Source: SAR116 cluster bacterium AG-321-K23 (GTDB taxonomy: Bacteria; Pseudomonadota; Alphaproteobacteria; Puniceispirillales; Marisalimonadaceae). Taken from it: a DNA stretch of 61,040 bases. The translations under genes were made by a program, and so were the position numbers. The notes under the pieces were generated by a model. It made no database searches. It saw only the letters and a program-made list of their open reading frames with translations, and was not told the origin of the DNA. This document shows, in pieces, positions 1-61,040 of the stretch. Location of the stretch: NCBI GenBank assembly GCA_003284565.1, contig QBXO01000008.1:1-61040 (forward strand), in the 5' to 3' direction. Within the stretch, counting starts at the first letter, position 1, and every line of letters begins with the position of its first letter.

Positions 1-1
1 A

Positions 2-106
2 TTGTGGCAAGAAAAAAATTGGGGTTTTGATGAAGAAAATTCACAGAAAAGAAAAGAAATATCTTTTGAGTTAAATAGATCTATAATTTTTTTAGACTTT
101 CTTTAA
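2..106 (+). CDS. C-terminal fragment of an unidentified protein (5' end outside window)
   Basis: An open frame enters from the left edge and stops at TAA 104-106, giving 34 residues (starts LWQEKNWGFDEE, ends IIFLDFL). It is rich in charged and aromatic residues, and I do not recognise the family. The next gene starts 18 bp later on the same strand, so the two could be cotranscribed. The fragment is too short to exclude a chance frame. Confidence 0.4.
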   Translation: MWQEKNWGFDEENSQKRKEISFELNRSIIFLDFL

Positions 107-124
107 TGAAAAGCATTTATTCTT

Positions 125-493
125 ATGAAAAAAGAGATAAACAAAGACTACATTTCGAAATTAAATCCCCATGCTAAAGTATTATTTCAAGAATATAATA
201 TTGCTTTTAAAAATAAAATGTGGGCAACAACAATTATATTATCCCTAACAATTATTGATAATATTTTGTATGACGCAGATAATTTAGATTATGTTGATGG
301 ACTAGATATAAACTACTTTAGAAGTTCAAAAGATTTTCATTGGTTAAGAATTAAACGAAATCAAATCCTACATTTTGAAAAACCTATAGAAGGTTTTTTA
401 GGAAATAAAGATAGTGAGAAAACTTTAAAATTAGATGCAGCTCGCGCTGATATGACTTTAAAAAAATGCTTTTGCACTCTTTTTAGAAAATAA
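125..493 (+). CDS. Conserved-looking hypothetical protein with HEPN-like R-x4-H motif
   Basis: This is a 122-residue soluble protein with no signal peptide and no clear membrane segment. The middle contains YVDGLDINYFRSSKDFHWLR, followed by RNQILH. The latter fits the R-x4-H pattern, with a polar residue after Arg, that is typical of HEPN-type RNases and nucleotidyltransferase partners. One motif alone is weak evidence. No partner nucleotidyltransferase is adjacent. The stop abuts the stop of lipB on the other strand with zero spacing. I see no strong Shine-Dalgarno. The function is unknown; the gene is probably real, given its length and normal composition. Confidence 0.6.
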   Translation: MKKEINKDYISKLNPHAKVLFQEYNIAFKNKMWATTIILSLTIIDNILYDADNLDYVDGLDINYFRSSKDFHWLRIKRNQILHFEKPIEGFLGNKDSEKTLKLDAARADMTLKKCFCTLFRK

Positions 494-1147
494 TTATGAA
501 TTTAGTTTAAAAAAACTATCACTAACAAATACTTTGTTAAAATTTTTTTTCAAACTGATATCTAATTCTCTTAAAGATATTTTTTTTCCTAATTGGTAAA
601 AACTAGTCACACCAGAATTTGTTATTCCACACGGTACAATATTATTGAATTCATCTAAATTTGGATTTACATTTATAGATATTCCGTGAAAGGTTATCCA
701 ACTTGATATCCTGATGCCAAGTGAGGCAATTTTATTACATTCATTATTATCTTTTACCCATACACCAGGCTGGCCACCAATCCTTGTTCCATCAATATAG
801 AAATCTTTTAATGTAAGAATTATTAACTCTTCGAGTGCATATACGTATGCTTTCACATCCTGTAATCTATTTTTTAAATTTAACATTAAATAAACAACTC
901 TTTGACCGGGCCCATGCCAAGTCCACTGTCCGCCTCTTCCAGTATGTTGAAAATTTACATTACTATTTTTTAAATCTTGTAATTTAGCAGATGTTCCAGC
1001 AGTAAAAATAGAATTATGCTCTAAAAGCCATATCATTTCACGCGCAGAATTTTTTTTAATCTCTAAAACACGTTTCGTCATTTCTGAAACTGCAAAATCA
1101 TATTCTACAGGATTTTCTGATGTTTTCCATTCTATATCATTAATCAA
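494..1147 (-). CDS. lipB: Lipoyl(octanoyl) transferase LipB
   Basis: LipB transfers octanoate from octanoyl-ACP to lipoyl domains of 2-oxoacid dehydrogenases and the glycine cleavage H protein; LipA then inserts the sulfurs. The 217-residue length is normal. The family core RGGQWTWHGPGQRVVY is present, followed by the catalytic lysine motif NKIASLGIR and the catalytic cysteine in IVPCGI. The start is TTG (complement of 1145-1147), and the N-terminus IEWKTSENPVEY aligns with the usual family start, so a longer form is unlikely. It converges with the 125-493 gene with no spacer. Confidence 0.95.
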   Translation of the reverse strand: MINDIEWKTSENPVEYDFAVSEMTKRVLEIKKNSAREMIWLLEHNSIFTAGTSAKLQDLKNSNVNFQHTGRGGQWTWHGPGQRVVYLMLNLKNRLQDVKAYVYALEELIILTLKDFYIDGTRIGGQPGVWVKDNNECNKIASLGIRISSWITFHGISINVNPNLDEFNNIVPCGITNSGVTSFYQLGKKISLRELDISLKKNFNKVFVSDSFFKLNS

Positions 1148-1191
1148 AACAACTACTTTCCTAAAATTACTTACATAATATATAATTTATC

Positions 1192-1220
1192 TTGCAATAA
1201 TTATATCATTTTGTTATCGC
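1192..1220 (+). promoter_or_regulatory. Candidate sigma70-type promoter for tRNA-Leu
   Basis: TTGCAA at 1192-1197 is followed after 16-17 nt by TTATCG/TATCGC at 1214-1220. This places a start roughly 10 nt before the tRNA. The -35 is a fair match and the -10 is weak. It is assigned by position and pattern only. Confidence 0.3.
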
Positions 1221-1237
1221 AAAAGTATGCTTTTGTT

Positions 1238-1324
1238 GCGGCTGTGGCGGAACTGGTAGACGCGCAGCGTTGAGGTCGCTGTGGGATAAAACCCGTGGAA
1301 GTTCGAGTCTTCTCAGCCGCACCA
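1238..1324 (+). tRNA. tRNA-Leu (anticodon GAG)
   Basis: The 87-nt gene has a long variable arm, as expected for a class II tRNA. Acceptor strands GCGGCTG (1238-1244) and CAGCCGC pair fully, followed by discriminator A and an encoded CCA. The anticodon stem CAGCG/CGCTG encloses loop TTGAGGT, giving anticodon GAG. The T-loop GTTCGAGTC is canonical. It lies between lipB and a small gene on the opposite strand. Confidence 0.97.
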
Positions 1325-1423
1325 TTTATATTGTATATTAATTAATTAGAAATTTTTACCATTATGGTAATCACGACTGTTTATTAAGAAAATAGGCTGC
1401 TTAAACAAAAAAAGGTAAAAAAT

Positions 1424-1672
1424 TTACTTCACGTTATTTTTTGAAATTTTAGATTCTTTTTTGATTTTTTGCTCTAAGTGATCAATCATTATTCGTCTCA
1501 TATATTCAGCTCTTGCTAAATTTGTAAATGAATACTCACGAATATCATCGTTATTTATTCGTATAGAAAAATTATAGAATGCACCATTTTTCTTAATACT
1601 AGAAGCGCTACCTGCAGCTATTTTACTAGTATCTAATAATGTACCAAATTTAGTTTCGATTATGTTTGACAT
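1424..1672 (-). CDS. Small hypothetical protein (82 aa)
   Basis: This short hydrophilic protein has no recognised family. The N-terminal half suggests beta structure (FYNFSIRINNDD), and the C-terminal half is a charged, probably helical segment (LARAEYMRRIMIDHLEQK) with a lysine-rich tail. A good Shine-Dalgarno (GGAG about 9 nt before ATG) supports it as a real gene. It precedes the 1762-2106 gene by about 90 bp on the same strand in reverse order. No function can be assigned. Confidence 0.6.
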   Translation of the reverse strand: MSNIIETKFGTLLDTSKIAAGSASSIKKNGAFYNFSIRINNDDIREYSFTNLARAEYMRRIMIDHLEQKIKKESKISKNNVK

Positions 1673-1761
1673 AATTAATCTCCAAAATTAAGTATTTTAT
1701 TATTATGATATTAAAAATTAGAATATGTCAAAATAAAACTTTATTTATATTTTACTAAAAT

Positions 1762-2106
1762 TTAACAATATTCATACAAAAAATGCGATCTGTCATAAGT
1801 ATGTTGTCTTACTTGAGTGCTCCATCGTCCTTTTTCAACAGCAATCGCCCATTCTTTACTGTTAATAACTTCTGGATTATCTAATTCGTACATAGCAACA
1901 AATTTTTGATTGGGTGAGTCCATTGATTTTGTTTCTCCACCTATAGAAAAATTAAAAGGTATTCCTTTCCCTCTAGTTACCTTATTTACTCCTGGAACAT
2001 TAAGTAAATGCGGTACATGTTCTAAATCATATACCTCATTAAATAAATCTTCATATTCTTTTTTAACATTCATAGACACAATAAAAACAAATTTTGAAAT
2101 ACTCAT
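1762..2106 (-). CDS. Small dimeric alpha/beta-barrel-like protein (EthD/DUF4286-like)
   Basis: The 114-residue protein begins with a beta strand (FVFIVSMNV), then an acidic helix and a YDLEHVPHLLNVPGV segment. This pattern is typical of EthD/DUF4286-type ferredoxin-like barrels, where the family carries W/Y-D-x-E-H-x-P near the start. A second copy of the fold is not present, so it would act as a dimer. Its ATG overlaps the stop of the upstream GIY-YIG gene (ATGA, 2103-2106), so the two are translationally coupled. The substrate is unknown and the family assignment is by pattern. Confidence 0.6.
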   Translation of the reverse strand: MSISKFVFIVSMNVKKEYEDLFNEVYDLEHVPHLLNVPGVNKVTRGKGIPFNFSIGGETKSMDSPNQKFVAMYELDNPEVINSKEWAIAVEKGRWSTQVRQHTYDRSHFLYEYC

Positions 2107-2369
2107 GATAACTCCTTTTTTTCATTATATAATTTGACTAATAACTCTTTATTCTTTTTATCAAGTTTTTTGATTTTTATTTCTCTTTTAATAGCTTTAC
2201 TTCTACTTTTACATTCTTCAGCGTAAATTAATTTAAAAGGTAGTCTTGCTCTAACATACTTTGAACCTTTACCCTTGGCATGGGTATCTAATCTTTTTTT
2301 TAAGTTATTTGATATTCCAGTATAGATAGTACTATCATCACATTTAACCATATAAACAACCCAGTTCAT
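2103..2369 (-). CDS. GIY-YIG domain protein, UPF0213/YhbQ-like
   Basis: This 88-residue single-domain GIY-YIG protein carries the strand motif VVYMVKC..IYTG and the NNLKKRLDTH segment with the conserved arginine. The C-terminal REIKIKKL segment carries the expected glutamate. UPF0213 proteins of this size are common in bacteria; some nick DNA weakly, but the cellular role is not settled. It lies 4 bp downstream of the ABC ATPase gene and overlaps the next gene by 4 bp, so 3339 to 1762 is probably one transcript. Confidence 0.85.
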   Translation of the reverse strand: MNWVVYMVKCDDSTIYTGISNNLKKRLDTHAKGKGSKYVRARLPFKLIYAEECKSRSKAIKREIKIKKLDKKNKELLVKLYNEKKELS

Positions 2370-2373
2370 TAAA

Positions 2374-3339
2374 TCATTTAATCAAATTATCTTTGATTAA
2401 ATTAACAAAAACTTCTTCAAGGCGAACGCTTTTAGTAGATAAATCTAATATTTTTAAATCTGTTTTATAAAGTGTTTCTATAATTTTATTCATTGATGTA
2501 TATTTGGGGTCGAGGTATATTTTCAATTTATTTTTATGAATTTTAACATTACCAATATTATTAATATAACTTTTATCTTTTTCAGTAATCTTATTGTTAG
2601 TCAATGTAATTATTATTACTTTTTGATTTGACTGTGAAAGCAAAGACTTTTTTGTTTCATTAGCAATAATTTTACCCTTATTAATTATAGCAATATGATC
2701 ACATAAAAACTCAGCTTCTTCCAAATAATGTGTGGTTAATATTATTGTAACTCCCAATTTATTTAATTTTTTAAAATAACTCCATAGTTTTTGTCTTAGT
2801 TCTACATCAACTCCTGCTGTAGGTTCATCTAGTATAACAATAGGAGGTGAATGAACCATCGCTTTGGCTACTAATAGTCTTCGTCTCATTCCACCAGATA
2901 AATTTCTGCTGTATGTTTCAGCTTCGTGAGTCAAATTCATTAATTCTAAAAGCTCATTTGTTCTCCATTTATTTTTGGGAACATTAAACATTCCAGAATG
3001 AAGATTAAGAGTTTCTTTTGGTGTGAAAAAAGCATCTATATTCAGTTCTTGTGGTACAACACCAACGGCAAGTTTAGATTGTTTTCTATATTTATCTATA
3101 TCTAAACCCCATATACATACCTTCCCAGAAGTTTTTATAACTGCTCCAGAAATAATGTTGATCAAAGTTGATTTTCCTGCACCATTAGGCCCAAGTAGAC
3201 CAAATATACTTCCAACGGGGATATTTAAGGATATATCATCTAAGGCAATATTTTTTACTTTATTATTATAAATTTTTGATAACTTTTCAATTTGCAATGC
3301 TAATTGATTATGTGGAACTTCCCAATATTTTTCTGTCAC
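2374..3339 (-). CDS. ABC-2 type transporter ATP-binding protein, no adjacent permease
   Basis: This 321-residue ATPase resembles YadG/NodI/CcmA-type subunits that power ABC-2 exporters. It has Walker A GPNGAGKST, a Q-loop (VGVVPQE), the signature LSGGM, Walker B VILDEPTAGVD and the H-loop TTHYLEEAE. It also has a C-terminal extension of about 90 residues, as in this subgroup. The start is GTG. The usual membrane partner gene is not next to it: downstream is a GIY-YIG gene, and upstream is the divergent polA. The substrate is unknown. Confidence 0.85.
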   Translation of the reverse strand: MTEKYWEVPHNQLALQIEKLSKIYNNKVKNIALDDISLNIPVGSIFGLLGPNGAGKSTLINIISGAVIKTSGKVCIWGLDIDKYRKQSKLAVGVVPQELNIDAFFTPKETLNLHSGMFNVPKNKWRTNELLELMNLTHEAETYSRNLSGGMRRRLLVAKAMVHSPPIVILDEPTAGVDVELRQKLWSYFKKLNKLGVTIILTTHYLEEAEFLCDHIAIINKGKIIANETKKSLLSQSNQKVIIITLTNNKITEKDKSYINNIGNVKIHKNKLKIYLDPKYTSMNKIIETLYKTDLKILDLSTKSVRLEEVFVNLIKDNLIK

Positions 3340-3515
3340 TTAAGCTCTTTCTTTTCTTAAATATATAATGTTTAAAATGACATTAATTTTGATTTAATGA
3401 CAACTCACTATTAATTAATTATAATAATACTGTTAACAAATAGGTTGCAAGGTAGTTTTAAATGCAATTTTTCTTAAACTAAAATAAATCTAATAAAAAG
3501 AATTATTTAAATTAA

Positions 3516-6365
3516 ATGAATAAACCAATTGAAAATAACCCAAGACCTAATCTTAAATTGAATGATCCAAATAATTTATTTCTTATTGACGGGTCGGGAT
3601 ATATTTTTAGAGCTTTTTATGGCCTACCCTCAATGAGCAACATTGATGGTATTCCAGTAAATGCAGTATTTGGTTATACTAAAATGCTTCTAAAGCTTAT
3701 TGATGATTTTAAACCAATTTATGTAGCAGTTATATTTGATGTTGCTAGAAAAACTTTTAGAAATGATTTGTATGACTTGTATAAAGCAAATAGATCTGAT
3801 CCCCCTGATGAATTAATCCCTCAATTTTCAATTATACGTGATGCTACTAACGCAATTGGATTACCTGTTGTCGAAATGGAAGGATATGAAGCTGATGACT
3901 TAATTGCTACATATTCAGATATAGCGTCAAAAATGAATAAAAATGTTATAATTGTATCTAGTGATAAAGATTTGATGCAGCTTGTTGATCAAAATACAAC
4001 TTTATTCGATCCTATGAAACAATTCTGGATAAATGATGATAAAGTTTTTGAAAAATTTGGAGTTTATCCTAATAAAGTTATTGATGTTCAATCACTTGCA
4101 GGTGATACTAGTGATAATATACCTGGAGTGCCTGGAATTGGTATCAAAACAGCAGCAGAATTGATTAACGAATATGGAGACCTAGATCAATTATTAAATA
4201 GAGCTTCTGAGATAAAACAAAATAAAAGAAGAGAAAATTTATTAGAGTTTGCAGAACAAGCAATATTGTCTAGATCCTTGGTAACACTTAAAAAAGACGT
4301 TCCTATTGAATCTCAGATAGAAGAATTTAAAATAAGTTCTGAATTAGAGTTAAATAAATTAATCCCTTTTTTAAAGACACATGGTTTTAAAAGCATATTA
4401 AATAAATATGAAAATAGTAAAGAACTACAAAATAATTTCTCTAAATCTGAAATAAAAATTAATTCTATTAACAATATTAAAGATTATAGCTCTATTTCCA
4501 AAAAATACGAATTAATTGAAAATAAAGATCAATTGATAAAATTTTTAGAGAATTGTTATAGTAAATCAGTAATTGCATTTGATTGTGAAACTAATTCTTT
4601 AAATGCAAAAACTGCAGATTTAGTAGGGGTTTCTCTTTCATGTGAAGAAGGTTTAGCCTGTTATATACCATTAAGACATGGACAAAAACTAGATGATAAT
4701 CAATCAGATTTTAATTTTGATAATGTAAAATCTTTTAATCAAATTGATTTTGAAGATGCGATTGAATTACTCAAACCTATTTTAGAGGATAAATCCATTT
4801 TAAAAATTGGTCATAACATCAAATTTGATGCGCTAGTAGTTAAACAATTACATAATGGAAATATAAATATTGACCCAATTGGAGATACTATGTGCCTTTC
4901 TTATGTTGTTGATTCAGGGAGAGTAGATAGTCACAAATTGGATGCTATGGCTTTTCGTGAATTAAATCACAATACAATCAAATACGAAGATGTTTGTGGA
5001 AAGGGCAAAAACAAAATCTTATTTAATCTATTGTCACCATCTGATGCATTGGATTATGCATCTGAAGATGCAGATATAACTTTAGCAATATATAATAGAG
5101 TTTTACCGAGAATATTTAAAGATAAAAAATATTCTGTTTATAAAAGATTAGAAAATCCATTAATTAATGTATTAATTGAAATGGAAAATACCGGTGTAAC
5201 AATAAATGCTCAAAAACTCTCAGAAATTTCTAAAAATTTATCTGATGAAATTATAAAATTAGAAAATAAAATTTTTAATCATAGTGGTAAATCTTTCAAT
5301 GTTGGTTCTCCAAAACAATTAGGGGAAATTTTGTTTGATGAAATGAAGATTGAAGGTGGTAAACGTTCCAAAAATGGGTCTTGGCAAACTAGTGTAGAGA
5401 TTCTTGAAAATTTATCAGATTCAGGACATGAAATTGCACAACTTATTTTAAATTGGAGACATTTTTCAAAGTTAAAGAGTACTTATACTGATGCACTAGT
5501 TGAACAAATAAATCCAAAAACTAACAGAGTCCATACTAATTATTCAATGGTAGGTGCTAGTACAGGAAGATTATCATCTTCAAATCCTAATTTACAGAAT
5601 ATACCCATAAAAACAGAAGAAGGAAGATTAATTAGAACAGCTTTTGAGTCAAAGCCAGGTTTTAAATTAGTATCCATGGACTATTCACAAATTGAATTAA
5701 GGTTAATAGCGCATATTGCTGATGAGACAAAAATGTTGGATGCGTTTAATAATGATTTAGACATTCATTCAGATACTGCTTCCAAAGTTTTTGGAGTCCC
5801 TATAAATGAGATGAAATCAGATTTAAGAAGGAAAGCTAAAGCTATAAACTTTGGAATTATATATGGTATTTCTGCTTATGGTCTTGCAAAACAATTGAAG
5901 TGTTCCGCGAATGAAGCAAAAGAATTTATAGATTCTTATTTCAAAAGATTTCCAAGAATAAGAGATTATATGGAAGAGATTAAATCTAGCTTAGAAGAAA
6001 ATGGATATGTAGAAACCTTATTCAATAGACGTATTTATATAAGTGATAGTAACACTAAAAATCAAAGGTTAAGAGGATTTGCTGAAAGGCAGGCAATCAA
6101 TGCACCCATTCAAGGATCAGCCGCGGATATAATAAAACTAGCAATGGTAAAAATACATAAAAATTTATTTGAATATAAAAATGATTTATCAATGCTAATG
6201 CAAGTTCATGATGAACTTGTATTTGAGATAAGAGAAAATAGTATTGATAAATATACAAAGATTATCCAAGAAATTATGGAGCATGCTAATTTACCAAAAA
6301 TTCCGTTGAACGTTAACTTAAAAGTGGATACTGGTTTTGGAGATAATTGGGCTGAGGCTCATTAG
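3516..6365 (+). CDS. polA: DNA polymerase I
   Basis: The 949-residue protein has all three Pol I domains. The 5'-nuclease/FEN domain occupies about 20-300 (LIDGSGYIFRAFYGLP at the start, GDTSDNIPGVPGIG for the HhH region). The 3'-5' exonuclease is intact, with FDCET around residues 354-357. The polymerase domain has MDYSQIELR near 720, motif B RRKAKAINFGIIYG near 770 and QVHDELVFE near 895. It fills Okazaki and repair gaps and removes RNA primers. It is divergent from the ABC ATPase across 176 bp. It starts at ATG and has no nearby alternative. Confidence 0.97.
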   Translation: MNKPIENNPRPNLKLNDPNNLFLIDGSGYIFRAFYGLPSMSNIDGIPVNAVFGYTKMLLKLIDDFKPIYVAVIFDVARKTFRNDLYDLYKANRSDPPDELIPQFSIIRDATNAIGLPVVEMEGYEADDLIATYSDIASKMNKNVIIVSSDKDLMQLVDQNTTLFDPMKQFWINDDKVFEKFGVYPNKVIDVQSLAGDTSDNIPGVPGIGIKTAAELINEYGDLDQLLNRASEIKQNKRRENLLEFAEQAILSRSLVTLKKDVPIESQIEEFKISSELELNKLIPFLKTHGFKSILNKYENSKELQNNFSKSEIKINSINNIKDYSSISKKYELIENKDQLIKFLENCYSKSVIAFDCETNSLNAKTADLVGVSLSCEEGLACYIPLRHGQKLDDNQSDFNFDNVKSFNQIDFEDAIELLKPILEDKSILKIGHNIKFDALVVKQLHNGNINIDPIGDTMCLSYVVDSGRVDSHKLDAMAFRELNHNTIKYEDVCGKGKNKILFNLLSPSDALDYASEDADITLAIYNRVLPRIFKDKKYSVYKRLENPLINVLIEMENTGVTINAQKLSEISKNLSDEIIKLENKIFNHSGKSFNVGSPKQLGEILFDEMKIEGGKRSKNGSWQTSVEILENLSDSGHEIAQLILNWRHFSKLKSTYTDALVEQINPKTNRVHTNYSMVGASTGRLSSSNPNLQNIPIKTEEGRLIRTAFESKPGFKLVSMDYSQIELRLIAHIADETKMLDAFNNDLDIHSDTASKVFGVPINEMKSDLRRKAKAINFGIIYGISAYGLAKQLKCSANEAKEFIDSYFKRFPRIRDYMEEIKSSLEENGYVETLFNRRIYISDSNTKNQRLRGFAERQAINAPIQGSAADIIKLAMVKIHKNLFEYKNDLSMLMQVHDELVFEIRENSIDKYTKIIQEIMEHANLPKIPLNVNLKVDTGFGDNWAEAH

Positions 6366-6464
6366 ATGTCGTGAATATAAATTAACTTAATTTAGCCTTG
6401 AATAAACCTAAATTTTCCAATCAAATCATAAAAGTATTAATTTTTAAAAAATATAGGCAAAAAG

Positions 6465-7154
6465 ATGAGTGAAAAAATAATTCTTATTGATGATGATAGT
6501 AATATTCTAACATCTGTTTCAGTAGCTTTAAAAGCTGAAGGTTGGATAGTAAACAGTTATAATGATAGTGAACAAGGTCTTATCGAGCTTCAAAGAAACA
6601 CACCTGATATAGTAATCCTAGATATTAAAATGCCTAAACTAGATGGTATGGAGGTTTTAAAAAAGCTGAGAGAAACAAATGATGTCCCAGTAATTTTTTT
6701 AACTAGCAAAGATGATGAAATTGACGAAGCAATTGGACTTAGGATGGGAGCTGATGATTACATTACAAAACCGTTTTCACAAAAGCTTTTGATTGAAAGA
6801 ATAAGAGCAGTATTAAGAAGAAGCTTGTATAAAAATAACAATGTATCGGATAAGATGATTCAAAGAAATGACTTGTCACTTGATCCAGATAGACATCTTT
6901 GCAAGTGGAAAGGTGAAGAAATAAGACTTACAGTCACAGAGTTTTTAATCCTTTATTCTTTAGCTCAAAGACCTGGTTTAGTAAAAAATAGAGATCAGCT
7001 CATTGATACAGCATATGGTGAAACTATATATGTAGATGATAGAACTATTGATAGTCATATCAAAAGAATGAGAAGAAAATTTAGAGTTTTTGATAAAAAT
7101 TTTGATCATATTGAAACCTTGTATGGTGTAGGATACAGATATAGAGATTTATAA
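6465..7154 (+). CDS. chvI: OmpR-family response regulator, ChvI type
   Basis: The 229-residue protein has a receiver domain followed by a winged-helix domain. The receiver acidic pocket is DDD at 9-11, the phospho-acceptor is Asp53 (ILDIKMP), and the conserved switch residues are T80 and K102 (TKPF). The C-terminal part carries [10 protein letters not shown] and [14 protein letters not shown], as in OmpR/ChvI. The partner kinase starts 4 bp later. ChvI/BvrR/ExoR-type systems control envelope and acid-response genes in alphaproteobacteria. The name rests on the neighbourhood (chvG, ahcY) as well as the sequence. Confidence 0.88.
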
Positions 7155-7157
7155 AAA

Positions 7158-8763
7158 TTGAACCTATTTTTCAGAAAACTGGAGAACTTATATTTTCCTC
7201 TAAAAATGAGGATTTTATTTATAATATTAGTACCGGTTTTATTATATCCAATCATTTTAATTTATTTTAACAAGTACCAAGATATTTTAATTAAATCTGA
7301 ATTTGCAGCTATTGAAAGACAAGGTTTAACACTAACTAAAGCTCTTGCCTTGGCAGAAAATCAATATGGCCTAATCCAGAATAATCAAATATCAAGTCCA
7401 GCTCTACAAAGTCTTATTCCAAAAGTTGAATATGCGTCAAATATACGAGTAAGACTTTTTAATATGTATGGAAATTTAATAGCAGATACAAAAGCGAGTA
7501 TGAAATATAGTCCTTTCGTAAAAGTGAGCCCTTTACCCGCTGTCGATAATACTTTTTCTATAAAAGACAATTTAACAAAATTTGTATCCTTATTTTCAAA
7601 TTTAATTTCAAGACCCCTAAATCTGCCTATTTATAAAGATAATGCAAATTTTTTAATTGAAGACTTTCCAGAAGTAATTATGGCTTTAAAAGGTAGAACA
7701 AAAAAAACTTTACGACAAGACAGTAAAGGTAAACTTTATTTATCTGTAGCTATACCAATTAAAAATATTCGCATGGTAAGGGGAGCAGTCCTTCTTTCCA
7801 TTTCAGGAAAAAAAATTGAACAAGAATTAGTTGATTTAGAAACTGAGCTTTTTAAAGCTTTTGGGCTCATTTTATTAGCAACAATTGCTCTTGCTATTTA
7901 TTTTGGTAGATCAATAACAAATCCAATAGTAAGATTGTCAAATGAAGCAGATAAAATTGCTGAAGATAAAATGCTAAAAACTTTTAACCTAAATCAATTT
8001 AGACATAGGAAAGATGAAATAGGTAATTTAGCAAGATCATTTTTTAAAATGACTAATGAATTACAAAAAAGAATAGATCATATTGCAGAGTTTGCTGCCG
8101 ATGTTGCGCATGAGTTAAAAAATCCGATAACATCTGTAAGGTCAGCCTCTGAAACGATAACCAAAGTTAAAAATTTTGAAGATCAAAAAAAATTAATTAA
8201 AGTAATACAAAATGATGTCGAAAGAATAGATAGATTAATTAATGATATTTCCGCTGCTTCTAAATTGGATGCAGAATTGTCTAGGATAGAAATAAAAGAA
8301 ATAAATATTTCTAGACTTCTTGAAACTCTTGTTGATATAAGATCGTCTACCATAATTTCAAAAATCAACTTGTTAAAGCATACAGAAGATGTTTATATCT
8401 TGGGTGATGAAAATAAAATTGCTCAAGTGTTTGATAATTTGATCCAAAATGCAGCTTCATTTTCAAAAAAAAAATAATTCTATAAATGTTCGATTAGAAA
8501 AAAATTTAGAAAATGTAAGTATTATGGTTGAAGATAATGGTCCAGGTTTTTCAAAAGGATCATTAAATAAAGTTTTTGACAGATTTTATACGGATAGACC
8601 CAAAAATGAAAAGTTTGGTAATCATTCTGGTTTAGGATTATCTATATCAAAACAGATAGTTGAAGCACATGGCGGAACTATAGAGGCTTTAAATCGTTTA
8701 AATGAAAAAAACGAATGTATTGGGGGTAGTGTTAAAGTTACTTTACCAGAAAAAAAATTATAA
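7158..8763 (+). CDS. chvG: Sensor histidine kinase ChvG, reading frame broken at an A10 run
   Basis: The partner kinase of ChvI starts at TTG 7158. There is a TM helix at about 17-38, a periplasmic sensor region, a second TM at about 235-252, and HAMP. HisKA follows with His318 (DVAHELKNP), then the ATPase domain with N-box DNLIQNAA, G1 VEDNGPGF and GLGLSISKQIVEAHGG. The frame stops at 8477 directly after ten A (8465-8474), and the rest of the ATPase domain continues to 8763 in the +1 frame. Nine A would restore a continuous 534-residue protein with no other change. Sequencing error, real mutation and slippage are all possible. Kinase activity as written would be lost. Confidence 0.85.
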
Positions 8764-8843
8764 TTACCTAATTATTAAGAATTCAAGCTTTAATTTCTTA
8801 ATTTTAAATGTTATAGAATGGCTAATTAAAAAAAAGGTTTACT

Positions 8844-10235
8844 ATGAAAGATTATTCAATAACAGACATTAAACTTGCTGATTGGGGTAGAAAAGAAATA
8901 TCTATTGCTGAGACAGAAATGCCAGGATTGATGGCATGTAGAGAATTATTTTCAAAAGATAAGCCATTAAAAGGCACAAGAATCGCAGGTTGTCTTCATA
9001 TGACTATTCAAACAGCAGTTCTTATAGAAACCTTAACCAGTCTTGGTGCTAGTGTTAGATGGGCTAGCTGTAACATTTTTTCAACTCAAGATCACGCAGC
9101 TGCTGCAATAGCAAAACAAGATATTCCGGTGTTTGCAAAAAAAGGCGAAACTTTAAAAGAATATTGGAATTATGTAGATCAAATTTTTACTTGGTCGGAC
9201 AATACCGTTGCAAACATGATTTTAGATGATGGTGGTGACGCAACATTATATATTATACTTGGTGCCAAAGCCGAAAATGGTGATCAAGTTTTACCTAACC
9301 CTGCTAATGAAGAAGAAGAGGCTCTTAAGTCACAAATTTTATCCAGGCTTGAAAGTTCTCCAGGATGGTTCACTAAAGTTAAAAATAGCATTAAAGGTGT
9401 TACTGAAGAAACAACTACGGGTGTTCTTAGATTATATCAAATGGCAGAAAAATGTGATCTTCCTTTCCCAGCAATAAATGTAAATGATTCAGTTACAAAA
9501 TCTAAATTTGATAATCTTTATGGATGTAGAGAATCTTTAGTAGATGGCATTAGACGAGCCACCGATGTGATGTTATCTGGTAAAGTAGCTGTTGTTGCAG
9601 GTTATGGTGACGTTGGGAAAGGATCTGCTGCCTCACTTCGTCAAGGTGGAGCCAGAGTAATTGTAACTGAAATTGACCCGATTTGTGCATTACAAGCTGC
9701 GATGGAAGGATACGAAGTATGTTCTATGGAAGAGGCATGCTCTAGAGGTGATATATTTGTAACAGCAACTGGGAATAAAGATGTTATTACCGTGGATCAT
9801 ATGAGGGAAATGAAAGACAGAGCGATTGTGTGCAATATTGGCCATTTTGATTCAGAAATTCAAGTTGAATCACTTCAAAATATGAAATGGTCAGAGGTTA
9901 AGCCACAAGTTGATGAAGTTGAGTTTCAAGATGGTAAGCGTTTAATAGTTTTAGCAAAAGGAAGATTGGTAAACCTTGGATGTGCTACAGGACATCCTAG
10001 TTTTGTAATGAGTGCTTCTTTTACTAATCAAGTTCTTGCACAAATAGAATTATGGGAAAAGCCAGAAAATTATGACAACAAGGTATACACCTTGCCAAGA
10101 CATTTGGATGAAAAAGTTGCTAAATTACATCTTGATAAAGTTGGCGCCACTTTAAGCAAGCTCTCAAACGAACAGGCTGATTATATTGGGGTCCCAATTC
10201 AAGGTCCTTTTAAATCAGACAACTATAGATACTAA
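8844..10235 (+). CDS. ahcY: Adenosylhomocysteinase (SAH hydrolase)
   Basis: The enzyme splits S-adenosylhomocysteine into adenosine and homocysteine and so clears the product inhibitor of methyltransferases. The 463 residues include the bacterial insert. The substrate region [17 protein letters not shown] is present. The NAD-binding GYGDVGKG loop is near residue 253, and the C-terminal KSDNYRY completes the partner subunit's NAD site. AAAGG precedes the ATG. I see no SAH riboswitch upstream. In relatives, hprK-ptsM-ptsH often lie between chvG and ahcY; here the gap is only 80 bp. Confidence 0.97.
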
Positions 10236-10238
10236 TTT

Positions 10239-10732
10239 ATGAAATTGTTGTTAGAAATAACGATTAAATCTAAAACTGAAATGCATAACTTTGGAATACA
10301 AATGGCAAAGTTATTTTCGCTAAATGATTTGATTACATTTGACGGCGATTTAGGTGTTGGAAAAACTTTTCTGTGCAAATCAATAATAAATAACTTAACA
10401 AATATTAATGAAGTTGTAAGTCCTACATTTAATATTGTTCAAACATATCCATTACAAAAAGATGAAGAAATCTGGCATTGTGATTTTTATAGGATTAATA
10501 GTTTTGATGAAGTAGAAGAGATTGGAGTTTTTGAGGATTTAAAAAAAAAATTATTCTTCTTGAATGGCCAAAATTTAAGATTGAACTAAATGAATTTAAT
10601 CCCTTGAACCTTAATATTAAGATTATAAAAAATAATCAAAGTAAATTATCAGAATATAGAAAAATTTCTTTATGTGGTTCAAAAAAATGGGATAATAAAA
10701 TTAAAAAACTACATAACCTTTTAGCCTTGTGA
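10239..10732 (+). CDS. tsaE: tRNA threonylcarbamoyladenosine ATPase TsaE, frame broken at an A10 run
   Basis: TsaE is the small ATPase that helps TsaB/TsaD make t6A37 in ANN-decoding tRNAs. The start carries Walker A GDLGVGKT (36-43), then SPTFNIVQTY and the metal/aromatic segment WHCDFYRI. The frame from 10239 stops at 10589, because after A10 (10541-10550) it leaves the family reading. The family's LLEWPKF motif and the remaining C-terminus continue in the -1 frame to TGA 10730-10732. Eleven A (or eight) would give a continuous protein; with eleven it is 164 residues, a normal TsaE length. It follows ahcY by 3 bp. Confidence 0.8.
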
Positions 10733-10742
10733 GGTCAATAAT

Positions 10743-12137
10743 TTGAATTATGTCTTTTATGACTTAGAAACTACAGGAAGAAATTCTTCTTGGGATCAAA
10801 TTATTCAAGTGGCAGCTATACTTACAGACGATAAATTTAATGTGATTGAGAAATTTGAAGAGAGATGTCGATTAAAAAAAGGTTTAGTACCTTATCCTGA
10901 GGCATTAATTGTCAATAAAACATCTGTTGAAATTTTAAAAAATGTAAATTTGTCACATTATGAGTTAACAAAAAAAATAGAAACAACATTTAAAAAATGG
11001 TCACCAGCAATTTTTGTTGGATATAATTCAATAAATTTTGATGAAGAATTTATAAGAAAAACTTTTTTTAAAACTCTTTTTGAACCTTATTTAACACAAT
11101 TTAATGGTAACAAAAGAGCTGATGTCATTGGCATGACTAGAGCATCTAAATTTTATTTTCCTGATTGTTTAAAAGTTGGGATTAATGAAAAGGGGAATCA
11201 AGTTTTTAAATTAGATGCCTTAACTGAACTTAATAATATTCCTCATAATGCTCATGATGCTATGGGTGATGTAGATGCTACTATAGAAATTGCTAAAATT
11301 TTGCAGAAAAGTTCCAATAAAGTTTGGAAATCTGGGCTTAAAAATAGTAATAAAATTGATGTAGATAACTTCCTAATCCAAAATAATATTGTTTGTATGG
11401 ATGAATATCTTTTTGGTAAATTCAACGTTTACGCTGTTACTTATGTTTGCAAGAACAAATTTAACTATCCTCAATGTTTTGATTTGTTACATGATCCACT
11501 TGATTATATTGATATGTCTATTAAAGATTTAAAAATTAAAATGAAACAAAAACCTAAATTAATTAAAGAAATTAAAATTAATAAAAATCCTATCTTATTA
11601 GATTCAAGCTTTATTCAGAAAATGCCAATATATCAATCAATTGGGATGGAAGTTTTAACTCACAGAGCAGAAATTATTAAAAATAGCCCGGATTTTAAAA
11701 ATAAAATCCAAACAATCCTTTTTGAAGAGTACGAGACAAAACAAATGACTAAATCACAGATTGATATAATGCCCGAAGAAAGTATTTATTCTGGTGGTTT
11801 CGCGGACAATCACGAAAAATCTAAAATGATAGATTTTCATAATGCTGATTGGGAAGAAAAATTTTATATTTCAAATCAGTTTAAAGATGAACGTCATAAA
11901 TATTTTGCTCATTTTTTAATTTATGAAGAGATGCCTCATGTACTTCCAAAATCTGAATATGAAAATATCCATAAAATTATTGCCAATCAGATTTTAAGCA
12001 CTGATAATGAAAAGTGGAATACAATCCCTAAGGCATATCTTGAGCTAGATAATTTACGTGAAGAATATGAAAGACACGGTAATGATGAAAAGTTATTATT
12101 CCTAGAAGATTGGGATCATTTTTTTACAAGATCTTGA
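10743..12137 (+). CDS. sbcB: Exodeoxyribonuclease I (SbcB)
   Basis: SbcB is a processive 3'-5' single-strand DNA exonuclease used in recombination and mismatch repair. The 464 residues match the ExoI layout. The DnaQ-like domain has YDLETTG (ExoI), YNSINFDEEFIRKTFF (ExoII) and AHDAMGDVDATI (ExoIII). The SH3-like and helical C-terminal part ends with the family's YLELDNLREEYE-type segment. TTG start, with GAGG at 10731-10734 overlapping the tsaE stop. In many alphaproteobacteria the addB-addA pair lies between tsaE and trxA; here sbcB is in that position. Confidence 0.92.
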   Translation: MNYVFYDLETTGRNSSWDQIIQVAAILTDDKFNVIEKFEERCRLKKGLVPYPEALIVNKTSVEILKNVNLSHYELTKKIETTFKKWSPAIFVGYNSINFDEEFIRKTFFKTLFEPYLTQFNGNKRADVIGMTRASKFYFPDCLKVGINEKGNQVFKLDALTELNNIPHNAHDAMGDVDATIEIAKILQKSSNKVWKSGLKNSNKIDVDNFLIQNNIVCMDEYLFGKFNVYAVTYVCKNKFNYPQCFDLLHDPLDYIDMSIKDLKIKMKQKPKLIKEIKINKNPILLDSSFIQKMPIYQSIGMEVLTHRAEIIKNSPDFKNKIQTILFEEYETKQMTKSQIDIMPEESIYSGGFADNHEKSKMIDFHNADWEEKFYISNQFKDERHKYFAHFLIYEEMPHVLPKSEYENIHKIIANQILSTDNEKWNTIPKAYLELDNLREEYERHGNDEKLLFLEDWDHFFTRS

Positions 12138-12185
12138 AAAACAGTATCAATGAATTTAAATTTTAATAAATAAGGAGAGATTAAT

Positions 12186-12506
12186 ATGGCGACGAATAAA
12201 ACAAATGATCAAAACTTTAAAGCAGATGTATTAGAGTCTAAGGAACCTGTATTAGTAGACTTTTGGGCAGAATGGTGTGGACCTTGCAAAGCAATTGCAC
12301 CTTCCTTAGAAGAATTATCTGAAGAAATGAGTAACAAATTAAAAGTTGTTAAAATTAATGTTGATGAAAATCCATCAACATCACAAGCATATAGCATAAG
12401 AAGTATCCCTGCTTTAATGATATTTAAGGATGGAGAAAAAATCTCTGAGAAGATGGGAGCTCTTCCAAAATCAGCTCTTGAATCTTGGATTAATGATACT
12501 ATTTAA
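12186..12506 (+). CDS. trxA: Thioredoxin
   Basis: The 106-residue single-domain thioredoxin has the active site WCGPC (Cys31, Cys34), the buried Asp in VLVDFWAEW and the cis-proline in SIPALMIF. It reduces cytosolic disulfides, including those of ribonucleotide reductase. A strong AAGGAGA Shine-Dalgarno lies 7-8 nt before the ATG. Its stop overlaps the stop of the convergent folC by 4 bp. Confidence 0.97.
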   Translation: MATNKTNDQNFKADVLESKEPVLVDFWAEWCGPCKAIAPSLEELSEEMSNKLKVVKINVDENPSTSQAYSIRSIPALMIFKDGEKISEKMGALPKSALESWINDTI

Positions 12507-13738
12507 TTAATAATAGTTTCATTAAATTTCAACGCATAACCTGCTAAATATAAAGATCCAGTAATTAACAAAGGGGTTTTATTGTCAGCTTTTTGAATAG
12601 CGTCTTCGAAACTTTTTGAAATGTTTGTATTAAAACCTAAGTCATCTAATTTATTTTTTATATCTTGTGGTGTCAGTGAATTTGCTGATTTGGGTATAGT
12701 AGTAGCATAAATTTGATTAATATGTTTTTTAAAAATTTTTACGAAATCTATTATTTCTCTGTTGTTTAACATCCCAATAATTAGGTTCCATTTACCTAAA
12801 GATTGTTTACTTAGATATTGATTAAGAACAATTGCACCATCTTGATTATGTGATCCATCAATTATGGTAATATTTTTTCTAAGATTGAAAATTTGACCTT
12901 CATTTATTTTTTGTATTCTTCCAGACCAAGAGGTTTGTGCAAGCCCTTGTTTTACTTTAGGGAAAGAAATTGAAGGCATTATAAATTTAGCAGCTGTAAA
13001 TGCTGTTGATGCATTTTCGTATTGAAAATCACCAACTAAACCTAACTTTAAATCTTTAGGAATTTTATCTATCTCGATTAGCCTAGAGTTTAATTTTTTT
13101 GCATAAATAACCAGTGTTTTCAATGCTTTATCTTTATTTTGTTTGGCAATTATTACGGGAATGTTCTTTCTTAAAATTCCTGCTTTTTCTTTTGCTATTT
13201 TTTCAATTGTTTTTCCAAGAAATTCTTCATGATCAAATCCAATTTTAGTTATTATGGTAAGTTTTTTATTTTCTATAATATTCGTTGCATCTAATCTTCC
13301 ACCCAGTCCTGTTTCAAAAATATTAATATCACTAGGATCCCGTTTAAAAGCAATGAAAGCTGCTGCAGTAGTAATTTCAAAAAATGTTATTGGTTCAAGA
13401 TTATTTTTTATTTCAACTTCTTTTAATATTTTTAATAAAGTTTCATCTGATATTAAATTTTTTTTAATTCTAATACGTTCATTGAAATTTATTAGATGAG
13501 GAGAAGTATATATATTTACGGACAAATCATGAGCCTCAAAAATTTCTTTAAGAAATGTTGCAGTTGAACCCTTACCATTAGTTCCTGCAATATGGATCAC
13601 ACTATTTAAGGAATTTTGTGGATTATCAAATTTATCCATTAAAAGTTTTATTCTATTAAGATCAAAATCTATTAGTTTTGGATGTAAATCAAACATCCTT
13701 TTTAAAGTTAAAGATAATTGTTTTTTTGTTTTACTCAA
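12503..13738 (-). CDS. folC: Folylpolyglutamate / dihydrofolate synthase
   Basis: FolC adds glutamate to dihydropteroate and/or folates. The 411 residues are the usual size. The Mur-ligase P-loop is HIAGTNGKGSTA, the second conserved segment is FETGLGGRLDATN, and IDGSHNQDGA lies in the C-terminal domain. It is the last gene of the leftward aroA-to-folC block, 23 bp after accD. Substrate preference (bifunctional or FPGS only) cannot be read from the sequence. Confidence 0.95.
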   Translation of the reverse strand: MSKTKKQLSLTLKRMFDLHPKLIDFDLNRIKLLMDKFDNPQNSLNSVIHIAGTNGKGSTATFLKEIFEAHDLSVNIYTSPHLINFNERIRIKKNLISDETLLKILKEVEIKNNLEPITFFEITTAAAFIAFKRDPSDINIFETGLGGRLDATNIIENKKLTIITKIGFDHEEFLGKTIEKIAKEKAGILRKNIPVIIAKQNKDKALKTLVIYAKKLNSRLIEIDKIPKDLKLGLVGDFQYENASTAFTAAKFIMPSISFPKVKQGLAQTSWSGRIQKINEGQIFNLRKNITIIDGSHNQDGAIVLNQYLSKQSLGKWNLIIGMLNNREIIDFVKIFKKHINQIYATTIPKSANSLTPQDIKNKLDDLGFNTNISKSFEDAIQKADNKTPLLITGSLYLAGYALKFNETIIN

Positions 13739-13761
13739 TTTAAACGAAGAAATTTGTCATA

Positions 13762-14616
13762 TTAATTTAAATAAAAAGTTAAAGATTTTAATAGATTAGA
13801 AATTTTAGTTCTTTGTTCTGATCTTGGGATCACAATATCTATCATACCATTTGACTTCAAATACTCTGCAGTTTGAAAGTCTTCAGGTAATTTTTCTTTG
13901 ACAGTTTCTTCTATTACTCTTCTTCCAGCAAACCCAATAATTGCCCCTGGTTCTGCAACATGTATATCACCAAGCATTGCAAAACTTGCAGTTACACCAC
14001 CGGTTGTTGGATTGGCTAGTAAAACTATGTACGGTAGTTTAGCTTTTTTGACTTTATTGATTGCAATTGTTGATCTTGGCATCTGCATTAAGGAAAATAT
14101 ACCTTCCTGCATTCTCGCTCCTCCGGAGGATGGCACCACTATTAGTGAACATTTTCTTTTTATAGCTTCCTCTGAGGCTAAAATTAACCCATCACCCACA
14201 TATCTTCCCATTGATCCAGCCATAAACGAAAAGTCAAAACATGCCAAGATTGCAGGGATTTTATTAATTAATCCATAGCTAACCAATAAAGCATCATCTA
14301 ATTTAGTTTTGGTTTGGGCATCTTTTATTCTATCAGTATATTTTTTTTTATCTTTAAAATTAAGTGGATCTAATTTTGGATTTGGAATTGAAATATTTTC
14401 TATAGTGTTGTTGTCAAAGAGAAACTCAATTCTTTCTTGTGCAGAAAGATGATCATGAAAACCACATGTTTTGCAAACATTATTATTAGCAGAAAATTCT
14501 TTATGAAAAATCATTTGAGAGCAAGATTTGCATTTTACCCATAATACTTCTTCAGGCTCTTTGATTTTAACAAAAGCTTTAAATTTGGGTAAAACCGTTT
14601 CTTTAATCCAATTCAA
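13762..14616 (-). CDS. accD: Acetyl-CoA carboxylase carboxyltransferase subunit beta
   Basis: AccD pairs with AccA to move the carboxyl group from biotin to acetyl-CoA, making malonyl-CoA. The N-terminal zinc ribbon has Cys29, Cys32, Cys48 and Cys51. The crotonase-like core includes SSGGARMQEG, PTTGGVTASFA and GFAGRRVIEET. The 284-residue length is typical. AccA is not in this window. It sits 39 bp after trpA in the conserved trp-accD-folC order. Confidence 0.97.
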   Translation of the reverse strand: MNWIKETVLPKFKAFVKIKEPEEVLWVKCKSCSQMIFHKEFSANNNVCKTCGFHDHLSAQERIEFLFDNNTIENISIPNPKLDPLNFKDKKKYTDRIKDAQTKTKLDDALLVSYGLINKIPAILACFDFSFMAGSMGRYVGDGLILASEEAIKRKCSLIVVPSSGGARMQEGIFSLMQMPRSTIAINKVKKAKLPYIVLLANPTTGGVTASFAMLGDIHVAEPGAIIGFAGRRVIEETVKEKLPEDFQTAEYLKSNGMIDIVIPRSEQRTKISNLLKSLTFYLN

Positions 14617-14655
14617 TTTTATTTCCTTTTTTTTATAAAACCAAATAAATAAGGC

Positions 14656-15474
14656 TTAATTATGTTGTAGAACTTTTGATATTTCTCTAGTAAAATCTAA
14701 ACACGAAATTAAGTTTTTACCGCTTGAATTACCATCATCTTCTAAATTTTTTTTAATTAAATCAACCACAGCAGAACCTATAACAATACCGTCGCATGTG
14801 TCTGACATCAAAGCTGCTTGGGGTGGTGTTCGAATACCAAAGCCAATAACGATTGGTAAATCTGTTACCTGTTTAATTTTTTTTATATTATCCTGGACGC
14901 TTTTAATTTCAGGTGCTTGGGTTCCAGTAATACCTGTTATTGAAACATAATAGACAAATCCAGTGGCATTGTACAAAATCCTTTTAAGTCTTTGTTCATC
15001 AGTTGTAGGAGTAACTAATCTAATCATAGAAAGTTTGTTATTTTCTGCTTCAAAATAAAATTCGTTATCTTCTTCGGGTGGTAAGTCTACAATAATAAGA
15101 GCATCTACACCTAATTCTAAACAATTCTTAATAAATTTTTCTTTTCCAAATTTATATATTGGGTTGTAGTATCCCATTAATATAATGGGAGTATGACTAT
15201 TTTTCTCTCTAAAAATTTTAATTAATAATAAGCATTTTTCTATGTTCATACCTGATTTGAGAGCTCTCTGACTAGATAATTGTATAGATGGTCCATCTGC
15301 CATTGGGTCTGAAAAAGGCATACCAATCTCTATAAAATCCACACCACTCTCAGGTAAATTAGTGATGAGTTTTAAGGAACTCTCAAAATCAGGGTCTCCG
15401 GCGGTTACAAAAATTCCTAAGGCTTTTTTGTTGTCTTTATTTAATTGATCAAAGGTTTTTTTTATACGGTTCAT
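14656..15474 (-). CDS. trpA: Tryptophan synthase alpha chain
   Basis: TrpA cleaves indole-3-glycerol phosphate to indole and glyceraldehyde-3-phosphate. The catalytic residues fall exactly where expected, at Glu49 (FIEIGMPFSDP) and Asp60 (MADGPS). The phosphate-binding loops GFGIRTPPQA and VIGSAVV are intact. It is 272 residues long. It lies 9 bp after trpB on the same strand, so the two subunits are made together and indole is channelled to TrpB. Confidence 0.97.
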   Translation of the reverse strand: MNRIKKTFDQLNKDNKKALGIFVTAGDPDFESSLKLITNLPESGVDFIEIGMPFSDPMADGPSIQLSSQRALKSGMNIEKCLLLIKIFREKNSHTPIILMGYYNPIYKFGKEKFIKNCLELGVDALIIVDLPPEEDNEFYFEAENNKLSMIRLVTPTTDEQRLKRILYNATGFVYYVSITGITGTQAPEIKSVQDNIKKIKQVTDLPIVIGFGIRTPPQAALMSDTCDGIVIGSAVVDLIKKNLEDDGNSSGKNLISCLDFTREISKVLQHN

Positions 15475-15483
15475 AGCTATATT

Positions 15484-16701
15484 TTAAATGTCATCTTTCA
15501 TAATTAAAGGCAAAACAGCTGATAAATCTTTGTCTCCTCTTCCACACATATTCATTATTATAATTTGTCCTTTTCTAACAGAAGCAAGTTTGCCGGTAAC
15601 ATGCAAAGCATGGGCTGGTTCAAGTGCAGGAATAATACCTTCTAAACTGCTACATAGCTTAAAGGCTTCTAAACTTTCTTCGTCAGTAGTTGATAAATAT
15701 TTTATTCTACCAATATCGTGTAGCCATGAATGTTCTGGACCAATACCAGGATAATCCAATCCTGCAGATATTGAATGAGCATCTATTATTTGACCATCAT
15801 TATCTTGCAGTAAATAAGTTCTATTTCCATGAAGAATTCCTGGGGAACCAGCAGTGAGCGAAGCGGCATGAAGATTAGTATTTAACCCTTTGCCTGCTGC
15901 TTCAACTCCATAAATTTCAACATCTTTGTCATCAAGAAAAGGATGAAATAAACCTAGTGCATTTGACCCGCCTCCTATACAAGCAACTAACACATTTGGA
16001 AGTCGGTTTTCTCTTTCTAAAATTTGTCTTTTTGCTTCTTCACCTATGATAGATTGGAAATCTCTTACCATTTTCGGATATGGATGGGGACCTGCTGCTG
16101 TTCCAATAATGTAAAAATGAGTATTAGCATTAGATACCCAGAATCTTAAAGCGTCGTTCATAGCATCTTTTAATGTACCAGTACCTGAAGTGACAGGATT
16201 GATTTTGGCACCTAATAGTTGCATTCTCTGAACATTTGGTTTTTGTCTTTCAATATCTTTAGCGCCCATAAAAACTTCACATTCAAAACCAAATAAAGCA
16301 CATGCTGTGGCAGTTGCAACACCATGCTGGCCTGCTCCAGTTTCAGCAATGATTTTGTTTTTACCCATTTTTTTGGCTAGTAATATTTGACCAATAACAT
16401 TATTAATTTTATGAGCGCCAGTATGATTGAGTTCATCTCTTTTTAAATAAATTTTTGCTCCACCAAAATGTTCAGTTAGCCTCTCTGCAAAATATAATGG
16501 ACTAGGTCTTCCAATATAATCTCTTCTATACATATCTAATTCATCAATGAAAGATTGGTCTTTCATTGCTTTTTCATATGAATTTTCTACATCTAAAATT
16601 AATGGCATAAGTGTTTCTGCAACAAATCTTCCACCATGAATGCCAAATTTACCATAAGCATCTGGACCAGTTTTTAAGCTATTTGAATTCAAGTTTGACA
16701 T
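15484..16701 (-). CDS. trpB: Tryptophan synthase beta chain
   Basis: This PLP enzyme condenses indole with serine. The 405-residue TrpB1-type protein has the PLP lysine Lys98 in HTGAHKIN, the phosphate-binding [10 protein letters not shown] loop, and the conserved EPAHA and CGRGDKD segments. It lies 10 bp from trpF and 9 bp from trpA. No leader peptide or attenuator is visible; the trp genes follow ihfB by only about 50 bp. Confidence 0.98.
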
Positions 16702-16711
16702 GAGTTACCCA

Positions 16712-17353
16712 TTACAATTCTTTACACTTCATCATAAAATTTTCTATTAATTCAGGATCTTTAACACCTTTAACAACTTCTAGACCTGAAGATATATCTA
16801 TTGCTGGTGCTTTAGTAATATCAACGGCTTTTTTTATATTTTCTATGTTTAAACCTCCTGCAAGCATCCATTTCTTTGTAGATTTATAATTGTTAAGGAT
16901 GTTCCAATCAAATTTTTTACCATTACCACCAGGTAAAGTTTCTGATGGCGCATCAAGTAGCAGGATATCACAAATATCTTCAAAATCTGTGGTTAATTGC
17001 ATTAAATTCAATTTATTTTTAACACTTATACCCTTTATTATAGGAATATTTAAATTTTTTTTAATATCCATACATCTATTGGGTTTCTCGTTTCCATGAA
17101 GTTGAATATAGTCAGGTTTTACTTTATTTTTTATTTCAATTAAAAAGTCATCTTTGGGGTTAACAGTTAATGCAACAATTTTAGAAACTGTATTTCTTAG
17201 CTTAAGTAGTTTTTTACAAAGATTAAAAGACACATTTCGAGGTGAATTTTGGTAGAAAACTAAACCTATGTAGTTAGCTTTGCAGTTTATTGCTGCATTC
17301 ATTGATATTTCGTCATTTATTCCACAAATTTTGATTTCAAATTTATTGTTCAT
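16712..17353 (-). CDS. trpF: Phosphoribosylanthranilate isomerase
   Basis: TrpF catalyses the Amadori step of tryptophan synthesis. The 213-residue TIM barrel has the catalytic Cys10 (KICGI) and Asp134 (LLLDA). The phosphate sites are GGNGKKFDW, LAGGLNIEN and DISSGLE. It leads the trpF-trpB-trpA run. Relatives often carry a small lapA/DUF1049 membrane gene between ihfB and trpF; here there are only about 48 bp. Confidence 0.96.
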   Translation of the reverse strand: MNNKFEIKICGINDEISMNAAINCKANYIGLVFYQNSPRNVSFNLCKKLLKLRNTVSKIVALTVNPKDDFLIEIKNKVKPDYIQLHGNEKPNRCMDIKKNLNIPIIKGISVKNKLNLMQLTTDFEDICDILLLDAPSETLPGGNGKKFDWNILNNYKSTKKWMLAGGLNIENIKKAVDITKAPAIDISSGLEVVKGVKDPELIENFMMKCKEL

Positions 17354-17401
17354 TTTAAATAAGTTACATCTTTTTACGAAACACAGAAATCTTGAATATG
17401 A

Positions 17402-17683
17402 TTATTTATTTAAACGGTCTTTCATACCTTTACCCATTCTAAAGAATGAAATATTTTTTGCTGGAACAGCAACAGCGTCACCATTTTTAGGATTTCTAGC
17501 TATGCGTGCTTCTCTTTTTTTTATATCAAAAACGCCAAAACCACGCAATTCAACTCTTTCATTTTTAGAAAGTGCTTTAGCAATAGTATCAAAAAAAACA
17601 TTTACTATTTTAGCAGCATCTTTTTGGTAAATGCTTGGGTTTTTTAAACTTGTAATTTTGATTATAAGATCTGATTTATTCAA
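17402..17683 (-). CDS. ihfB: Integration host factor subunit beta
   Basis: This 93-residue DNA-bending protein pairs with IHF alpha. The HU/IHF fold is clear: the N-terminal helices (NKSDLIIKI) are followed by RGFGVFDIKKREARIARNP, with the intercalating proline at the arm tip, and by the basic C-terminus. It lies 12 bp downstream of rpsA, the normal arrangement in proteobacteria. HU cannot be fully excluded by eye, but the location after rpsA favours ihfB. Confidence 0.93.
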   Translation of the reverse strand: MNKSDLIIKITSLKNPSIYQKDAAKIVNVFFDTIAKALSKNERVELRGFGVFDIKKREARIARNPKNGDAVAVPAKNISFFRMGKGMKDRLNK

Positions 17684-17695
17684 TGTAATACCTAT

Positions 17696-19406
17696 TTAAG
17701 AAGATTTTTCATCTTTTTTTGCTAACGCTGCCCCTAAAATGTCACCTAAACTTGCTCCACTGTCTGATGATCCATACTCTGCCATAGCTTTCTTTTCTTC
17801 CTCAATTTCTTTAGCCTTAATTGAAAGAGAAATTTTTCTTGTTTTTTTATCAATATTAGTAACTGTAGCGTCAACTTTATCCCCTATTCCATAACGGTCT
17901 GTTTTTTGATCAGCCCTCTCGCGTGATAAATCATTCTTCTTAATAAATCCCTTTAAATTGTCACCTACGCTAACCTCTAAACCATTTTCAGATATTTCTG
18001 CAATTGTACATGTAACTGTTGACCCTTTTCTAATATTATCTATTTCTGTAGCAGCAACGTCTTCAGTAAGTTGTTTTATACCAAGAGAAACTCTTTCTTT
18101 TTCAACATCTATATCTAAAACTTTAGCTTTAACTAGAGAACCTTTAACATAACTCTTAATAAGTTCATCCCCGTTACCATCCCAACTTAAGTCAGACAAA
18201 TGCACTAAACCATCCATGTCATCAGTAAGTGCTATAAATAAACCAAATTCAGTAATGTTCCTTACTTCACCTTCAATAGTATCTCCAATTTTAGAACTAC
18301 TCTTATACTTTTCCCATGGATTATCTACGCATTGTTTTATTCCAAGTGAAATACGTCTTTTTTCAACGTCTATCTCAAGCACCATAACTTCGACTTTTTC
18401 TGAAGTAGATACAATCTTCCCTGGATGAACATTTTTTTTTGGTCCAGCTCATTTCTGATACATGCACTAATCCTTCAATACCATCTTCCAACTCAACAAA
18501 AGAACCATAATCAGTAATGTTTGTCACAATCCCTGACATCTTTGCACCAACAGGGAACCTATCAAATACTTTTAACCATGGATCCTCAGTTAATTGTTTA
18601 ATTCCAAGTGAGATTCTTTGAGTTTCGTCGTTAAATTTAATAACTTTAACTTGAACAGACTCTCCAACCTGAAGAGCTTCAGATGGATGATTAATCCTTT
18701 TCCATGATATGTCTGTTACATGCAATAATCCATCAACACCACCAAGATCAACGAATGCACCATAATCAGTAATGTTTTTAATTACACCTTGTAAAACTTG
18801 TCCTTCTTGCAAATTAGCAACAAGTTCAGTTCTTGCTTCAGCTCTACTATCTTCTAATACAGCTCTTCTAGAAACGACTATATTACCTCTTCTTCTGTCC
18901 ATCTTTAGTATTTGAAAAGGTTGCGGTGTTCCCATTAAAACACCAAGGTCTTTAATAGGTCTAATATCAACCTGACTTCCAGGTAAAAAAGCTGTTGCTC
19001 CTTCTAAATCAACAGTAAATCCACCCTTTACCTTGCCAAAAATTATACCATTTACCCGTTGTTGTTTTTCGAGGGCCACTTCTAGATTTACCCAAGCCTC
19101 TTCACGTCTTGCTTTTTCTCTACTTAAAATTGCTTGGCCATTAATATCTTCAAGTCTTTCAATGTATACTTCAACTGTATCGCCTACATCAATTTTTATA
19201 TCATCTTCATTGTTACCGAATTCTCTTAATGGAACTCGTCCTTCACATTTCAAGCCAACATCAATTAAAATCATATCCTTTTCAATTGATATTACAGTCC
19301 CAGATACCACTGATCCTTCAATACTTGTCATCTCTTCAAAGCTTTGATCCAATAATTCAGCGAAACTTTCCTTTCCAGGTGTGGTGATCGTTTCAGTTTG
19401 AGTCAA
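17696..19406 (-). CDS. rpsA: 30S ribosomal protein S1, frame broken at an A9 run
   Basis: S1 binds mRNA on the 30S platform and is normally essential. Six S1 (OB-fold) repeats are present across the two frames, with typical [12 protein letters not shown] and [12 protein letters not shown] repeat cores. The frame from the TTG start (19404-19406, AGGAG just upstream) is lost at nine A on the coding strand (complement of 18432-18440). It then reads off-family residues to a stop at 18375. The correct frame resumes at once and runs to 17696. Eight A would give one 569-residue protein of normal length. Confidence 0.92.
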
Positions 19407-19496
19407 TATTTTCTCCTATCAAAAGTATGTAATATAAATTTAAGTCGTTATAAATATGTAAAGCTAACAAATCAATGATTATATTATGACGAAATG

Positions 19497-20150
19497 TTAA
19501 ATTTCATCAATTATTTTTGTTACCTTTAAAAATAACTCATCCGCATCAATAAATGTTGTATCAATTACATATGCGTCATCAGCGGGGACAAGTGGCGAAA
19601 TTGATCTTTTAATATCCAATTTATCTCTATCATTCATTTGTTTGATTAAAAATTGCAACATACACTTTTCGTCTTTTTCATGCAAGAAAGATATATTTTT
19701 TTCTAATAATCTTCTCTTTGCTCTAACTTCAATAGATGCATCTATAAAAAATTTAAAATTAGCATTTGGAAGTATTTTAGTTCCAATATCTCTTCCATCA
19801 AGTATACAGCCAGAAAACTTCTTTTTATTCTCTTCTACAAATTCTTTTTGTTTTAAATTCAAAATTTCTCTTAATTTAGGGTGTGTTGCAATTAAAGAAG
19901 CCAGTTTTGCTGTTTCTTCTGACCTTAAATCTTCTTTTTTTATTTCTAGAAAATTTAAATTTCTAGCGATTACAGAACTGTGATATTCTAAATCGTTAGA
20001 AATATTTTTTTTTTTAATAATTAATTCATTAGCAACTTTTCTATATAAAAGTCCTGTATCTAAATAAATAAAATTATACTTTTCAGCTAATTTTCTAGCT
20101 AAAGTACCTTTACCAGAGGCAGCAGTACCATCAATTGCAATTTCTATCAT
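19497..20150 (-). CDS. cmk: Cytidylate kinase
   Basis: Cmk phosphorylates CMP and dCMP. The P-loop GTAASGKGT spans residues 8-16, followed by YLDTGLLYR and the CMP-binding DGRDIGT segment, then SPLVPADDA. It is 217 residues long. It stays in frame through an eleven-A run (coding strand, about 20005-20015), which matters for judging the frameshifts in neighbouring genes. It lies between aroA and rpsA, as in most proteobacteria. Confidence 0.96.
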   Translation of the reverse strand: MIEIAIDGTAASGKGTLARKLAEKYNFIYLDTGLLYRKVANELIIKKKNISNDLEYHSSVIARNLNFLEIKKEDLRSEETAKLASLIATHPKLREILNLKQKEFVEENKKKFSGCILDGRDIGTKILPNANFKFFIDASIEVRAKRRLLEKNISFLHEKDEKCMLQFLIKQMNDRDKLDIKRSISPLVPADDAYVIDTTFIDADELFLKVTKIIDEI

Positions 20151-20179
20151 GTTAAATCTTTTTTTAATTTTATTAATAT

Positions 20180-21514
20180 TTACTTTATGCGGTTCAATTT
20201 GGCTCCAATTCCATTCATTACTTCGAAAAAAGAAGGAAAAGATGAATTTATAGTGTCAGTATCTAAAACTGTTATTGGATTTTCAGTTATTAATCCTAAA
20301 CATAAAAATGACATAGCAATTCTGTGATCATTTTTTGATATAATAGTTTTATTTCCATTTAAAATGCAATCTGGTCCTTTGCCTTTTATTACTACCTTAT
20401 CTTTTGTATCAACAGTTTCGACACCTATTGAATTTAATCCGTCACAGATTGCGCTGATTCTATCAGTCTCTTTATACCTTAACTCTTCTACACCTTCCAT
20501 TATAGTAGATCCTTTTGCTTTCACAGCCGCAATAGAAAGAATTGGGTATTCATCTATCATAGATGCGACTCTTTTCTTAGGTATAGTTATTCCATTTAAT
20601 TTACTGTAGCTTGCTGATATATCTGCAACAGTTTCGCCGTTAATTTTTCTTTTATTAGAAAATGTAATGTTAGCCCCCATTTCAATCAAGCTTGTGTATA
20701 AACCAACTCTTAAATCGTTTATACACACATTTGATACTTTAACATGACTGTTAGGTGTTATTATTGACGCTACTATAGGAAATGCTGCACTTGACGGGTC
20801 TGAGGGTATTTCTATATCTAATGCTTTTAGACACGGTAAACCCTCTAAAGTAATTTTCCAAGAAGAATCAGGTAATTGTATTGTAGAAATTTTAGCTCCA
20901 AGATATTTTAACATATTTTCGGTATGATCTCTTGATAAGGCTGGTTCTACAACAATTGTGTTCCCTGTTGATGATAATCCTGCCAATAAAATACTAGACT
21001 TGATTTGAGCCGATGCAACAGGACTAATATATTCAATAGGTAATGGAATTTTGCTCCCTCTTATTTTTAAAGGTAAATTATCGTTATTTGGATCATCAAA
21101 AATTGCTCCAGTTTTCAACAATGGTATTATAATTCTTTTCATAGGTCTTTTTGATAGTGAATCATCTCCAAAAAATGTAGCTTCTACATCTGAACCAGCT
21201 ACCAGTCCCATTAGCAATCTAGATCCTGTTCCGGAATTACCCATATCTAGTCTATAATTCGAACCAGATAGATTACCAATACCACTGCCAAAAATTTCCC
21301 AAAAATCATTTTTTTTATTAATTTTTAATCCTAACAATTCTAAAGCGTTTGCCGTTGCAATCACATCATCACTTTCTAGAAGATTTGTAATTTTGATTTT
21401 TCCAGGAACTAATGAACCTATTATTAGGGCTCTATGTGATATTGATTTATCACCTGGAACAACTATATCACCAGATAATTTTGATGATTTATTTGAAGAT
21501 ATGGAATTCATCAA
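20180..21514 (-). CDS. aroA: 3-phosphoshikimate 1-carboxyvinyltransferase (EPSP synthase)
   Basis: AroA joins PEP and shikimate-3-phosphate in the pathway to chorismate. The 444-residue protein has Lys23 in PGDKSISHR, the LGNSGTGSRLLMG loop, LSRDHTENM and the C-terminal NDHRIAMS. It is first in the leftward block that also holds the tryptophan genes. It is divergent from the FYDLN-acid gene across 145 bp, where promoters for both directions must lie. Confidence 0.97.
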   Translation of the reverse strand: MMNSISSNKSSKLSGDIVVPGDKSISHRALIIGSLVPGKIKITNLLESDDVIATANALELLGLKINKKNDFWEIFGSGIGNLSGSNYRLDMGNSGTGSRLLMGLVAGSDVEATFFGDDSLSKRPMKRIIIPLLKTGAIFDDPNNDNLPLKIRGSKIPLPIEYISPVASAQIKSSILLAGLSSTGNTIVVEPALSRDHTENMLKYLGAKISTIQLPDSSWKITLEGLPCLKALDIEIPSDPSSAAFPIVASIITPNSHVKVSNVCINDLRVGLYTSLIEMGANITFSNKRKINGETVADISASYSKLNGITIPKKRVASMIDEYPILSIAAVKAKGSTIMEGVEELRYKETDRISAICDGLNSIGVETVDTKDKVVIKGKGPDCILNGNKTIISKNDHRIAMSFLCLGLITENPITVLDTDTINSSFPSFFEVMNGIGAKLNRIK

Positions 21515-21589
21515 AAAATTTTCCTTTTATATTAAAAAATTAATATATATTTTATTTATCAAAAGTTAATAAAATTCTTAAAAAAACTT

Positions 21590-21619
21590 TTGACAGATTG
21601 ATTTTTTTGAGTGTAATCG
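21590..21619 (+). promoter_or_regulatory. Candidate promoter for the FYDLN-acid gene and tRNA-Ala
   Basis: A perfect -35 TTGACA (21590-21595) is followed after 17-18 nt by GTAATC/TAATCG. This lies about 40 nt before the ATG at 21660. The -10 is weak but resembles the T-A-ATCG hexamer in front of tRNA-Leu. A GGAGAGG Shine-Dalgarno follows at about 21649-21655. Confidence 0.35.
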
Positions 21620-21659
21620 CATTATAGTAATTTAATTTATATTATTATGGAGAGGCATA

Positions 21660-22083
21660 ATGGCAAAACCTGAATGGGGCAAAAAAAAGAACTTGTCAAT
21701 CTTGTGGAACAAAATATTACGATTTAAATAAAACTCCTATGATATGTCCGTCTTGCGGAGTTGAATTTGACCCCGATCTTTTACTTAAAACAAAAAAAGG
21801 AAAAAGTTTGTCTTCTAAAATTATAACTGATAACGAAAAGGAATTGACAGCTGACATATCAGATTTAGATGATATTGCTTCTAATTCTGATAATGAAGTT
21901 GTAAGTGATGATGATCCGTTACTTGAAATAAATAAAGATGATCCAAATGATATTACTGATGATGATAATATTGCTATTGATGAAGACATTTCTTTTATTG
22001 ACGATGATGATGTAACCGAAGATGATGATATATCAGACGAAAACAGCATAAATGTAGAGATTACTGAGGAAGATAAAAATTAA
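21660..22083 (+). CDS. TIGR02300-type FYDLN-acid zinc protein, frame broken at an A8 run
   Basis: This conserved alphaproteobacterial protein of unknown role has two CxxC pairs forming a probable zinc ribbon and a very acidic tail. From ATG 21660 (GGAGAGG just upstream) the frame reads MAKPEWGKK, then leaves the family at eight A (21681-21688) and stops at 21731. With seven A it continues as RTCQSCGTKYYDLNK and CPSCG, then the D/E-rich tail to 22083, for 140 residues. tRNA-Ala begins 10 bp after the stop. This layout, divergent from aroA, is common in alphaproteobacteria. Confidence 0.82.
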
Positions 22084-22093
22084 ATTTTTTTTT

Positions 22094-22169
22094 GGGGCTA
22101 TAGCTCAGTCGGGAGAGCGCTACACTGGCAGTGTAGAGGTCAGGGGTTCGAACCCCCTTAGCTCCACCA
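22094..22169 (+). tRNA. tRNA-Ala (anticodon GGC)
   Basis: The 76-nt gene has acceptor GGGGCTA pairing with TAGCTCC (one G-T pair), discriminator A and an encoded CCA. The anticodon stem CTACA/TGTAG holds loop CTGGCAG, giving anticodon GGC. The T-arm GGGGTTCGAACCCC is canonical. It is probably cotranscribed with the FYDLN-acid gene 10 bp upstream. Confidence 0.97.
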
Positions 22170-22236
22170 TTACCTAAAGGAGTTTTAAAATAAATATTTC
22201 TCAAAATTTTCATTTCTTTAATTTTGGAATTTTATA

Positions 22237-23175
22237 ATGCCAATTATAGCTTTTTATAGTAAAGATAGTAATTTAGAGCTGCAAAATGAATGGGAAAATA
22301 GATTACAAGTACATTACCCATTGCTTAATTTGGTGCCATTGTTAAGTAATGAAGCAGAGAATGCAATAACTGCTCTTTTATGGAAAGCACCTCTTGATAG
22401 AGTAAAAAAATTAAATAATTTAAAATGTCTAATATCCTTAGGCCAAGGTGTAGATCATATCTTAAAAGACAACGTAATTGATAAAAAAATACCAGTCGTT
22501 AGGATAGTTGATCCTTTTATGGCAAAATCAATGAGTCATTGGGTAATTATGTCAGTTCTTAATTTTACTAGGGATACATTTGGTTATCATAATCAACAAA
22601 AAAATAAAATATATAAAAATAGAAAGGAAATTGATTTCACTACCTTAAAAATTGCAGTTTACGGTATTGGAGCAATAGGAAGTGTTGTTGCAAAAGATCT
22701 CAAACAATTAGGATTTAAGGTCCATGGTTGGAGTAGAACTCAAAAAAAAATTCCCGGTATAGATTGTTTCGTTGGTACAGATAAATTTAGAGATTTACTT
22801 AAGTATTGTGATATTCATATTTGTCTACTCCCATTAACGCTAGAAACAAATAATATTTTTTGTAACTCTGCATTTAAAATTATGAAACATGGTTCATGTT
22901 TTATAAATGCTGGAAGGGGAGAACAAGTTGTCGAAGAGCACTTGATAGAAAATTGTAAATCTGGTCATATTTCTTCTGCGATTTTAGATGTTTATCGTAA
23001 AGAACCATTGCCAAAAAAAAGCAAACTATGGGACCAAGAAAATATTAGAATTTGGCCTCATGTTGCTGCAGAAACAAATCCTGAAACTGCAGCTAAACAA
23101 ATAGCAAATGCAATTGAATGTATTGAAAATAATAAATTACCACCTAACACAATAGCAAGGGAACTAGGTTATTAA
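22237..23175 (+). CDS. ghrA: Glyoxylate/hydroxypyruvate reductase A-like dehydrogenase
   Basis: This 312-residue D-2-hydroxyacid dehydrogenase belongs to the GhrA branch, which reduces glyoxylate or hydroxypyruvate with NAD(P)H. The Rossmann motif is GIGAIGS near 141. The catalytic set is Arg (NAGRGEQVVEE), Glu (LDVYRKEPLP) and His (WPHVAAET), and the C-terminus REL-GY is typical of the branch. It leads a + strand group with an HpcH/HpaI aldolase and another dehydrogenase. The physiological substrate is inferred, not shown. Confidence 0.85.
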   Translation: MPIIAFYSKDSNLELQNEWENRLQVHYPLLNLVPLLSNEAENAITALLWKAPLDRVKKLNNLKCLISLGQGVDHILKDNVIDKKIPVVRIVDPFMAKSMSHWVIMSVLNFTRDTFGYHNQQKNKIYKNRKEIDFTTLKIAVYGIGAIGSVVAKDLKQLGFKVHGWSRTQKKIPGIDCFVGTDKFRDLLKYCDIHICLLPLTLETNNIFCNSAFKIMKHGSCFINAGRGEQVVEEHLIENCKSGHISSAILDVYRKEPLPKKSKLWDQENIRIWPHVAAETNPETAAKQIANAIECIENNKLPPNTIARELGY

Positions 23176-23200
23176 TAATTGAAATATAAAGGGAAATTAT

Positions 23201-23947
23201 ATGGACTTGAAAAATAAGATTAGATCAAATGAACAAACGCGTGGTGCAATGATTTTTGAATTTTTTAGTCCTGGGATACCAATTATACTAAAAAATGCAG
23301 GTTGTGAATTTATAATTTTTGATATGGAACATGGAGGTCTTTCTTTAGAGCAATTTAAAACTCTTGCATCTATATCTAATGCTAATAAAATTGCACCTTT
23401 AATTAGAATTCCTGAAGTAAGTTATAATTATGTCGCTAGAGCTTTAGACCTTGGCGCTTCAGGTATTATGGTTCCAATGATAAACACACCTGAAGATGCA
23501 CTAAAAATTGTCAATTCATCTAAATATCCACCACACGGTAAACGAGGTGCTGGATTTGGTTTTGCGCATGATAATTACATTAATCAAAGCCCATTATCTT
23601 ATATGGAAAAAGCTAATAATTCTAATATTAATATTATCCAGATTGAAACAAAAACAGCTCTAGAAAATGTAAGAGAAATAGCTTCCATAGGTGGAGTAGA
23701 TTGCCTTTGGGTTGGACATTTTGATTTAACTAATTTTTTGGGAATACCTGGTGATTTTACTTCAAAGATTTACCTAAACGCAATTAATGAAATTGTTTTT
23801 GCTGCGGATCTTTACAACAAAAGTGTTGGAATAATGGTAAATAGTAAAAAAGAATTAGAAACATACTCGAAGCTTGGTTTCAATATGATTGCGGTTGGTA
23901 CAGAAATGAATATTTTATCTAGATCAATTTCGCAAATTTTGGAATAA
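23201..23947 (+). CDS. HpcH/HpaI family aldolase (copy 1)
   Basis: This class II pyruvate-type aldolase has 248 residues. The catalytic residues match HpaI positions: His44 (DMEHGGL), Arg69 (LIRIP), metal ligand Glu149 (QIET) and Asp175 (WVGHFDLT). The family cleaves 4-hydroxy-2-keto acids to pyruvate plus an aldehyde, which may be glyoxylate, succinate semialdehyde, lactaldehyde or similar. GGG Shine-Dalgarno before the ATG. It is flanked by two 2-hydroxyacid dehydrogenases, so the aldehyde or keto product is probably reduced or formed by them. The substrate is unknown. Confidence 0.88.
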   Translation: MDLKNKIRSNEQTRGAMIFEFFSPGIPIILKNAGCEFIIFDMEHGGLSLEQFKTLASISNANKIAPLIRIPEVSYNYVARALDLGASGIMVPMINTPEDALKIVNSSKYPPHGKRGAGFGFAHDNYINQSPLSYMEKANNSNINIIQIETKTALENVREIASIGGVDCLWVGHFDLTNFLGIPGDFTSKIYLNAINEIVFAADLYNKSVGIMVNSKKELETYSKLGFNMIAVGTEMNILSRSISQILE

Positions 23948-23976
23948 CTTTGTGAATAAATTTATGGAGTAATAAT

Positions 23977-24954
23977 ATGTTTGAAGTTGGTATTTCCGGA
24001 GACTTACTAGATAGAAATAATGAACCATGTTTTGGTAATGGTCCTCTAAATCTTTTAAAAGATAGAGATGATATTAAAATAACTTGGATGGACAAAACAA
24101 TATCAGAATTAAGTTCAGAAATGACTTCAAACTTTGATGCTATTCTTCTCAATTTACCAAAAGCAAATGCAGATTGTGTTTCAAATTCCGATTGTAGATT
24201 AAAAATAATTGCTAGATTTGGTGTGGGTTTTGATACCGTTGATATTGAAGCTATGAAAAGAAAAAATATTATTGTTACTAATACACCTAATGCAGTTCGA
24301 AGGCCAGTTGCTGTTGCAGCTCTTACAATGATGTTTGCGGCAGCTGGAAAATTATTTCAAAAAGATAATCTTGTAAGGAATGACAATTGGAATGAAAGAA
24401 CCAACTTTATGGGTATTGGTTTGTCTAGAAAGACATTAGGTGTTATTGGAGCAGGGAATATTGGTGCAGAGACAATTAAACTTTCTAACCCGTTCTTTAA
24501 TAAAATATTAGCTTTTGATCCTTTCAAATCTCAAAACCAATTATCTCAAATAGGTGCTATTAAAGTTCATTTACATGAATTAGCTAATAACAGTGACTTT
24601 ATTGTCATTCTTTGCAATCTTGATAAAAACACAGAAGGTATGATCAATGATGATTTTTTTTCATTGATGAAAAAAAGTGCTTATATTTTTAACTTATCAA
24701 GAGGTCCTGTAATTAATGAGAGACATTTAGAAAATGCAATTCAAAGTAAAAAGATCGCAGGTGCAGGACTAGATGTGACTGAAATAGAACCTCTTTCGAC
24801 AAATAGTAAATTATTAAAATTTCAAAATGTAATTCTTACACCACATGCCCTTTGTTGGACAGATGAATGTTTCAATGACATAGCTAGTGAAGCAATTAAT
24901 TCAATATTAAGTTACATAGATAAAAAACCTATATTGAATCAAGTAAATAATTGA
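23977..24954 (+). CDS. D-isomer-specific 2-hydroxyacid dehydrogenase (PGDH-like)
   Basis: The 325-residue NAD-dependent dehydrogenase has RFGVGFDTVD, Rossmann loop GAGNIG, catalytic Arg in LSRGPVINE, Glu in DVTEIEP and His in TPHALCW. It resembles the phosphoglycerate dehydrogenase/hydroxypyruvate reductase group but lacks an ACT domain. Shine-Dalgarno GGAG about 7 nt before the ATG. It lies 30 bp after the aldolase, in a probable operon. It ends 3 bp from the convergent ptsN stop. The substrate cannot be read from sequence. Confidence 0.86.
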   Translation: MFEVGISGDLLDRNNEPCFGNGPLNLLKDRDDIKITWMDKTISELSSEMTSNFDAILLNLPKANADCVSNSDCRLKIIARFGVGFDTVDIEAMKRKNIIVTNTPNAVRRPVAVAALTMMFAAAGKLFQKDNLVRNDNWNERTNFMGIGLSRKTLGVIGAGNIGAETIKLSNPFFNKILAFDPFKSQNQLSQIGAIKVHLHELANNSDFIVILCNLDKNTEGMINDDFFSLMKKSAYIFNLSRGPVINERHLENAIQSKKIAGAGLDVTEIEPLSTNSKLLKFQNVILTPHALCWTDECFNDIASEAINSILSYIDKKPILNQVNN

Positions 24955-24957
24955 TAT

Positions 24958-25419
24958 TTAGGCTGCTTTAAGAATAGACTGTGAAATAACAGCTAAAGCT
25001 GCCTCTGTACTTTTACAACCTCTCAGTTTGGTTGTAAGTTCTTTATTTCTGAGTAATCTTGATATAAGAGCTAAGGCTTGCAAATGTTCCGAGCCATCAT
25101 TGTTAGGTGCAACTAATAAAAAAATAATATCTACAGGTTGGTCATCTGTTGCATTAAAATCTAATGCATTTACTAATGTTGCAACAAACACATAAGGTTT
25201 TTCAATGTTAGAAGCATTTACATGAGGAATGGCGATGCCGTTGCCAACAGCAGTTGATCCAAGTTTTTCTCTTTTGGTTAAATTTTCTAACAAACTTCTA
25301 GAATTCACGTTAATTTTTTTTTCAGCTAATTCACACAATTTATTAAGTAAGTGTTTTTTGCTTGTGCTTTCAAAATTAATTAGGAACGCATCAGCATACA
25401 ACATATCATTGATATTCAT
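24958..25419 (-). CDS. ptsN: PTS IIA-like nitrogen regulatory protein PtsN
   Basis: This EIIA-Ntr protein has 153 residues with the phospho-acceptor His66 in GIAIPHVNA. In relatives it receives phosphate from NPr and regulates potassium uptake, (p)ppGpp and other targets. The usual neighbours rpoN and hpf between lptB and ptsN are absent; only 92 bp remain. HprK/HPr genes are also missing from their usual place beside chvG. Whether a phosphodonor exists elsewhere in the genome is open. Confidence 0.93.
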   Translation of the reverse strand: MNINDMLYADAFLINFESTSKKHLLNKLCELAEKKINVNSRSLLENLTKREKLGSTAVGNGIAIPHVNASNIEKPYVFVATLVNALDFNATDDQPVDIIFLLVAPNNDGSEHLQALALISRLLRNKELTTKLRGCKSTEAALAVISQSILKAA

Positions 25420-25511
25420 ATTTTACCTTCAAATTACTGGGATAATTTATTAAATGATCTAATTAATATTAACTTTAACTTCAGTCAAGTTTATAATGTA
25501 AAATTTTATAT

Positions 25512-26360
25512 CTAAAAATTATTACCAAGGTAAACATCTCTAACTCTTTTGTCAGATTTAATTTCATTTGGATCACCTGACATTATTACAGATCCATTAA
25601 AAAGTATATATGCTCTATCCACAATACTGAGAGTTTCTCTAACATTGTGATCTGTAACAAGAACTCCAATATTTTTTGATTTTAACTTAAAAATTAAGTT
25701 TCTTACATCATTAATAGCAATGGGGTCTATGCCAGCAAGAGGTTCATCAAGAAGAATGAAACTTGGGTTTGTAGCTAATGCGCGTGCTATTTCTGTTCTT
25801 CTTCTCTCACCCCCAGAAAGTGTTGCCCCGTAGGAGTTTCTAATTTTATTAATGTTAAATTCAGCCAACAATTCTTCTAAAATTTGAAATTTTTGGTTAG
25901 TTGAATAATTTTGAACTTCTAAAACAGACAAAATATTTTGTTCAACTGTAAGACCTTTAAAAATAGAAGATTCTTGTGGTAAGTAACCGATACCTTTTCT
26001 TGCACGCATATGCATTGGCAAATGATTGATATGAGCTTGGTTAAGTAAAATTTCTCCTTCATCAGCATCAATAAGTCCTGCAATCATGTAAAAACAAGTT
26101 GTTTTGCCAGCCCCGTTTGGGCCAAGAAGTCCAACGGCTTCACCTTTATATAATTGTAATGAGACTCTATTAACTACTTTCCTTTTGTCATATGTTTTAG
26201 AGATTGAATTTACACTCAATTCTTGTTTAATATTTTTTGTTTCTGAATCTAATTCAGTTTTCATTGCATCACCGTATAAGAGATCATTATTATGTTTATA
26301 AACAGTTGATGATTTTAGACGTTTTAGTTCTTCTTCTAAATTGGACACTTTAATTACCAC
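25512..26360 (-). CDS. lptB: LPS export ABC transporter ATP-binding protein LptB
   Basis: LptB drives LPS extraction from the inner membrane with LptF, LptG and LptC. It has Walker A GPNGAGKTT, Q-loop YLPQESS, signature LSGGERRR, Walker B ILLDEPLAGIDP and H-loop TDHNVRE, the family's typical set. The 282-residue reading includes about 50 residues before the ABC core. The GTG start is 4 bp after the lptA stop, and an internal ATG at about 26264 is an alternative start. It is downstream of lptC-lptA. Confidence 0.94.
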   Translation of the reverse strand: MVIKVSNLEEELKRLKSSTVYKHNNDLLYGDAMKTELDSETKNIKQELSVNSISKTYDKRKVVNRVSLQLYKGEAVGLLGPNGAGKTTCFYMIAGLIDADEGEILLNQAHINHLPMHMRARKGIGYLPQESSIFKGLTVEQNILSVLEVQNYSTNQKFQILEELLAEFNINKIRNSYGATLSGGERRRTEIARALATNPSFILLDEPLAGIDPIAINDVRNLIFKLKSKNIGVLVTDHNVRETLSIVDRAYILFNGSVIMSGDPNEIKSDKRVRDVYLGNNF

Positions 26361-26364
26361 TTTT

Positions 26365-27150
26365 TTATTTTTTTACCGGTGAAAATGTTCCTTTAACACG
26401 TTTTTTCTTTTTAGAATCTCCAAGAATATTACTTATACCAGTTTTTAAATTTGTGATACCTTTAGATCCAGAAACTTTTGACTTTTGGTTAATTATTATT
26501 ACATTGCCAGTTAATTTTACTATTTCGTTATTTGAATTATAAACACCTAAATCAGCTTTAGATTTTCTTCCTTTGTCTTTGTTTTCTATAATGACATTCC
26601 CTGTTGCAACAGCTGTTTTTAAAGTTTTGTCAGTTGGTTCAAAATTAGCTTTAATTTTATCTGCATAAATTATAGTTTTATTTGATAAAATAATTTTAAC
26701 ATCTCCTTCAGCCTCAGCTATATTTTTTAAATCATCAAAAATAATAATTTTTTTTGACTCTATGTATCCAGATGGAGATGAAAAAGTTTGAAAAGATCCT
26801 GATATTTTTGCAATTTTATTCTCTAAGTTATATGTCATGTATTGACCAGTTGCTTTGGTATTGCCTTTAGTAAGAAGAACTTTTTCTTTTGCAATTATTT
26901 TTTTTAAGATGTTTTCTCCATTTTCAAAAACATAATCAGCTTTAACAATATTTGCTTTTAAAGTTACACCGTCTTTTTTTAAAATAACATTACCCTTTGC
27001 CATATAGTATTTTTCTTTTTCAAACCATTCTAATGATTCGTCAGCCTCTACAGTCAATTCTGTCTTATTAATATCTGTTTTTGCACAAACTAATTGTGAA
27101 AATGAAGCAAAACAAACAAAAAAAAATATATAAAATTTTTTAGTAGGCAT
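26365..27150 (-). CDS. lptA: LPS transport periplasmic protein LptA
   Basis: The 261-residue protein has a Sec signal peptide (hydrophobic core YIFFFVCFASFSQ, cleavage probably after VCA at about residue 23). An OstA/LptA beta-jellyroll of repeated short strands follows (ELTVEADES, GNVILKK, GDVKII, GNVIIENK). It forms the periplasmic bridge for LPS. It overlaps lptC by 11 bp. The basic C-terminal tail is unusual but short. Confidence 0.88.
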   Translation of the reverse strand: MPTKKFYIFFFVCFASFSQLVCAKTDINKTELTVEADESLEWFEKEKYYMAKGNVILKKDGVTLKANIVKADYVFENGENILKKIIAKEKVLLTKGNTKATGQYMTYNLENKIAKISGSFQTFSSPSGYIESKKIIIFDDLKNIAEAEGDVKIILSNKTIIYADKIKANFEPTDKTLKTAVATGNVIIENKDKGRKSKADLGVYNSNNEIVKLTGNVIIINQKSKVSGSKGITNLKTGISNILGDSKKKKRVKGTFSPVKK

Positions 27151-27715
27151 TTTTTTGTAATAAAAGCATCCTTAATATTGCTTTTCCTTTTATTTTAATA
27201 TATTCACCGTTTTTTTTAACATTAAGACCTTTACCCTTTATAATTGTATTACCAGAAACTATGTCAACCTCATCATTTGTATGATAATTACCTTTTTTGA
27301 AAGTTCCAGTTAATGTTTTTGTTTTGAGAGTAAATTTTCTTGATTTTTTTGTAATTTTGACTTTTTGTGAAAAAACAAAATCGTTGTAATTATTTGTAAT
27401 TATCGCTTTACCTGCATAAATTTTAGTTATGACACCTTTTTGATCAATTGTTGTTAATGAATTTTCTAAAATTACTTTCTTCTCTTTTGACTCTTTTTCT
27501 TCTAAAGTATCTGCAATAATAAGATATTTATCTCCCTGTTTATTTTGTTGTCTTATTTCCACACCAATTATCTTATCTTGTTTTTCTGAGATTCTTTTAA
27601 ATTTATCTCTGTCAACAAATAAATTATCTTTATTTATAAAATTATTAACTATAAAGCTTATTACAATCAAAAAAACTAAAGAAGCGAATATTGATTTACC
27701 ACTAATTATTTTCAT
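27140..27715 (-). CDS. lptC: LPS export protein LptC
   Basis: The 191-residue protein has an N-terminal membrane anchor (SIFASLVFLIVISFIV, residues about 8-24) and a periplasmic beta-jellyroll (YLIIADTLEEK, ITKIYAGKAIITN, DIVSGNTIIKGKGL). LptC hands LPS from LptB2FG to LptA. Sequence conservation in this family is low, so the call leans on the lptC-lptA-lptB order and the topology. Confidence 0.85.
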   Translation of the reverse strand: MKIISGKSIFASLVFLIVISFIVNNFINKDNLFVDRDKFKRISEKQDKIIGVEIRQQNKQGDKYLIIADTLEEKESKEKKVILENSLTTIDQKGVITKIYAGKAIITNNYNDFVFSQKVKITKKSRKFTLKTKTLTGTFKKGNYHTNDEVDIVSGNTIIKGKGLNVKKNGEYIKIKGKAILRMLLLQKNAY

Positions 27716-27748
27716 TTTTATCTAAATTTTTTGTTAAGCTGTAATATA

Positions 27749-28372
27749 TTAATGAGCAAAAATATCTAAATTTTCAAATCCAATTAAATCTAATTCTGAT
27801 CGTGTTTTTAAAAATTCAAAACATTTTTGAGCAATTTCTTTTTTATTCTCACGTACAAGTAATTGATCTAATTTATTCTTTATTTGATGAAGATAAACTA
27901 CATCTGACGCGGCATATTTTAATTGAGATTCACTTAGGTTTTCTAATCCCCAATCAGAAGTTTGATTTTGTTTATCTAACTCTAAATTCAAAAGATCTTT
28001 ACATAAGTCTGCTAGACCATGTTTTGCACCAAAAGTTCTCGATAACTTAGATGCTATTTTTGTACAATATAATGGACCATTTAATTTACATATATTTTTT
28101 TCAATAACAGCTATATCAAATCTTGCAAAATGAAATAATTTTGTTGAATTTGGATTTTTAAAAATATTTTTTAGATTAGTAAAATTATTTTCTTTTTCTA
28201 AGCTTTTTTTGGATATTTGAACAAGATGCGCATTTCCATCTCCGCTTGATAGCTGTATCAAACATAATCTATCTCTATTAATATTGAGTCCCATAGTTTC
28301 AGTGTCAATTGCTATAACATCACCAAACTTCACTCCAGATGAAATGTCATCATGATATAAAAAATAAGTCAT
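27749..28372 (-). CDS. rnd: Ribonuclease D-like 3'-5' exonuclease
   Basis: The 207-residue protein has only the DEDD exonuclease domain: AIDTETMGLN (Asp23, Glu25), HFARFDIAVI and YAASDVVYLHQI. It lacks the HRDC domains of full RNase D, as is usual for the short alphaproteobacterial form next to lptC. It probably trims tRNA or other small RNA 3' ends. It lies 33 bp upstream of lptC. Confidence 0.9.
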   Translation of the reverse strand: MTYFLYHDDISSGVKFGDVIAIDTETMGLNINRDRLCLIQLSSGDGNAHLVQISKKSLEKENNFTNLKNIFKNPNSTKLFHFARFDIAVIEKNICKLNGPLYCTKIASKLSRTFGAKHGLADLCKDLLNLELDKQNQTSDWGLENLSESQLKYAASDVVYLHQIKNKLDQLLVRENKKEIAQKCFEFLKTRSELDLIGFENLDIFAH

Positions 28373-28482
28373 TTATTATCCATAAAACTTTAAAAAAATA
28401 TGTGTCATGACTAAATATAATAAGTAGTTAAATAAATCTATAAACAAATTTATATTTCAATATAGCATAAAAGGTAAATCCA

Positions 28483-29403
28483 ATGGGAACAAATATAAAT
28501 AAAAAAATTGCTGTCATTGGAGGTAGTGGCTTTCTTGGAAAATCATTATTGAAATTACTTTTAAATGAAAGTGCTGAGATAATTTTATTTACACGAAAAA
28601 AAAATTATCAAAAAAATGTAAACAAAATTTTTCCTGACAATAATATTGAATGTATTCAGTGGAATATTAACAATTTAAATACCATTGAAGAAAATATTAA
28701 AAATGTAGATTCTATAATTAATTTATGTGGTATTCTTTTTGAAAATAAAAGTGGTGATTTTTTTAGAGTACATAAAGACATTCCTGCTTTTTTAGGAAAA
28801 ATTTCTTCAAAAAATAATATTAAAAAACTAATTCATGTTTCTGCACTTGGTGTATCTACGAATTCTGAAAGTAAATATTCTAGAAGTAAAGCAGAAGGTG
28901 AAAACCAATTGCTAGAACATTTTCCTGATGGAACAATTTTAAGACCTTCATTACTCTATGGTAAAGGCGATAATTTTTTTGGACAGTTTTCTGACATGAC
29001 TAAGATTTCTCCTTTTTTGCCAGTAATTTCTAGATCAACAAAATTCCAGCCAGTTTTTGTTGAAGATGTCGCAAAAGCAATAATTAAATTATTAAAAGAT
29101 AAGAAAAATAAAAATAATATCTATGAATTAGCAGGAGATACAATCTACTCTTTTGAAGAATTATTAAAAATTTTATTAGAAATTAAAAATATTAAAAGAC
29201 TTCTTGTTCCACTTAATCCAAAATTAATGATGGTCCCCGCATTTTTTTTACAAAATTTACCTAAACCTCCTTTTACAGTAGATCAAATGAAACTTCTTAA
29301 AAAAGATAATATATTAAAGAATGGTTTACCTGGGTTAAAGGATTTAGGTATTAAAATATCAAATATGCATACTGAACTTCTAAAAATATATGAACGAAAA
29401 TAA
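28483..29403 (+). CDS. NDUFA9-like complex I accessory / NAD(P)-binding epimerase-type protein
   Basis: This 306-residue atypical SDR has Rossmann loop VIGGSGFLGK (residues 11-20), HVSALGVS, and YSRSKAEGE for the Tyr-x3-Lys pair. Bacterial members resemble NDUFA9 of mitochondrial complex I and are common in alphaproteobacteria; a direct role in complex I here is inferred. It converges with uppP with 1 bp between stops, the usual gene pair in this class. Confidence 0.85.
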   Translation: MGTNINKKIAVIGGSGFLGKSLLKLLLNESAEIILFTRKKNYQKNVNKIFPDNNIECIQWNINNLNTIEENIKNVDSIINLCGILFENKSGDFFRVHKDIPAFLGKISSKNNIKKLIHVSALGVSTNSESKYSRSKAEGENQLLEHFPDGTILRPSLLYGKGDNFFGQFSDMTKISPFLPVISRSTKFQPVFVEDVAKAIIKLLKDKKNKNNIYELAGDTIYSFEELLKILLEIKNIKRLLVPLNPKLMMVPAFFLQNLPKPPFTVDQMKLLKKDNILKNGLPGLKDLGIKISNMHTELLKIYERK

Positions 29404-29404
29404 G

Positions 29405-30196
29405 TTAAACGTAGGCATATACCAAGATAAGTATCCCAAGCATAATTCTATATGCAACGAAAATTTTAAGTGAAGCTTTATTAATCCATTTCATAAATAA
29501 CCTAATCGTAATTAAGGCGACACAAAAACTTAAAATAATACCCATAATCATTTCATTATTAAAAAAGAAACCTTTTTCGATGAACAAGTTTATACTTTCC
29601 AAAGTAGTTGCGGCTATTATAACTGGAATTGATAATAAAAGGGAATATTTAGATGCATCAAAACGGCTGAAACCTATCCATAACCCTGCGGTTATAACAA
29701 TGCCTGATCTACTGGTTCCAGGAATAATTGCTAGCGTCTGAGCAATACCAATTACAAGTGCATCCTTTAAATTCAAATTTTTAAAAAATTTTATAACTTT
29801 AAGGTTTTTGTCTACTATACCCAATAATATTCCAAATATTAGGGTAGTCCAACCAATGACCTCTAAACTTCTAATTATATCAAAATTATTTATATGAACC
29901 AAAAATCCAACAATGATAACGGGTATAGTACTAATTATTAGATTTTTTAAAATTATAAAACCTTCATTATCTTTTTTCAAAAAAATTGTATCTAAAATTA
30001 TTTTTATTAAATCTTTTTTTAAATAATATATTACAGCTAATAAAGACCCAAAGTGAAGAGAGACGTCAAATGCTCTGCTAGAGTCTATATTTAAAAAAAA
30101 TTCAGGTATTATGATTAGATGTGCACTAGATGAAATAGGTAAAAATTCTGTAATTCCTTGAATTAATGATAAAATAATTATTACTTCTAAAGCCAT
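29405..30196 (-). CDS. uppP: Undecaprenyl-diphosphatase
   Basis: This integral membrane phosphatase recycles undecaprenyl pyrophosphate for cell-wall synthesis. It has the first catalytic motif QGITEFLPISSSAH (Gln13 to His26) and the second, IPGTSRSG, plus about eight hydrophobic helices over 263 residues. It is divergent from the CysJ-like gene across about 120 bp. Confidence 0.95.
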   Translation of the reverse strand: MALEVIIILSLIQGITEFLPISSSAHLIIIPEFFLNIDSSRAFDVSLHFGSLLAVIYYLKKDLIKIILDTIFLKKDNEGFIILKNLIISTIPVIIVGFLVHINNFDIIRSLEVIGWTTLIFGILLGIVDKNLKVIKFFKNLNLKDALVIGIAQTLAIIPGTSRSGIVITAGLWIGFSRFDASKYSLLLSIPVIIAATTLESINLFIEKGFFFNNEMIMGIILSFCVALITIRLFMKWINKASLKIFVAYRIMLGILILVYAYV

Positions 30197-30315
30197 TTAA
30201 AACTCTATCTTTTACATAAACTTTATATATCTTATATATTGATAATATCTAATTAAAAATAGGATTAATTATTATTTTAGTTTCTTTTAAATTTTTTTGA
30301 GTTGTAATTAATTAC

Positions 30316-31434
30316 ATGAGTTGGAATAGACAAAACCCATATTTAGCTAAAATCATTTCTAAAAAATCTTTATCTGGCAAACAGTCAAACAAAGAAGTTT
30401 TTCATTACGAAATTTCTCTAGGTGATAGTGGTATTATTTATCAACCTGGAGATAGCTTAGGAATTTTCCCAGTAAATAATAATACTCTAGTAAGAGCTAT
30501 TATAAATAGATTACAAATAAATCCTACATACATACCCGAAGGATATGATCTTAACATTTATGAGTTACTAGAAAAAAAATTTGAGATTCTTACGCCAACG
30601 AACAGATTAATAAAATTTGTTAACGATAATATTAATCATAAAGAATTAAATTATTCTTTAGATACTAAAAACATAAATATATTGATGGATTTTAAATATG
30701 GAAAAGATGTTTTAGATTTCATGAATTTGGATGAAAGTCTTAAATTTGATGTCAAACAATTTTTAACTCTTTTAAAACCACTCCAGCATAGAGCATATTC
30801 TATTGCATCAAGTAACTTAATTTTTAAAAACTCAGTGCATTTAACTATTTCAACTCAACGATGGCAAAGAAAAACAAGAGATTATGGTGGTGTTTGTTCA
30901 ACTTTTTTATCTGATAGTTGTGAATTAGGTGATAAAATAAAGATCTTCTTAATTCCGAATAAATTGTTTAAATTACCTGATGACCAAAACAAGCCAATAA
31001 TTATGATTGGTCCTGGTACAGGTGTAGCTCCTTTTTTGTCATTTATACAAGAAAGAAAATATCTAAATAGTAAAGGCAAAAATTGGTTGTTCTTTGGTGC
31101 TCAGACTAAGAAAGATGATTTTATATATGAAGATCAAATTTCAAATTTTGTTAAAGAAAAAATTTTAAATAATTTAGATACTGCTTTTTCAAGAGATCAG
31201 GATACAAAAATTTATGTTCAGCATAAAATTTATGAAAGAAGTGATGAATTTTTCCAATGGTTAGAAAATGGTGCGATAATATATGTATGTGGAGATGCTC
31301 AAAAGATGGCCAAAGATGTTGAAGCCGCAATTATAAAAACAATTCAAAAAGAGCTTAAGTGTAATGATAAGAAAGCTTTCGAATATTTAAAAATATTAAA
31401 AAAAGACAAAAGATATTTATTAGATGTGTATTAA
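30316..31434 (+). CDS. Sulfite reductase flavoprotein-like FAD/NADPH protein lacking the FMN domain
   Basis: The 372-residue protein equals the C-terminal two-thirds of CysJ/cytochrome P450 reductase. An FAD-binding barrel with its connecting domain (YQPGDSLGIFP, RAYSIAS, GGVCSTFLSD) precedes an NADPH module (GPGTGVAPFLSFIQER, FFGAQTKKDDF, YVCGDAQKMAKDV) and the terminal RYLLDVY. No flavodoxin domain precedes the ATG, so a separate flavodoxin or a direct acceptor is needed. No sulfite reductase hemoprotein gene is adjacent. Its partner is unknown. Confidence 0.87.
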   Translation: MSWNRQNPYLAKIISKKSLSGKQSNKEVFHYEISLGDSGIIYQPGDSLGIFPVNNNTLVRAIINRLQINPTYIPEGYDLNIYELLEKKFEILTPTNRLIKFVNDNINHKELNYSLDTKNINILMDFKYGKDVLDFMNLDESLKFDVKQFLTLLKPLQHRAYSIASSNLIFKNSVHLTISTQRWQRKTRDYGGVCSTFLSDSCELGDKIKIFLIPNKLFKLPDDQNKPIIMIGPGTGVAPFLSFIQERKYLNSKGKNWLFFGAQTKKDDFIYEDQISNFVKEKILNNLDTAFSRDQDTKIYVQHKIYERSDEFFQWLENGAIIYVCGDAQKMAKDVEAAIIKTIQKELKCNDKKAFEYLKILKKDKRYLLDVY

Positions 31435-31472
31435 AGGATTATGATAAGATAAACATACTGTAGAGATTATTT

Positions 31473-32366
31473 ATGAAATGGGATAGGCTAAGATTATTTA
31501 ATATCGTTGCACAAACTCGAAATATTACCGAGGCTTCTTATATCTTACAAATGAGCCAATCAGCGTTAAGCAGACAAATGATAGCTCTAGAAAACGAATT
31601 GGGTTTAAAACTTTTTTTAAGAAACTCAGATGGTATTTCTCTGACTAAAGCTGGAATGAGATTATCATCTTCTGTGCAAGTGCTAGCTTCCGATATTAGC
31701 AAGACACACAACCAACTTCTGGAGGATATGGACGTTCCATCGGGTAGATTGAATGTAACTGCAACAAATGCTTTTGGTGCTTTATGGGTTGCTCCTAGAA
31801 TGTCAAAATTCAAAAATTTATTTCCAGACATAAATGTTGCACTTAGTCTAAGAGATTCTGAGCCCCGAGTTACTAATTTTAACTCAGATGTTGAGGTAAG
31901 AATGACGCCCAGTGTTTCTCAAGATGATATTCAAATTAAATTAGCAGATTGTAGATATAAGATATTTGCATCTAATGAATATATTTCTAAAAATGGATAT
32001 CCAAAAACAAGTAGCGATTTAGATAAACATAAAATAATTTCTTATGGAGAAGATGCACAACCTCCTCTTGATAGACATCGATTGAATTGGCTATTAACAA
32101 TTGGAAAAGAAAATAAAAGACCAAGAAAACCTATTTTAGAGGTTTCAAGTATATACGGTATAGCGAAGGCTACTGAGGTTGGTATGGGAATAGCATCATT
32201 ACCAGATTGGATGGAATTTGAAATGATAGAACTAACAGAAATTTTATCACAATTAGAAGGACCTGAAATGTCAATTTCTTTATGTTTTAATTACGAATTA
32301 AGAAATGATTCTAGAATTAGAGCTTTTAAGGACTTTATGATTAAAGAAGCAGAAGTTATTAATTAA
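31473..32366 (+). CDS. LysR-family transcriptional regulator
   Basis: The 297-residue regulator has an N-terminal winged helix (LRLFNIVAQTRNITEASYIL, SQSALSRQMIALENELGLKLF) and a C-terminal periplasmic-binding-like effector domain. It lies 38 bp after the CysJ-like gene and 136 bp before gltB on the same strand. Either could be a target; in Bacillus a LysR protein (GltC) controls gltAB, but here the gene is not divergent. The effector is unknown. Confidence 0.9.
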   Translation: MKWDRLRLFNIVAQTRNITEASYILQMSQSALSRQMIALENELGLKLFLRNSDGISLTKAGMRLSSSVQVLASDISKTHNQLLEDMDVPSGRLNVTATNAFGALWVAPRMSKFKNLFPDINVALSLRDSEPRVTNFNSDVEVRMTPSVSQDDIQIKLADCRYKIFASNEYISKNGYPKTSSDLDKHKIISYGEDAQPPLDRHRLNWLLTIGKENKRPRKPILEVSSIYGIAKATEVGMGIASLPDWMEFEMIELTEILSQLEGPEMSISLCFNYELRNDSRIRAFKDFMIKEAEVIN

Positions 32367-32502
32367 TCTGTTAATCAATTTTGTAATGCAATTTATGCAT
32401 ATCTGACATATAATGAAAAAATTTACAAATAGACATAAATTTACTATGTTCCAGTTCCTTTTAAAAATTAGATAAATTTTGATGTCGATTTTAAGGTTAT
32501 AA

Positions 32503-35500
32503 ATGAGAAAAAATAAATTAAATAAAATGGGTTTCCCTGAAGAATTTGGCCTTTATGATCCTAATAATGAGCACGAGAATTGTGGGTTCGGTTTTATTGC
32601 AAATATAAAAAATCAGCCTAAACATGAAATTGTACATCAAGCACTTGAAATTGTTCATCATCTTGATCATCGAGGGGCAATAGGTGCAGATCCATTAGCA
32701 GGTGATGGAGCAGGAATATTAATTCAAATTCCACATGAATTCTTTAAACAAGAATTTGCAAATACAGAAATTAAACTTCCAAATATTGGTAACTATGGGG
32801 TTGGTATGGTTTTTTTACCACCTAATAAAGATACAGCTAATTTAGCAATTGCTGCAATCGAAGAAGCCATTAAAAATGAAGGCCAAAACTTAATTGGATG
32901 GAGAGATGTTCCAGTTGATAATACTGTTTTAGGAAAAACTGTAAAAAATAATGCTCCAATAATTAGGCAATTTTTCATAAAAAAAGGAAAAAGCTCACAA
33001 ACCGAAAAAGAATTTCAAAGAAAATTATATGTTGTCAGGAAACAAAGTCTTTTTTTACTTGAAGAAAAATTAAATGAAGATTGTGACGATTTTTATATCG
33101 TTTCACTATCTACTAGGACCATAATATTTAAAGGTATGGTATTAGCACCAAATTTGTCAAAATTTTACAAAGATTTTCAAAATCAAAGTTTTAAAACTGC
33201 TATTGCCCTTTTTCATCAAAGATTTTCTACTAATACCTTCCCCTCATGGCGTTTAGCCCAACCGTTTAGATATTTATGTCATAATGGTGAAATTAATACT
33301 GTTAAGGGGAACTCTAATTGGATGAATTCTAGACGATATAGTATGTATTCAGAACTTTTAGGTAATGACTTGAAAAAAATATGGCCTGTAATTGAAAGAT
33401 CACCTTCTGACTCAGCTACATTCGACAATGCCCTTGAATTATTAGTAATGAGTGGATATTCGCTTCCACATGCAATGATGTTAATGATACCAGAAGCGTG
33501 GAAAGACAATAATTTAATGGATACCAAACGTTCAGCATTTTATGAATATTATTCCGCTTTAATGGAACCTTGGGATGGTCCAGCAGCTATGGCATTCACA
33601 GATGGTATTCAAGTTGCAGCAACTCTAGACCGAAATGGTTTAAGACCAGCTAGATATGTTGTTACTGATGACGACCTAGTCATAATGTCATCAGAAGTTG
33701 GAGTTTTAAGGGAAATACCAGAACATAAAATTGTTCAAAAATGGCGATTACAGCCAGGTAAAATGCTACTTGTAGATCTAAATGAAAAAAGAATAATATC
33801 TGACGAGGAACTAAAAAACAATCTCATTGAAGAATTCCCATATCAAAGCTGGATAAATAATTCTAAAATAAATATTAATTCGATTAATTTAAAATCAAAT
33901 AATTCACTTCCAGAGGATGCTACTCTTTTAGATATGCAACGAGCTTTTGGATACAATAAAGAAGATTTAAAATTTTTTCTTGAACCAATGATATTAGAAG
34001 GTCAAGACCCAATTGGTTCAATGGGTAGAGACATTCCCTTAGCAGCATTGTCAGATAAAAATAGACTTTTATATGATTATTTTTTCCAAAATTTTGCACA
34101 AGTAACTAACCCTCCTATTGATCCCATCCGTGAAGAGTTAGTAATGTCTCTTATGAATTTTATAGGTCCAAGACCTAATTTACTTGATCCGAAATCTGGA
34201 AATGATCAAAAGCTAATTAAGGTAGACCATCCTATCTTAGATAATTTAGAGATTGAAAAGATCAGAAATATTGAAAAATTTACATCTAATAAACTTAAAT
34301 CTTTTACACTAAACATTTGTTACAAAAAAAATCAGAACAACACCCTCAAAATTGAAAATTTTATAAATGACATTTGTATCAAAGCTGAAAAATTAATTAA
34401 TGATAATATTTGTAATATTATAATTTTATCAGATCGAAAACTTGATCGCGATAATGTTGCAATTCCCGCATTACTTGCTACTAGTTCAGTTCATCATCAT
34501 TTAATTAAAAAAGGACTGAGAACAAAAGTTGGTTTAGTTATAGAAACTGGAGAGGCAAGGAGGGTTCATGATTTGTGTCTTCTTGCAGGTTTTGGAGCTG
34601 AAGCTATAAACCCGTATTTAGCTTTTTATACTTTATCTAATATAATCAAAAATCATAACGAGGATATACAAGAGGAAGAAGCTTACAAAAAATATATCAA
34701 AGCCGTGACTAAAGGTATGCTTAAAGTTATGTCTAAAATGGGTATTTCGACATATCAATCTTATTCAGGTGCTCAAATTTTTGATGCTGTTGGTCTTTCA
34801 TCTAATCTTGTAGATAAATATTTTTGTGGTACGTCCTCAAAAGTTGAAGGAATTAATCTTAAAGAAATTCAAACAGAAACAGAAAATAGACACGAATTAA
34901 CTTTTGGTAATTCTTCATTATTTTCAAATGACCTTGATGTGGGTGGAGATTTAAGTTTTAGAATTAAAGGTGAAGAACATGTTTGGACGCCTGAAACTAT
35001 TGGAATGCTTCAACACTCAGTCAGAAGTGCTAATTATGATACCTTTAAAAAATATTCAAAGAAGATTAATGACCACTCTATTAAACTTAAGAATTTAAGA
35101 GGTTTATTTGAATTTAACTCTGAAACTAATTCAATTAATATTGATGAGGTTGAGCCAACTTCTGAAATTGTTAAAAGATTTGCTACAGGTGCCATGTCAC
35201 TTGGATCAATTTCTACGGAAGCACACACTACTTTAGCTATTGCTATGAATCGACTCGGAGGACGATCAAATACTGGAGAAGGTGGAGAAGAAAAATCACG
35301 TTTTACTCCATTACCTAATGGTGATTCCATGAATTCCAGAATTAAACAGGTTGCATCAGGTAGATTTGGAGTTACGACTGAATATTTATCAAATGCAACT
35401 GACATTCAAATAAAAATGGCACAAGGTGCTAAACCAGGTGAAGGTGGACAACTTCCAGGTGGAAAAGTTGACGAATTTATTGCTAAAATTAGACATTCAA

Positions 35501-37140
35501 CACCTGGGGTTGGACTAATATCTCCTCCACCCCATCATGACATCTATTCTATAGAAGATTTAGCACAACTTATACATGATCTCAAAAATGTTAATCCAAA
35601 AGCTAGAGTTTCTGTAAAACTTGTATCTGAGATTGGTGTTGGTACAGTCGCTGCTGGGGTTAGCAAGGCTTATGCTGATCATGTTACTATTTCAGGAAAT
35701 GATGGTGGTACAGGAGCAAGTCCAATTACATCTTTATTGAATGCTGGTGGTCCTTGGGAGACTGGTTTAGCTGAAACCCATCAAACACTAGTCATGAATG
35801 GATTAAGAGAAAGGATAGCTGTACAAGTTGATGGAGGATTAAGAACTGGAAGAGATGTAGTAATTGGAGCAATTTTAGGTGCTGACGAATTTGGTTTTGC
35901 TACTGCTGCTCTTATATCTGAAGGTTGTATAATGATGAGAAAATGTCATTTGAATACTTGTCCTGTAGGGGTTGCAACACAAGATCCAGAACTCAGAAAA
36001 AACTTTACTGGAACACCTGATCATGTCGTTAACTTTTTTGTTTTTATTGCTAATGAAGTAAGAGAAATAATGGCGGACCTAGGTATTAGGAAGTTTAACG
36101 ATTTAATTGGAAGAAGAGATCTAATTAATTTTAACGGTGCAAAAGAACACTGGAAAGCTCACGGACTGGATTTAGGAAAACTTATAGTAAATTTGGAAAA
36201 AGAAAAAGACGAGACTTTTTACAACTCAAAATTTCAAGATCACAAATTGGATCTGGCACTTGATAATGAATTAATTTCAAAATCACATAAAGCTATTTCA
36301 GAAAAAATAAAAGTTAATATTTCATCTAAAATTGTAAATACTAATAGAACTGTTGGTGGAATGTTATCAGGAGTAATTGCAAAGAAGTATGGTCATGATG
36401 GCTTGCCTAAGGATACTATAAATGTTGATTTTAAGGGTAATGCTGGCCAAAGTTTTGGGGCTTGGTTGTCGAAAGGTGTAAGCTTTAACTTAAAAGGCGA
36501 CGCAAATGATTATGTTGGGAAAGGGCTATCTGGAGGTAGAATATCTATTTCCCCGGACGATACAAGCAAAATTGTAGCTGAAAATAATATCATTGCTGGA
36601 AACACACTTTTATATGGGGCAATTTCTGGAGAGTGTTATTTAAGAGGTGTTGTTGGAGAACGTTTTGCAGTAAGAAATTCTGGAGCCACTACTGTTGTAG
36701 AGGGATGCGGTGATCATGGATGTGAATATATGACAGGTGGTGTTGTTGTTGTACTTGGTAAAACTGGTAGAAATTTTGCTGCAGGTATGTCTGGAGGAAT
36801 AGCTTATATACTGGATGAAGATAATACATTTAACTTAAAGTGTAATAAAGCTATGGTGGAGTTAGAGAGATTGTCTAGCTTTGTTATTAATGAAAATCCT
36901 TCATTGAAAGAAATTAATAGTGATTTGCTTGATTTTGATGAAGCAAGACTAAAATTAATAATTAAAAGACATTTTAAATATACAAAAAGTACAAAAGCTA
37001 GAATGATTTTAGATAATTGGAACAAGTATATTAATCTTTTTCACAAAATCACCCCTAATGATTATAAGAGGGCTCTGAACGAAAGAAAACAAAAACTAAA
37101 AGAAAACAAAATTATGCCAAATAGAATTGCTGGAGAATGA
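32503..37140 (+). CDS. gltB: Glutamate synthase (NADPH) large subunit
   Basis: GltB makes glutamate from glutamine and 2-oxoglutarate. It has a class II amidotransferase domain with nucleophile Cys27 after a 26-residue propeptide (ENCGFGF), a central domain and an FMN barrel with GGEEKSRF and GNDGGTGASP. The 3Fe-4S cysteines are at 1142, 1148 and 1153, and the C-terminal beta-helix contains GVVGERFAVRNSGA. The full 1545 residues are intact. It lies 3 bp before gltD. Confidence 0.98.
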   Translation: MRKNKLNKMGFPEEFGLYDPNNEHENCGFGFIANIKNQPKHEIVHQALEIVHHLDHRGAIGADPLAGDGAGILIQIPHEFFKQEFANTEIKLPNIGNYGVGMVFLPPNKDTANLAIAAIEEAIKNEGQNLIGWRDVPVDNTVLGKTVKNNAPIIRQFFIKKGKSSQTEKEFQRKLYVVRKQSLFLLEEKLNEDCDDFYIVSLSTRTIIFKGMVLAPNLSKFYKDFQNQSFKTAIALFHQRFSTNTFPSWRLAQPFRYLCHNGEINTVKGNSNWMNSRRYSMYSELLGNDLKKIWPVIERSPSDSATFDNALELLVMSGYSLPHAMMLMIPEAWKDNNLMDTKRSAFYEYYSALMEPWDGPAAMAFTDGIQVAATLDRNGLRPARYVVTDDDLVIMSSEVGVLREIPEHKIVQKWRLQPGKMLLVDLNEKRIISDEELKNNLIEEFPYQSWINNSKININSINLKSNNSLPEDATLLDMQRAFGYNKEDLKFFLEPMILEGQDPIGSMGRDIPLAALSDKNRLLYDYFFQNFAQVTNPPIDPIREELVMSLMNFIGPRPNLLDPKSGNDQKLIKVDHPILDNLEIEKIRNIEKFTSNKLKSFTLNICYKKNQNNTLKIENFINDICIKAEKLINDNICNIIILSDRKLDRDNVAIPALLATSSVHHHLIKKGLRTKVGLVIETGEARRVHDLCLLAGFGAEAINPYLAFYTLSNIIKNHNEDIQEEEAYKKYIKAVTKGMLKVMSKMGISTYQSYSGAQIFDAVGLSSNLVDKYFCGTSSKVEGINLKEIQTETENRHELTFGNSSLFSNDLDVGGDLSFRIKGEEHVWTPETIGMLQHSVRSANYDTFKKYSKKINDHSIKLKNLRGLFEFNSETNSINIDEVEPTSEIVKRFATGAMSLGSISTEAHTTLAIAMNRLGGRSNTGEGGEEKSRFTPLPNGDSMNSRIKQVASGRFGVTTEYLSNATDIQIKMAQGAKPGEGGQLPGGKVDEFIAKIRHSTPGVGLISPPPHHDIYSIEDLAQLIHDLKNVNPKARVSVKLVSEIGVGTVAAGVSKAYADHVTISGNDGGTGASPITSLLNAGGPWETGLAETHQTLVMNGLRERIAVQVDGGLRTGRDVVIGAILGADEFGFATAALISEGCIMMRKCHLNTCPVGVATQDPELRKNFTGTPDHVVNFFVFIANEVREIMADLGIRKFNDLIGRRDLINFNGAKEHWKAHGLDLGKLIVNLEKEKDETFYNSKFQDHKLDLALDNELISKSHKAISEKIKVNISSKIVNTNRTVGGMLSGVIAKKYGHDGLPKDTINVDFKGNAGQSFGAWLSKGVSFNLKGDANDYVGKGLSGGRISISPDDTSKIVAENNIIAGNTLLYGAISGECYLRGVVGERFAVRNSGATTVVEGCGDHGCEYMTGGVVVVLGKTGRNFAAGMSGGIAYILDEDNTFNLKCNKAMVELERLSSFVINENPSLKEINSDLLDFDEARLKLIIKRHFKYTKSTKARMILDNWNKYINLFHKITPNDYKRALNERKQKLKENKIMPNRIAGE

Positions 37141-37143
37141 AAG

Positions 37144-38586
37144 ATGGGAAAAACAACTGGATTTATGGAATTAGACCGAGTTGAAAGAGATTACGAGCCT
37201 GTTGAAGATAGAATAAAACATTTTAGAGAATTTTTAATTCCCCTTGATAAGTCTAAAGTATCAGAGCAAGGCGCTAGATGTATGGACTGTGGTATCCCAT
37301 ACTGTCACCAAGGTTGTCCTGTAAACAATCTCATTCCTGATTGGAATGATATGATTTATAATAATAAATGGAAAGAAGCCCTCAATTTATTACAATCAAC
37401 AAATAATTTTCCTGAATTTACAGGCCGAATATGTCCTGCTCCATGTGAAGCATCATGTACTTTGAATATTACTGATAATCCTGTAGCAATTAAAACAATT
37501 GAGTGTTCCATTGTTGATAAAGGATGGGAAGAAGGATGGATTAAACCTCTAGTAAGTAATAATAAAACAGACAAGAAAGTCGCAGTAATTGGTTCTGGTC
37601 CTTCTGGTTTAGCTTGTGCTCAACAATTAGCTAGAGCGGGTCACTCTATAGTTGTTTTTGAAAAAAATGCAAGGATTGGAGGACTTTTGAGGATTGGTAT
37701 TCCTGATTTTAAAATGGAAAAACATTTGATTGATAGAAGAATGTTTCAAATGGAAGCAGAGGGTGTAGAATTTAGAGTTAATTCTAATATTGGTAAAGAT
37801 ATTAAAATTGAAGAATTAAATAAAAATTTTGATGCTATTGCCTTTTGTGGTGGATCAGAAAATCCAAGAGATTTACCTGTTAATGGAAGAGAGCTTAAAG
37901 GTGTTCATTTTGCTATGGAGTTCCTTTCTCAACAAAACGATAGAGTTGCAGGTAATAAAATTGATCCAAAAATTGAAATTACGGCAAAGGGAAAAAATGT
38001 TCTTGTAATCGGGGGTGGTGACACAGGATCAGATTGTGTTGGAACCTCCAACCGTCAAGGAGCCAAATCAGTTACCCAGCTTGAATTGCTAGATCAACCA
38101 CCAGAAAAAGAAAACAAAGCTCTTACATGGCCAAACTGGCCTTTAAAACTTCGCACCTCAACCTCTCATCAGGAGGGTTGTGATAGAAATTGGTCTGTTT
38201 TAACAAAGTCATTCAACGGTAATAATGGTAAAGTAAGCAAACTAAATTGTGTTAAGGTTGAATGGTCTCAAGATAATGATGGTAGAATGAAAATGACTGA
38301 AGTCAAAGGCTCTGAGTTTTCTTTTGAGGCGGATCTTGTATTACTTGCTATGGGTTTTGTGCACCCTATTCATGAAGGTTTAATAAATAGTTTAGGTGTT
38401 AAACTTACACCTGCTGGCAATTTAGATGCTAATGATAGCGAATATAAAACTTCTATTGATAAGTTTTTTGCTGCAGGAGATTCTAGGCGAGGACAGTCTT
38501 TAGTTGTATGGGCTATAAGAGAAGGTAGGCAGTGTGCAAGATCAATTGATGAGTTTCTCATGGGAAAGTCAGAATTACCAAATTAG
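37144..38586 (+). CDS. gltD: Glutamate synthase (NADPH) small subunit
   Basis: GltD passes electrons from NADPH to GltB through FAD and two 4Fe-4S clusters. Cluster cysteines are Cys46, Cys49, Cys54 and Cys58 ([13 protein letters not shown]) plus CPAPCEASC. The FAD motif is [13 protein letters not shown] and the NADPH motif GGGDTGSDC. The 480-residue length is standard. About 200 bp with no visible feature follow before the GST gene. Confidence 0.98.
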
Positions 38587-38787
38587 TAGATTTTTTCTAA
38601 ATTTACTTTTTATAATTCTATTAATAGTATTGTTATTTAAAATAATATTATTATAGATTAATTGTTAAAAATTTGACTATTAAATGACTAGGTTCACCTA
38701 TACTTAATTACTTATAAAAAAATAAAAAGAGAACTAATTGCTATTAATTTAATAAATAAAACTAAGTTCCATAAAACAATTTAAACT

Positions 38788-39456
38788 ATGTTTATTCTTT
38801 ATCACTATTATTTATGTTCATCGTCAAGATATATTAGGCTTATTTTAGAAGAACATAAAATCACATATGATACTCAGCTAGAAAATTATTGGAAACCTCA
38901 AAAAGATTTTCTCAAACTTAATCCAGCTGGTCATTTACCGGTTCTGGTAAATGAAGAAAACTTTTCAATTATTGGCTCTAATGCTTGTGTTGAATATATT
39001 AAAGATCTTGAAATAAGACCTAACTTATTTGTGGATAATTACAAAGAAAAAGCTGAAATAAATAGATTAGTTCATTGGTTTGATGTAATTTTTAAAAAAG
39101 AAGTTTTCGATCCAATTATGTATGAAAAAGTATATTCAAGGATAATAGATAATATCACCCCTAATAGTGAGAATATAAGAGCAGCTCTTCAAAATTTGGA
39201 TTTTCATGTTCAATATTTCAATTTCTTACTAAATAGCCAAAATTATTTTATCAAAGATAAGTTAACTTATTTAGATTTGCTAGCTGCTGCTAATTTTTCA
39301 GTTTTAGATTATTTAGGATTATTAAATTTTAAAAGTTATAAAAATATAAAAGAATGGTATTTAAAAGTTAAGTCAAGGCCGTCATTCAGAACATTATTAA
39401 AAGACCAAGTAGTTGGACTTTATCCCCACGAAAACTTCAAGAATATGGATTTTTAA
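38788..39456 (+). CDS. Glutathione S-transferase family protein
   Basis: The 222-residue protein has an N-terminal thioredoxin-like domain (FILYHYYLCSSSRYIRLIL, then the LNPAGHLPVL cis-Pro loop and IIGSNACVEYI) and a helical C-terminal domain. The active-site segment CSSSR is typical of beta/FlpA-like bacterial GSTs. The substrate is unknown. Its stop abuts the convergent hydrolase stop with no spacer. Confidence 0.88.
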   Translation: MFILYHYYLCSSSRYIRLILEEHKITYDTQLENYWKPQKDFLKLNPAGHLPVLVNEENFSIIGSNACVEYIKDLEIRPNLFVDNYKEKAEINRLVHWFDVIFKKEVFDPIMYEKVYSRIIDNITPNSENIRAALQNLDFHVQYFNFLLNSQNYFIKDKLTYLDLLAAANFSVLDYLGLLNFKSYKNIKEWYLKVKSRPSFRTLLKDQVVGLYPHENFKNMDF

Positions 39457-40203
39457 TTAAATTTTTATTTTTATTTCTTCAATAATATTTGTAATGCTTT
39501 TAAGTTGGTTTGTCTCAGATAATCTATGTCCAGCGTCTTTGTCTAATAATAGTTTAATATCCTTAGTCCCTTTAAATGTGTTGATAATTTTTATACTCAA
39601 ATTGTATGGTACGGCACTATCAGCCATACCGTGGTACAAGTAGACAGGACCATCAAAATCTATATTCTCTGATAAAGTAAGATTTTTAAAGCTATCTTTT
39701 ATTAATCTGTAAGAAAAGACATTTTTGGATCCATCTTCATATTTTATAGTTATTTTTTTATTTTTAATTAATTTTCTTTTCTCATTAATTGACATTTTAT
39801 CCCATATTAAAATTTTAGGAAAATCTGGCGCAGGTGCAAGACCTATTATCCCCGCAATCTTCTCTGGAATGCGTTTTGCTAACATAAGCATTACCCAAGC
39901 ACCCATTGATGATCCAATTAAAATTTGTTTATCTTTTGTTTTTTTATTAATTATATATTCAGCATCTTTATACCAATCTGAGAAGCATGTCGTTTCAATT
40001 TTCCCTGACGATTGTCCATGACCTGAATAATCAAACCTCAAAAAGCTATGATTATTATTTTTGGCCCATCTTTCGATATATAATGCTTTTTTACCTTGCA
40101 TATCTGAGTTAAAACCGCTTAAAAATACAATACCCATGTTTTTTCCTGTAAATTGGTTATAAGCTATTGTGTTATTATCTAGTGTATTGATAAACTTGGT
40201 CAT
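39457..40203 (-). CDS. Alpha/beta hydrolase (thioesterase/esterase-like)
   Basis: The 248-residue alpha/beta hydrolase has an oxyanion region FLSGFNSDM, DYSGHGQSSG, nucleophile elbow GSSMG with Ser99, acid in GMADSAVP and His in DAGHRLS. The pattern resembles ABHD10-like acyl-protein thioesterases and short-chain esterases of alphaproteobacteria. The substrate is not predictable. It is divergent from the glycosyltransferase by 32 bp. Confidence 0.87.
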   Translation of the reverse strand: MTKFINTLDNNTIAYNQFTGKNMGIVFLSGFNSDMQGKKALYIERWAKNNNHSFLRFDYSGHGQSSGKIETTCFSDWYKDAEYIINKKTKDKQILIGSSMGAWVMLMLAKRIPEKIAGIIGLAPAPDFPKILIWDKMSINEKRKLIKNKKITIKYEDGSKNVFSYRLIKDSFKNLTLSENIDFDGPVYLYHGMADSAVPYNLSIKIINTFKGTKDIKLLLDKDAGHRLSETNQLKSITNIIEEIKIKI

Positions 40204-40235
40204 TTATAAATCTGTTTGGTTTAAGGTTAATAAAA

Positions 40236-41387
40236 TTGAATAAAAAAAAATATACTATAGCCCAAATTTTACCAGCTTTAAATACTGGTGGAGTTGAAAG
40301 GGGTGTTATTGAAATTTCTAGAGCGCTTGTCAAAAATAATTTTAGGTCAATTGTTATCTCCTCTGGTGGTTATATGGTCTCTCAAGTAATAAGAAATGGA
40401 GGAGTTCATCATAAACTGAACATACATACTAAGAATCCTTTTAAATGGCCTAAAATTAGAAATCAATTAAAGATAATTTTAGAAAATGAAAATGTAGATC
40501 TAATACATTTTTGTTCTCGCACGCCTGCCTGGATTGGAATGCCACTTGGCAACGTCTTAGATATACCCATTATTACCTCAGTTCACATGAGATTTAGAAA
40601 AACTAACATTTTTAAAAAATATTATAATAGTATTTTAACTAAAGGAAATTGTATTATTGCCATTTCAAAACATATCGAAGTATGTGTAAAAAATTATTTT
40701 CCAAATGTAAGTGATAAAATAAAAATTATTCACAGGGGTGTTGATTTAGATCTCTTTAATCCAAGTCAAATTAATCCTGCAAGAATCATTGCCCAATCAA
40801 AGCTTTTGAATCTAAAAGACAACCTTCCTGTTATTATTATGGCTGCAAGACCTGCTATGTGGAAAGGTTACGTGGTTCTTATAAAGGCTCTATCAAAAAT
40901 TAAACATGATTTTCAATGTATTTTGATTGGGGCAGGAGATGGAAGTCAAAAATTTCAAAATATTCTTATCAAAAAAATAGTTGAATCAAAGTTAGAAACA
41001 AAAATCAAGCTTGTCAAATCTACTAGGGACATACAAGCTGCAATGATTTTAGGTGACTTGATTGTAATGCCATCTTTAACTCCTGAACCTTTTGGAAGAA
41101 TTATTTTAGAAGCGCAAGCTTTGGGAAAAATACCTATTGCCTTTGATCATGGTGGTGCATCAGAAACAATAATTGACGGAAAAACAGGATTTTTAGCAGA
41201 ACCTATCAAAACTGAAAGCCTATCTGAAAAAATTTCGTATGTTTTATCCTTAAATACTACTAAGAGAGAAAAAATTGGTCAATTCGCTAAAAAATTTGTT
41301 ACTAAAAATTATAGTCATGATAAAATGTGTGATCTTACCTTATCACTATATAAACAAATTATTGCAGAATATAAAATAAACAGTTAG
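40236..41387 (+). CDS. GT4-family glycosyltransferase
   Basis: The 383-residue GT-B fold enzyme has the acceptor-side loop LNTGGVERGVIEI, a mid-region HRGVDLDLFNP, and the donor-site segment EPFGRIILEAQALG followed by DHGGASETI. TTG start with AAGG about 9 nt upstream. It is probably a cytoplasmic enzyme for LPS or another envelope glycan; sugar and acceptor are unknown. It precedes thrS by 33 bp, an arrangement common in this class. Confidence 0.9.
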   Translation: MNKKKYTIAQILPALNTGGVERGVIEISRALVKNNFRSIVISSGGYMVSQVIRNGGVHHKLNIHTKNPFKWPKIRNQLKIILENENVDLIHFCSRTPAWIGMPLGNVLDIPIITSVHMRFRKTNIFKKYYNSILTKGNCIIAISKHIEVCVKNYFPNVSDKIKIIHRGVDLDLFNPSQINPARIIAQSKLLNLKDNLPVIIMAARPAMWKGYVVLIKALSKIKHDFQCILIGAGDGSQKFQNILIKKIVESKLETKIKLVKSTRDIQAAMILGDLIVMPSLTPEPFGRIILEAQALGKIPIAFDHGGASETIIDGKTGFLAEPIKTESLSEKISYVLSLNTTKREKIGQFAKKFVTKNYSHDKMCDLTLSLYKQIIAEYKINS

Positions 41388-41420
41388 TGATATTAAAATA
41401 AAAATAAAGATTTAAATTTA

Positions 41421-43343
41421 ATGATTACAATCACACTACCTAGTAAAGATATAAAAAAATATAATAAACCAGTAACCTCTGCTCAAATTGCTAATGATAT
41501 ATCAGAAAAACTTGCGTCTGAAGCATTGGTTTCAATTGTAAATGGTGAGATATGGGATTTAGATAGGCTAATTGAAGTTGATAGTACAATTTCAATTTTA
41601 ACAAAAAAAAATAAAGAAACTTTGGATGTAATTAGACATGATGCAGCACATATTATGGCAGAGGCAGTTTTAGAATTATTTCCAGAAACTCAAGTAACTA
41701 TTGGACCATCCATTGAGAATGGCTTTTATTATGATTTTTATAGAGAGAAAAAGTTTAGTTTATCTGATCTTGAGGTTATAGAAAAACGTATGCATGAAAT
41801 CGTTGATAGAGATGAGATAATTTCAAGGGAAGTCTGGTCAAGAGAAAATGCAATAAGTTTTTTTGAAAAAAATAATGAAAAATTTAAACTTGAATTAGTG
41901 CATTCTATTCCAACAGATGAGACTGTTACATTTTATAGGCAAGGTAAGTTTCTAGACTTATGTAGAGGTCCTCACACATCTTCAACTAAAAAACTTGGCC
42001 ACTCTTTTAAATTAACTAAATTAGCAGGGTCATATTGGAGAGGTGATAGCAACAACCAAGTTTTACAAAGGATTTATGGTACAGCTTTTTTTAATGACAA
42101 AGATTTAAAAAATTATCTTTTTATGATTGAAGAGGCTGAAAAAAGAGATCATAGAAAATTAGGAAGAGAATTAGATTTATTTCATCTTCAAGAGGAAGCT
42201 GTTGGCTCAGTTTTCTGGCATACAAAAGGTTGGTCCATTTATCTTGAAATTGAAGCCTATATGCGAAGGAGACTGAGTAAATCATATGAGGAGGTAAAAA
42301 CACCCCAAATAATCGATAGATCTTTATGGGAAAAATCTGGGCATTGGGATAAATTTAAAGAACATATGTTTATGGCTAAAGGTGACGATGAAAAGGTACT
42401 TGCTCTAAAACCGATGAATTGCCCCGGGCATGTTCAAATTTATAAACAAGGCTTAAAATCATATAAAGATTTACCCATTAGAATGGCAGAGTTTGGTTCC
42501 TGTCATCGAAATGAACCCTCTGGAGCTTTACATGGTATAATGAGAGTTAGGCAATTTACTCAAGATGATGCTCACATATTTTGTATGAATTCTCAAATCA
42601 CTTCAGAATGTGTAAAATTTTGTGAATTACTCCAACAAATTTATAAGGAATTTGGTTTTGCAGAACTAAAGGTTAAATTTTCAGATAGACCCTCAATTAG
42701 AGCTGGTGATGATACGACATGGGATAAAGCTGAACAGGCACTTATGGTAGCAATAGATGCTGCAGGTATTAGCTATACTTTAAATCCTGGTGAAGGTGCA
42801 TTTTATGGTCCAAAACTTGAATTTGTATTAACTGACGCTATTGGAAGAGATTGGCAATGTGGAACTCTTCAAGTAGATTTTGTATTACCGGAAAGGTTGG
42901 GCGCTTATTATGTTGATGTTAATGGGGATAAAAAGAATCCAGTAATGCTACATAGAGCAATCTTAGGTTCTATAGAAAGATGGATTGGTATATTAATCGA
43001 ACAATATTCAGGGAGAATGCCCTTATGGCTTTCACCCATACAAGTTGTAGTATGCTCTATAGTCGATTCAACTAATGATTATATATATGAAATAAAAAGT
43101 AAGTTAGATATGTCTGGTATCAGATGTCAAACGGACTTAAGAAATGAAAAAATTGGTTATAAAATTAGAGAACATTCTAGTAAAGCGATCCCCATAATTT
43201 TAGTTATAGGAAAACAAGAACAGGAAAATAAAAGTGTAGCAATTAGGTACTTAGGTTCAAAAAAACAAGAATTTTTGAATTTAAATCAGTTTATAGAAAA
43301 TATGGTTAAAAAATGTATGCCTCCTGACTTAACCAATAAGTAA
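41421..43343 (+). CDS. thrS: Threonyl-tRNA synthetase
   Basis: The 640-residue class II synthetase has an N-terminal TGS domain (1-62), an editing domain with His73 and His77 (HDAAH) and DLCRGPH, and a catalytic core with MNCPGH (zinc Cys334) and HRAILGS. The anticodon-binding domain occupies the last ~100 residues. The editing site is intact. No T-box or operator-like tRNA mimic is evident in the 33-bp leader. It heads the translation block to pheT. Confidence 0.97.
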
Positions 43344-43438
43344 AGTGAGTGTTAAAACTTCATCTGTTAACTATTTTTTTTTAAATTTATTAACAAATTT
43401 CTATAAAATGTTGTAATAGTATTTTGAGATTAAACTTC

Positions 43439-43456
43439 AAGGGAGATTTACATATA
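43439..43456 (+). promoter_or_regulatory. Strong Shine-Dalgarno and non-canonical AUA start for infC
   Basis: AAGGGAG (43439-43445) is followed after 8 nt by ATA at 43454-43456, in frame with infC. No ATG or GTG occurs in frame before the conserved region GPRINELIR. The only in-frame TTG (43424) lies upstream of this Shine-Dalgarno and has no such signal of its own. IF3 rejects AUA, AUU and AUC starts, so a rare start allows IF3 to repress its own translation. Confidence 0.6.
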
Positions 43457-43987
43457 GTTGGATTAAATAATACTCCACCTAGTCAAGAGGGACCTAGGAT
43501 TAATGAGCTAATTAGAGCTGAAAGCGTTCGATGTATAGGAGCAGATGGAGAACAGTTAGGTGTAATTCCGATAAATGAAGCGCTTAAGATTGCCGACAAC
43601 TTAAGCCTAGATCTTGTAGAGATCCAACCAAATGTGGACCCGCCTGTTTGTAAAATTCTTGATTATGGAAAGTTTAAATATGAAGCTCAAAAAAGAAAGA
43701 ATGAAGCTAGAAAAAAACAAAAAATTATCGATGTTAAAGAAATTAAATTAAGACCTAACATAGATAATAATGACTTTGTAGTAAAAATGAAACAAGTTAA
43801 AAAATTTATTGAAAATGGTGATAAAGTTAAAATTACACTCAGGTTCAGAGGAAGAGAGATGGCTCATCAAACTTTAGGGGCTACTGTATTAGATAGAGTT
43901 AAAGATGATACTGAAGAATTATGTAAGGTGGAAACATTACCTAAGTTAGAAGGTAGACAAATGGTAATGATATTAGCACCCAAATAG
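43454..43987 (+). CDS. infC: Translation initiation factor IF-3, probable AUA start
   Basis: IF3 binds the 30S subunit and checks start codon and tRNA fidelity. The N-domain ([26 protein letters not shown]), basic linker ([15 protein letters not shown]) and C-domain ([24 protein letters not shown]) are all present. From the AUA at 43454 the protein is 177 residues, normal for the class. A TTG at 43424 would add ten unconserved residues but lacks a Shine-Dalgarno. It is followed by a 110-bp leader and rpmI. Confidence 0.93.
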
Positions 43988-44040
43988 CAGAGCAAATAAT
44001 ATTTTTAACAAAATAAAACTTTATGTTGCTAACTTTATTT

Positions 44041-44056
44041 AGCTTATGTATAAGCT
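44041..44056 (+). repeat. Perfect inverted repeat in the infC-rpmI leader
   Basis: AGCTTATGTATAAGCT is a 16-bp palindrome able to form a 6-bp stem. It lies 42 bp before the rpmI ATG, in the only sizeable spacer of the infC-rpmI-rplT run. It has no T-tract directly after it, so it is a poor terminator. In E. coli, L20 binds the infC-rpmI region to repress translation; a similar role here is a guess. Confidence 0.35.
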
Positions 44057-44097
44057 TTGAATAAATTATTAAATTATTAAATTTTTGAGAGTATATT

Positions 44098-44295
44098 ATG
44101 CCTAAATTAAAAACCAAAAGTGGCGCAAAAAAAAGATTTAGTCTTACTTCATCTGGTAAAGTTAAAGGCAGCCCAGCCTTCCTTAGTCATAACCTTCGTA
44201 AAAGATCTCAAAAAATGAAAAGACAAGCTCGTGGTACAATGATACTTAACGAATCCGATGCAAAAATTGTTAAGCAATTTATACCTTACGCATAA
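44098..44295 (+). CDS. rpmI: 50S ribosomal protein L35
   Basis: The 65-residue basic protein has the classic start [14 protein letters not shown] and the segment [20 protein letters not shown] lies before the ATG. It precedes rplT by 12 bp. Confidence 0.98.
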
Positions 44296-44307
44296 AGGAG
44301 TTAATTA

Positions 44308-44664
44308 ATGGCTAGAGTAAGAAGAGGTGTTACAACTCATGCTAGACATCAAAAAGTAATTAAAGCTGCAAAAGGTTATTATGGAGCTAGAAAAAATTTA
44401 TTTACTGTAGCAACTCAAGCTGTTGAAAAAGCTAGCCAATATGCGTATAGGGATCGTAGAAATAAGAAGCGCAATTTTAGGGGTCTTTGGATACAAAGAA
44501 TTAATGCAGGATCTCGTTTACACGGCTTAAATTACTCTAAGTTTATGAATGGGCTTAAGTTAGCTGGTATTGAAATAGATAGAAAAATTCTATCGGATTT
44601 AGCTGTTTATGAACCACTAGCGTTTGAAGAATTAGTTTCAAAAGCCAAGTCTGCTTCTGCTTGA
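44308..44664 (+). CDS. rplT: 50S ribosomal protein L20
   Basis: The 118-residue protein has the signature [17 protein letters not shown] and the segment [21 protein letters not shown] strong AAAGGAG Shine-Dalgarno lies 8 nt before the ATG. L20 is an early assembly protein of the large subunit and, in enterobacteria, the repressor of its own operon. Confidence 0.98.
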
Positions 44665-44730
44665 TATTTAAAATTTTCAATAAGTAGTGTAGTTTATTGC
44701 AAATTCATTAAATTAGGTTTTTAATAAAAT

Positions 44731-45846
44731 ATGGTTTCTGAACTAAAGGAAGATCTTCAAAACTTATTAAATAATATTACAATAAGTATACAAAATTCCA
44801 AATCATCATCTGATCTTGAAAATATTAGAGTTAATTCTTTGGGTAAAAAAGGTTCAATTACCCTATATTTAAGGAATTTAAGAGATTATGATTTAGAAAT
44901 AAAAAAAGAAATTGGGGCTTATTTAAACGATATAAAGAGCCAAATAAATAAGTTAATTATAGATAAAAAAAGTGTTTTTAAAAAAGAACATTTAGAAAAA
45001 AAACTTAAATCTGAAAAGATAGACGTCTCTCTTACACCTTCTGAGGCTGAAATAGGTACTTTACATCCTCTTTCTAGAACAATAGAAGAATTATGCGCTA
45101 TTTTTGCAGATATGGGTTTTTGTATTGTTGATGGGCCTGATATTGAAAGTGATTATTATAACTTTACAGCTTTGAATATTCCTGAAGAACATCCTGCACG
45201 TCAAGAGCATGATACTTTTTATCTTCAACCAGATGTTAATGGACAAAGGAAAGTTTTAAGGACACATACAAGTCCGGTTCAGATTAGAACAATGGAAAAA
45301 ATTGATCTAAAAAGTTTCGATGAGATCAGGTATATTATACCTGGAAGAACATATAGATCTGATCATGATGCCACACATTCCCCCATGTTTCATCAATGCG
45401 AAGGCTTAGTACTTGGAAAAAACATTAATATGGGCCATTTAAAAGGATGTTTGATAGAATTTTGTAGAACTTATTTTAATGAAGATAATTTACCAGTTCG
45501 TTTTAGGCCAAGTTATTTCCCTTTTACAGAACCATCAGCAGAAGTTGATATTGGTTGTAAAAAAGAAAATGATGGTAGTTTAGTAATAGGTGAAGGAGAA
45601 GATTGGTTAGAAATTTTGGGATCAGGTATGGTCCATCCTAGAGTTTTACAAGGTGTAGGAATAGATCCATCAAAATATCAAGGATTTGCATTTGGAATGG
45701 GTTTAGAAAGATTAACCATGTTAAAGTATGGAATTCCTGACTTAAGGCCTTTTTATGATAGTGATCTAAGATGGTTAAAACATTATGGGTTTATACCTGT
45801 TGACAATCCAAGCTTACACTCTGGTTTGAATGGTGTCTTTTCATGA
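44731..45846 (+). CDS. pheS: Phenylalanyl-tRNA synthetase alpha subunit
   Basis: The 371-residue protein has an N-terminal coiled coil (about 1-90), then the class II core with GPDIESDYYNF, the LRTHTSPVQIRTM motif, PGRTYRSDHDATHSPMFHQ and GFAFGMGLERLTM. The stop overlaps the pheT ATG (ATGA, 45843-45846), ensuring equal synthesis of the two subunits. The length is slightly above the usual 330-360. Confidence 0.97.
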   Translation: MVSELKEDLQNLLNNITISIQNSKSSSDLENIRVNSLGKKGSITLYLRNLRDYDLEIKKEIGAYLNDIKSQINKLIIDKKSVFKKEHLEKKLKSEKIDVSLTPSEAEIGTLHPLSRTIEELCAIFADMGFCIVDGPDIESDYYNFTALNIPEEHPARQEHDTFYLQPDVNGQRKVLRTHTSPVQIRTMEKIDLKSFDEIRYIIPGRTYRSDHDATHSPMFHQCEGLVLGKNINMGHLKGCLIEFCRTYFNEDNLPVRFRPSYFPFTEPSAEVDIGCKKENDGSLVIGEGEDWLEILGSGMVHPRVLQGVGIDPSKYQGFAFGMGLERLTMLKYGIPDLRPFYDSDLRWLKHYGFIPVDNPSLHSGLNGVFS

Positions 45847-48245
45847 AGTTTACATGGAAATGGTTACTAGATCATCTGGAAACTGATAAAAATTTATCAG
45901 AGATTTTGGGTACACTCCCAAAAATTGGTTTAGAGGTTGCTTCAATTGTTAATTTAGCGGAGGATCTAAAAAGTTTTATATCCGTAGAAATTATAGATGT
46001 AAAAAAACACCCAAATGCAGACAAACTTAATGTTTGTAAGGTGTTTGATGGAAAAAATACTTTTAACGTTGTTTGTGGAGCTCCTAATGTCAAGCTAGGA
46101 ATGAAAAGTGTTTTTGCAAATATAGGAACATTTATTCCTGGTCTAAATATAAAATTAAATAAAGGCAAAATTAGAGGAGAAGAATCCTTTGGTATGTTAT
46201 GTTCAGAAAAAGAGTTAACTTTATCTGAAAATCATAGCGGAATAATCGAACTAGAACCTTCATCTGAACTTGGCTTGTCGATCTCAGATATTATGGACTT
46301 AAATGATCCAATTATAGAAATTGAAATTACTCCAAATAGAGGTGACTGCTTGGGTGTAAGAGGTATCGCAAGAGACTTAGCTGCAGCTGGGATGGGAAAT
46401 TTAAAGGATTTAGATGTAATAATTAATGATGGTGAATTTGGCAGTATTATAAATTGGCACGTTGATTTAGATGAAGACGAAAAATATCTTTGTCCTAAGG
46501 TTTTTGGAAGATCATTTACTAATTTGAAAAATGATGAATCTCCATTATGGCTTAAAAATAGATTAATAGCTGTTGATCAGAGACCAATAAGTTCTATTGT
46601 GGATATAACTAATTATATTATGATAGATATTGGAAGACCTTTACACGCATATGATATAGATAAGATTAAAGGTAAAATCCTTAAAATTTCAAAATCAAAG
46701 AAAGGCGATAAGTTTTCTGCACTTAATGGAAATACTTACGAATTAGATGATAATATGCTAGTTATTTCTGATGAAGATGGTGTTGATGATTTAGCAGGTA
46801 TAATGGGGGGAGAAAGAACAGGAGTCATTGAAAATACAACAAAAATGTTTTTAGAGGCCGCTATTTTTGACCCTGTTTCAATAGCTAATACTGGAAGAAA
46901 ATTAAATCTAAATTCTGACGCCAGATACAGATTTGAAAGAGGCTTAGATTATAACTCTCCAGAAATAGTAATGCATTATGCAGCTGCAATGATCAATAAA
47001 ATTTGTGGTGGAACGTTTAGTAAAATAGTTAGCTTTAAATTAGAACAAAAAAATAAACAAATTAAATTTGATCCAAATATTATTTATCAACTAACAGGAG
47101 TTAAGATTGAAAATGAATTATCTAAATCAATTTTAGAAAAATTAGGTTTTAAAATTGCCTCCGTAGAAAATATTTGGGATATAACACCCCCTAGTTGGAG
47201 GCCGGATATAGATGGTGTTGCAGATATTGTTGAAGAAATCATTAGAATTAATGGATATGACAAAATACCTTCAACAAAATTGTCAAGAAATAATTATATT
47301 GCAAAGCCAGCAATGAGCATTAAGCATCGTCAAGCTTTTTTTGCTTCTAGAATACTAGCTAATAGAGGTTATAATGAAGTAATTACTTTTTCATTTTTGA
47401 ATAAGGCTATGGCTGATCAATTCAATGGAGGTGGTTTTTCTCTAAATTTGGTTAATCCTATCTCTTCAGAATTGACGGACATGAGACCTTCAATTATTCC
47501 TAATCTATTATTAGCAGTTCAAAAGAATGTAAATATAGGAGCTCAAGATCTTTCTTTTTTTGAAGTTGGGCCAATTTTTAAAGGTGACACTCCTAATGAA
47601 CAAATAAGCACAATTACTGGAATAAGATACGGCGACAAAATAAAAAAAGATTGGCAAAAAGATGCTGTCAAATTTGACTTCTACGATATTAAACTTGATG
47701 TAATTAAGGTATTGGACACAATAGGAGTTCCAAAAAATAGTCTAAAAATTTTTCAAGATGCTCCAAGTTATTTTCATCCAGGTAGAAGTGCTGTTTTTAA
47801 AATTGGTCAAAAAATTATAGCCAATTTTGGTGAAATTCACCCAGAAATTGTTGATTTTTTTGGATTTACTAAATCAGCTATTGGCTTTGAAATATTTTAT
47901 GAAAATGTACCTTTGCCAAATAGAAATAAAATTTCTAAACCAATGTTAAAAATTTCTAATTTGCAACCAATCACAAGAGAATTTGCTTTTATTATAGATG
48001 AAGCAATAGAATCCGAAAAAGTTTGTCAGGTTGCTAAATCCATTGACAAAGATTTAATAACAGATGTTATAATACTTGATGTATATAAAGGTGAAAAAAT
48101 TCCACAAAAAAAGAAATCTATCGCAATTAAAGTTACAATTCAACCTGTTCAAGAAACATTAACTGATACTGCGTTGGAAAAATTAAGTGTTAACTTAATA
48201 AATGCTATTGATAAAAAATTATCAGGATTTTTAAGAGAAATTTAA
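45843..48245 (+). CDS. pheT: Phenylalanyl-tRNA synthetase beta subunit
   Basis: The 800-residue protein has the tRNA-binding OB domain (about 40-150, HPNADKLNVCKV and VVCGAPNV), the B3/B4 editing region, and the B5 DNA-binding-like domain (ITPPSWRPDIDGVADIVEE). A synthetase-like core and the C-terminal FDX-ACB domain (SNLQPITREFAFI) follow. It is coupled to pheS by a 4-bp overlap. It ends 20 bp from the opposing tRNA-Thr. Confidence 0.97.
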   Translation: MKFTWKWLLDHLETDKNLSEILGTLPKIGLEVASIVNLAEDLKSFISVEIIDVKKHPNADKLNVCKVFDGKNTFNVVCGAPNVKLGMKSVFANIGTFIPGLNIKLNKGKIRGEESFGMLCSEKELTLSENHSGIIELEPSSELGLSISDIMDLNDPIIEIEITPNRGDCLGVRGIARDLAAAGMGNLKDLDVIINDGEFGSIINWHVDLDEDEKYLCPKVFGRSFTNLKNDESPLWLKNRLIAVDQRPISSIVDITNYIMIDIGRPLHAYDIDKIKGKILKISKSKKGDKFSALNGNTYELDDNMLVISDEDGVDDLAGIMGGERTGVIENTTKMFLEAAIFDPVSIANTGRKLNLNSDARYRFERGLDYNSPEIVMHYAAAMINKICGGTFSKIVSFKLEQKNKQIKFDPNIIYQLTGVKIENELSKSILEKLGFKIASVENIWDITPPSWRPDIDGVADIVEEIIRINGYDKIPSTKLSRNNYIAKPAMSIKHRQAFFASRILANRGYNEVITFSFLNKAMADQFNGGGFSLNLVNPISSELTDMRPSIIPNLLLAVQKNVNIGAQDLSFFEVGPIFKGDTPNEQISTITGIRYGDKIKKDWQKDAVKFDFYDIKLDVIKVLDTIGVPKNSLKIFQDAPSYFHPGRSAVFKIGQKIIANFGEIHPEIVDFFGFTKSAIGFEIFYENVPLPNRNKISKPMLKISNLQPITREFAFIIDEAIESEKVCQVAKSIDKDLITDVIILDVYKGEKIPQKKKSIAIKVTIQPVQETLTDTALEKLSVNLINAIDKKLSGFLREI

Positions 48246-48265
48246 TTTAACAAACTAAATTAAAG

Positions 48266-48341
48266 TGGTGCCGCCAACTGGATTTGAACCAGTGACCTCG
48301 TCATTACCAATGACGCGCTCTACCGCTGGAGCTATGGCGGC
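48266..48341 (-). tRNA. tRNA-Thr (anticodon GGT)
   Basis: On the minus strand, acceptor GCCGCCA pairs with TGGCGGC, with discriminator A and an encoded CCA. The anticodon stem CGTCA/TGACG holds loop TTGGTAA, giving anticodon GGT. The T-loop GGTTCAAATCC is canonical. It is 76 nt long and lies between pheT and the small gene before murA. Confidence 0.97.
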
Positions 48342-48450
48342 ACGTATTATTTTAACTTAAATATGTTTTTTCTAATGACAAGTTTTTTATAGATTTATGT
48401 TAAGATATAACGGTAACTTAAATAAGTTTAACTTGTAAGATTCTAAAAAA

Positions 48451-48633
48451 ATGACTAAAAAAAATAGTGATAATGAAAATAATTTATCAGCTTCTTTAAA
48501 ACGAAACTTAAAACTTAGAAAAAAACAAGTTTCTGAACGAGATGACAATAAAATTATTGGAAAAAGGACTAACAAAATTGGTCAATCAAGACTTATTAAT
48601 GTTTGTAATAAAAGTAATTTTAAACTGAAATGA
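48451..48633 (+). CDS. Small basic conserved-type protein upstream of murA
   Basis: The 60-residue, lysine- and arginine-rich protein has no membrane segment. The segment NNLSASLKRNLKLRKKQ recalls the short 'LxxNLxRRKxQ' proteins that often sit before murA or related genes in alphaproteobacteria; function unknown. Its stop overlaps the murA ATG (ATGA, 48630-48633), which supports it as a real, coupled gene. The Shine-Dalgarno is poor. Confidence 0.65.
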   Translation: MTKKNSDNENNLSASLKRNLKLRKKQVSERDDNKIIGKRTNKIGQSRLINVCNKSNFKLK

Positions 48634-49907
48634 TTAGTTTTACCAACAATAATATTGAGAAGATTTACATTACGGGCAAAAAAAAATTAACTGGTAGTGT
48701 TAATATTAGCGGAGCCAAAAATGCTGCCTTACCATTAATGGCGCTATCTTTAATAATTAACAAAGATTTTAACCTCTACAACGTTCCTGACCTAGCTGAT
48801 ACTAGATTAATGTCTAATTTGTTAATTGATTTAGGTGTTAAAATAAATTGGAACAAAGGAAATGTAAACTTTTACGGAAAACCAAAAAAAGATGAAGCGT
48901 CTTATGATTTAGTTAGGCAGATGAGAGCTTCAATTCTTGTTTTAGGGCCTTTGTTAGCTTCAAAGGGCTCAGCAAAAGTACCCCTTCCAGGTGGTTGTGC
49001 AATAGGTAGTAGACCTATTGATTTACATGTAAAGGTAATGGAATCACTTGGAGCTAATATTATATTTGACGGTGGTTTTATAATTGGCTCTTTAAGTAAT
49101 GAAGGTTTGAAAGGAGGAAACATTAAATTTCCTAAAGTTTCAGTCGGCGCTACTGAAAGTGCAATAATGACTGCTGTATTAGCAAAGGGGCAAACAAAAA
49201 TTTATAATGCGGCAAGAGAACCAGAAATAAGTGACCTTGCAAATTGTTTAAATCAAGCGGGCGCAGATATAAAAGGGATAGGGACTGATATTTTAATAAT
49301 AAATGGTGTAAAAGAATTGAACCAAGTTTCTCATTCTGTTGTTTCTGATAGAATAGAGGCAGGATCTTTTGCTATAGCATCTAGTATTACTATGGGTGAT
49401 GTAGAAATAAATAATGTTTGTACTAAAAATTTGACTGAATTTATTAATGTGCTCAGATATACTGGAAGCAAAGTTGAAATTTCCAATAATTCAATTAATG
49501 TTTCTAATTCAAAAAGACCAAGACCTTTTGATGTGGTTACTAATCCATATCCAGGATTTCCTACTGATTTACAAGCTCAATACATGGCACTTATGGCAAT
49601 AGCTGATGGAAAAACATTGATAAGAGAAACAATTTTTGAAAATAGGTTTATGCATGCTCCTGAACTAATGAGAATGGGAGCCAAAATATCCATTAATCAT
49701 CAAGAAGCAGAAATCTGTGGTGTAAAAAAATTAAAAGGTGCTAAAGTTATGGCCTCAGATTTAAGAGCTTCAATGTGTCTAATTCTTGGAGCGCTAGCGG
49801 CTTCTGGCACAAGTGAAATTGATGGTTTGTATCATTTAGATAGAGGGTATGAAAAATTAACAGATAAATTGACTAATATTGGTGCAATTATAAAAAGATC
49901 AAATTAA
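48630..49907 (+). CDS. murA: UDP-N-acetylglucosamine 1-carboxyvinyltransferase
   Basis: MurA transfers enolpyruvate to UDP-GlcNAc in the first committed step of peptidoglycan synthesis. It has the GAKNAALP loop (about 28-35), active-site Cys123 in GGCAIGSRP (the fosfomycin target), and NPYPGFPTDLQAQ with the catalytic Asp. The 425-residue length is standard. It is coupled to the small upstream gene and followed by DUF2948. Confidence 0.97.
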   Translation: MISFTNNNIEKIYITGKKKLTGSVNISGAKNAALPLMALSLIINKDFNLYNVPDLADTRLMSNLLIDLGVKINWNKGNVNFYGKPKKDEASYDLVRQMRASILVLGPLLASKGSAKVPLPGGCAIGSRPIDLHVKVMESLGANIIFDGGFIIGSLSNEGLKGGNIKFPKVSVGATESAIMTAVLAKGQTKIYNAAREPEISDLANCLNQAGADIKGIGTDILIINGVKELNQVSHSVVSDRIEAGSFAIASSITMGDVEINNVCTKNLTEFINVLRYTGSKVEISNNSINVSNSKRPRPFDVVTNPYPGFPTDLQAQYMALMAIADGKTLIRETIFENRFMHAPELMRMGAKISINHQEAEICGVKKLKGAKVMASDLRASMCLILGALAASGTSEIDGLYHLDRGYEKLTDKLTNIGAIIKRSN

Positions 49908-49933
49908 TTATAGTAAATTTTAGAGTGAATTTT

Positions 49934-50353
49934 ATGTCTATTGAAAACAAAATCCGACTAAATGCTTTAAGTAGTTACGATCTAAAAATATTCTCCTTTC
50001 TGTGTCAAGATGCCATTATTTCTGGAGAAGAAATTTTCTATGACAAAACCAAAAAAATGTTTGTAGCTACATTAACAAGATATTGTTGGGAACAACAAGA
50101 ATTCAATAATAAGAATATCAATTATAGAGTTGTAACTGGTCTGCAAATTAAAAATGTTAATAATGTTGAATATATTAATTTTAAATCTAAAGTAAAATTT
50201 TATAATTTATTGACGATTACTTATGAAAAAGCAAATATTATTCTTAATTTATCAATGTCTTCAAAAATAAGTTTAGATTGTAAGAAAATTAATGCTACTA
50301 TTGAAGATATAGACATTCCTTGGCCAACTAAGCTAAAACCTTTGCATAAATAA
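49934..50353 (+). CDS. DUF2948 family protein
   Basis: The ~139-residue protein matches the alphaproteobacterial DUF2948 pattern: RLNALSSYDLKIFSFLCQDA, the basic-aromatic strand FVATLTRYCWE and the C-terminal DIPWPTKLKPLH. ATG 49934 is preferred over GTG 49925 because GAG at 49923-49925 gives a proper spacing. The function is unknown. The murA-DUF2948-hisG/hisD order is typical of the class. Confidence 0.85.
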   Translation: MSIENKIRLNALSSYDLKIFSFLCQDAIISGEEIFYDKTKKMFVATLTRYCWEQQEFNNKNINYRVVTGLQIKNVNNVEYINFKSKVKFYNLLTITYEKANIILNLSMSSKISLDCKKINATIEDIDIPWPTKLKPLHK

Positions 50354-50371
50354 TTTTTTAGGAAATCATTA

Positions 50372-51031
50372 ATGACTTTAAATAAAAGTTTAAACATCGC
50401 TTTGCCAAAGGGTAGGATTTTAAATTCTGTTCTTCCTATTTTATTAAAAGTTGGTATTAAACCTGAAAAATCTTTTTTTGATAAAAATGATCGTAAGTTA
50501 AAGTTTAAGACAAACATAAATAATATAGATATAATAAGAGTTAGGTCTTTTGACGTTGTTACATTTTTAGCTTATGGCGCTGCTCAAATGGCGTTTGTAG
50601 GCAGTGACATTCTAAACGAATTTAATCATGCTGAAGTTTATTCTCCTTTAGATCTAAATATAGGAAACTGCAAAATGGTTGTTGCAGCAGAGAAACATAT
50701 TATCGCCAACGAGGACCCAAGGTCTTGGAGTCACGTAAGAGTTGCTACTAAATATCCTAATATAACTAGAAAACATTTTGAAGCTAGAGGGGTTCATGCA
50801 GAGTGTATAAAATTAAATGGTGCAATGGAACTTGCCCCATCAATGGGTTTGTGTAAAAGAATAGTAGATTTGGTAGAAACTGGCTCTACTCTGAAAGCGA
50901 ATGGGTTAGTTGTAGTTGAGAATATTTGTGAAGTAACAACAAGATTAGCAGTTAACAGAAGTTATATGAAAACCAATTTAAACACTATACAACCTTGGAT
51001 TAAAAAGGTTGAGGAAGCAATAAATGTCTAA
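50372..51031 (+). CDS. hisG: ATP phosphoribosyltransferase, short form (HisG-S)
   Basis: HisG is the first enzyme of histidine synthesis. The 219 residues cover only the catalytic domains (ALPKGRILNS, GSDIL, and the PRPP loop DLVETGSTLKANG). The C-terminal regulatory domain of long HisG is absent. Short forms need the HisZ regulatory subunit, which is not in this window. It overlaps hisD by 8 bp. Confidence 0.95.
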   Translation: MTLNKSLNIALPKGRILNSVLPILLKVGIKPEKSFFDKNDRKLKFKTNINNIDIIRVRSFDVVTFLAYGAAQMAFVGSDILNEFNHAEVYSPLDLNIGNCKMVVAAEKHIIANEDPRSWSHVRVATKYPNITRKHFEARGVHAECIKLNGAMELAPSMGLCKRIVDLVETGSTLKANGLVVVENICEVTTRLAVNRSYMKTNLNTIQPWIKKVEEAINV

Positions 51032-52331
51032 ATTTAAAACTAGATATCTTAATTATTCAGATACAAGCTTTAAAAAAAAATTTGAGGAATTGATATGTGA
51101 TGAGAGAAAATCAAACGATAAAATCAATATTACAGTTGCAAAAATTTTAAATAAAATACTTGAAAATGGTGATGATAGTCTAAATTATTATGTAAGTAAA
51201 TTTGATAAAATAAATGTTAAACAAATTAAAGAATTATTTATTCCAAAAGATATCTTAAAAAAAGCTTATGATGGACTTAAAAAAGAACAGAAAAAAGCAT
51301 TAAATATTGCAGCTGATAGAATAAAACAATTTCATAAAAAACAAATTCCTAAAAACTTTAGTTATAGAGATAATCTTAAAATTAATCTTGGTTTGAAGTA
51401 CTCACCAATAAATTCCGCAGGTTTTTATGTTCCTGGAGGAAAAGCAATCTATCCATCCTCAGTATTAATGAACGCAATACCTGCTCTAGTTTCTGGTGTT
51501 GAAAGGAGAGTACTTGTAAGCCCAATTTCAGATTTAAATAAATCATCTATTGTTCTTGCAGCAGCCCATGTTGCAAAAGTTACAGAGTTTATTCGTATGG
51601 GTGGAGCTCATGCGGTTGCTTCACTCGCTTATGGAACAAAAACAATTTCACCTGTAGATAAAATTGTGGGTCCAGGAAATGCTTATGTTGCAGAAGCTAA
51701 AAGACAAGTATTTGGTAAAGTAGGAATTGATTCAATCGCAGGTCCTTCAGAAGTGTTAATTGTTTGTGATGAAACAGCTAATCCTGATCACGTTGCTATA
51801 GACCTTTTATCACAAGCAGAACATGATGAATTAGCCCAATCAATTTTAATAACGACAAGTAAAGAAATTGCAACTAAAGTAAAACTTTCAGTAGAAAAAT
51901 TTCTTTTGGAAATTTCCAGATCAAAAATAGCTAGCTCTTCATGGTATGATTTTGGAGCTATAATCTTAGTTCAAAACTTAAATCAAGCAATTGAACTAAT
52001 AAATATAAAAGCGCCTGAACATTTACAATTAATTCTTAAAAATGCACAAAAAGTCGTTAATGAAGTGAAAAATGCAGGAGCTATCTTTGTAGGTCCCTAT
52101 ACTCCTGAGGCAGTAGGTGATTATATTGCTGGTCCAAATCATGTTCTTCCAACAAATGCAACAGCTAAATTTTCAAGTGGATTAGGAGTAATAGATTTCT
52201 ACAAAAGAACCACTATAGTTAACTTTAATAAAAATAGCCTTAATGAACTTGGAAAACATGTAATAACATTAGCTGAAGCAGAAGGTTTAGAGGCGCATGC
52301 AAGGTCTATTTCAATTAGAATAGACAAATAA
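51024..52331 (+). CDS. hisD: Histidinol dehydrogenase
   Basis: HisD oxidises histidinol to histidine in two NAD-dependent steps. The 435-residue protein has GFYVPGGKAIYPSSVLMN, KIVGPGNAYVAEAKR, zinc ligands in LLSQAEHDE and GDYIAGPNHVLPT, catalytic Glu-His in APEHLQL and the last zinc His in EGLEAHARS. In relatives, UPF0262 and a phosphatase gene often follow before infA; here only 80 bp do. Confidence 0.97.
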   Translation: MSKFKTRYLNYSDTSFKKKFEELICDERKSNDKINITVAKILNKILENGDDSLNYYVSKFDKINVKQIKELFIPKDILKKAYDGLKKEQKKALNIAADRIKQFHKKQIPKNFSYRDNLKINLGLKYSPINSAGFYVPGGKAIYPSSVLMNAIPALVSGVERRVLVSPISDLNKSSIVLAAAHVAKVTEFIRMGGAHAVASLAYGTKTISPVDKIVGPGNAYVAEAKRQVFGKVGIDSIAGPSEVLIVCDETANPDHVAIDLLSQAEHDELAQSILITTSKEIATKVKLSVEKFLLEISRSKIASSSWYDFGAIILVQNLNQAIELINIKAPEHLQLILKNAQKVVNEVKNAGAIFVGPYTPEAVGDYIAGPNHVLPTNATAKFSSGLGVIDFYKRTTIVNFNKNSLNELGKHVITLAEAEGLEAHARSISIRIDK

Positions 52332-52356
52332 AATAAAAAAATAATATATTAAAATC

Positions 52357-52394
52357 TTGACTAATTAGACATAATAGTGATGTTAAACTTAAAT
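52357..52394 (+). promoter_or_regulatory. Candidate promoter for infA
   Basis: TTGACT (52357-52362) and TAGACA (52366-52371) are possible -35 boxes; TAGACA is 17 nt from TTAAAT (52389-52394). The stretch AGACATAAT-GTGATG recurs in front of tRNA-Phe (54454 onward), which is the main reason to list it. Weak. Confidence 0.25.
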
Positions 52395-52411
52395 TTTAAA
52401 AAAGAGGTTAA

Positions 52412-52630
52412 ATGGCTAAAGAAGGTGTAATAGAATTTTCTGGTATTGTAGAAGAACTTTTACCAAATGCTATGTTTAGGGTAAAACTTGATAATGACCA
52501 TGAGGTACTAGCCCATACAAGTGGGAAAATGAGGAAAAATCGTATTAGAGTATTACTTGGTGATAGAGTGAATGTGGAAATGACACCTTATGATTTAACA
52601 AAAGGAAGAATTACATTTAGATATAAATAA
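52412..52630 (+). CDS. infA: Translation initiation factor IF-1
   Basis: The 72-residue OB-fold protein matches IF1 throughout: [20 protein letters not shown] (start), [15 protein letters not shown] and the KGRITFRYK end. AGAGGT lies 5 nt before the ATG. It leads the infA-maf-rng-yacG run. Confidence 0.98.
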
Positions 52631-52668
52631 ATTCTGATGTGTTAAGTTTGTTTTATGGATAAATTAAA

Positions 52669-53253
52669 TTGAACAAACATTTTATATTAGCATCTAGTTC
52701 AAAAAGAAGACTTGAACTTTTAAGTCAAATAGGTGTTAAGCCTGATTTAATATTATCACCAAATATTAATGAAGAGATATTTTCTAAAGAACTTCCCCGT
52801 ATATATGCCAAAAGAATGTCTCTAGAAAAAAATAGAGTTTTTCAACAAAAATATCCTCAATCAATAATACTTACTGCTGACACGGTGGTTTCTGTAGGAA
52901 GAAGAATCTTGCCCAAAACTATGGATGTAAATTTGGCAGAAGAATGCTTAAAATTAATTTCAGGAAGAAGACATAAAGTTTTCACAAGTTTTACTGTTTA
53001 CACGCCAAACAATTCACTCAAAACAAAAACTATACAATCAATTATAAAATTTAAAAGGCTACACCCTGACGAAATAAGTTATTACCTTGCTACTAAGGAA
53101 TGGGAAGGGAAAGCAGGAGGGTATGCCATACAAGGAATTGCCGCATCATTTATAAATTTTATATCTGGTTCATATAGTAATGTGGTAGGGTTGCCTCTGG
53201 CAGAGCTTTACAGAGTGTTAATCTCTATTGGATATAATTTCAAAAATGATTAA
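52669..53253 (+). CDS. maf: Maf-like nucleotide pyrophosphatase
   Basis: The 194-residue Maf/HAM1-fold protein has the N-terminal ASSSKRRLELL loop, the catalytic ILTADTVVSVG segment with Asp, and GKAGGYAIQGIAASF. Family members hydrolyse dTTP/UTP or modified nucleotides and are linked to septation. TTG start. It overlaps the rng start by 8 bp if rng begins at ATG 53246. Confidence 0.93.
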   Translation: MNKHFILASSSKRRLELLSQIGVKPDLILSPNINEEIFSKELPRIYAKRMSLEKNRVFQQKYPQSIILTADTVVSVGRRILPKTMDVNLAEECLKLISGRRHKVFTSFTVYTPNNSLKTKTIQSIIKFKRLHPDEISYYLATKEWEGKAGGYAIQGIAASFINFISGSYSNVVGLPLAELYRVLISIGYNFKND

Positions 53254-54265
53254 TGAAATTAAAGATCATTTTATCTTGGTAGATAAATGCGCCGAAGAAA
53301 CAAGAATAGTTGAAATTAAGAGTAACAAAATTGCTAAAATCACTTGTTGGCAAGATGAAAAACCTCCATTAATTGGAAATGTTTTTGATGCAACAGTTTT
53401 AAAAAGATTAAATAGTGGGATTGTTAGGGCTAGCATTAAAAATAAAAAAATAGTCACTGTCAGGGCAGGGAAAAAATTTTTTAAAAAAAATGAAAAAATT
53501 AAAGTTATTATAACTAGTGAAGAGTTTGAAGATAAGCCTTTACAAGCAAAATTATGGTCTGAAAATTATGATTTAGAAAACATTAATGTTGTAAAGCGCA
53601 TAATTGATCTTTTCTTCAATAAAAACATACCTGTAATAGAAGACAAACATGCGATCTATTGGAATGACATGGATTTAGACAGTTGTTTACTTAATGCTCT
53701 AGATCCAATGATTAATATCGAAGATGGTGGTGTTTTATGGATTGAAAAAACAAAAGCTGCCACTCTTATTGATATTGATACTAAAAAAAGATTAATTAAT
53801 AATGAAGATGAAATGTTAAAGTTTAGTAAAGATGCGTTTATCAAATGTATGGATGAAATTAAATTGAGAAATATAGGAGGTATGATTCTTATTGATTTTC
53901 CTAGAATGTCGTTTAATAGAAAAAAAAATCTTCATGAATTTATTATTAAAGAAGGAACAAAAAAAAATTCAGACAGTAATTTTTTAGGTTTTTCTAGATT
54001 ACAACTTTATGAGATGTATGTACCAAGAAACTTCAAATCTCTAGAAAGTTTTTATATTAATAAAAATGAATTTGATTTTAAAAATCACCTAAGATCATTA
54101 TGGAGAGCATCTAAGAAAATCAAATCTAAAAATAACATTGAGTTTTTATGTGGTAAAAATCTCTTTAAAAGATTAAAGCTTAAAAAAATACCAGAATTCA
54201 TAAATATTGTTGAAAGAATAGATCTCCCAAAGGATTACGGTGAGTTATTAGAAAAAAAAATATAA
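53246..54265 (+). CDS. rng: Ribonuclease E/G family protein (short form)
   Basis: This ~339-residue RNase G-like protein of the short alphaproteobacterial type linked to maf. An S1-like N-terminal region (GNVFDATVLKRLNSGIVRASI) precedes the RNase H-like core with WIEKTKAATLIDIDT and GGMILIDFPRM, which carry the metal Asp residues. The CPxC zinc link and C-terminal scaffold of RNase E are absent. I chose ATG 53246 over TTG 53228, which lies deeper inside maf. Confidence 0.87.
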   Translation: MINEIKDHFILVDKCAEETRIVEIKSNKIAKITCWQDEKPPLIGNVFDATVLKRLNSGIVRASIKNKKIVTVRAGKKFFKKNEKIKVIITSEEFEDKPLQAKLWSENYDLENINVVKRIIDLFFNKNIPVIEDKHAIYWNDMDLDSCLLNALDPMINIEDGGVLWIEKTKAATLIDIDTKKRLINNEDEMLKFSKDAFIKCMDEIKLRNIGGMILIDFPRMSFNRKKNLHEFIIKEGTKKNSDSNFLGFSRLQLYEMYVPRNFKSLESFYINKNEFDFKNHLRSLWRASKKIKSKNNIEFLCGKNLFKRLKLKKIPEFINIVERIDLPKDYGELLEKKI

Positions 54266-54435
54266 TGAGAGAAAATCAAAAAATAAAATGTGTTAATTGT
54301 GATAAAGAATTTGATGTCACATTAGATACAAAACCATTCTGTTCTAAACGTTGTAGTTATATTGATTTAAACAATTGGTTGGGTGAAAAATACTCAATTC
54401 ATTTAAGTGAAGATGATTATGAGAAGGATGTTTAA
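54265..54435 (+). CDS. yacG: DNA gyrase inhibitor / zinc-binding protein YacG
   Basis: This 56-residue protein is below the usual ORF length cut-off but clear. Zinc ligands are Cys9, Cys12, Cys26 and Cys30 (CVNC and FCSKRC), followed by the family's YIDLNNWLGEKYSI. The ATG shares its A with the rng stop (TAATG at 54263-54267). In E. coli YacG binds gyrase. The rng-yacG-tRNA-Phe order is conserved in alphaproteobacteria. Confidence 0.92.
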   Translation: MRENQKIKCVNCDKEFDVTLDTKPFCSKRCSYIDLNNWLGEKYSIHLSEDDYEKDV

Positions 54436-54452
54436 TTTTTTTTTTTGTTAGC

Positions 54453-54481
54453 TAGACATAATGTGATGATCACGTTATAGA
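54453..54481 (+). promoter_or_regulatory. Candidate promoter for tRNA-Phe
   Basis: TAGACA (54453-54458) and TATAGA (54476-54481) are exactly 17 nt apart. This puts a start about 7 nt before the tRNA at 54495. Pattern and spacing fit a sigma70-type promoter. Read-through from yacG is the alternative. Confidence 0.4.
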
Positions 54482-54494
54482 TAATTTAATCTTA

Positions 54495-54570
54495 GCCCGG
54501 GTAGCTCAGTAGGTAGAGCAGAGGACTGAAAATCCTCGTGTCGGTGGTTCGAATCCGCCCCCGGGCACCA
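54495..54570 (+). tRNA. tRNA-Phe (anticodon GAA)
   Basis: The 76-nt gene has acceptor GCCCGGG paired with CCCGGGC, discriminator A and an encoded CCA. The anticodon stem GAGGA/TCCTC holds loop CTGAAAA, giving anticodon GAA. The T-arm GGTGGTTCGAATCCGCC is canonical apart from a weak end pair. It converges with the DUF1501 gene, 67 bp away. Confidence 0.97.
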
Positions 54571-54637
54571 CGCTTAATATTCAAATTTTAAATTATATTG
54601 ATTGCTTTTTAATATAAATATAATGGATCATTTTTAA

Positions 54638-55774
54638 TTAAACATTAAAAAGCTTGTCTTGGAGATCAATTAATGGATCATTCCAGAAGACCTGACGTTT
54701 AAGTTTTTCAAAATCTGTTTCAAATACCATTGCCATTGCAGAGCAATATATTGAACGTGCATCTGTAGTAGAATTAAGATCCTGACCTTCAAACAAGTTT
54801 TTACGACTTAGTCCTGGCCAATCAGAATATACTTGAGCTTTTTTCACTAGCCCACCCATTATCAATACAGCAGTACCATAACCATGTTCGGTGCCATTGC
54901 CACCATTTTGTTCAATCTTCCTACCAAACTCTGTTAAAGTAATAATCAATGTATCTTCATACGTTGGACCTAGATTTTTTTGTAAAGTTCCAAAAATTTT
55001 ATCTAAATTATACAATTTATCAGCATGCTCACCGTTTGAACCCCCTTGTGCTGCATGGGTGTCGAAGCCGTTTATATCAAAAACTGCAACTCGTGGGCCA
55101 TCAGCTTTAGATAGAGCCTTTGCGGCAGTTCCGGCAAGTCTATGGGCTTTCCTAGATCCTTTTCCAGAAAGCATTGAATATGGGCGCATTATAACCCGCT
55201 GAATTGTAGATCTTAGGTTACTATCCATCGGGTACGTTGAAGCTACTTGCTTCATAATATCAGGTGAAGGTGTAGATAATTTTGTTGGAAAATAGTTATC
55301 TAAGTTTGCTTTACTTCTGAGAATTAATGGCATAGGTAAAGCTATTGCCAAACCTTCTAAATTGGCTGATTCCATTCCACGGCCAAGCCAACCAGTATAT
55401 TCAGCAAAAGGCTTGTGACCACCACTTTCCATTAAATCTTGTCCTTCAAAATGTGACCGCATCGTATAAGGTATATTTGTAGCATGTACAACCGCTGCAT
55501 TACCTTTTTTCCAGGCATTGTGGAAATTTTTTAAAGAGGGATGCAATACAAAATCAGATGTAAGAGGCAAAGTTTTCTTTACTAGAATATCAGGACGAAA
55601 TTTTTCAAGTTTAGGATCAATTGGTGGTACAGCTGACAATCCATCCATCCCACCACGGAGAGAAATGACAACAAGATTACGCTTTTTTTTCTTTTCAGCT
55701 AATGCTGAAAATAATGGTGAACCTAGAAGAGTTACTGTTATTGAACCTGTTAGAAAAGTACGTCTGTTTATCAT
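54638..55774 (-). CDS. DUF1501 family protein, Tat-exported
   Basis: The 378-residue protein begins with a twin-arginine signal (NRRTFLTG, hydrophobic core to about residue 24, then SALA). The mature part shows the sulfatase/alkaline-phosphatase-like DUF1501 pattern: VVISLRGGMDGLSAVPP, LHPSL, MRSHFEGQDLMESG, TLTEFGRKIEQNGGNGTEHG. No enzymatic role is established for the family. The stop codon of the upstream DUF1800 gene overlaps its ATG by 4 bp. The pair looks less AT-rich than its neighbours. Confidence 0.92.
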   Translation of the reverse strand: MINRRTFLTGSITVTLLGSPLFSALAEKKKKRNLVVISLRGGMDGLSAVPPIDPKLEKFRPDILVKKTLPLTSDFVLHPSLKNFHNAWKKGNAAVVHATNIPYTMRSHFEGQDLMESGGHKPFAEYTGWLGRGMESANLEGLAIALPMPLILRSKANLDNYFPTKLSTPSPDIMKQVASTYPMDSNLRSTIQRVIMRPYSMLSGKGSRKAHRLAGTAAKALSKADGPRVAVFDINGFDTHAAQGGSNGEHADKLYNLDKIFGTLQKNLGPTYEDTLIITLTEFGRKIEQNGGNGTEHGYGTAVLIMGGLVKKAQVYSDWPGLSRKNLFEGQDLNSTTDARSIYCSAMAMVFETDFEKLKRQVFWNDPLIDLQDKLFNV

Positions 55775-57198
55775 GTTTTTAACATCCTATAACTCGGGAA
55801 AATTAATTGCATCTTAGTTGAAGGTGATTTAACTCCATGAATAAGGGATTTTATTTCTTCTGGATCATCAAAATTTTTTTCTATCATTTCTCCAAAATTT
55901 TTGAGGGCAAATCTGCGCTTGGCTATTTCTTTGGGAGCAGATATTCTTCTAATGAGTAATTCAGGGGATATCCAGTCTGACTCCAAATCAGAAAAACCAT
56001 TTGGTTGTATGGGCCTATAAGGTTCATATCCAATTTCTTTCATAAAAAAACGAGGTCTTCGTTGATGATTGTTAGGTTTAATTTTGAAGTTATATTTCAT
56101 TTCGTCTGCTTGTAGCGGCCAACTGCCACCTATCATGTGAACCATTTGTAACATCCATATTTCTGGATTTTGAAATTTAGCTTGATTGTCAGCATGGTCA
56201 TAAACAACCTGTAACAAAGCCTTATGAATAATTGGTAGATTGCCATCAGATTTTTCCCATGCAGAAATAATTGGTGCTATCATCTCTTCTGTTGGATTGT
56301 CAGTAAGGAAATGTCGACAAAGCTTGAAAGCAATAAAGCGTCTTGTCTCAGGATGATTTGATAAATCTTTCAATACATCAATTAATTTGTTTTTTGGTGA
56401 AAGGCCTCGTTGTTTGTATTTTTTTCCTAATACCTTATGATTACCAGGTTCATGCTTTTTATAATTAAATCTAACAGGGTTACATTCTTTTCTTTTTTTT
56501 GTGTATTCATGTTCCCACCCTGCCATAACATAAGAAAGTTGTATCACATCTTCTTGACTGTATCCTGCTGAAGGAGAAACTGTATGTAATTCTAGTAACT
56601 CACGAGCGTGATTTTCGTTTACAGTAGCGAGTTTTCCTCTTTTTCTTCGATTTTTTCCCCACTCAGAATGTGGTCCTATAGACTCTGAATTATCAAGATT
56701 ATGAATCATTGACCAACCTAGAGTTGCTTCCTTTAAAAGTGTTTCAAATGAGCCACACATATTAGTTCTAATAGTTTCACGATGATAAGGACCAGTTGTA
56801 AATTGTGGCATTGCATCTTTATCAATAATTGCAAAATGATTGCACCAGAAAAACCATAGTCTTTCAAAAACTGGAGATTTACTTTTTAGCGCGGTATTTT
56901 GTCGAATACAAATTTCTAAATTTTCAAAGTATTGCTGTCCAACCTTATAACGAAGTTTATTTTTAGCTTCTTTGTAGGCTTGACGATTTTCTTTATACTT
57001 TTTTCTTAATATTTCTCGATCTGTATATACCCACTCTGCGTAGTGGTTAAGCATTTCTTCACTACTACGTATCTGTGTGTCCCAAATCAAGGGTGGCACT
57101 TTGTCAACTTGATTTTGCGCCCAAGAAACGGGGTTTTCTGGAAGCACTTCGTCTGGAGCAATACCAAAACCAACTTTTCGAAAGAAATTTTTTTTCAT
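55771..57198 (-). CDS. DUF1800 family protein
   Basis: The 475-residue protein has the family hallmarks ERLWFFWCNHFAI and NENHARELLELHT, then YSQEDVIQLSYVMAGWE and FIAFKLCRHFL. It almost always pairs with DUF1501 genes; the two are presumed partners outside the cytoplasm, but their function is unknown. No clear signal peptide is visible at the N-terminus. It is translationally coupled to DUF1501 (overlap 55771-55774) and divergent from the dehydrogenase gene by 162 bp. Confidence 0.92.
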   Translation of the reverse strand: MKKNFFRKVGFGIAPDEVLPENPVSWAQNQVDKVPPLIWDTQIRSSEEMLNHYAEWVYTDREILRKKYKENRQAYKEAKNKLRYKVGQQYFENLEICIRQNTALKSKSPVFERLWFFWCNHFAIIDKDAMPQFTTGPYHRETIRTNMCGSFETLLKEATLGWSMIHNLDNSESIGPHSEWGKNRRKRGKLATVNENHARELLELHTVSPSAGYSQEDVIQLSYVMAGWEHEYTKKRKECNPVRFNYKKHEPGNHKVLGKKYKQRGLSPKNKLIDVLKDLSNHPETRRFIAFKLCRHFLTDNPTEEMIAPIISAWEKSDGNLPIIHKALLQVVYDHADNQAKFQNPEIWMLQMVHMIGGSWPLQADEMKYNFKIKPNNHQRRPRFFMKEIGYEPYRPIQPNGFSDLESDWISPELLIRRISAPKEIAKRRFALKNFGEMIEKNFDDPEEIKSLIHGVKSPSTKMQLIFPSYRMLKT

Positions 57199-57360
57199 GT
57201 CATTCTAAATTATGCAAATTTTAAACCAATACTATTTACTAATTTTATTCTATTTTCAATAAATTTTGCTTACAAATTTTATTTCTATAGACTACCATTT
57301 TAGCTAAATTAAATAGAAAAAACTTTAATTTTTTTAGTGCGTAGTTCGGGGGGCTTTATT

Positions 57361-58344
57361 ATGAACATAAACATAAATAATAAAAAGAAAGTTTTAATGG
57401 TTCAAGGTCTTCATGAAGAGGGTCAAAAGTTGTTGTTACAAAGAGATGATATTGAACCCATTACAATTATGTCAGCAAAAGAAGATGAAATTCTTGAAGC
57501 AGCAAAAGAAGTTCACGGTATCACAGTAAGAACTGCTAATATTTCTAGAAAAATAATCGAAAACTCAAAAAATCTACAAGTGGTCTCAAGACACGGTGTA
57601 GGTTATGATTCTATTGATGTTGAAGCTTTAAACGATTATGGCATCCCCTTAGCCATTGCTGCTCATTCAAACATGGTTTCCGTAGCTGAACATGCAATGT
57701 TTATGTTATTGGCATTATCAAAAAATGTTTTTTACTATGACAAATTTGCCCGCAAAGCTGATTGGTCAACCCGTTGGGATATAAGGGCGTGGGATCTTGC
57801 AGAAAAGAATTTGTTAGTAATAGGTTTTGGTAGAATAGGTTCTAGATTAGTTAAAAGGGCTCTTGCATTTGATATGAAAGTATTTGTTTATGATCCTTAT
57901 GTTGATGCTTCAGAAATAAAAAAATCAGGAGCTAATCAAGTAAATAACTTCCTTGATATTTTACCTCAAATGGATGCTGTTTCATTACATTGTCCTAAAA
58001 ATGAAGAAACTACTAATATGTTTTCAGAAAATGAGTTTAAAATTATGAAAGAAAGTGCCTTTTTGATTAATTGTGCAAGAGGAGGAATTATTAATGAAAT
58101 AGCATTATTAGATGCTCTAAAATCAAATAAAATCAGAGCTGCTGGTTTAGATGTTTACGATGACGAACCATCAACATCTTCAAACCCACTTTTTAGTCTA
58201 GATAATATTCTATTTTCTCCTCATATTGCAGGAGTTACTCAAGAGGCAACAATAAGGATGTCTAAACAAGCCGTTCAAAACATTCTTGATGTATTTGATG
58301 ACAAAGTAAATCCTGAAGTTATTATAAATAAAAATGTTTTATAG
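57361..58344 (+). CDS. D-isomer-specific 2-hydroxyacid dehydrogenase
   Basis: The 327-residue dehydrogenase has SRHGVGYDSIDVEAL, Rossmann loop GFGRIGSRL, catalytic Arg in NCARGGIINE, Glu in LDVYDDEP and His in SPHIAGVT. It fits the phosphoglycerate/hydroxypyruvate group without an ACT domain. ATG 57361 follows a six-G Shine-Dalgarno (57348-57353) and is preferred over GTG 57337. It heads a four-gene + strand run (aldolase 9 bp later). The substrate is unknown. Confidence 0.87.
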   Translation: MNININNKKKVLMVQGLHEEGQKLLLQRDDIEPITIMSAKEDEILEAAKEVHGITVRTANISRKIIENSKNLQVVSRHGVGYDSIDVEALNDYGIPLAIAAHSNMVSVAEHAMFMLLALSKNVFYYDKFARKADWSTRWDIRAWDLAEKNLLVIGFGRIGSRLVKRALAFDMKVFVYDPYVDASEIKKSGANQVNNFLDILPQMDAVSLHCPKNEETTNMFSENEFKIMKESAFLINCARGGIINEIALLDALKSNKIRAAGLDVYDDEPSTSSNPLFSLDNILFSPHIAGVTQEATIRMSKQAVQNILDVFDDKVNPEVIINKNVL

Positions 58345-58353
58345 GAGAAAAAA

Positions 58354-59112
58354 ATGAAGCAACAGACTCTACGAGATTGCTGGTCAAAAAATACAGGTGC
58401 TATTAACGCTTGGTGTTCAATTCCAAGTGCCATAACCGCTGAAATGATGTCAATGAATGATTTTGATTCTATTACAATTGATATGCAACATGGACTGGTA
58501 GATTATCAAGTTGCTTTAAATATGTTACAAGTCATTTCAGGTTCAGGTAAAACTCCTATGGTAAGGGTTCCATGGAATGAGCCGGGTATTATTATGAAGT
58601 CATTAGATGCTGGTGCCTTGGGTATTATATGTCCAATGATAAATACTCCCCAAGATGCGATCAATTTTGTTGGTGCTACAAGATATGAGCCGGAAGGACA
58701 CCGTAGTTCAGGACCAACAAGAGCCTTAATGATCCATGGTCCAAATTATCATGATGAGGCAAATGACAAAATTATATCACTTGCAATGATAGAAACAGTA
58801 GAAGCTCTACAAAATGTTGAAAAAATAGCTGAAACTGATGGTTTAACAGGGATTTATATTGGACCCTCAGACTTAAGTATTTCTATGGGTTTAAAACCTG
58901 GTTTAGATAGAGTTGAGCCTGAAATGATTGATGCTATTAACAAAATTTTTAATGCTTGTAAAAATAATAAAATAAAAGTTGGGATACATTGTCTTTCACC
59001 GTCTTATTTAAAGGAAAAGCTCTCAAATGGTTTTGATTTAGCTACATTAGCTAGTGATGTTCGAATTTATGCGGAAGGTTTAGGTAATAAAATTAAAGAA
59101 GCAAGATCCTAA
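58354..59112 (+). CDS. HpcH/HpaI family aldolase (copy 2)
   Basis: The 252-residue aldolase has catalytic His46 (DMQHGL), Arg71 (MVRVP), metal ligand Glu147 (MIET) and Asp173 (YIGPSDLS). This copy keeps the common GPSDLS motif, whereas copy 1 at 23201 has GHFDLT, so the two probably act on different substrates. AGGAG before the ATG. It sits between a 2-hydroxyacid dehydrogenase and a quinone-oxidoreductase-like gene, consistent with a retro-aldol route to pyruvate. Confidence 0.9.
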   Translation: MKQQTLRDCWSKNTGAINAWCSIPSAITAEMMSMNDFDSITIDMQHGLVDYQVALNMLQVISGSGKTPMVRVPWNEPGIIMKSLDAGALGIICPMINTPQDAINFVGATRYEPEGHRSSGPTRALMIHGPNYHDEANDKIISLAMIETVEALQNVEKIAETDGLTGIYIGPSDLSISMGLKPGLDRVEPEMIDAINKIFNACKNNKIKVGIHCLSPSYLKEKLSNGFDLATLASDVRIYAEGLGNKIKEARS

Positions 59113-59135
59113 ATTTGAATATGGAAAGGATGCAA

Positions 59136-60107
59136 ATGAGAGCTGTCACTGTTGTAGAATCAGGTGTTCAAATAGTAGAGGTAGATATTCCATCACCAAA
59201 GGATGGCGAGGTTTTAGTTAAGGTACATACTTGTGGGTTGAATAGAGCTGACTTAGTTGTAGCTGATGGGGGTGTACACGGATCGGCTGGAGGTAATGGT
59301 ACAATTGTTGGAATGGAATTTTCTGGAGAAATTGTGAAATGTGGAGAAAATGTAAAAAATCTCTCAATTGGTGATAGAGTTATGTGTTCAGGAGCTTCTG
59401 CTTGGGCTGAATATGCAATCGCAGATCACGGCAGAGCAATAAAAATACCAGATAACAACATGGATTTTATCACAGCCAGTTCACTACCAATAGCTCTAGC
59501 AACAATGCATAACGCAATTGTCACAATTGGGAATTTTGTCAAAGGACAAACAATCTTAATTCAAGGTGCAAGTTCGGGCGTTGGTCTTATGGGTCTTCAG
59601 TTAGCAAAACATTTAGGAGCTAAGTTAGTTATAGGAACATCTACGAAGACAGAAAAATTTGGTAGATTAAAATCTATTGGTGCTGATCTTGTTGTAAATT
59701 CGAAAGATACAAATTGGGTTGAAGAAGTGTTAAGCTCAACTAATAACGAGGGTGTGGATTTAATAATAGATCAACTATCTGGTTATACAATTAATGAAAA
59801 TATGAAAGCATCTAAGGTTAAAGGTATAATAGTAAATGTTGGAAGATTAGCTGGTGGTAATGCTGATTTCAATTGTGATCTTCATGCTTTAAGAAGAATT
59901 AATTATCGTGGTGTTACTTTTAGAACTAGATCAATAAGTGAGATCAGGGATGTATATTCTAGAATGTGGGCTGATTGTAGTAATTTAGTTTCTAAAGGAA
60001 AATTATCTTTACCAGTTGACAAGGTTTATCAATTTAAGGATGTCGTGGATGCTTTATCCTGTATGAGGGATAATCAACATTTTGGAAAATTGATTTTAAA
60101 AATTTAA
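59136..60107 (+). CDS. Quinone oxidoreductase-like MDR dehydrogenase
   Basis: This ~323-residue zeta-crystallin-like medium-chain reductase has CGLNRADLV near the start, without the full catalytic zinc set of alcohol dehydrogenases. NADPH loop IQGASSGVGLMGLQLAK, GVDLIIDQLSG and the terminal HFGKLILKI follow. ATG 59136 is preferred because GGAAAGGA (59123-59130) sits just upstream; a TTG at 59115 and ATGs at 59121 and 59130 are alternatives. It probably reduces a carbonyl or enone in the same pathway as the flanking genes. Confidence 0.85.
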   Translation: MRAVTVVESGVQIVEVDIPSPKDGEVLVKVHTCGLNRADLVVADGGVHGSAGGNGTIVGMEFSGEIVKCGENVKNLSIGDRVMCSGASAWAEYAIADHGRAIKIPDNNMDFITASSLPIALATMHNAIVTIGNFVKGQTILIQGASSGVGLMGLQLAKHLGAKLVIGTSTKTEKFGRLKSIGADLVVNSKDTNWVEEVLSSTNNEGVDLIIDQLSGYTINENMKASKVKGIIVNVGRLAGGNADFNCDLHALRRINYRGVTFRTRSISEIRDVYSRMWADCSNLVSKGKLSLPVDKVYQFKDVVDALSCMRDNQHFGKLILKI

Positions 60108-60114
60108 TAATTTT

Positions 60115-60858
60115 ATGACTTTTGATCCAATTACTGTTTTCGCAATTTTGATTGCTTTTGCTCTAGGAGGCACCCTAAAAGGGGCAACTGGTGCAGGCGC
60201 GCCTATAATAACTATTCCAGTTATAGCTGCATTTTATGATGCTAGAATTGCAGTCATAATAATGGTGATACCAAATTTATTGACAAATATTAGTCAAATT
60301 TATCAATTTAGAAAAACTATACTTCCACCTTTTTTTACATTCTCATTTGCTTTAGGCGGTGGCATCGGAGCTTTTATTGGAACTATGTTACTAATTAATT
60401 TACCAATTAAAATACTTTCTTTTGCTGTAGCATTTATTGTCATTATTTACATAATTTTAAAGATTGTAGTTCCTTCATGGAAATTAACTTATAAAAAAGC
60501 TACAAAAATAGTTTTTATTATGGGTACAGGTGGAGGAATACTTCAAGGTAGTGCTGGTTTGTCTGCGCCAATATCAATAACTTTTCTAAATTCAATGAAA
60601 TTAGAAAGAAACCAATTTATACCAACTATTTCTGTTTATTTTGGAATTATGTCGATTTTTCAATTTCCTACTTTATATTACTATAATTATTTTAATTTAG
60701 AGATAACTCTTTTAAGTTTATTTTCTACTATAATTTTGATAAGTTTTATGCCACTTGGCTCATGGTTTGCAAAAAATATGTCCAAAGAAGTTTTTGATAA
60801 GATAATTTTAATCTTACTAAGCTTTATTGTGTTAAGAATTATATATTTAAATTTTTAA
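60115..60858 (+). CDS. TauE/SafE family membrane permease
   Basis: The 247-residue polytopic protein has about eight hydrophobic helices and two half-repeats, each with a G-rich loop: LKGATGAGAPIITIP near the start and GTGGGILQGSAGLSAPI in the middle. The family exports sulfite, sulfoacetate and other organic anions, or is uncharacterised. It is the last gene of the second dehydrogenase/aldolase group, 7 bp after the reductase, so its cargo is probably a substrate or product of that route. Confidence 0.9.
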   Translation: MTFDPITVFAILIAFALGGTLKGATGAGAPIITIPVIAAFYDARIAVIIMVIPNLLTNISQIYQFRKTILPPFFTFSFALGGGIGAFIGTMLLINLPIKILSFAVAFIVIIYIILKIVVPSWKLTYKKATKIVFIMGTGGGILQGSAGLSAPISITFLNSMKLERNQFIPTISVYFGIMSIFQFPTLYYYNYFNLEITLLSLFSTIILISFMPLGSWFAKNMSKEVFDKIILILLSFIVLRIIYLNF

Positions 60859-60862
60859 AAAC

Positions 60863-61040
60863 TTACTGTTTCAAACTGTTACCACATTGTAATTTACCAT
60901 TACGAGCTATACAACCATATTGAAGGTTCAAATTTTGATTTTGTGTTTTGTTTCTTTTTGGAATAAAAAACTTACAATTATCTAAAAATTTTTCAGAAAA
61001 TTTGAAATCTTTCAATAGTTTGGATATTTTTGAGATTTTA
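60863..61040 (-). CDS. C-terminal fragment of an unidentified protein (5' end outside window)
   Basis: An open frame runs in from the right edge on the minus strand and ends at TAA (complement of 60863-60865), giving 58 residues. It is basic and Asn/Lys-rich, with three cysteines (DNCKFF, YGCIAR, LQCGNS), and ends NSLKQ. I do not recognise the family. The 4-bp spacing from the tauE stop matches the tight convergent junctions elsewhere in the window, which favours a real gene. Confidence 0.5.
   Translation of the reverse strand, partial: KISKISKLLKDFKFSEKFLDNCKFFIPKRNKTQNQNLNLQYGCIARNGKLQCGNSLKQ

Follow-up and report, generated by a model that had tools for sequence, protein, structure and literature searches.

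An out-of-frame run of ten A's shared by tsaE genes of low-GC SAR116 bacteria is probably read by -1 slippage, apart from three private frame breaks in the same contig

Four frame losses at runs of A

Do four conserved genes that each lose their reading frame at a run of A share one cause? The question is raised by a stretch of 61,040 nucleotides (the window; positions 1 to 61,040 of contig QBXO01000008.1) from SAR116 cluster bacterium AG-321-K23, a low-GC SAR116-type alphaproteobacterium and not an endosymbiont. The four runs and the frame losses that a first-pass annotation had described in chvG, tsaE, rpsA, and the FYDLN-acid gene were confirmed in the window sequence, as was the presence of long in-frame runs, among them the A11 run of cmk. 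The features are listed below in window coordinates.

10239..10589, + strand: first frame of tsaE, comprising its start codon, the Walker A motif (GDLGVGKT), and the sequence ahead of the run; 116 aa when read straight on
10541..10550, + strand: A10 run in tsaE, the frame-transition site
10535..10732, + strand: second part of tsaE in the -1 frame, from IILLEWPKF... to the stop codon, with the conserved Glu-Trp pair inside
8465..8474, + strand: A10 run of chvG (sensor kinase), one base over 19/19 congeners; private
18432..18440, - strand: A9 run of rpsA (ribosomal protein S1), T9 on the + strand, one base over 20/20 congeners; private
21681..21688, + strand: A8 run near the start codon of the FYDLN-acid gene, one base over 18/18 congeners; private
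20005..20015, - strand: A11 run of cmk, in frame, used as a control; seven relatives have a run of only 5 to 8 there

Every break does lie at an A-run of the coding strand. As a clue, however, this was rejected as a chance expectation, because A-runs far outnumber T-runs in the ORFs of the window (41 coding A-runs of at least 8 versus 4 T-runs).

Three of the breaks are private to one genome

The same runs were compared in related genomes, as the first-pass annotation had proposed, and this separated tsaE from the other three genes. The extra base was present in 0/19 congeners for chvG, 0/20 for rpsA, and 0/18 for the FYDLN gene, whereas the tsaE break was common to the genus. The four breaks are therefore not a single class, and one shared cause for all of them was rejected. 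In chvG, HisKA and HAMP precede the break and HATPase_c follows it; in rpsA, S1 repeats flank the break on both sides (Pfam). Each private break needs one base fewer to restore the frame. In rpsA, the surplus base may be C or A rather than assuredly A, because the congeners vary: the window has ACC followed by A9, some congeners have ACC followed by A8, and G038 has AC followed by A9.

The three private breaks all lie inside 13 kb, and loss of one base is the least favored direction of poly-A slippage (PMC5574713; PMC9207662). With no congener sharing them, these properties make them look like local error. Their most likely origin is local error in assembly or amplification, or else private or very recent mutation, and genuine recent mutations are possible among them. 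Assembly error and slippage rescue had been offered as competing explanations of the whole set of four, but error fits chvG, rpsA, and the FYDLN gene, and slippage fits tsaE. Comparison of congeners can thus tell true frameshifts from assembly error inside one contig.

The tsaE run is conserved out of frame in two genera

A split tsaE with an out-of-frame A10 was found in 24 of the 27 genomes of the low-GC SAR116 genus that have tsaE and in 2/2 genomes of a second genus. In all 26 split genomes, the run was exactly A10 with the same -1 relation. The three in-frame genomes of the first genus carried A11 (G035 and G023) or TTT followed by A10 (G031). In the rest of the order, tsaE passed the break point in one frame in 73/74 cases, the remaining one being cut by a contig end, and in a survey of the class 110/110 tsaE genes crossed it in one frame. 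The codons flanking the run vary among the split genomes, and the split gene was seen in single-cell genomes and metagenome bins, including bins from other projects. The tsaE A10 is not an assembly quirk.

The first A of the run occupies a free third codon position and was A in 26/26 split genomes (14 TTA, 8 CTA, and 4 ATA). For comparison, in 13 neighboring genes, Leu/Ile columns always ended in A in 25/445 cases and invariant Lys columns were always AAA in 43/137, while all-AAA blocks were seen in 0/4 invariant Lys-Lys blocks and 0/1 Lys-Lys-Lys block. Of 19 window runs of at least 9, only the tsaE run kept a length of 10 or more in each of the 7 relatives, and just one coding A-run of at least 10 was present in the compared 40-60 kb in 5/7 relatives. 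The in-frame accD run (14341-14349) had length 9 in 6/7 relatives; some in-frame runs of 9 are thus well kept too, and run conservation by itself proves little.

In a tsaE tree calculated with the run left out, the in-frame genomes stood at two separate places: G035 grouped with G031 (support 100/99), and G023 adjoined the off-frame G019 and G038. By this topology, two lineages regained the frame independently. The count of returns is from the tsaE tree, and the poorly resolved rpsA tree was left out.

Both parts of tsaE are constrained as protein

In the window, the first frame covers positions 2-95 of 128 of the TsaE profile (PF02367) before the run, and the 65 residues past the run have no Pfam score by themselves. 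The in-frame congener G035 has Walker A and the EW region in one protein (positions 2-126 of 128, 106 bits), whereas the EW part of the window is in the -1 frame. Alignments to solved TsaE chains placed the break just ahead of the EW pair, and the straight reading meets a stop codon 13 codons past the run. In E. coli TsaE, E108A and W109A each abolish t6A activity (PMC4330362). The straight product, without the Glu-Trp pair and the C-terminal part, should be nonfunctional in t6A synthesis.

Median omega was 0.16 before the run. Past the run, the -1 frame gave 0.38 and the two shifted frames gave 0.66 and 1.43; the C-terminal part thus evolves faster than the first part. The gene combines the same out-of-frame run in several species with protein-level constraint (omega 0.16 and 0.38), as is characteristic of a conserved homopolymer frameshift. 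A pseudogene was rejected on the grounds that constraint persists in the -1 frame and that no second full TsaE match was found in the near-complete split genomes G034, G039, G043, G005, and G002. A weak second match to the profile exceeded the cut-off in G005 with its neighbors (26.9 bits, positions 12-65/128, inside a 313-aa frame). Among 7 genomes tested for partners of the t6A pathway, both TsaD and TsaB were found in 5 and a single member of this pair in the remaining 2, and TsaC was found in 6/7.

How full-length TsaE may be made

The conserved run, together with a constrained -1 part that holds the Glu-Trp pair and is in one frame elsewhere, indicates that full-length TsaE is probably made by slippage on A10. 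We put at roughly 75% the probability that an old tsaE frameshift at A10 has been kept by selection and yields functional protein through a -1 frame change on the run, the other three breaks being separate and most likely errors or very recent mutations. Straight reading would give a TsaE without the Glu-Trp pair, inactive in t6A synthesis, and a -1 frame change on the run would give working TsaE. The favored route is RNA polymerase, which would add one A to a fraction of transcripts; ribosomal -1 slipping on A AAA AAA may contribute or be the main route. The gain to the cell would most simply be a low, steady dose of TsaE.

Slippage by RNA polymerase is preferred to a ribosomal shift for two reasons, which together favor it. 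The A10 is conserved at both ends, although one end would be unconstrained if only a ribosomal site of 7 A's were needed, and neither a conserved downstream structure nor a steady Shine-Dalgarno-like element upstream was found among 29 sequences (mean z of -0.29 for 50 nt and +0.27 for 80 nt; upstream pairing energies of -2.8 to -6.8 kcal/mol at shifting positions). The window alone had a downstream-structure z of -1.33. Programmed -1 ribosomal frameshifting, in which tRNA-Lys(UUU) occupies both the P and the A site and slips one base backward on A AAA AAA within the run, is unlikely but a serious alternative. In the 26 split genomes, the run has the slippery heptamer X XXY YYZ in the fitting frame relation with tRNA-Lys on both codons, and in G039, G043, and G044 a stop codon directly follows it. 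G034 has a single tRNA-Lys with anticodon UUU (34/35 tRNA candidates checked). Furthermore, poly-A cassettes with 11, 9, and 7 A's shifted at 63, 40, and 10% in E. coli, and the same source takes constant direction among orthologues as a mark of the ribosome and not of RNA polymerase (PMC3711429); the constant direction in 26/26 tsaE genes counts by that rule against RNA polymerase. Also to be set against the favored reading are Buchnera transcripts, in which the authors found no error restoring a frame (PMC5574713), and the two lineages that manage without the frameshift. Against the programmed shift stand the lack of a stimulator and the conservation of the whole A10, which is longer than the heptamer requires. 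Some known sites, however, lack a stimulator.

It is rather improbable that the frameshift is an old accident that slippage rescues without benefit. Such tolerance would suit a low-GC genome with many A-runs and has precedents in Blochmannia (PMC3017870), but the lineage is described as streamlined and under strong purifying selection (PMC8547437). One extra A mends the frame, yet only two such returns appear on the tsaE tree. Base gains and losses should be far more frequent in a stretch of ten A's than at other sites. In phase variation, replication slippage on the run would toggle tsaE on and off, and a coding-region homopolymer seen in two lengths would fit this; we consider it very improbable, as the off-frame runs were A10 in 26/26, with no A8, A9, or A12, and an off state would be costly in a pathway that E. 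coli cannot do without (PMC4330362). That the two conserved parts are separate polypeptides that assemble is likewise highly unlikely, because the three in-frame congeners, like the rest of the order, encode both in a single frame. An independent start for the C-terminal part was rejected, since its -1 frame has no conserved start codon and none at all in 3/26 split genomes. Least credible is that all four breaks are homopolymer assembly or sequencing errors. This fits the private breaks in chvG, rpsA, and the FYDLN gene, which lie within 13 kb with none upheld in 394 kb elsewhere, but is refuted for tsaE, where the same A10 would have been miscalled in 26 single-cell and metagenome-bin genomes despite varying flanking codons.

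A putative t6A sensor

A doubtful but testable extension of slippage-dependent TsaE synthesis is autoregulation, in which t6A shortage would leave tRNA-Lys under-modified, slippage on A10 would rise, more full-length TsaE would be made, and t6A would recover. The t6A37 modification, for which TsaE is needed, sits on tRNA-Lys(UUU), and this tRNA, the sole tRNA-Lys detected in G034, reads the A10 run. Sliding on AAA is up to 25-fold faster for tRNA-Lys that is unmodified, in work that did not isolate the effect of t6A (PMC9207662). The hypothetical RF2-like feedback is a chain of published links. An out-of-frame A10 acting as a sensor would account for the maintenance, by selection, of a hypermutable run off-frame; if so, a tRNA modification would be tied by direct feedback to the slippery codons that its tRNA reads.

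Relation to known slippage-dependent genes

Endosymbionts, dnaX, and mobile elements provide known examples of genes that depend on slippage at poly-A runs. The tsaE case resembles that of the AT-rich insect endosymbionts Blochmannia and Buchnera in having a poly-A indel, shared between species, in an otherwise intact conserved gene; there, rescue by transcriptional slippage has been proposed or shown (PMC3017870), and for tsaE it is proposed from sequence. Unlike those endosymbionts, the SAR116 lineage is free-living and marine, with a genome of ~2 Mb and one such gene found so far, and this gene serves essential tRNA modification with run length and direction constant over two genera. Thermus thermophilus dnaX and its poly-A relatives also have nine to ten A's as the sole signal, and transcriptional slippage has been shown for Thermus dnaX (PMC3711429). 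Both dnaX products have known roles, whereas the short tsaE product is missing the Glu-Trp pair and ends in an unconserved tail. As proposed for tsaE, the essential translation gene prfB (RF2) depends on a frameshift for its full product, and some lineages have lost this frameshift (PMC12421855, PMC13245932); prfB uses a +1 shift at a stop codon sensed by its own product, whereas tsaE would use a -1 shift at poly-A with hypothetical sensing. The magnesium chelatase genes also shift -1 on poly-A (A7 to A11), with efficiency growing with run length in E. coli (PMC3711429), but have no link to the tRNA reading the run.

The tsaE frameshift was not found in the searched literature, which mostly excluded subscription journals, nor by term in the available text of PMC3711429, PMC5009743 (first 300,000 characters), PMC8547437, and PMC12262181. 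If the proposed reading is true, streamlined genomes can build a slippery run into the expression of core machinery, here an essential gene of translation in a free-living lineage that is abundant in the ocean, and gene callers and completeness estimates will score a working essential gene as broken.

Further scans for frame breaks

Across 8 genomes, the 40-60 kb under comparison contained no second shared frameshift that could be found. The reference-based scan in this search was not fully sensitive: it missed the tsaE split of G022 and the FYDLN break, the latter because it lies too near the start, both of which other comparisons show. No plasmid record matched the window region. Other contigs of AG-321-K23, 394 kb in total, were scanned by ORF, with a homologous-protein check covering 30 kb; this yielded 6 rows at 5 places and no further break that stood up. 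Three places were dismissed as antisense to a longer ORF and one as the junction between two antiporter genes. At the fifth, a 571-codon frame ends and a 192-codon frame follows; it was dismissed because the 192-codon frame has a counterpart of equal length in G034. The G034 match of the 192-codon frame was flagged for one internal stop codon. Breaks confined to single genomes occur in G031 and G034 as well, and recurrent gene ends beside A-runs in several genomes were read as gene junctions.

Comparison of the four frame losses with related genomes

The frame losses that the first-pass annotation had reported at A-runs in chvG (A10), tsaE (A10), rpsA (A9) and the FYDLN-acid gene (A8) were all found in the sequence. 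Their constant position at a coding A-run is uninformative because the ORFs of the window hold 41 coding A-runs of at least 8 versus 4 T-runs. The window, with a GC content of 26 to 34%, is contig 8 of the AG-321-K23 genome (1.81 Mb, 88 contigs, 68.75% complete), and its rpsA has its best named match, at 96% identity, in the SAR116-cluster genome AG-896-N20. The low-GC SAR116 subclade (~30% GC, mostly single-cell genomes) is described as streamlined and under strong purifying selection (PMC8547437).

Genomes of the order were placed in GTDB-style groups g1 (the genus of the window) to g20. Each run was aligned with its syntenic counterpart in as many as 20 congeners; where DNA identity was computed (15 of the 20), it was mostly 74-86%. 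The extra base was absent from every congener aligned for chvG (0/19), rpsA (0/20) and the FYDLN gene (0/18). By contrast, 17 of 20 congeners carried the same A10, out of frame, in tsaE; three were in frame, G035 and G023 with A11 and G031 with TTT followed by A10. Comparison with relatives, the check proposed in the annotation, thus separates three private breaks from a common one, and the original finding is half artefact, half discovery.

The tsaE frameshift is conserved

10541-10550 (+): A10 run of tsaE, after which the second part continues in the -1 frame

A family search of 58 genomes with the in-frame TsaE of G035 found tsaE in 27 g1 genomes, split over two frames in 24, and split in both g3 genomes (2/2); in g2 and g4 it lay in one frame. 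The search found no match in 13 g1 genomes, most of them incomplete. Across the order, 103 of 136 genomes matched, comprising the 26 split genomes, the 3 in-frame g1 genomes and 74 from other genera. Among those 74, a single frame spans the junction in 73, and G115 is truncated by a contig end ahead of it. In a survey of the class, the TsaE profile matched in 111 of 114 genomes; the match of the window ends at profile position 96, which the other 110 pass in one frame. A conserved frameshift in tsaE of low-GC SAR116 is well supported.

In all 26 split genomes, the run was exactly A10 with the second part in the -1 frame. The codon ahead of the Lys codons was TTA (14), CTA (8) or ATA (4), and its last base, the first A of the run, is a free third codon position that is nonetheless invariant; in-frame G031 has TTT there. 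In 13 neighboring genes (19-21 genomes aligned), 25 of 445 Leu/Ile columns always ended in A and 43 of 137 invariant Lys columns were always AAA, giving a chance of ~0.002 for the purity of the run (three Lys columns and one Leu/Ile column, independence assumed). Read straight, split tsaE meets a stop 0 to 12 codons past the Lys codons, with an unconserved tail. Median omega was 0.16 before the run and, after it, 0.38 in the -1 frame versus 0.66 and 1.43 in the two shifted readings. The -1 frame after the run is under constraint.

In a tsaE tree built without the run, G035 grouped with G031 (100/99), and G023 stood apart from them, next to off-frame G019 and G038. With the three in-frame genomes in two positions, the frame was regained twice. 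Elsewhere in both genera the off-frame A10 persisted. A ten-A run mutates easily, and gaining a single A would bring the gene back into frame, yet the off-frame state has lasted, which suggests that it is favored, or at least without cost; selection on it is likely.

Function of the split gene and means of frame restoration

Alignment to solved TsaE chains placed the break directly ahead of the conserved Glu-Trp pair. In Escherichia coli TsaE, E108A disables ATP binding and abolishes t6A activity, and W109A abolishes t6A activity (PMC4330362). No second full TsaE match was found in the near-complete split genomes G034, G039, G043, G005 and G002; their extra matches cover at most profile positions 10-65, and a weak second match in G005 exceeds the cut-off only together with its neighbors. 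Among seven genomes tested, TsaD-family matches were double (TsaD and TsaB) in five and single in G000 and G002, and TsaC was present in six. Judged by these matches, the t6A pathway is present and the split gene is its only TsaE candidate. The TsaC match of G034 lies in a composite protein; the frames that hold it measure 594-613 aa in four other genomes and 490 aa in G039:

G034 contig 21, L272:726-2507 (-): inositol-monophosphatase domain followed by TsaC (Sua5/YrdC and Sua5_C), one 593-aa protein

tsaE of low-GC SAR116 would thus appear to depend on slippage. RNA polymerase slipping on the A10 and inserting an A would restore the frame, as would the ribosome slipping -1 on A AAA AAA within the run, and a mixture of the two is possible. 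The direction suits both, since polymerase mostly inserts on A-runs and this heptamer allows the ribosome a -1 slip; in other genes, -1 shifts of 63, 40 and 10% are reported for 11, 9 and 7 A's (PMC3711429). The same source treats a constant frameshift direction as a sign of the ribosome, and the direction in tsaE never varies. However, conservation covers the whole A10, both ends included, and no other element around it, which counts for RNA polymerase. From sequence, we favor RNA polymerase over the ribosome by roughly two to one.

Should the ribosome be the slipping machine, a feedback loop would follow. TsaE serves t6A37, and the A10 run is read by tRNA-Lys(UUU); G034 showed no other Lys tRNA in a check of 34 of its 35 tRNA candidates. 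On AAA, E. coli tRNA-Lys lacking all modifications slides as much as 25-fold faster than the native form, a comparison that does not isolate t6A (PMC9207662), and yeast without t6A genes shows more +1 and -1 frameshifts on reporters, not globally (PMC4717488). A loop of TsaE, t6A and tRNA-Lys at the run would be a bold reading, to which neither the absence of a stimulator nor the unvarying length of the run lends special support.

The three private breaks

Restoring the frame takes one base fewer in each of chvG, rpsA and the FYDLN gene. In Buchnera transcripts, nearly all insertions (151 of 157) fall in homopolymers, compared with 16 of 57 deletions (PMC5574713), and ribosome movement on poly-A is mainly backwards (PMC9207662). 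The private breaks would therefore be harder to rescue than tsaE. The rpsA match was stop-free in 25/25 congeners with a strong match; frame lengths were 364 to 573 aa, with the lower values from incomplete contigs.

All three breaks lie inside 13 kb, and the remaining 48 kb of the window showed no additional break in a protein-guided scan against seven relatives. On 20 other contigs of AG-321-K23, 394 kb were covered by an ORF scan able to detect the chvG and rpsA breaks. It returned six candidate rows at five places, all of them rejected: three places lie antisense to longer ORFs and two are gene boundaries. If the chvG and rpsA breaks fell at random over the 455 kb, the chance of both lying in the 61-kb contig would be ~0.02. 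A local assembly or amplification error is the probable cause, and recent real mutation is less likely.

Besides tsaE, the protein-guided scan showed one break in the seven relatives themselves, in G031, and 200 kb of G034 held one more single-genome break:

G031 contig 6, ~24.45 kb of the joined stretch: frameshift at T7 in another gene, absent from the six other relatives
G034 contig 1, ~197 kb of the joined stretch: frameshift near A8 and A7 runs, with an intact homologue in G035

Other runs and features of the window

The tsaE run was the only one of 19 window runs of at least 9 kept at 10 or more in 7/7 relatives; good conservation is also seen for some in-frame runs of 9. Other features were as follows:

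14341-14349: coding A9 of accD, in frame and 9 long in 6/7 relatives, a possible in-frame slippery site
54252-54260: A9 beside the end of a gene, with an open frame after it; seen again in several relatives and read as a gene junction
54641-57198 (-): adjacent DUF1501 and DUF1800 proteins, a pair of unknown function
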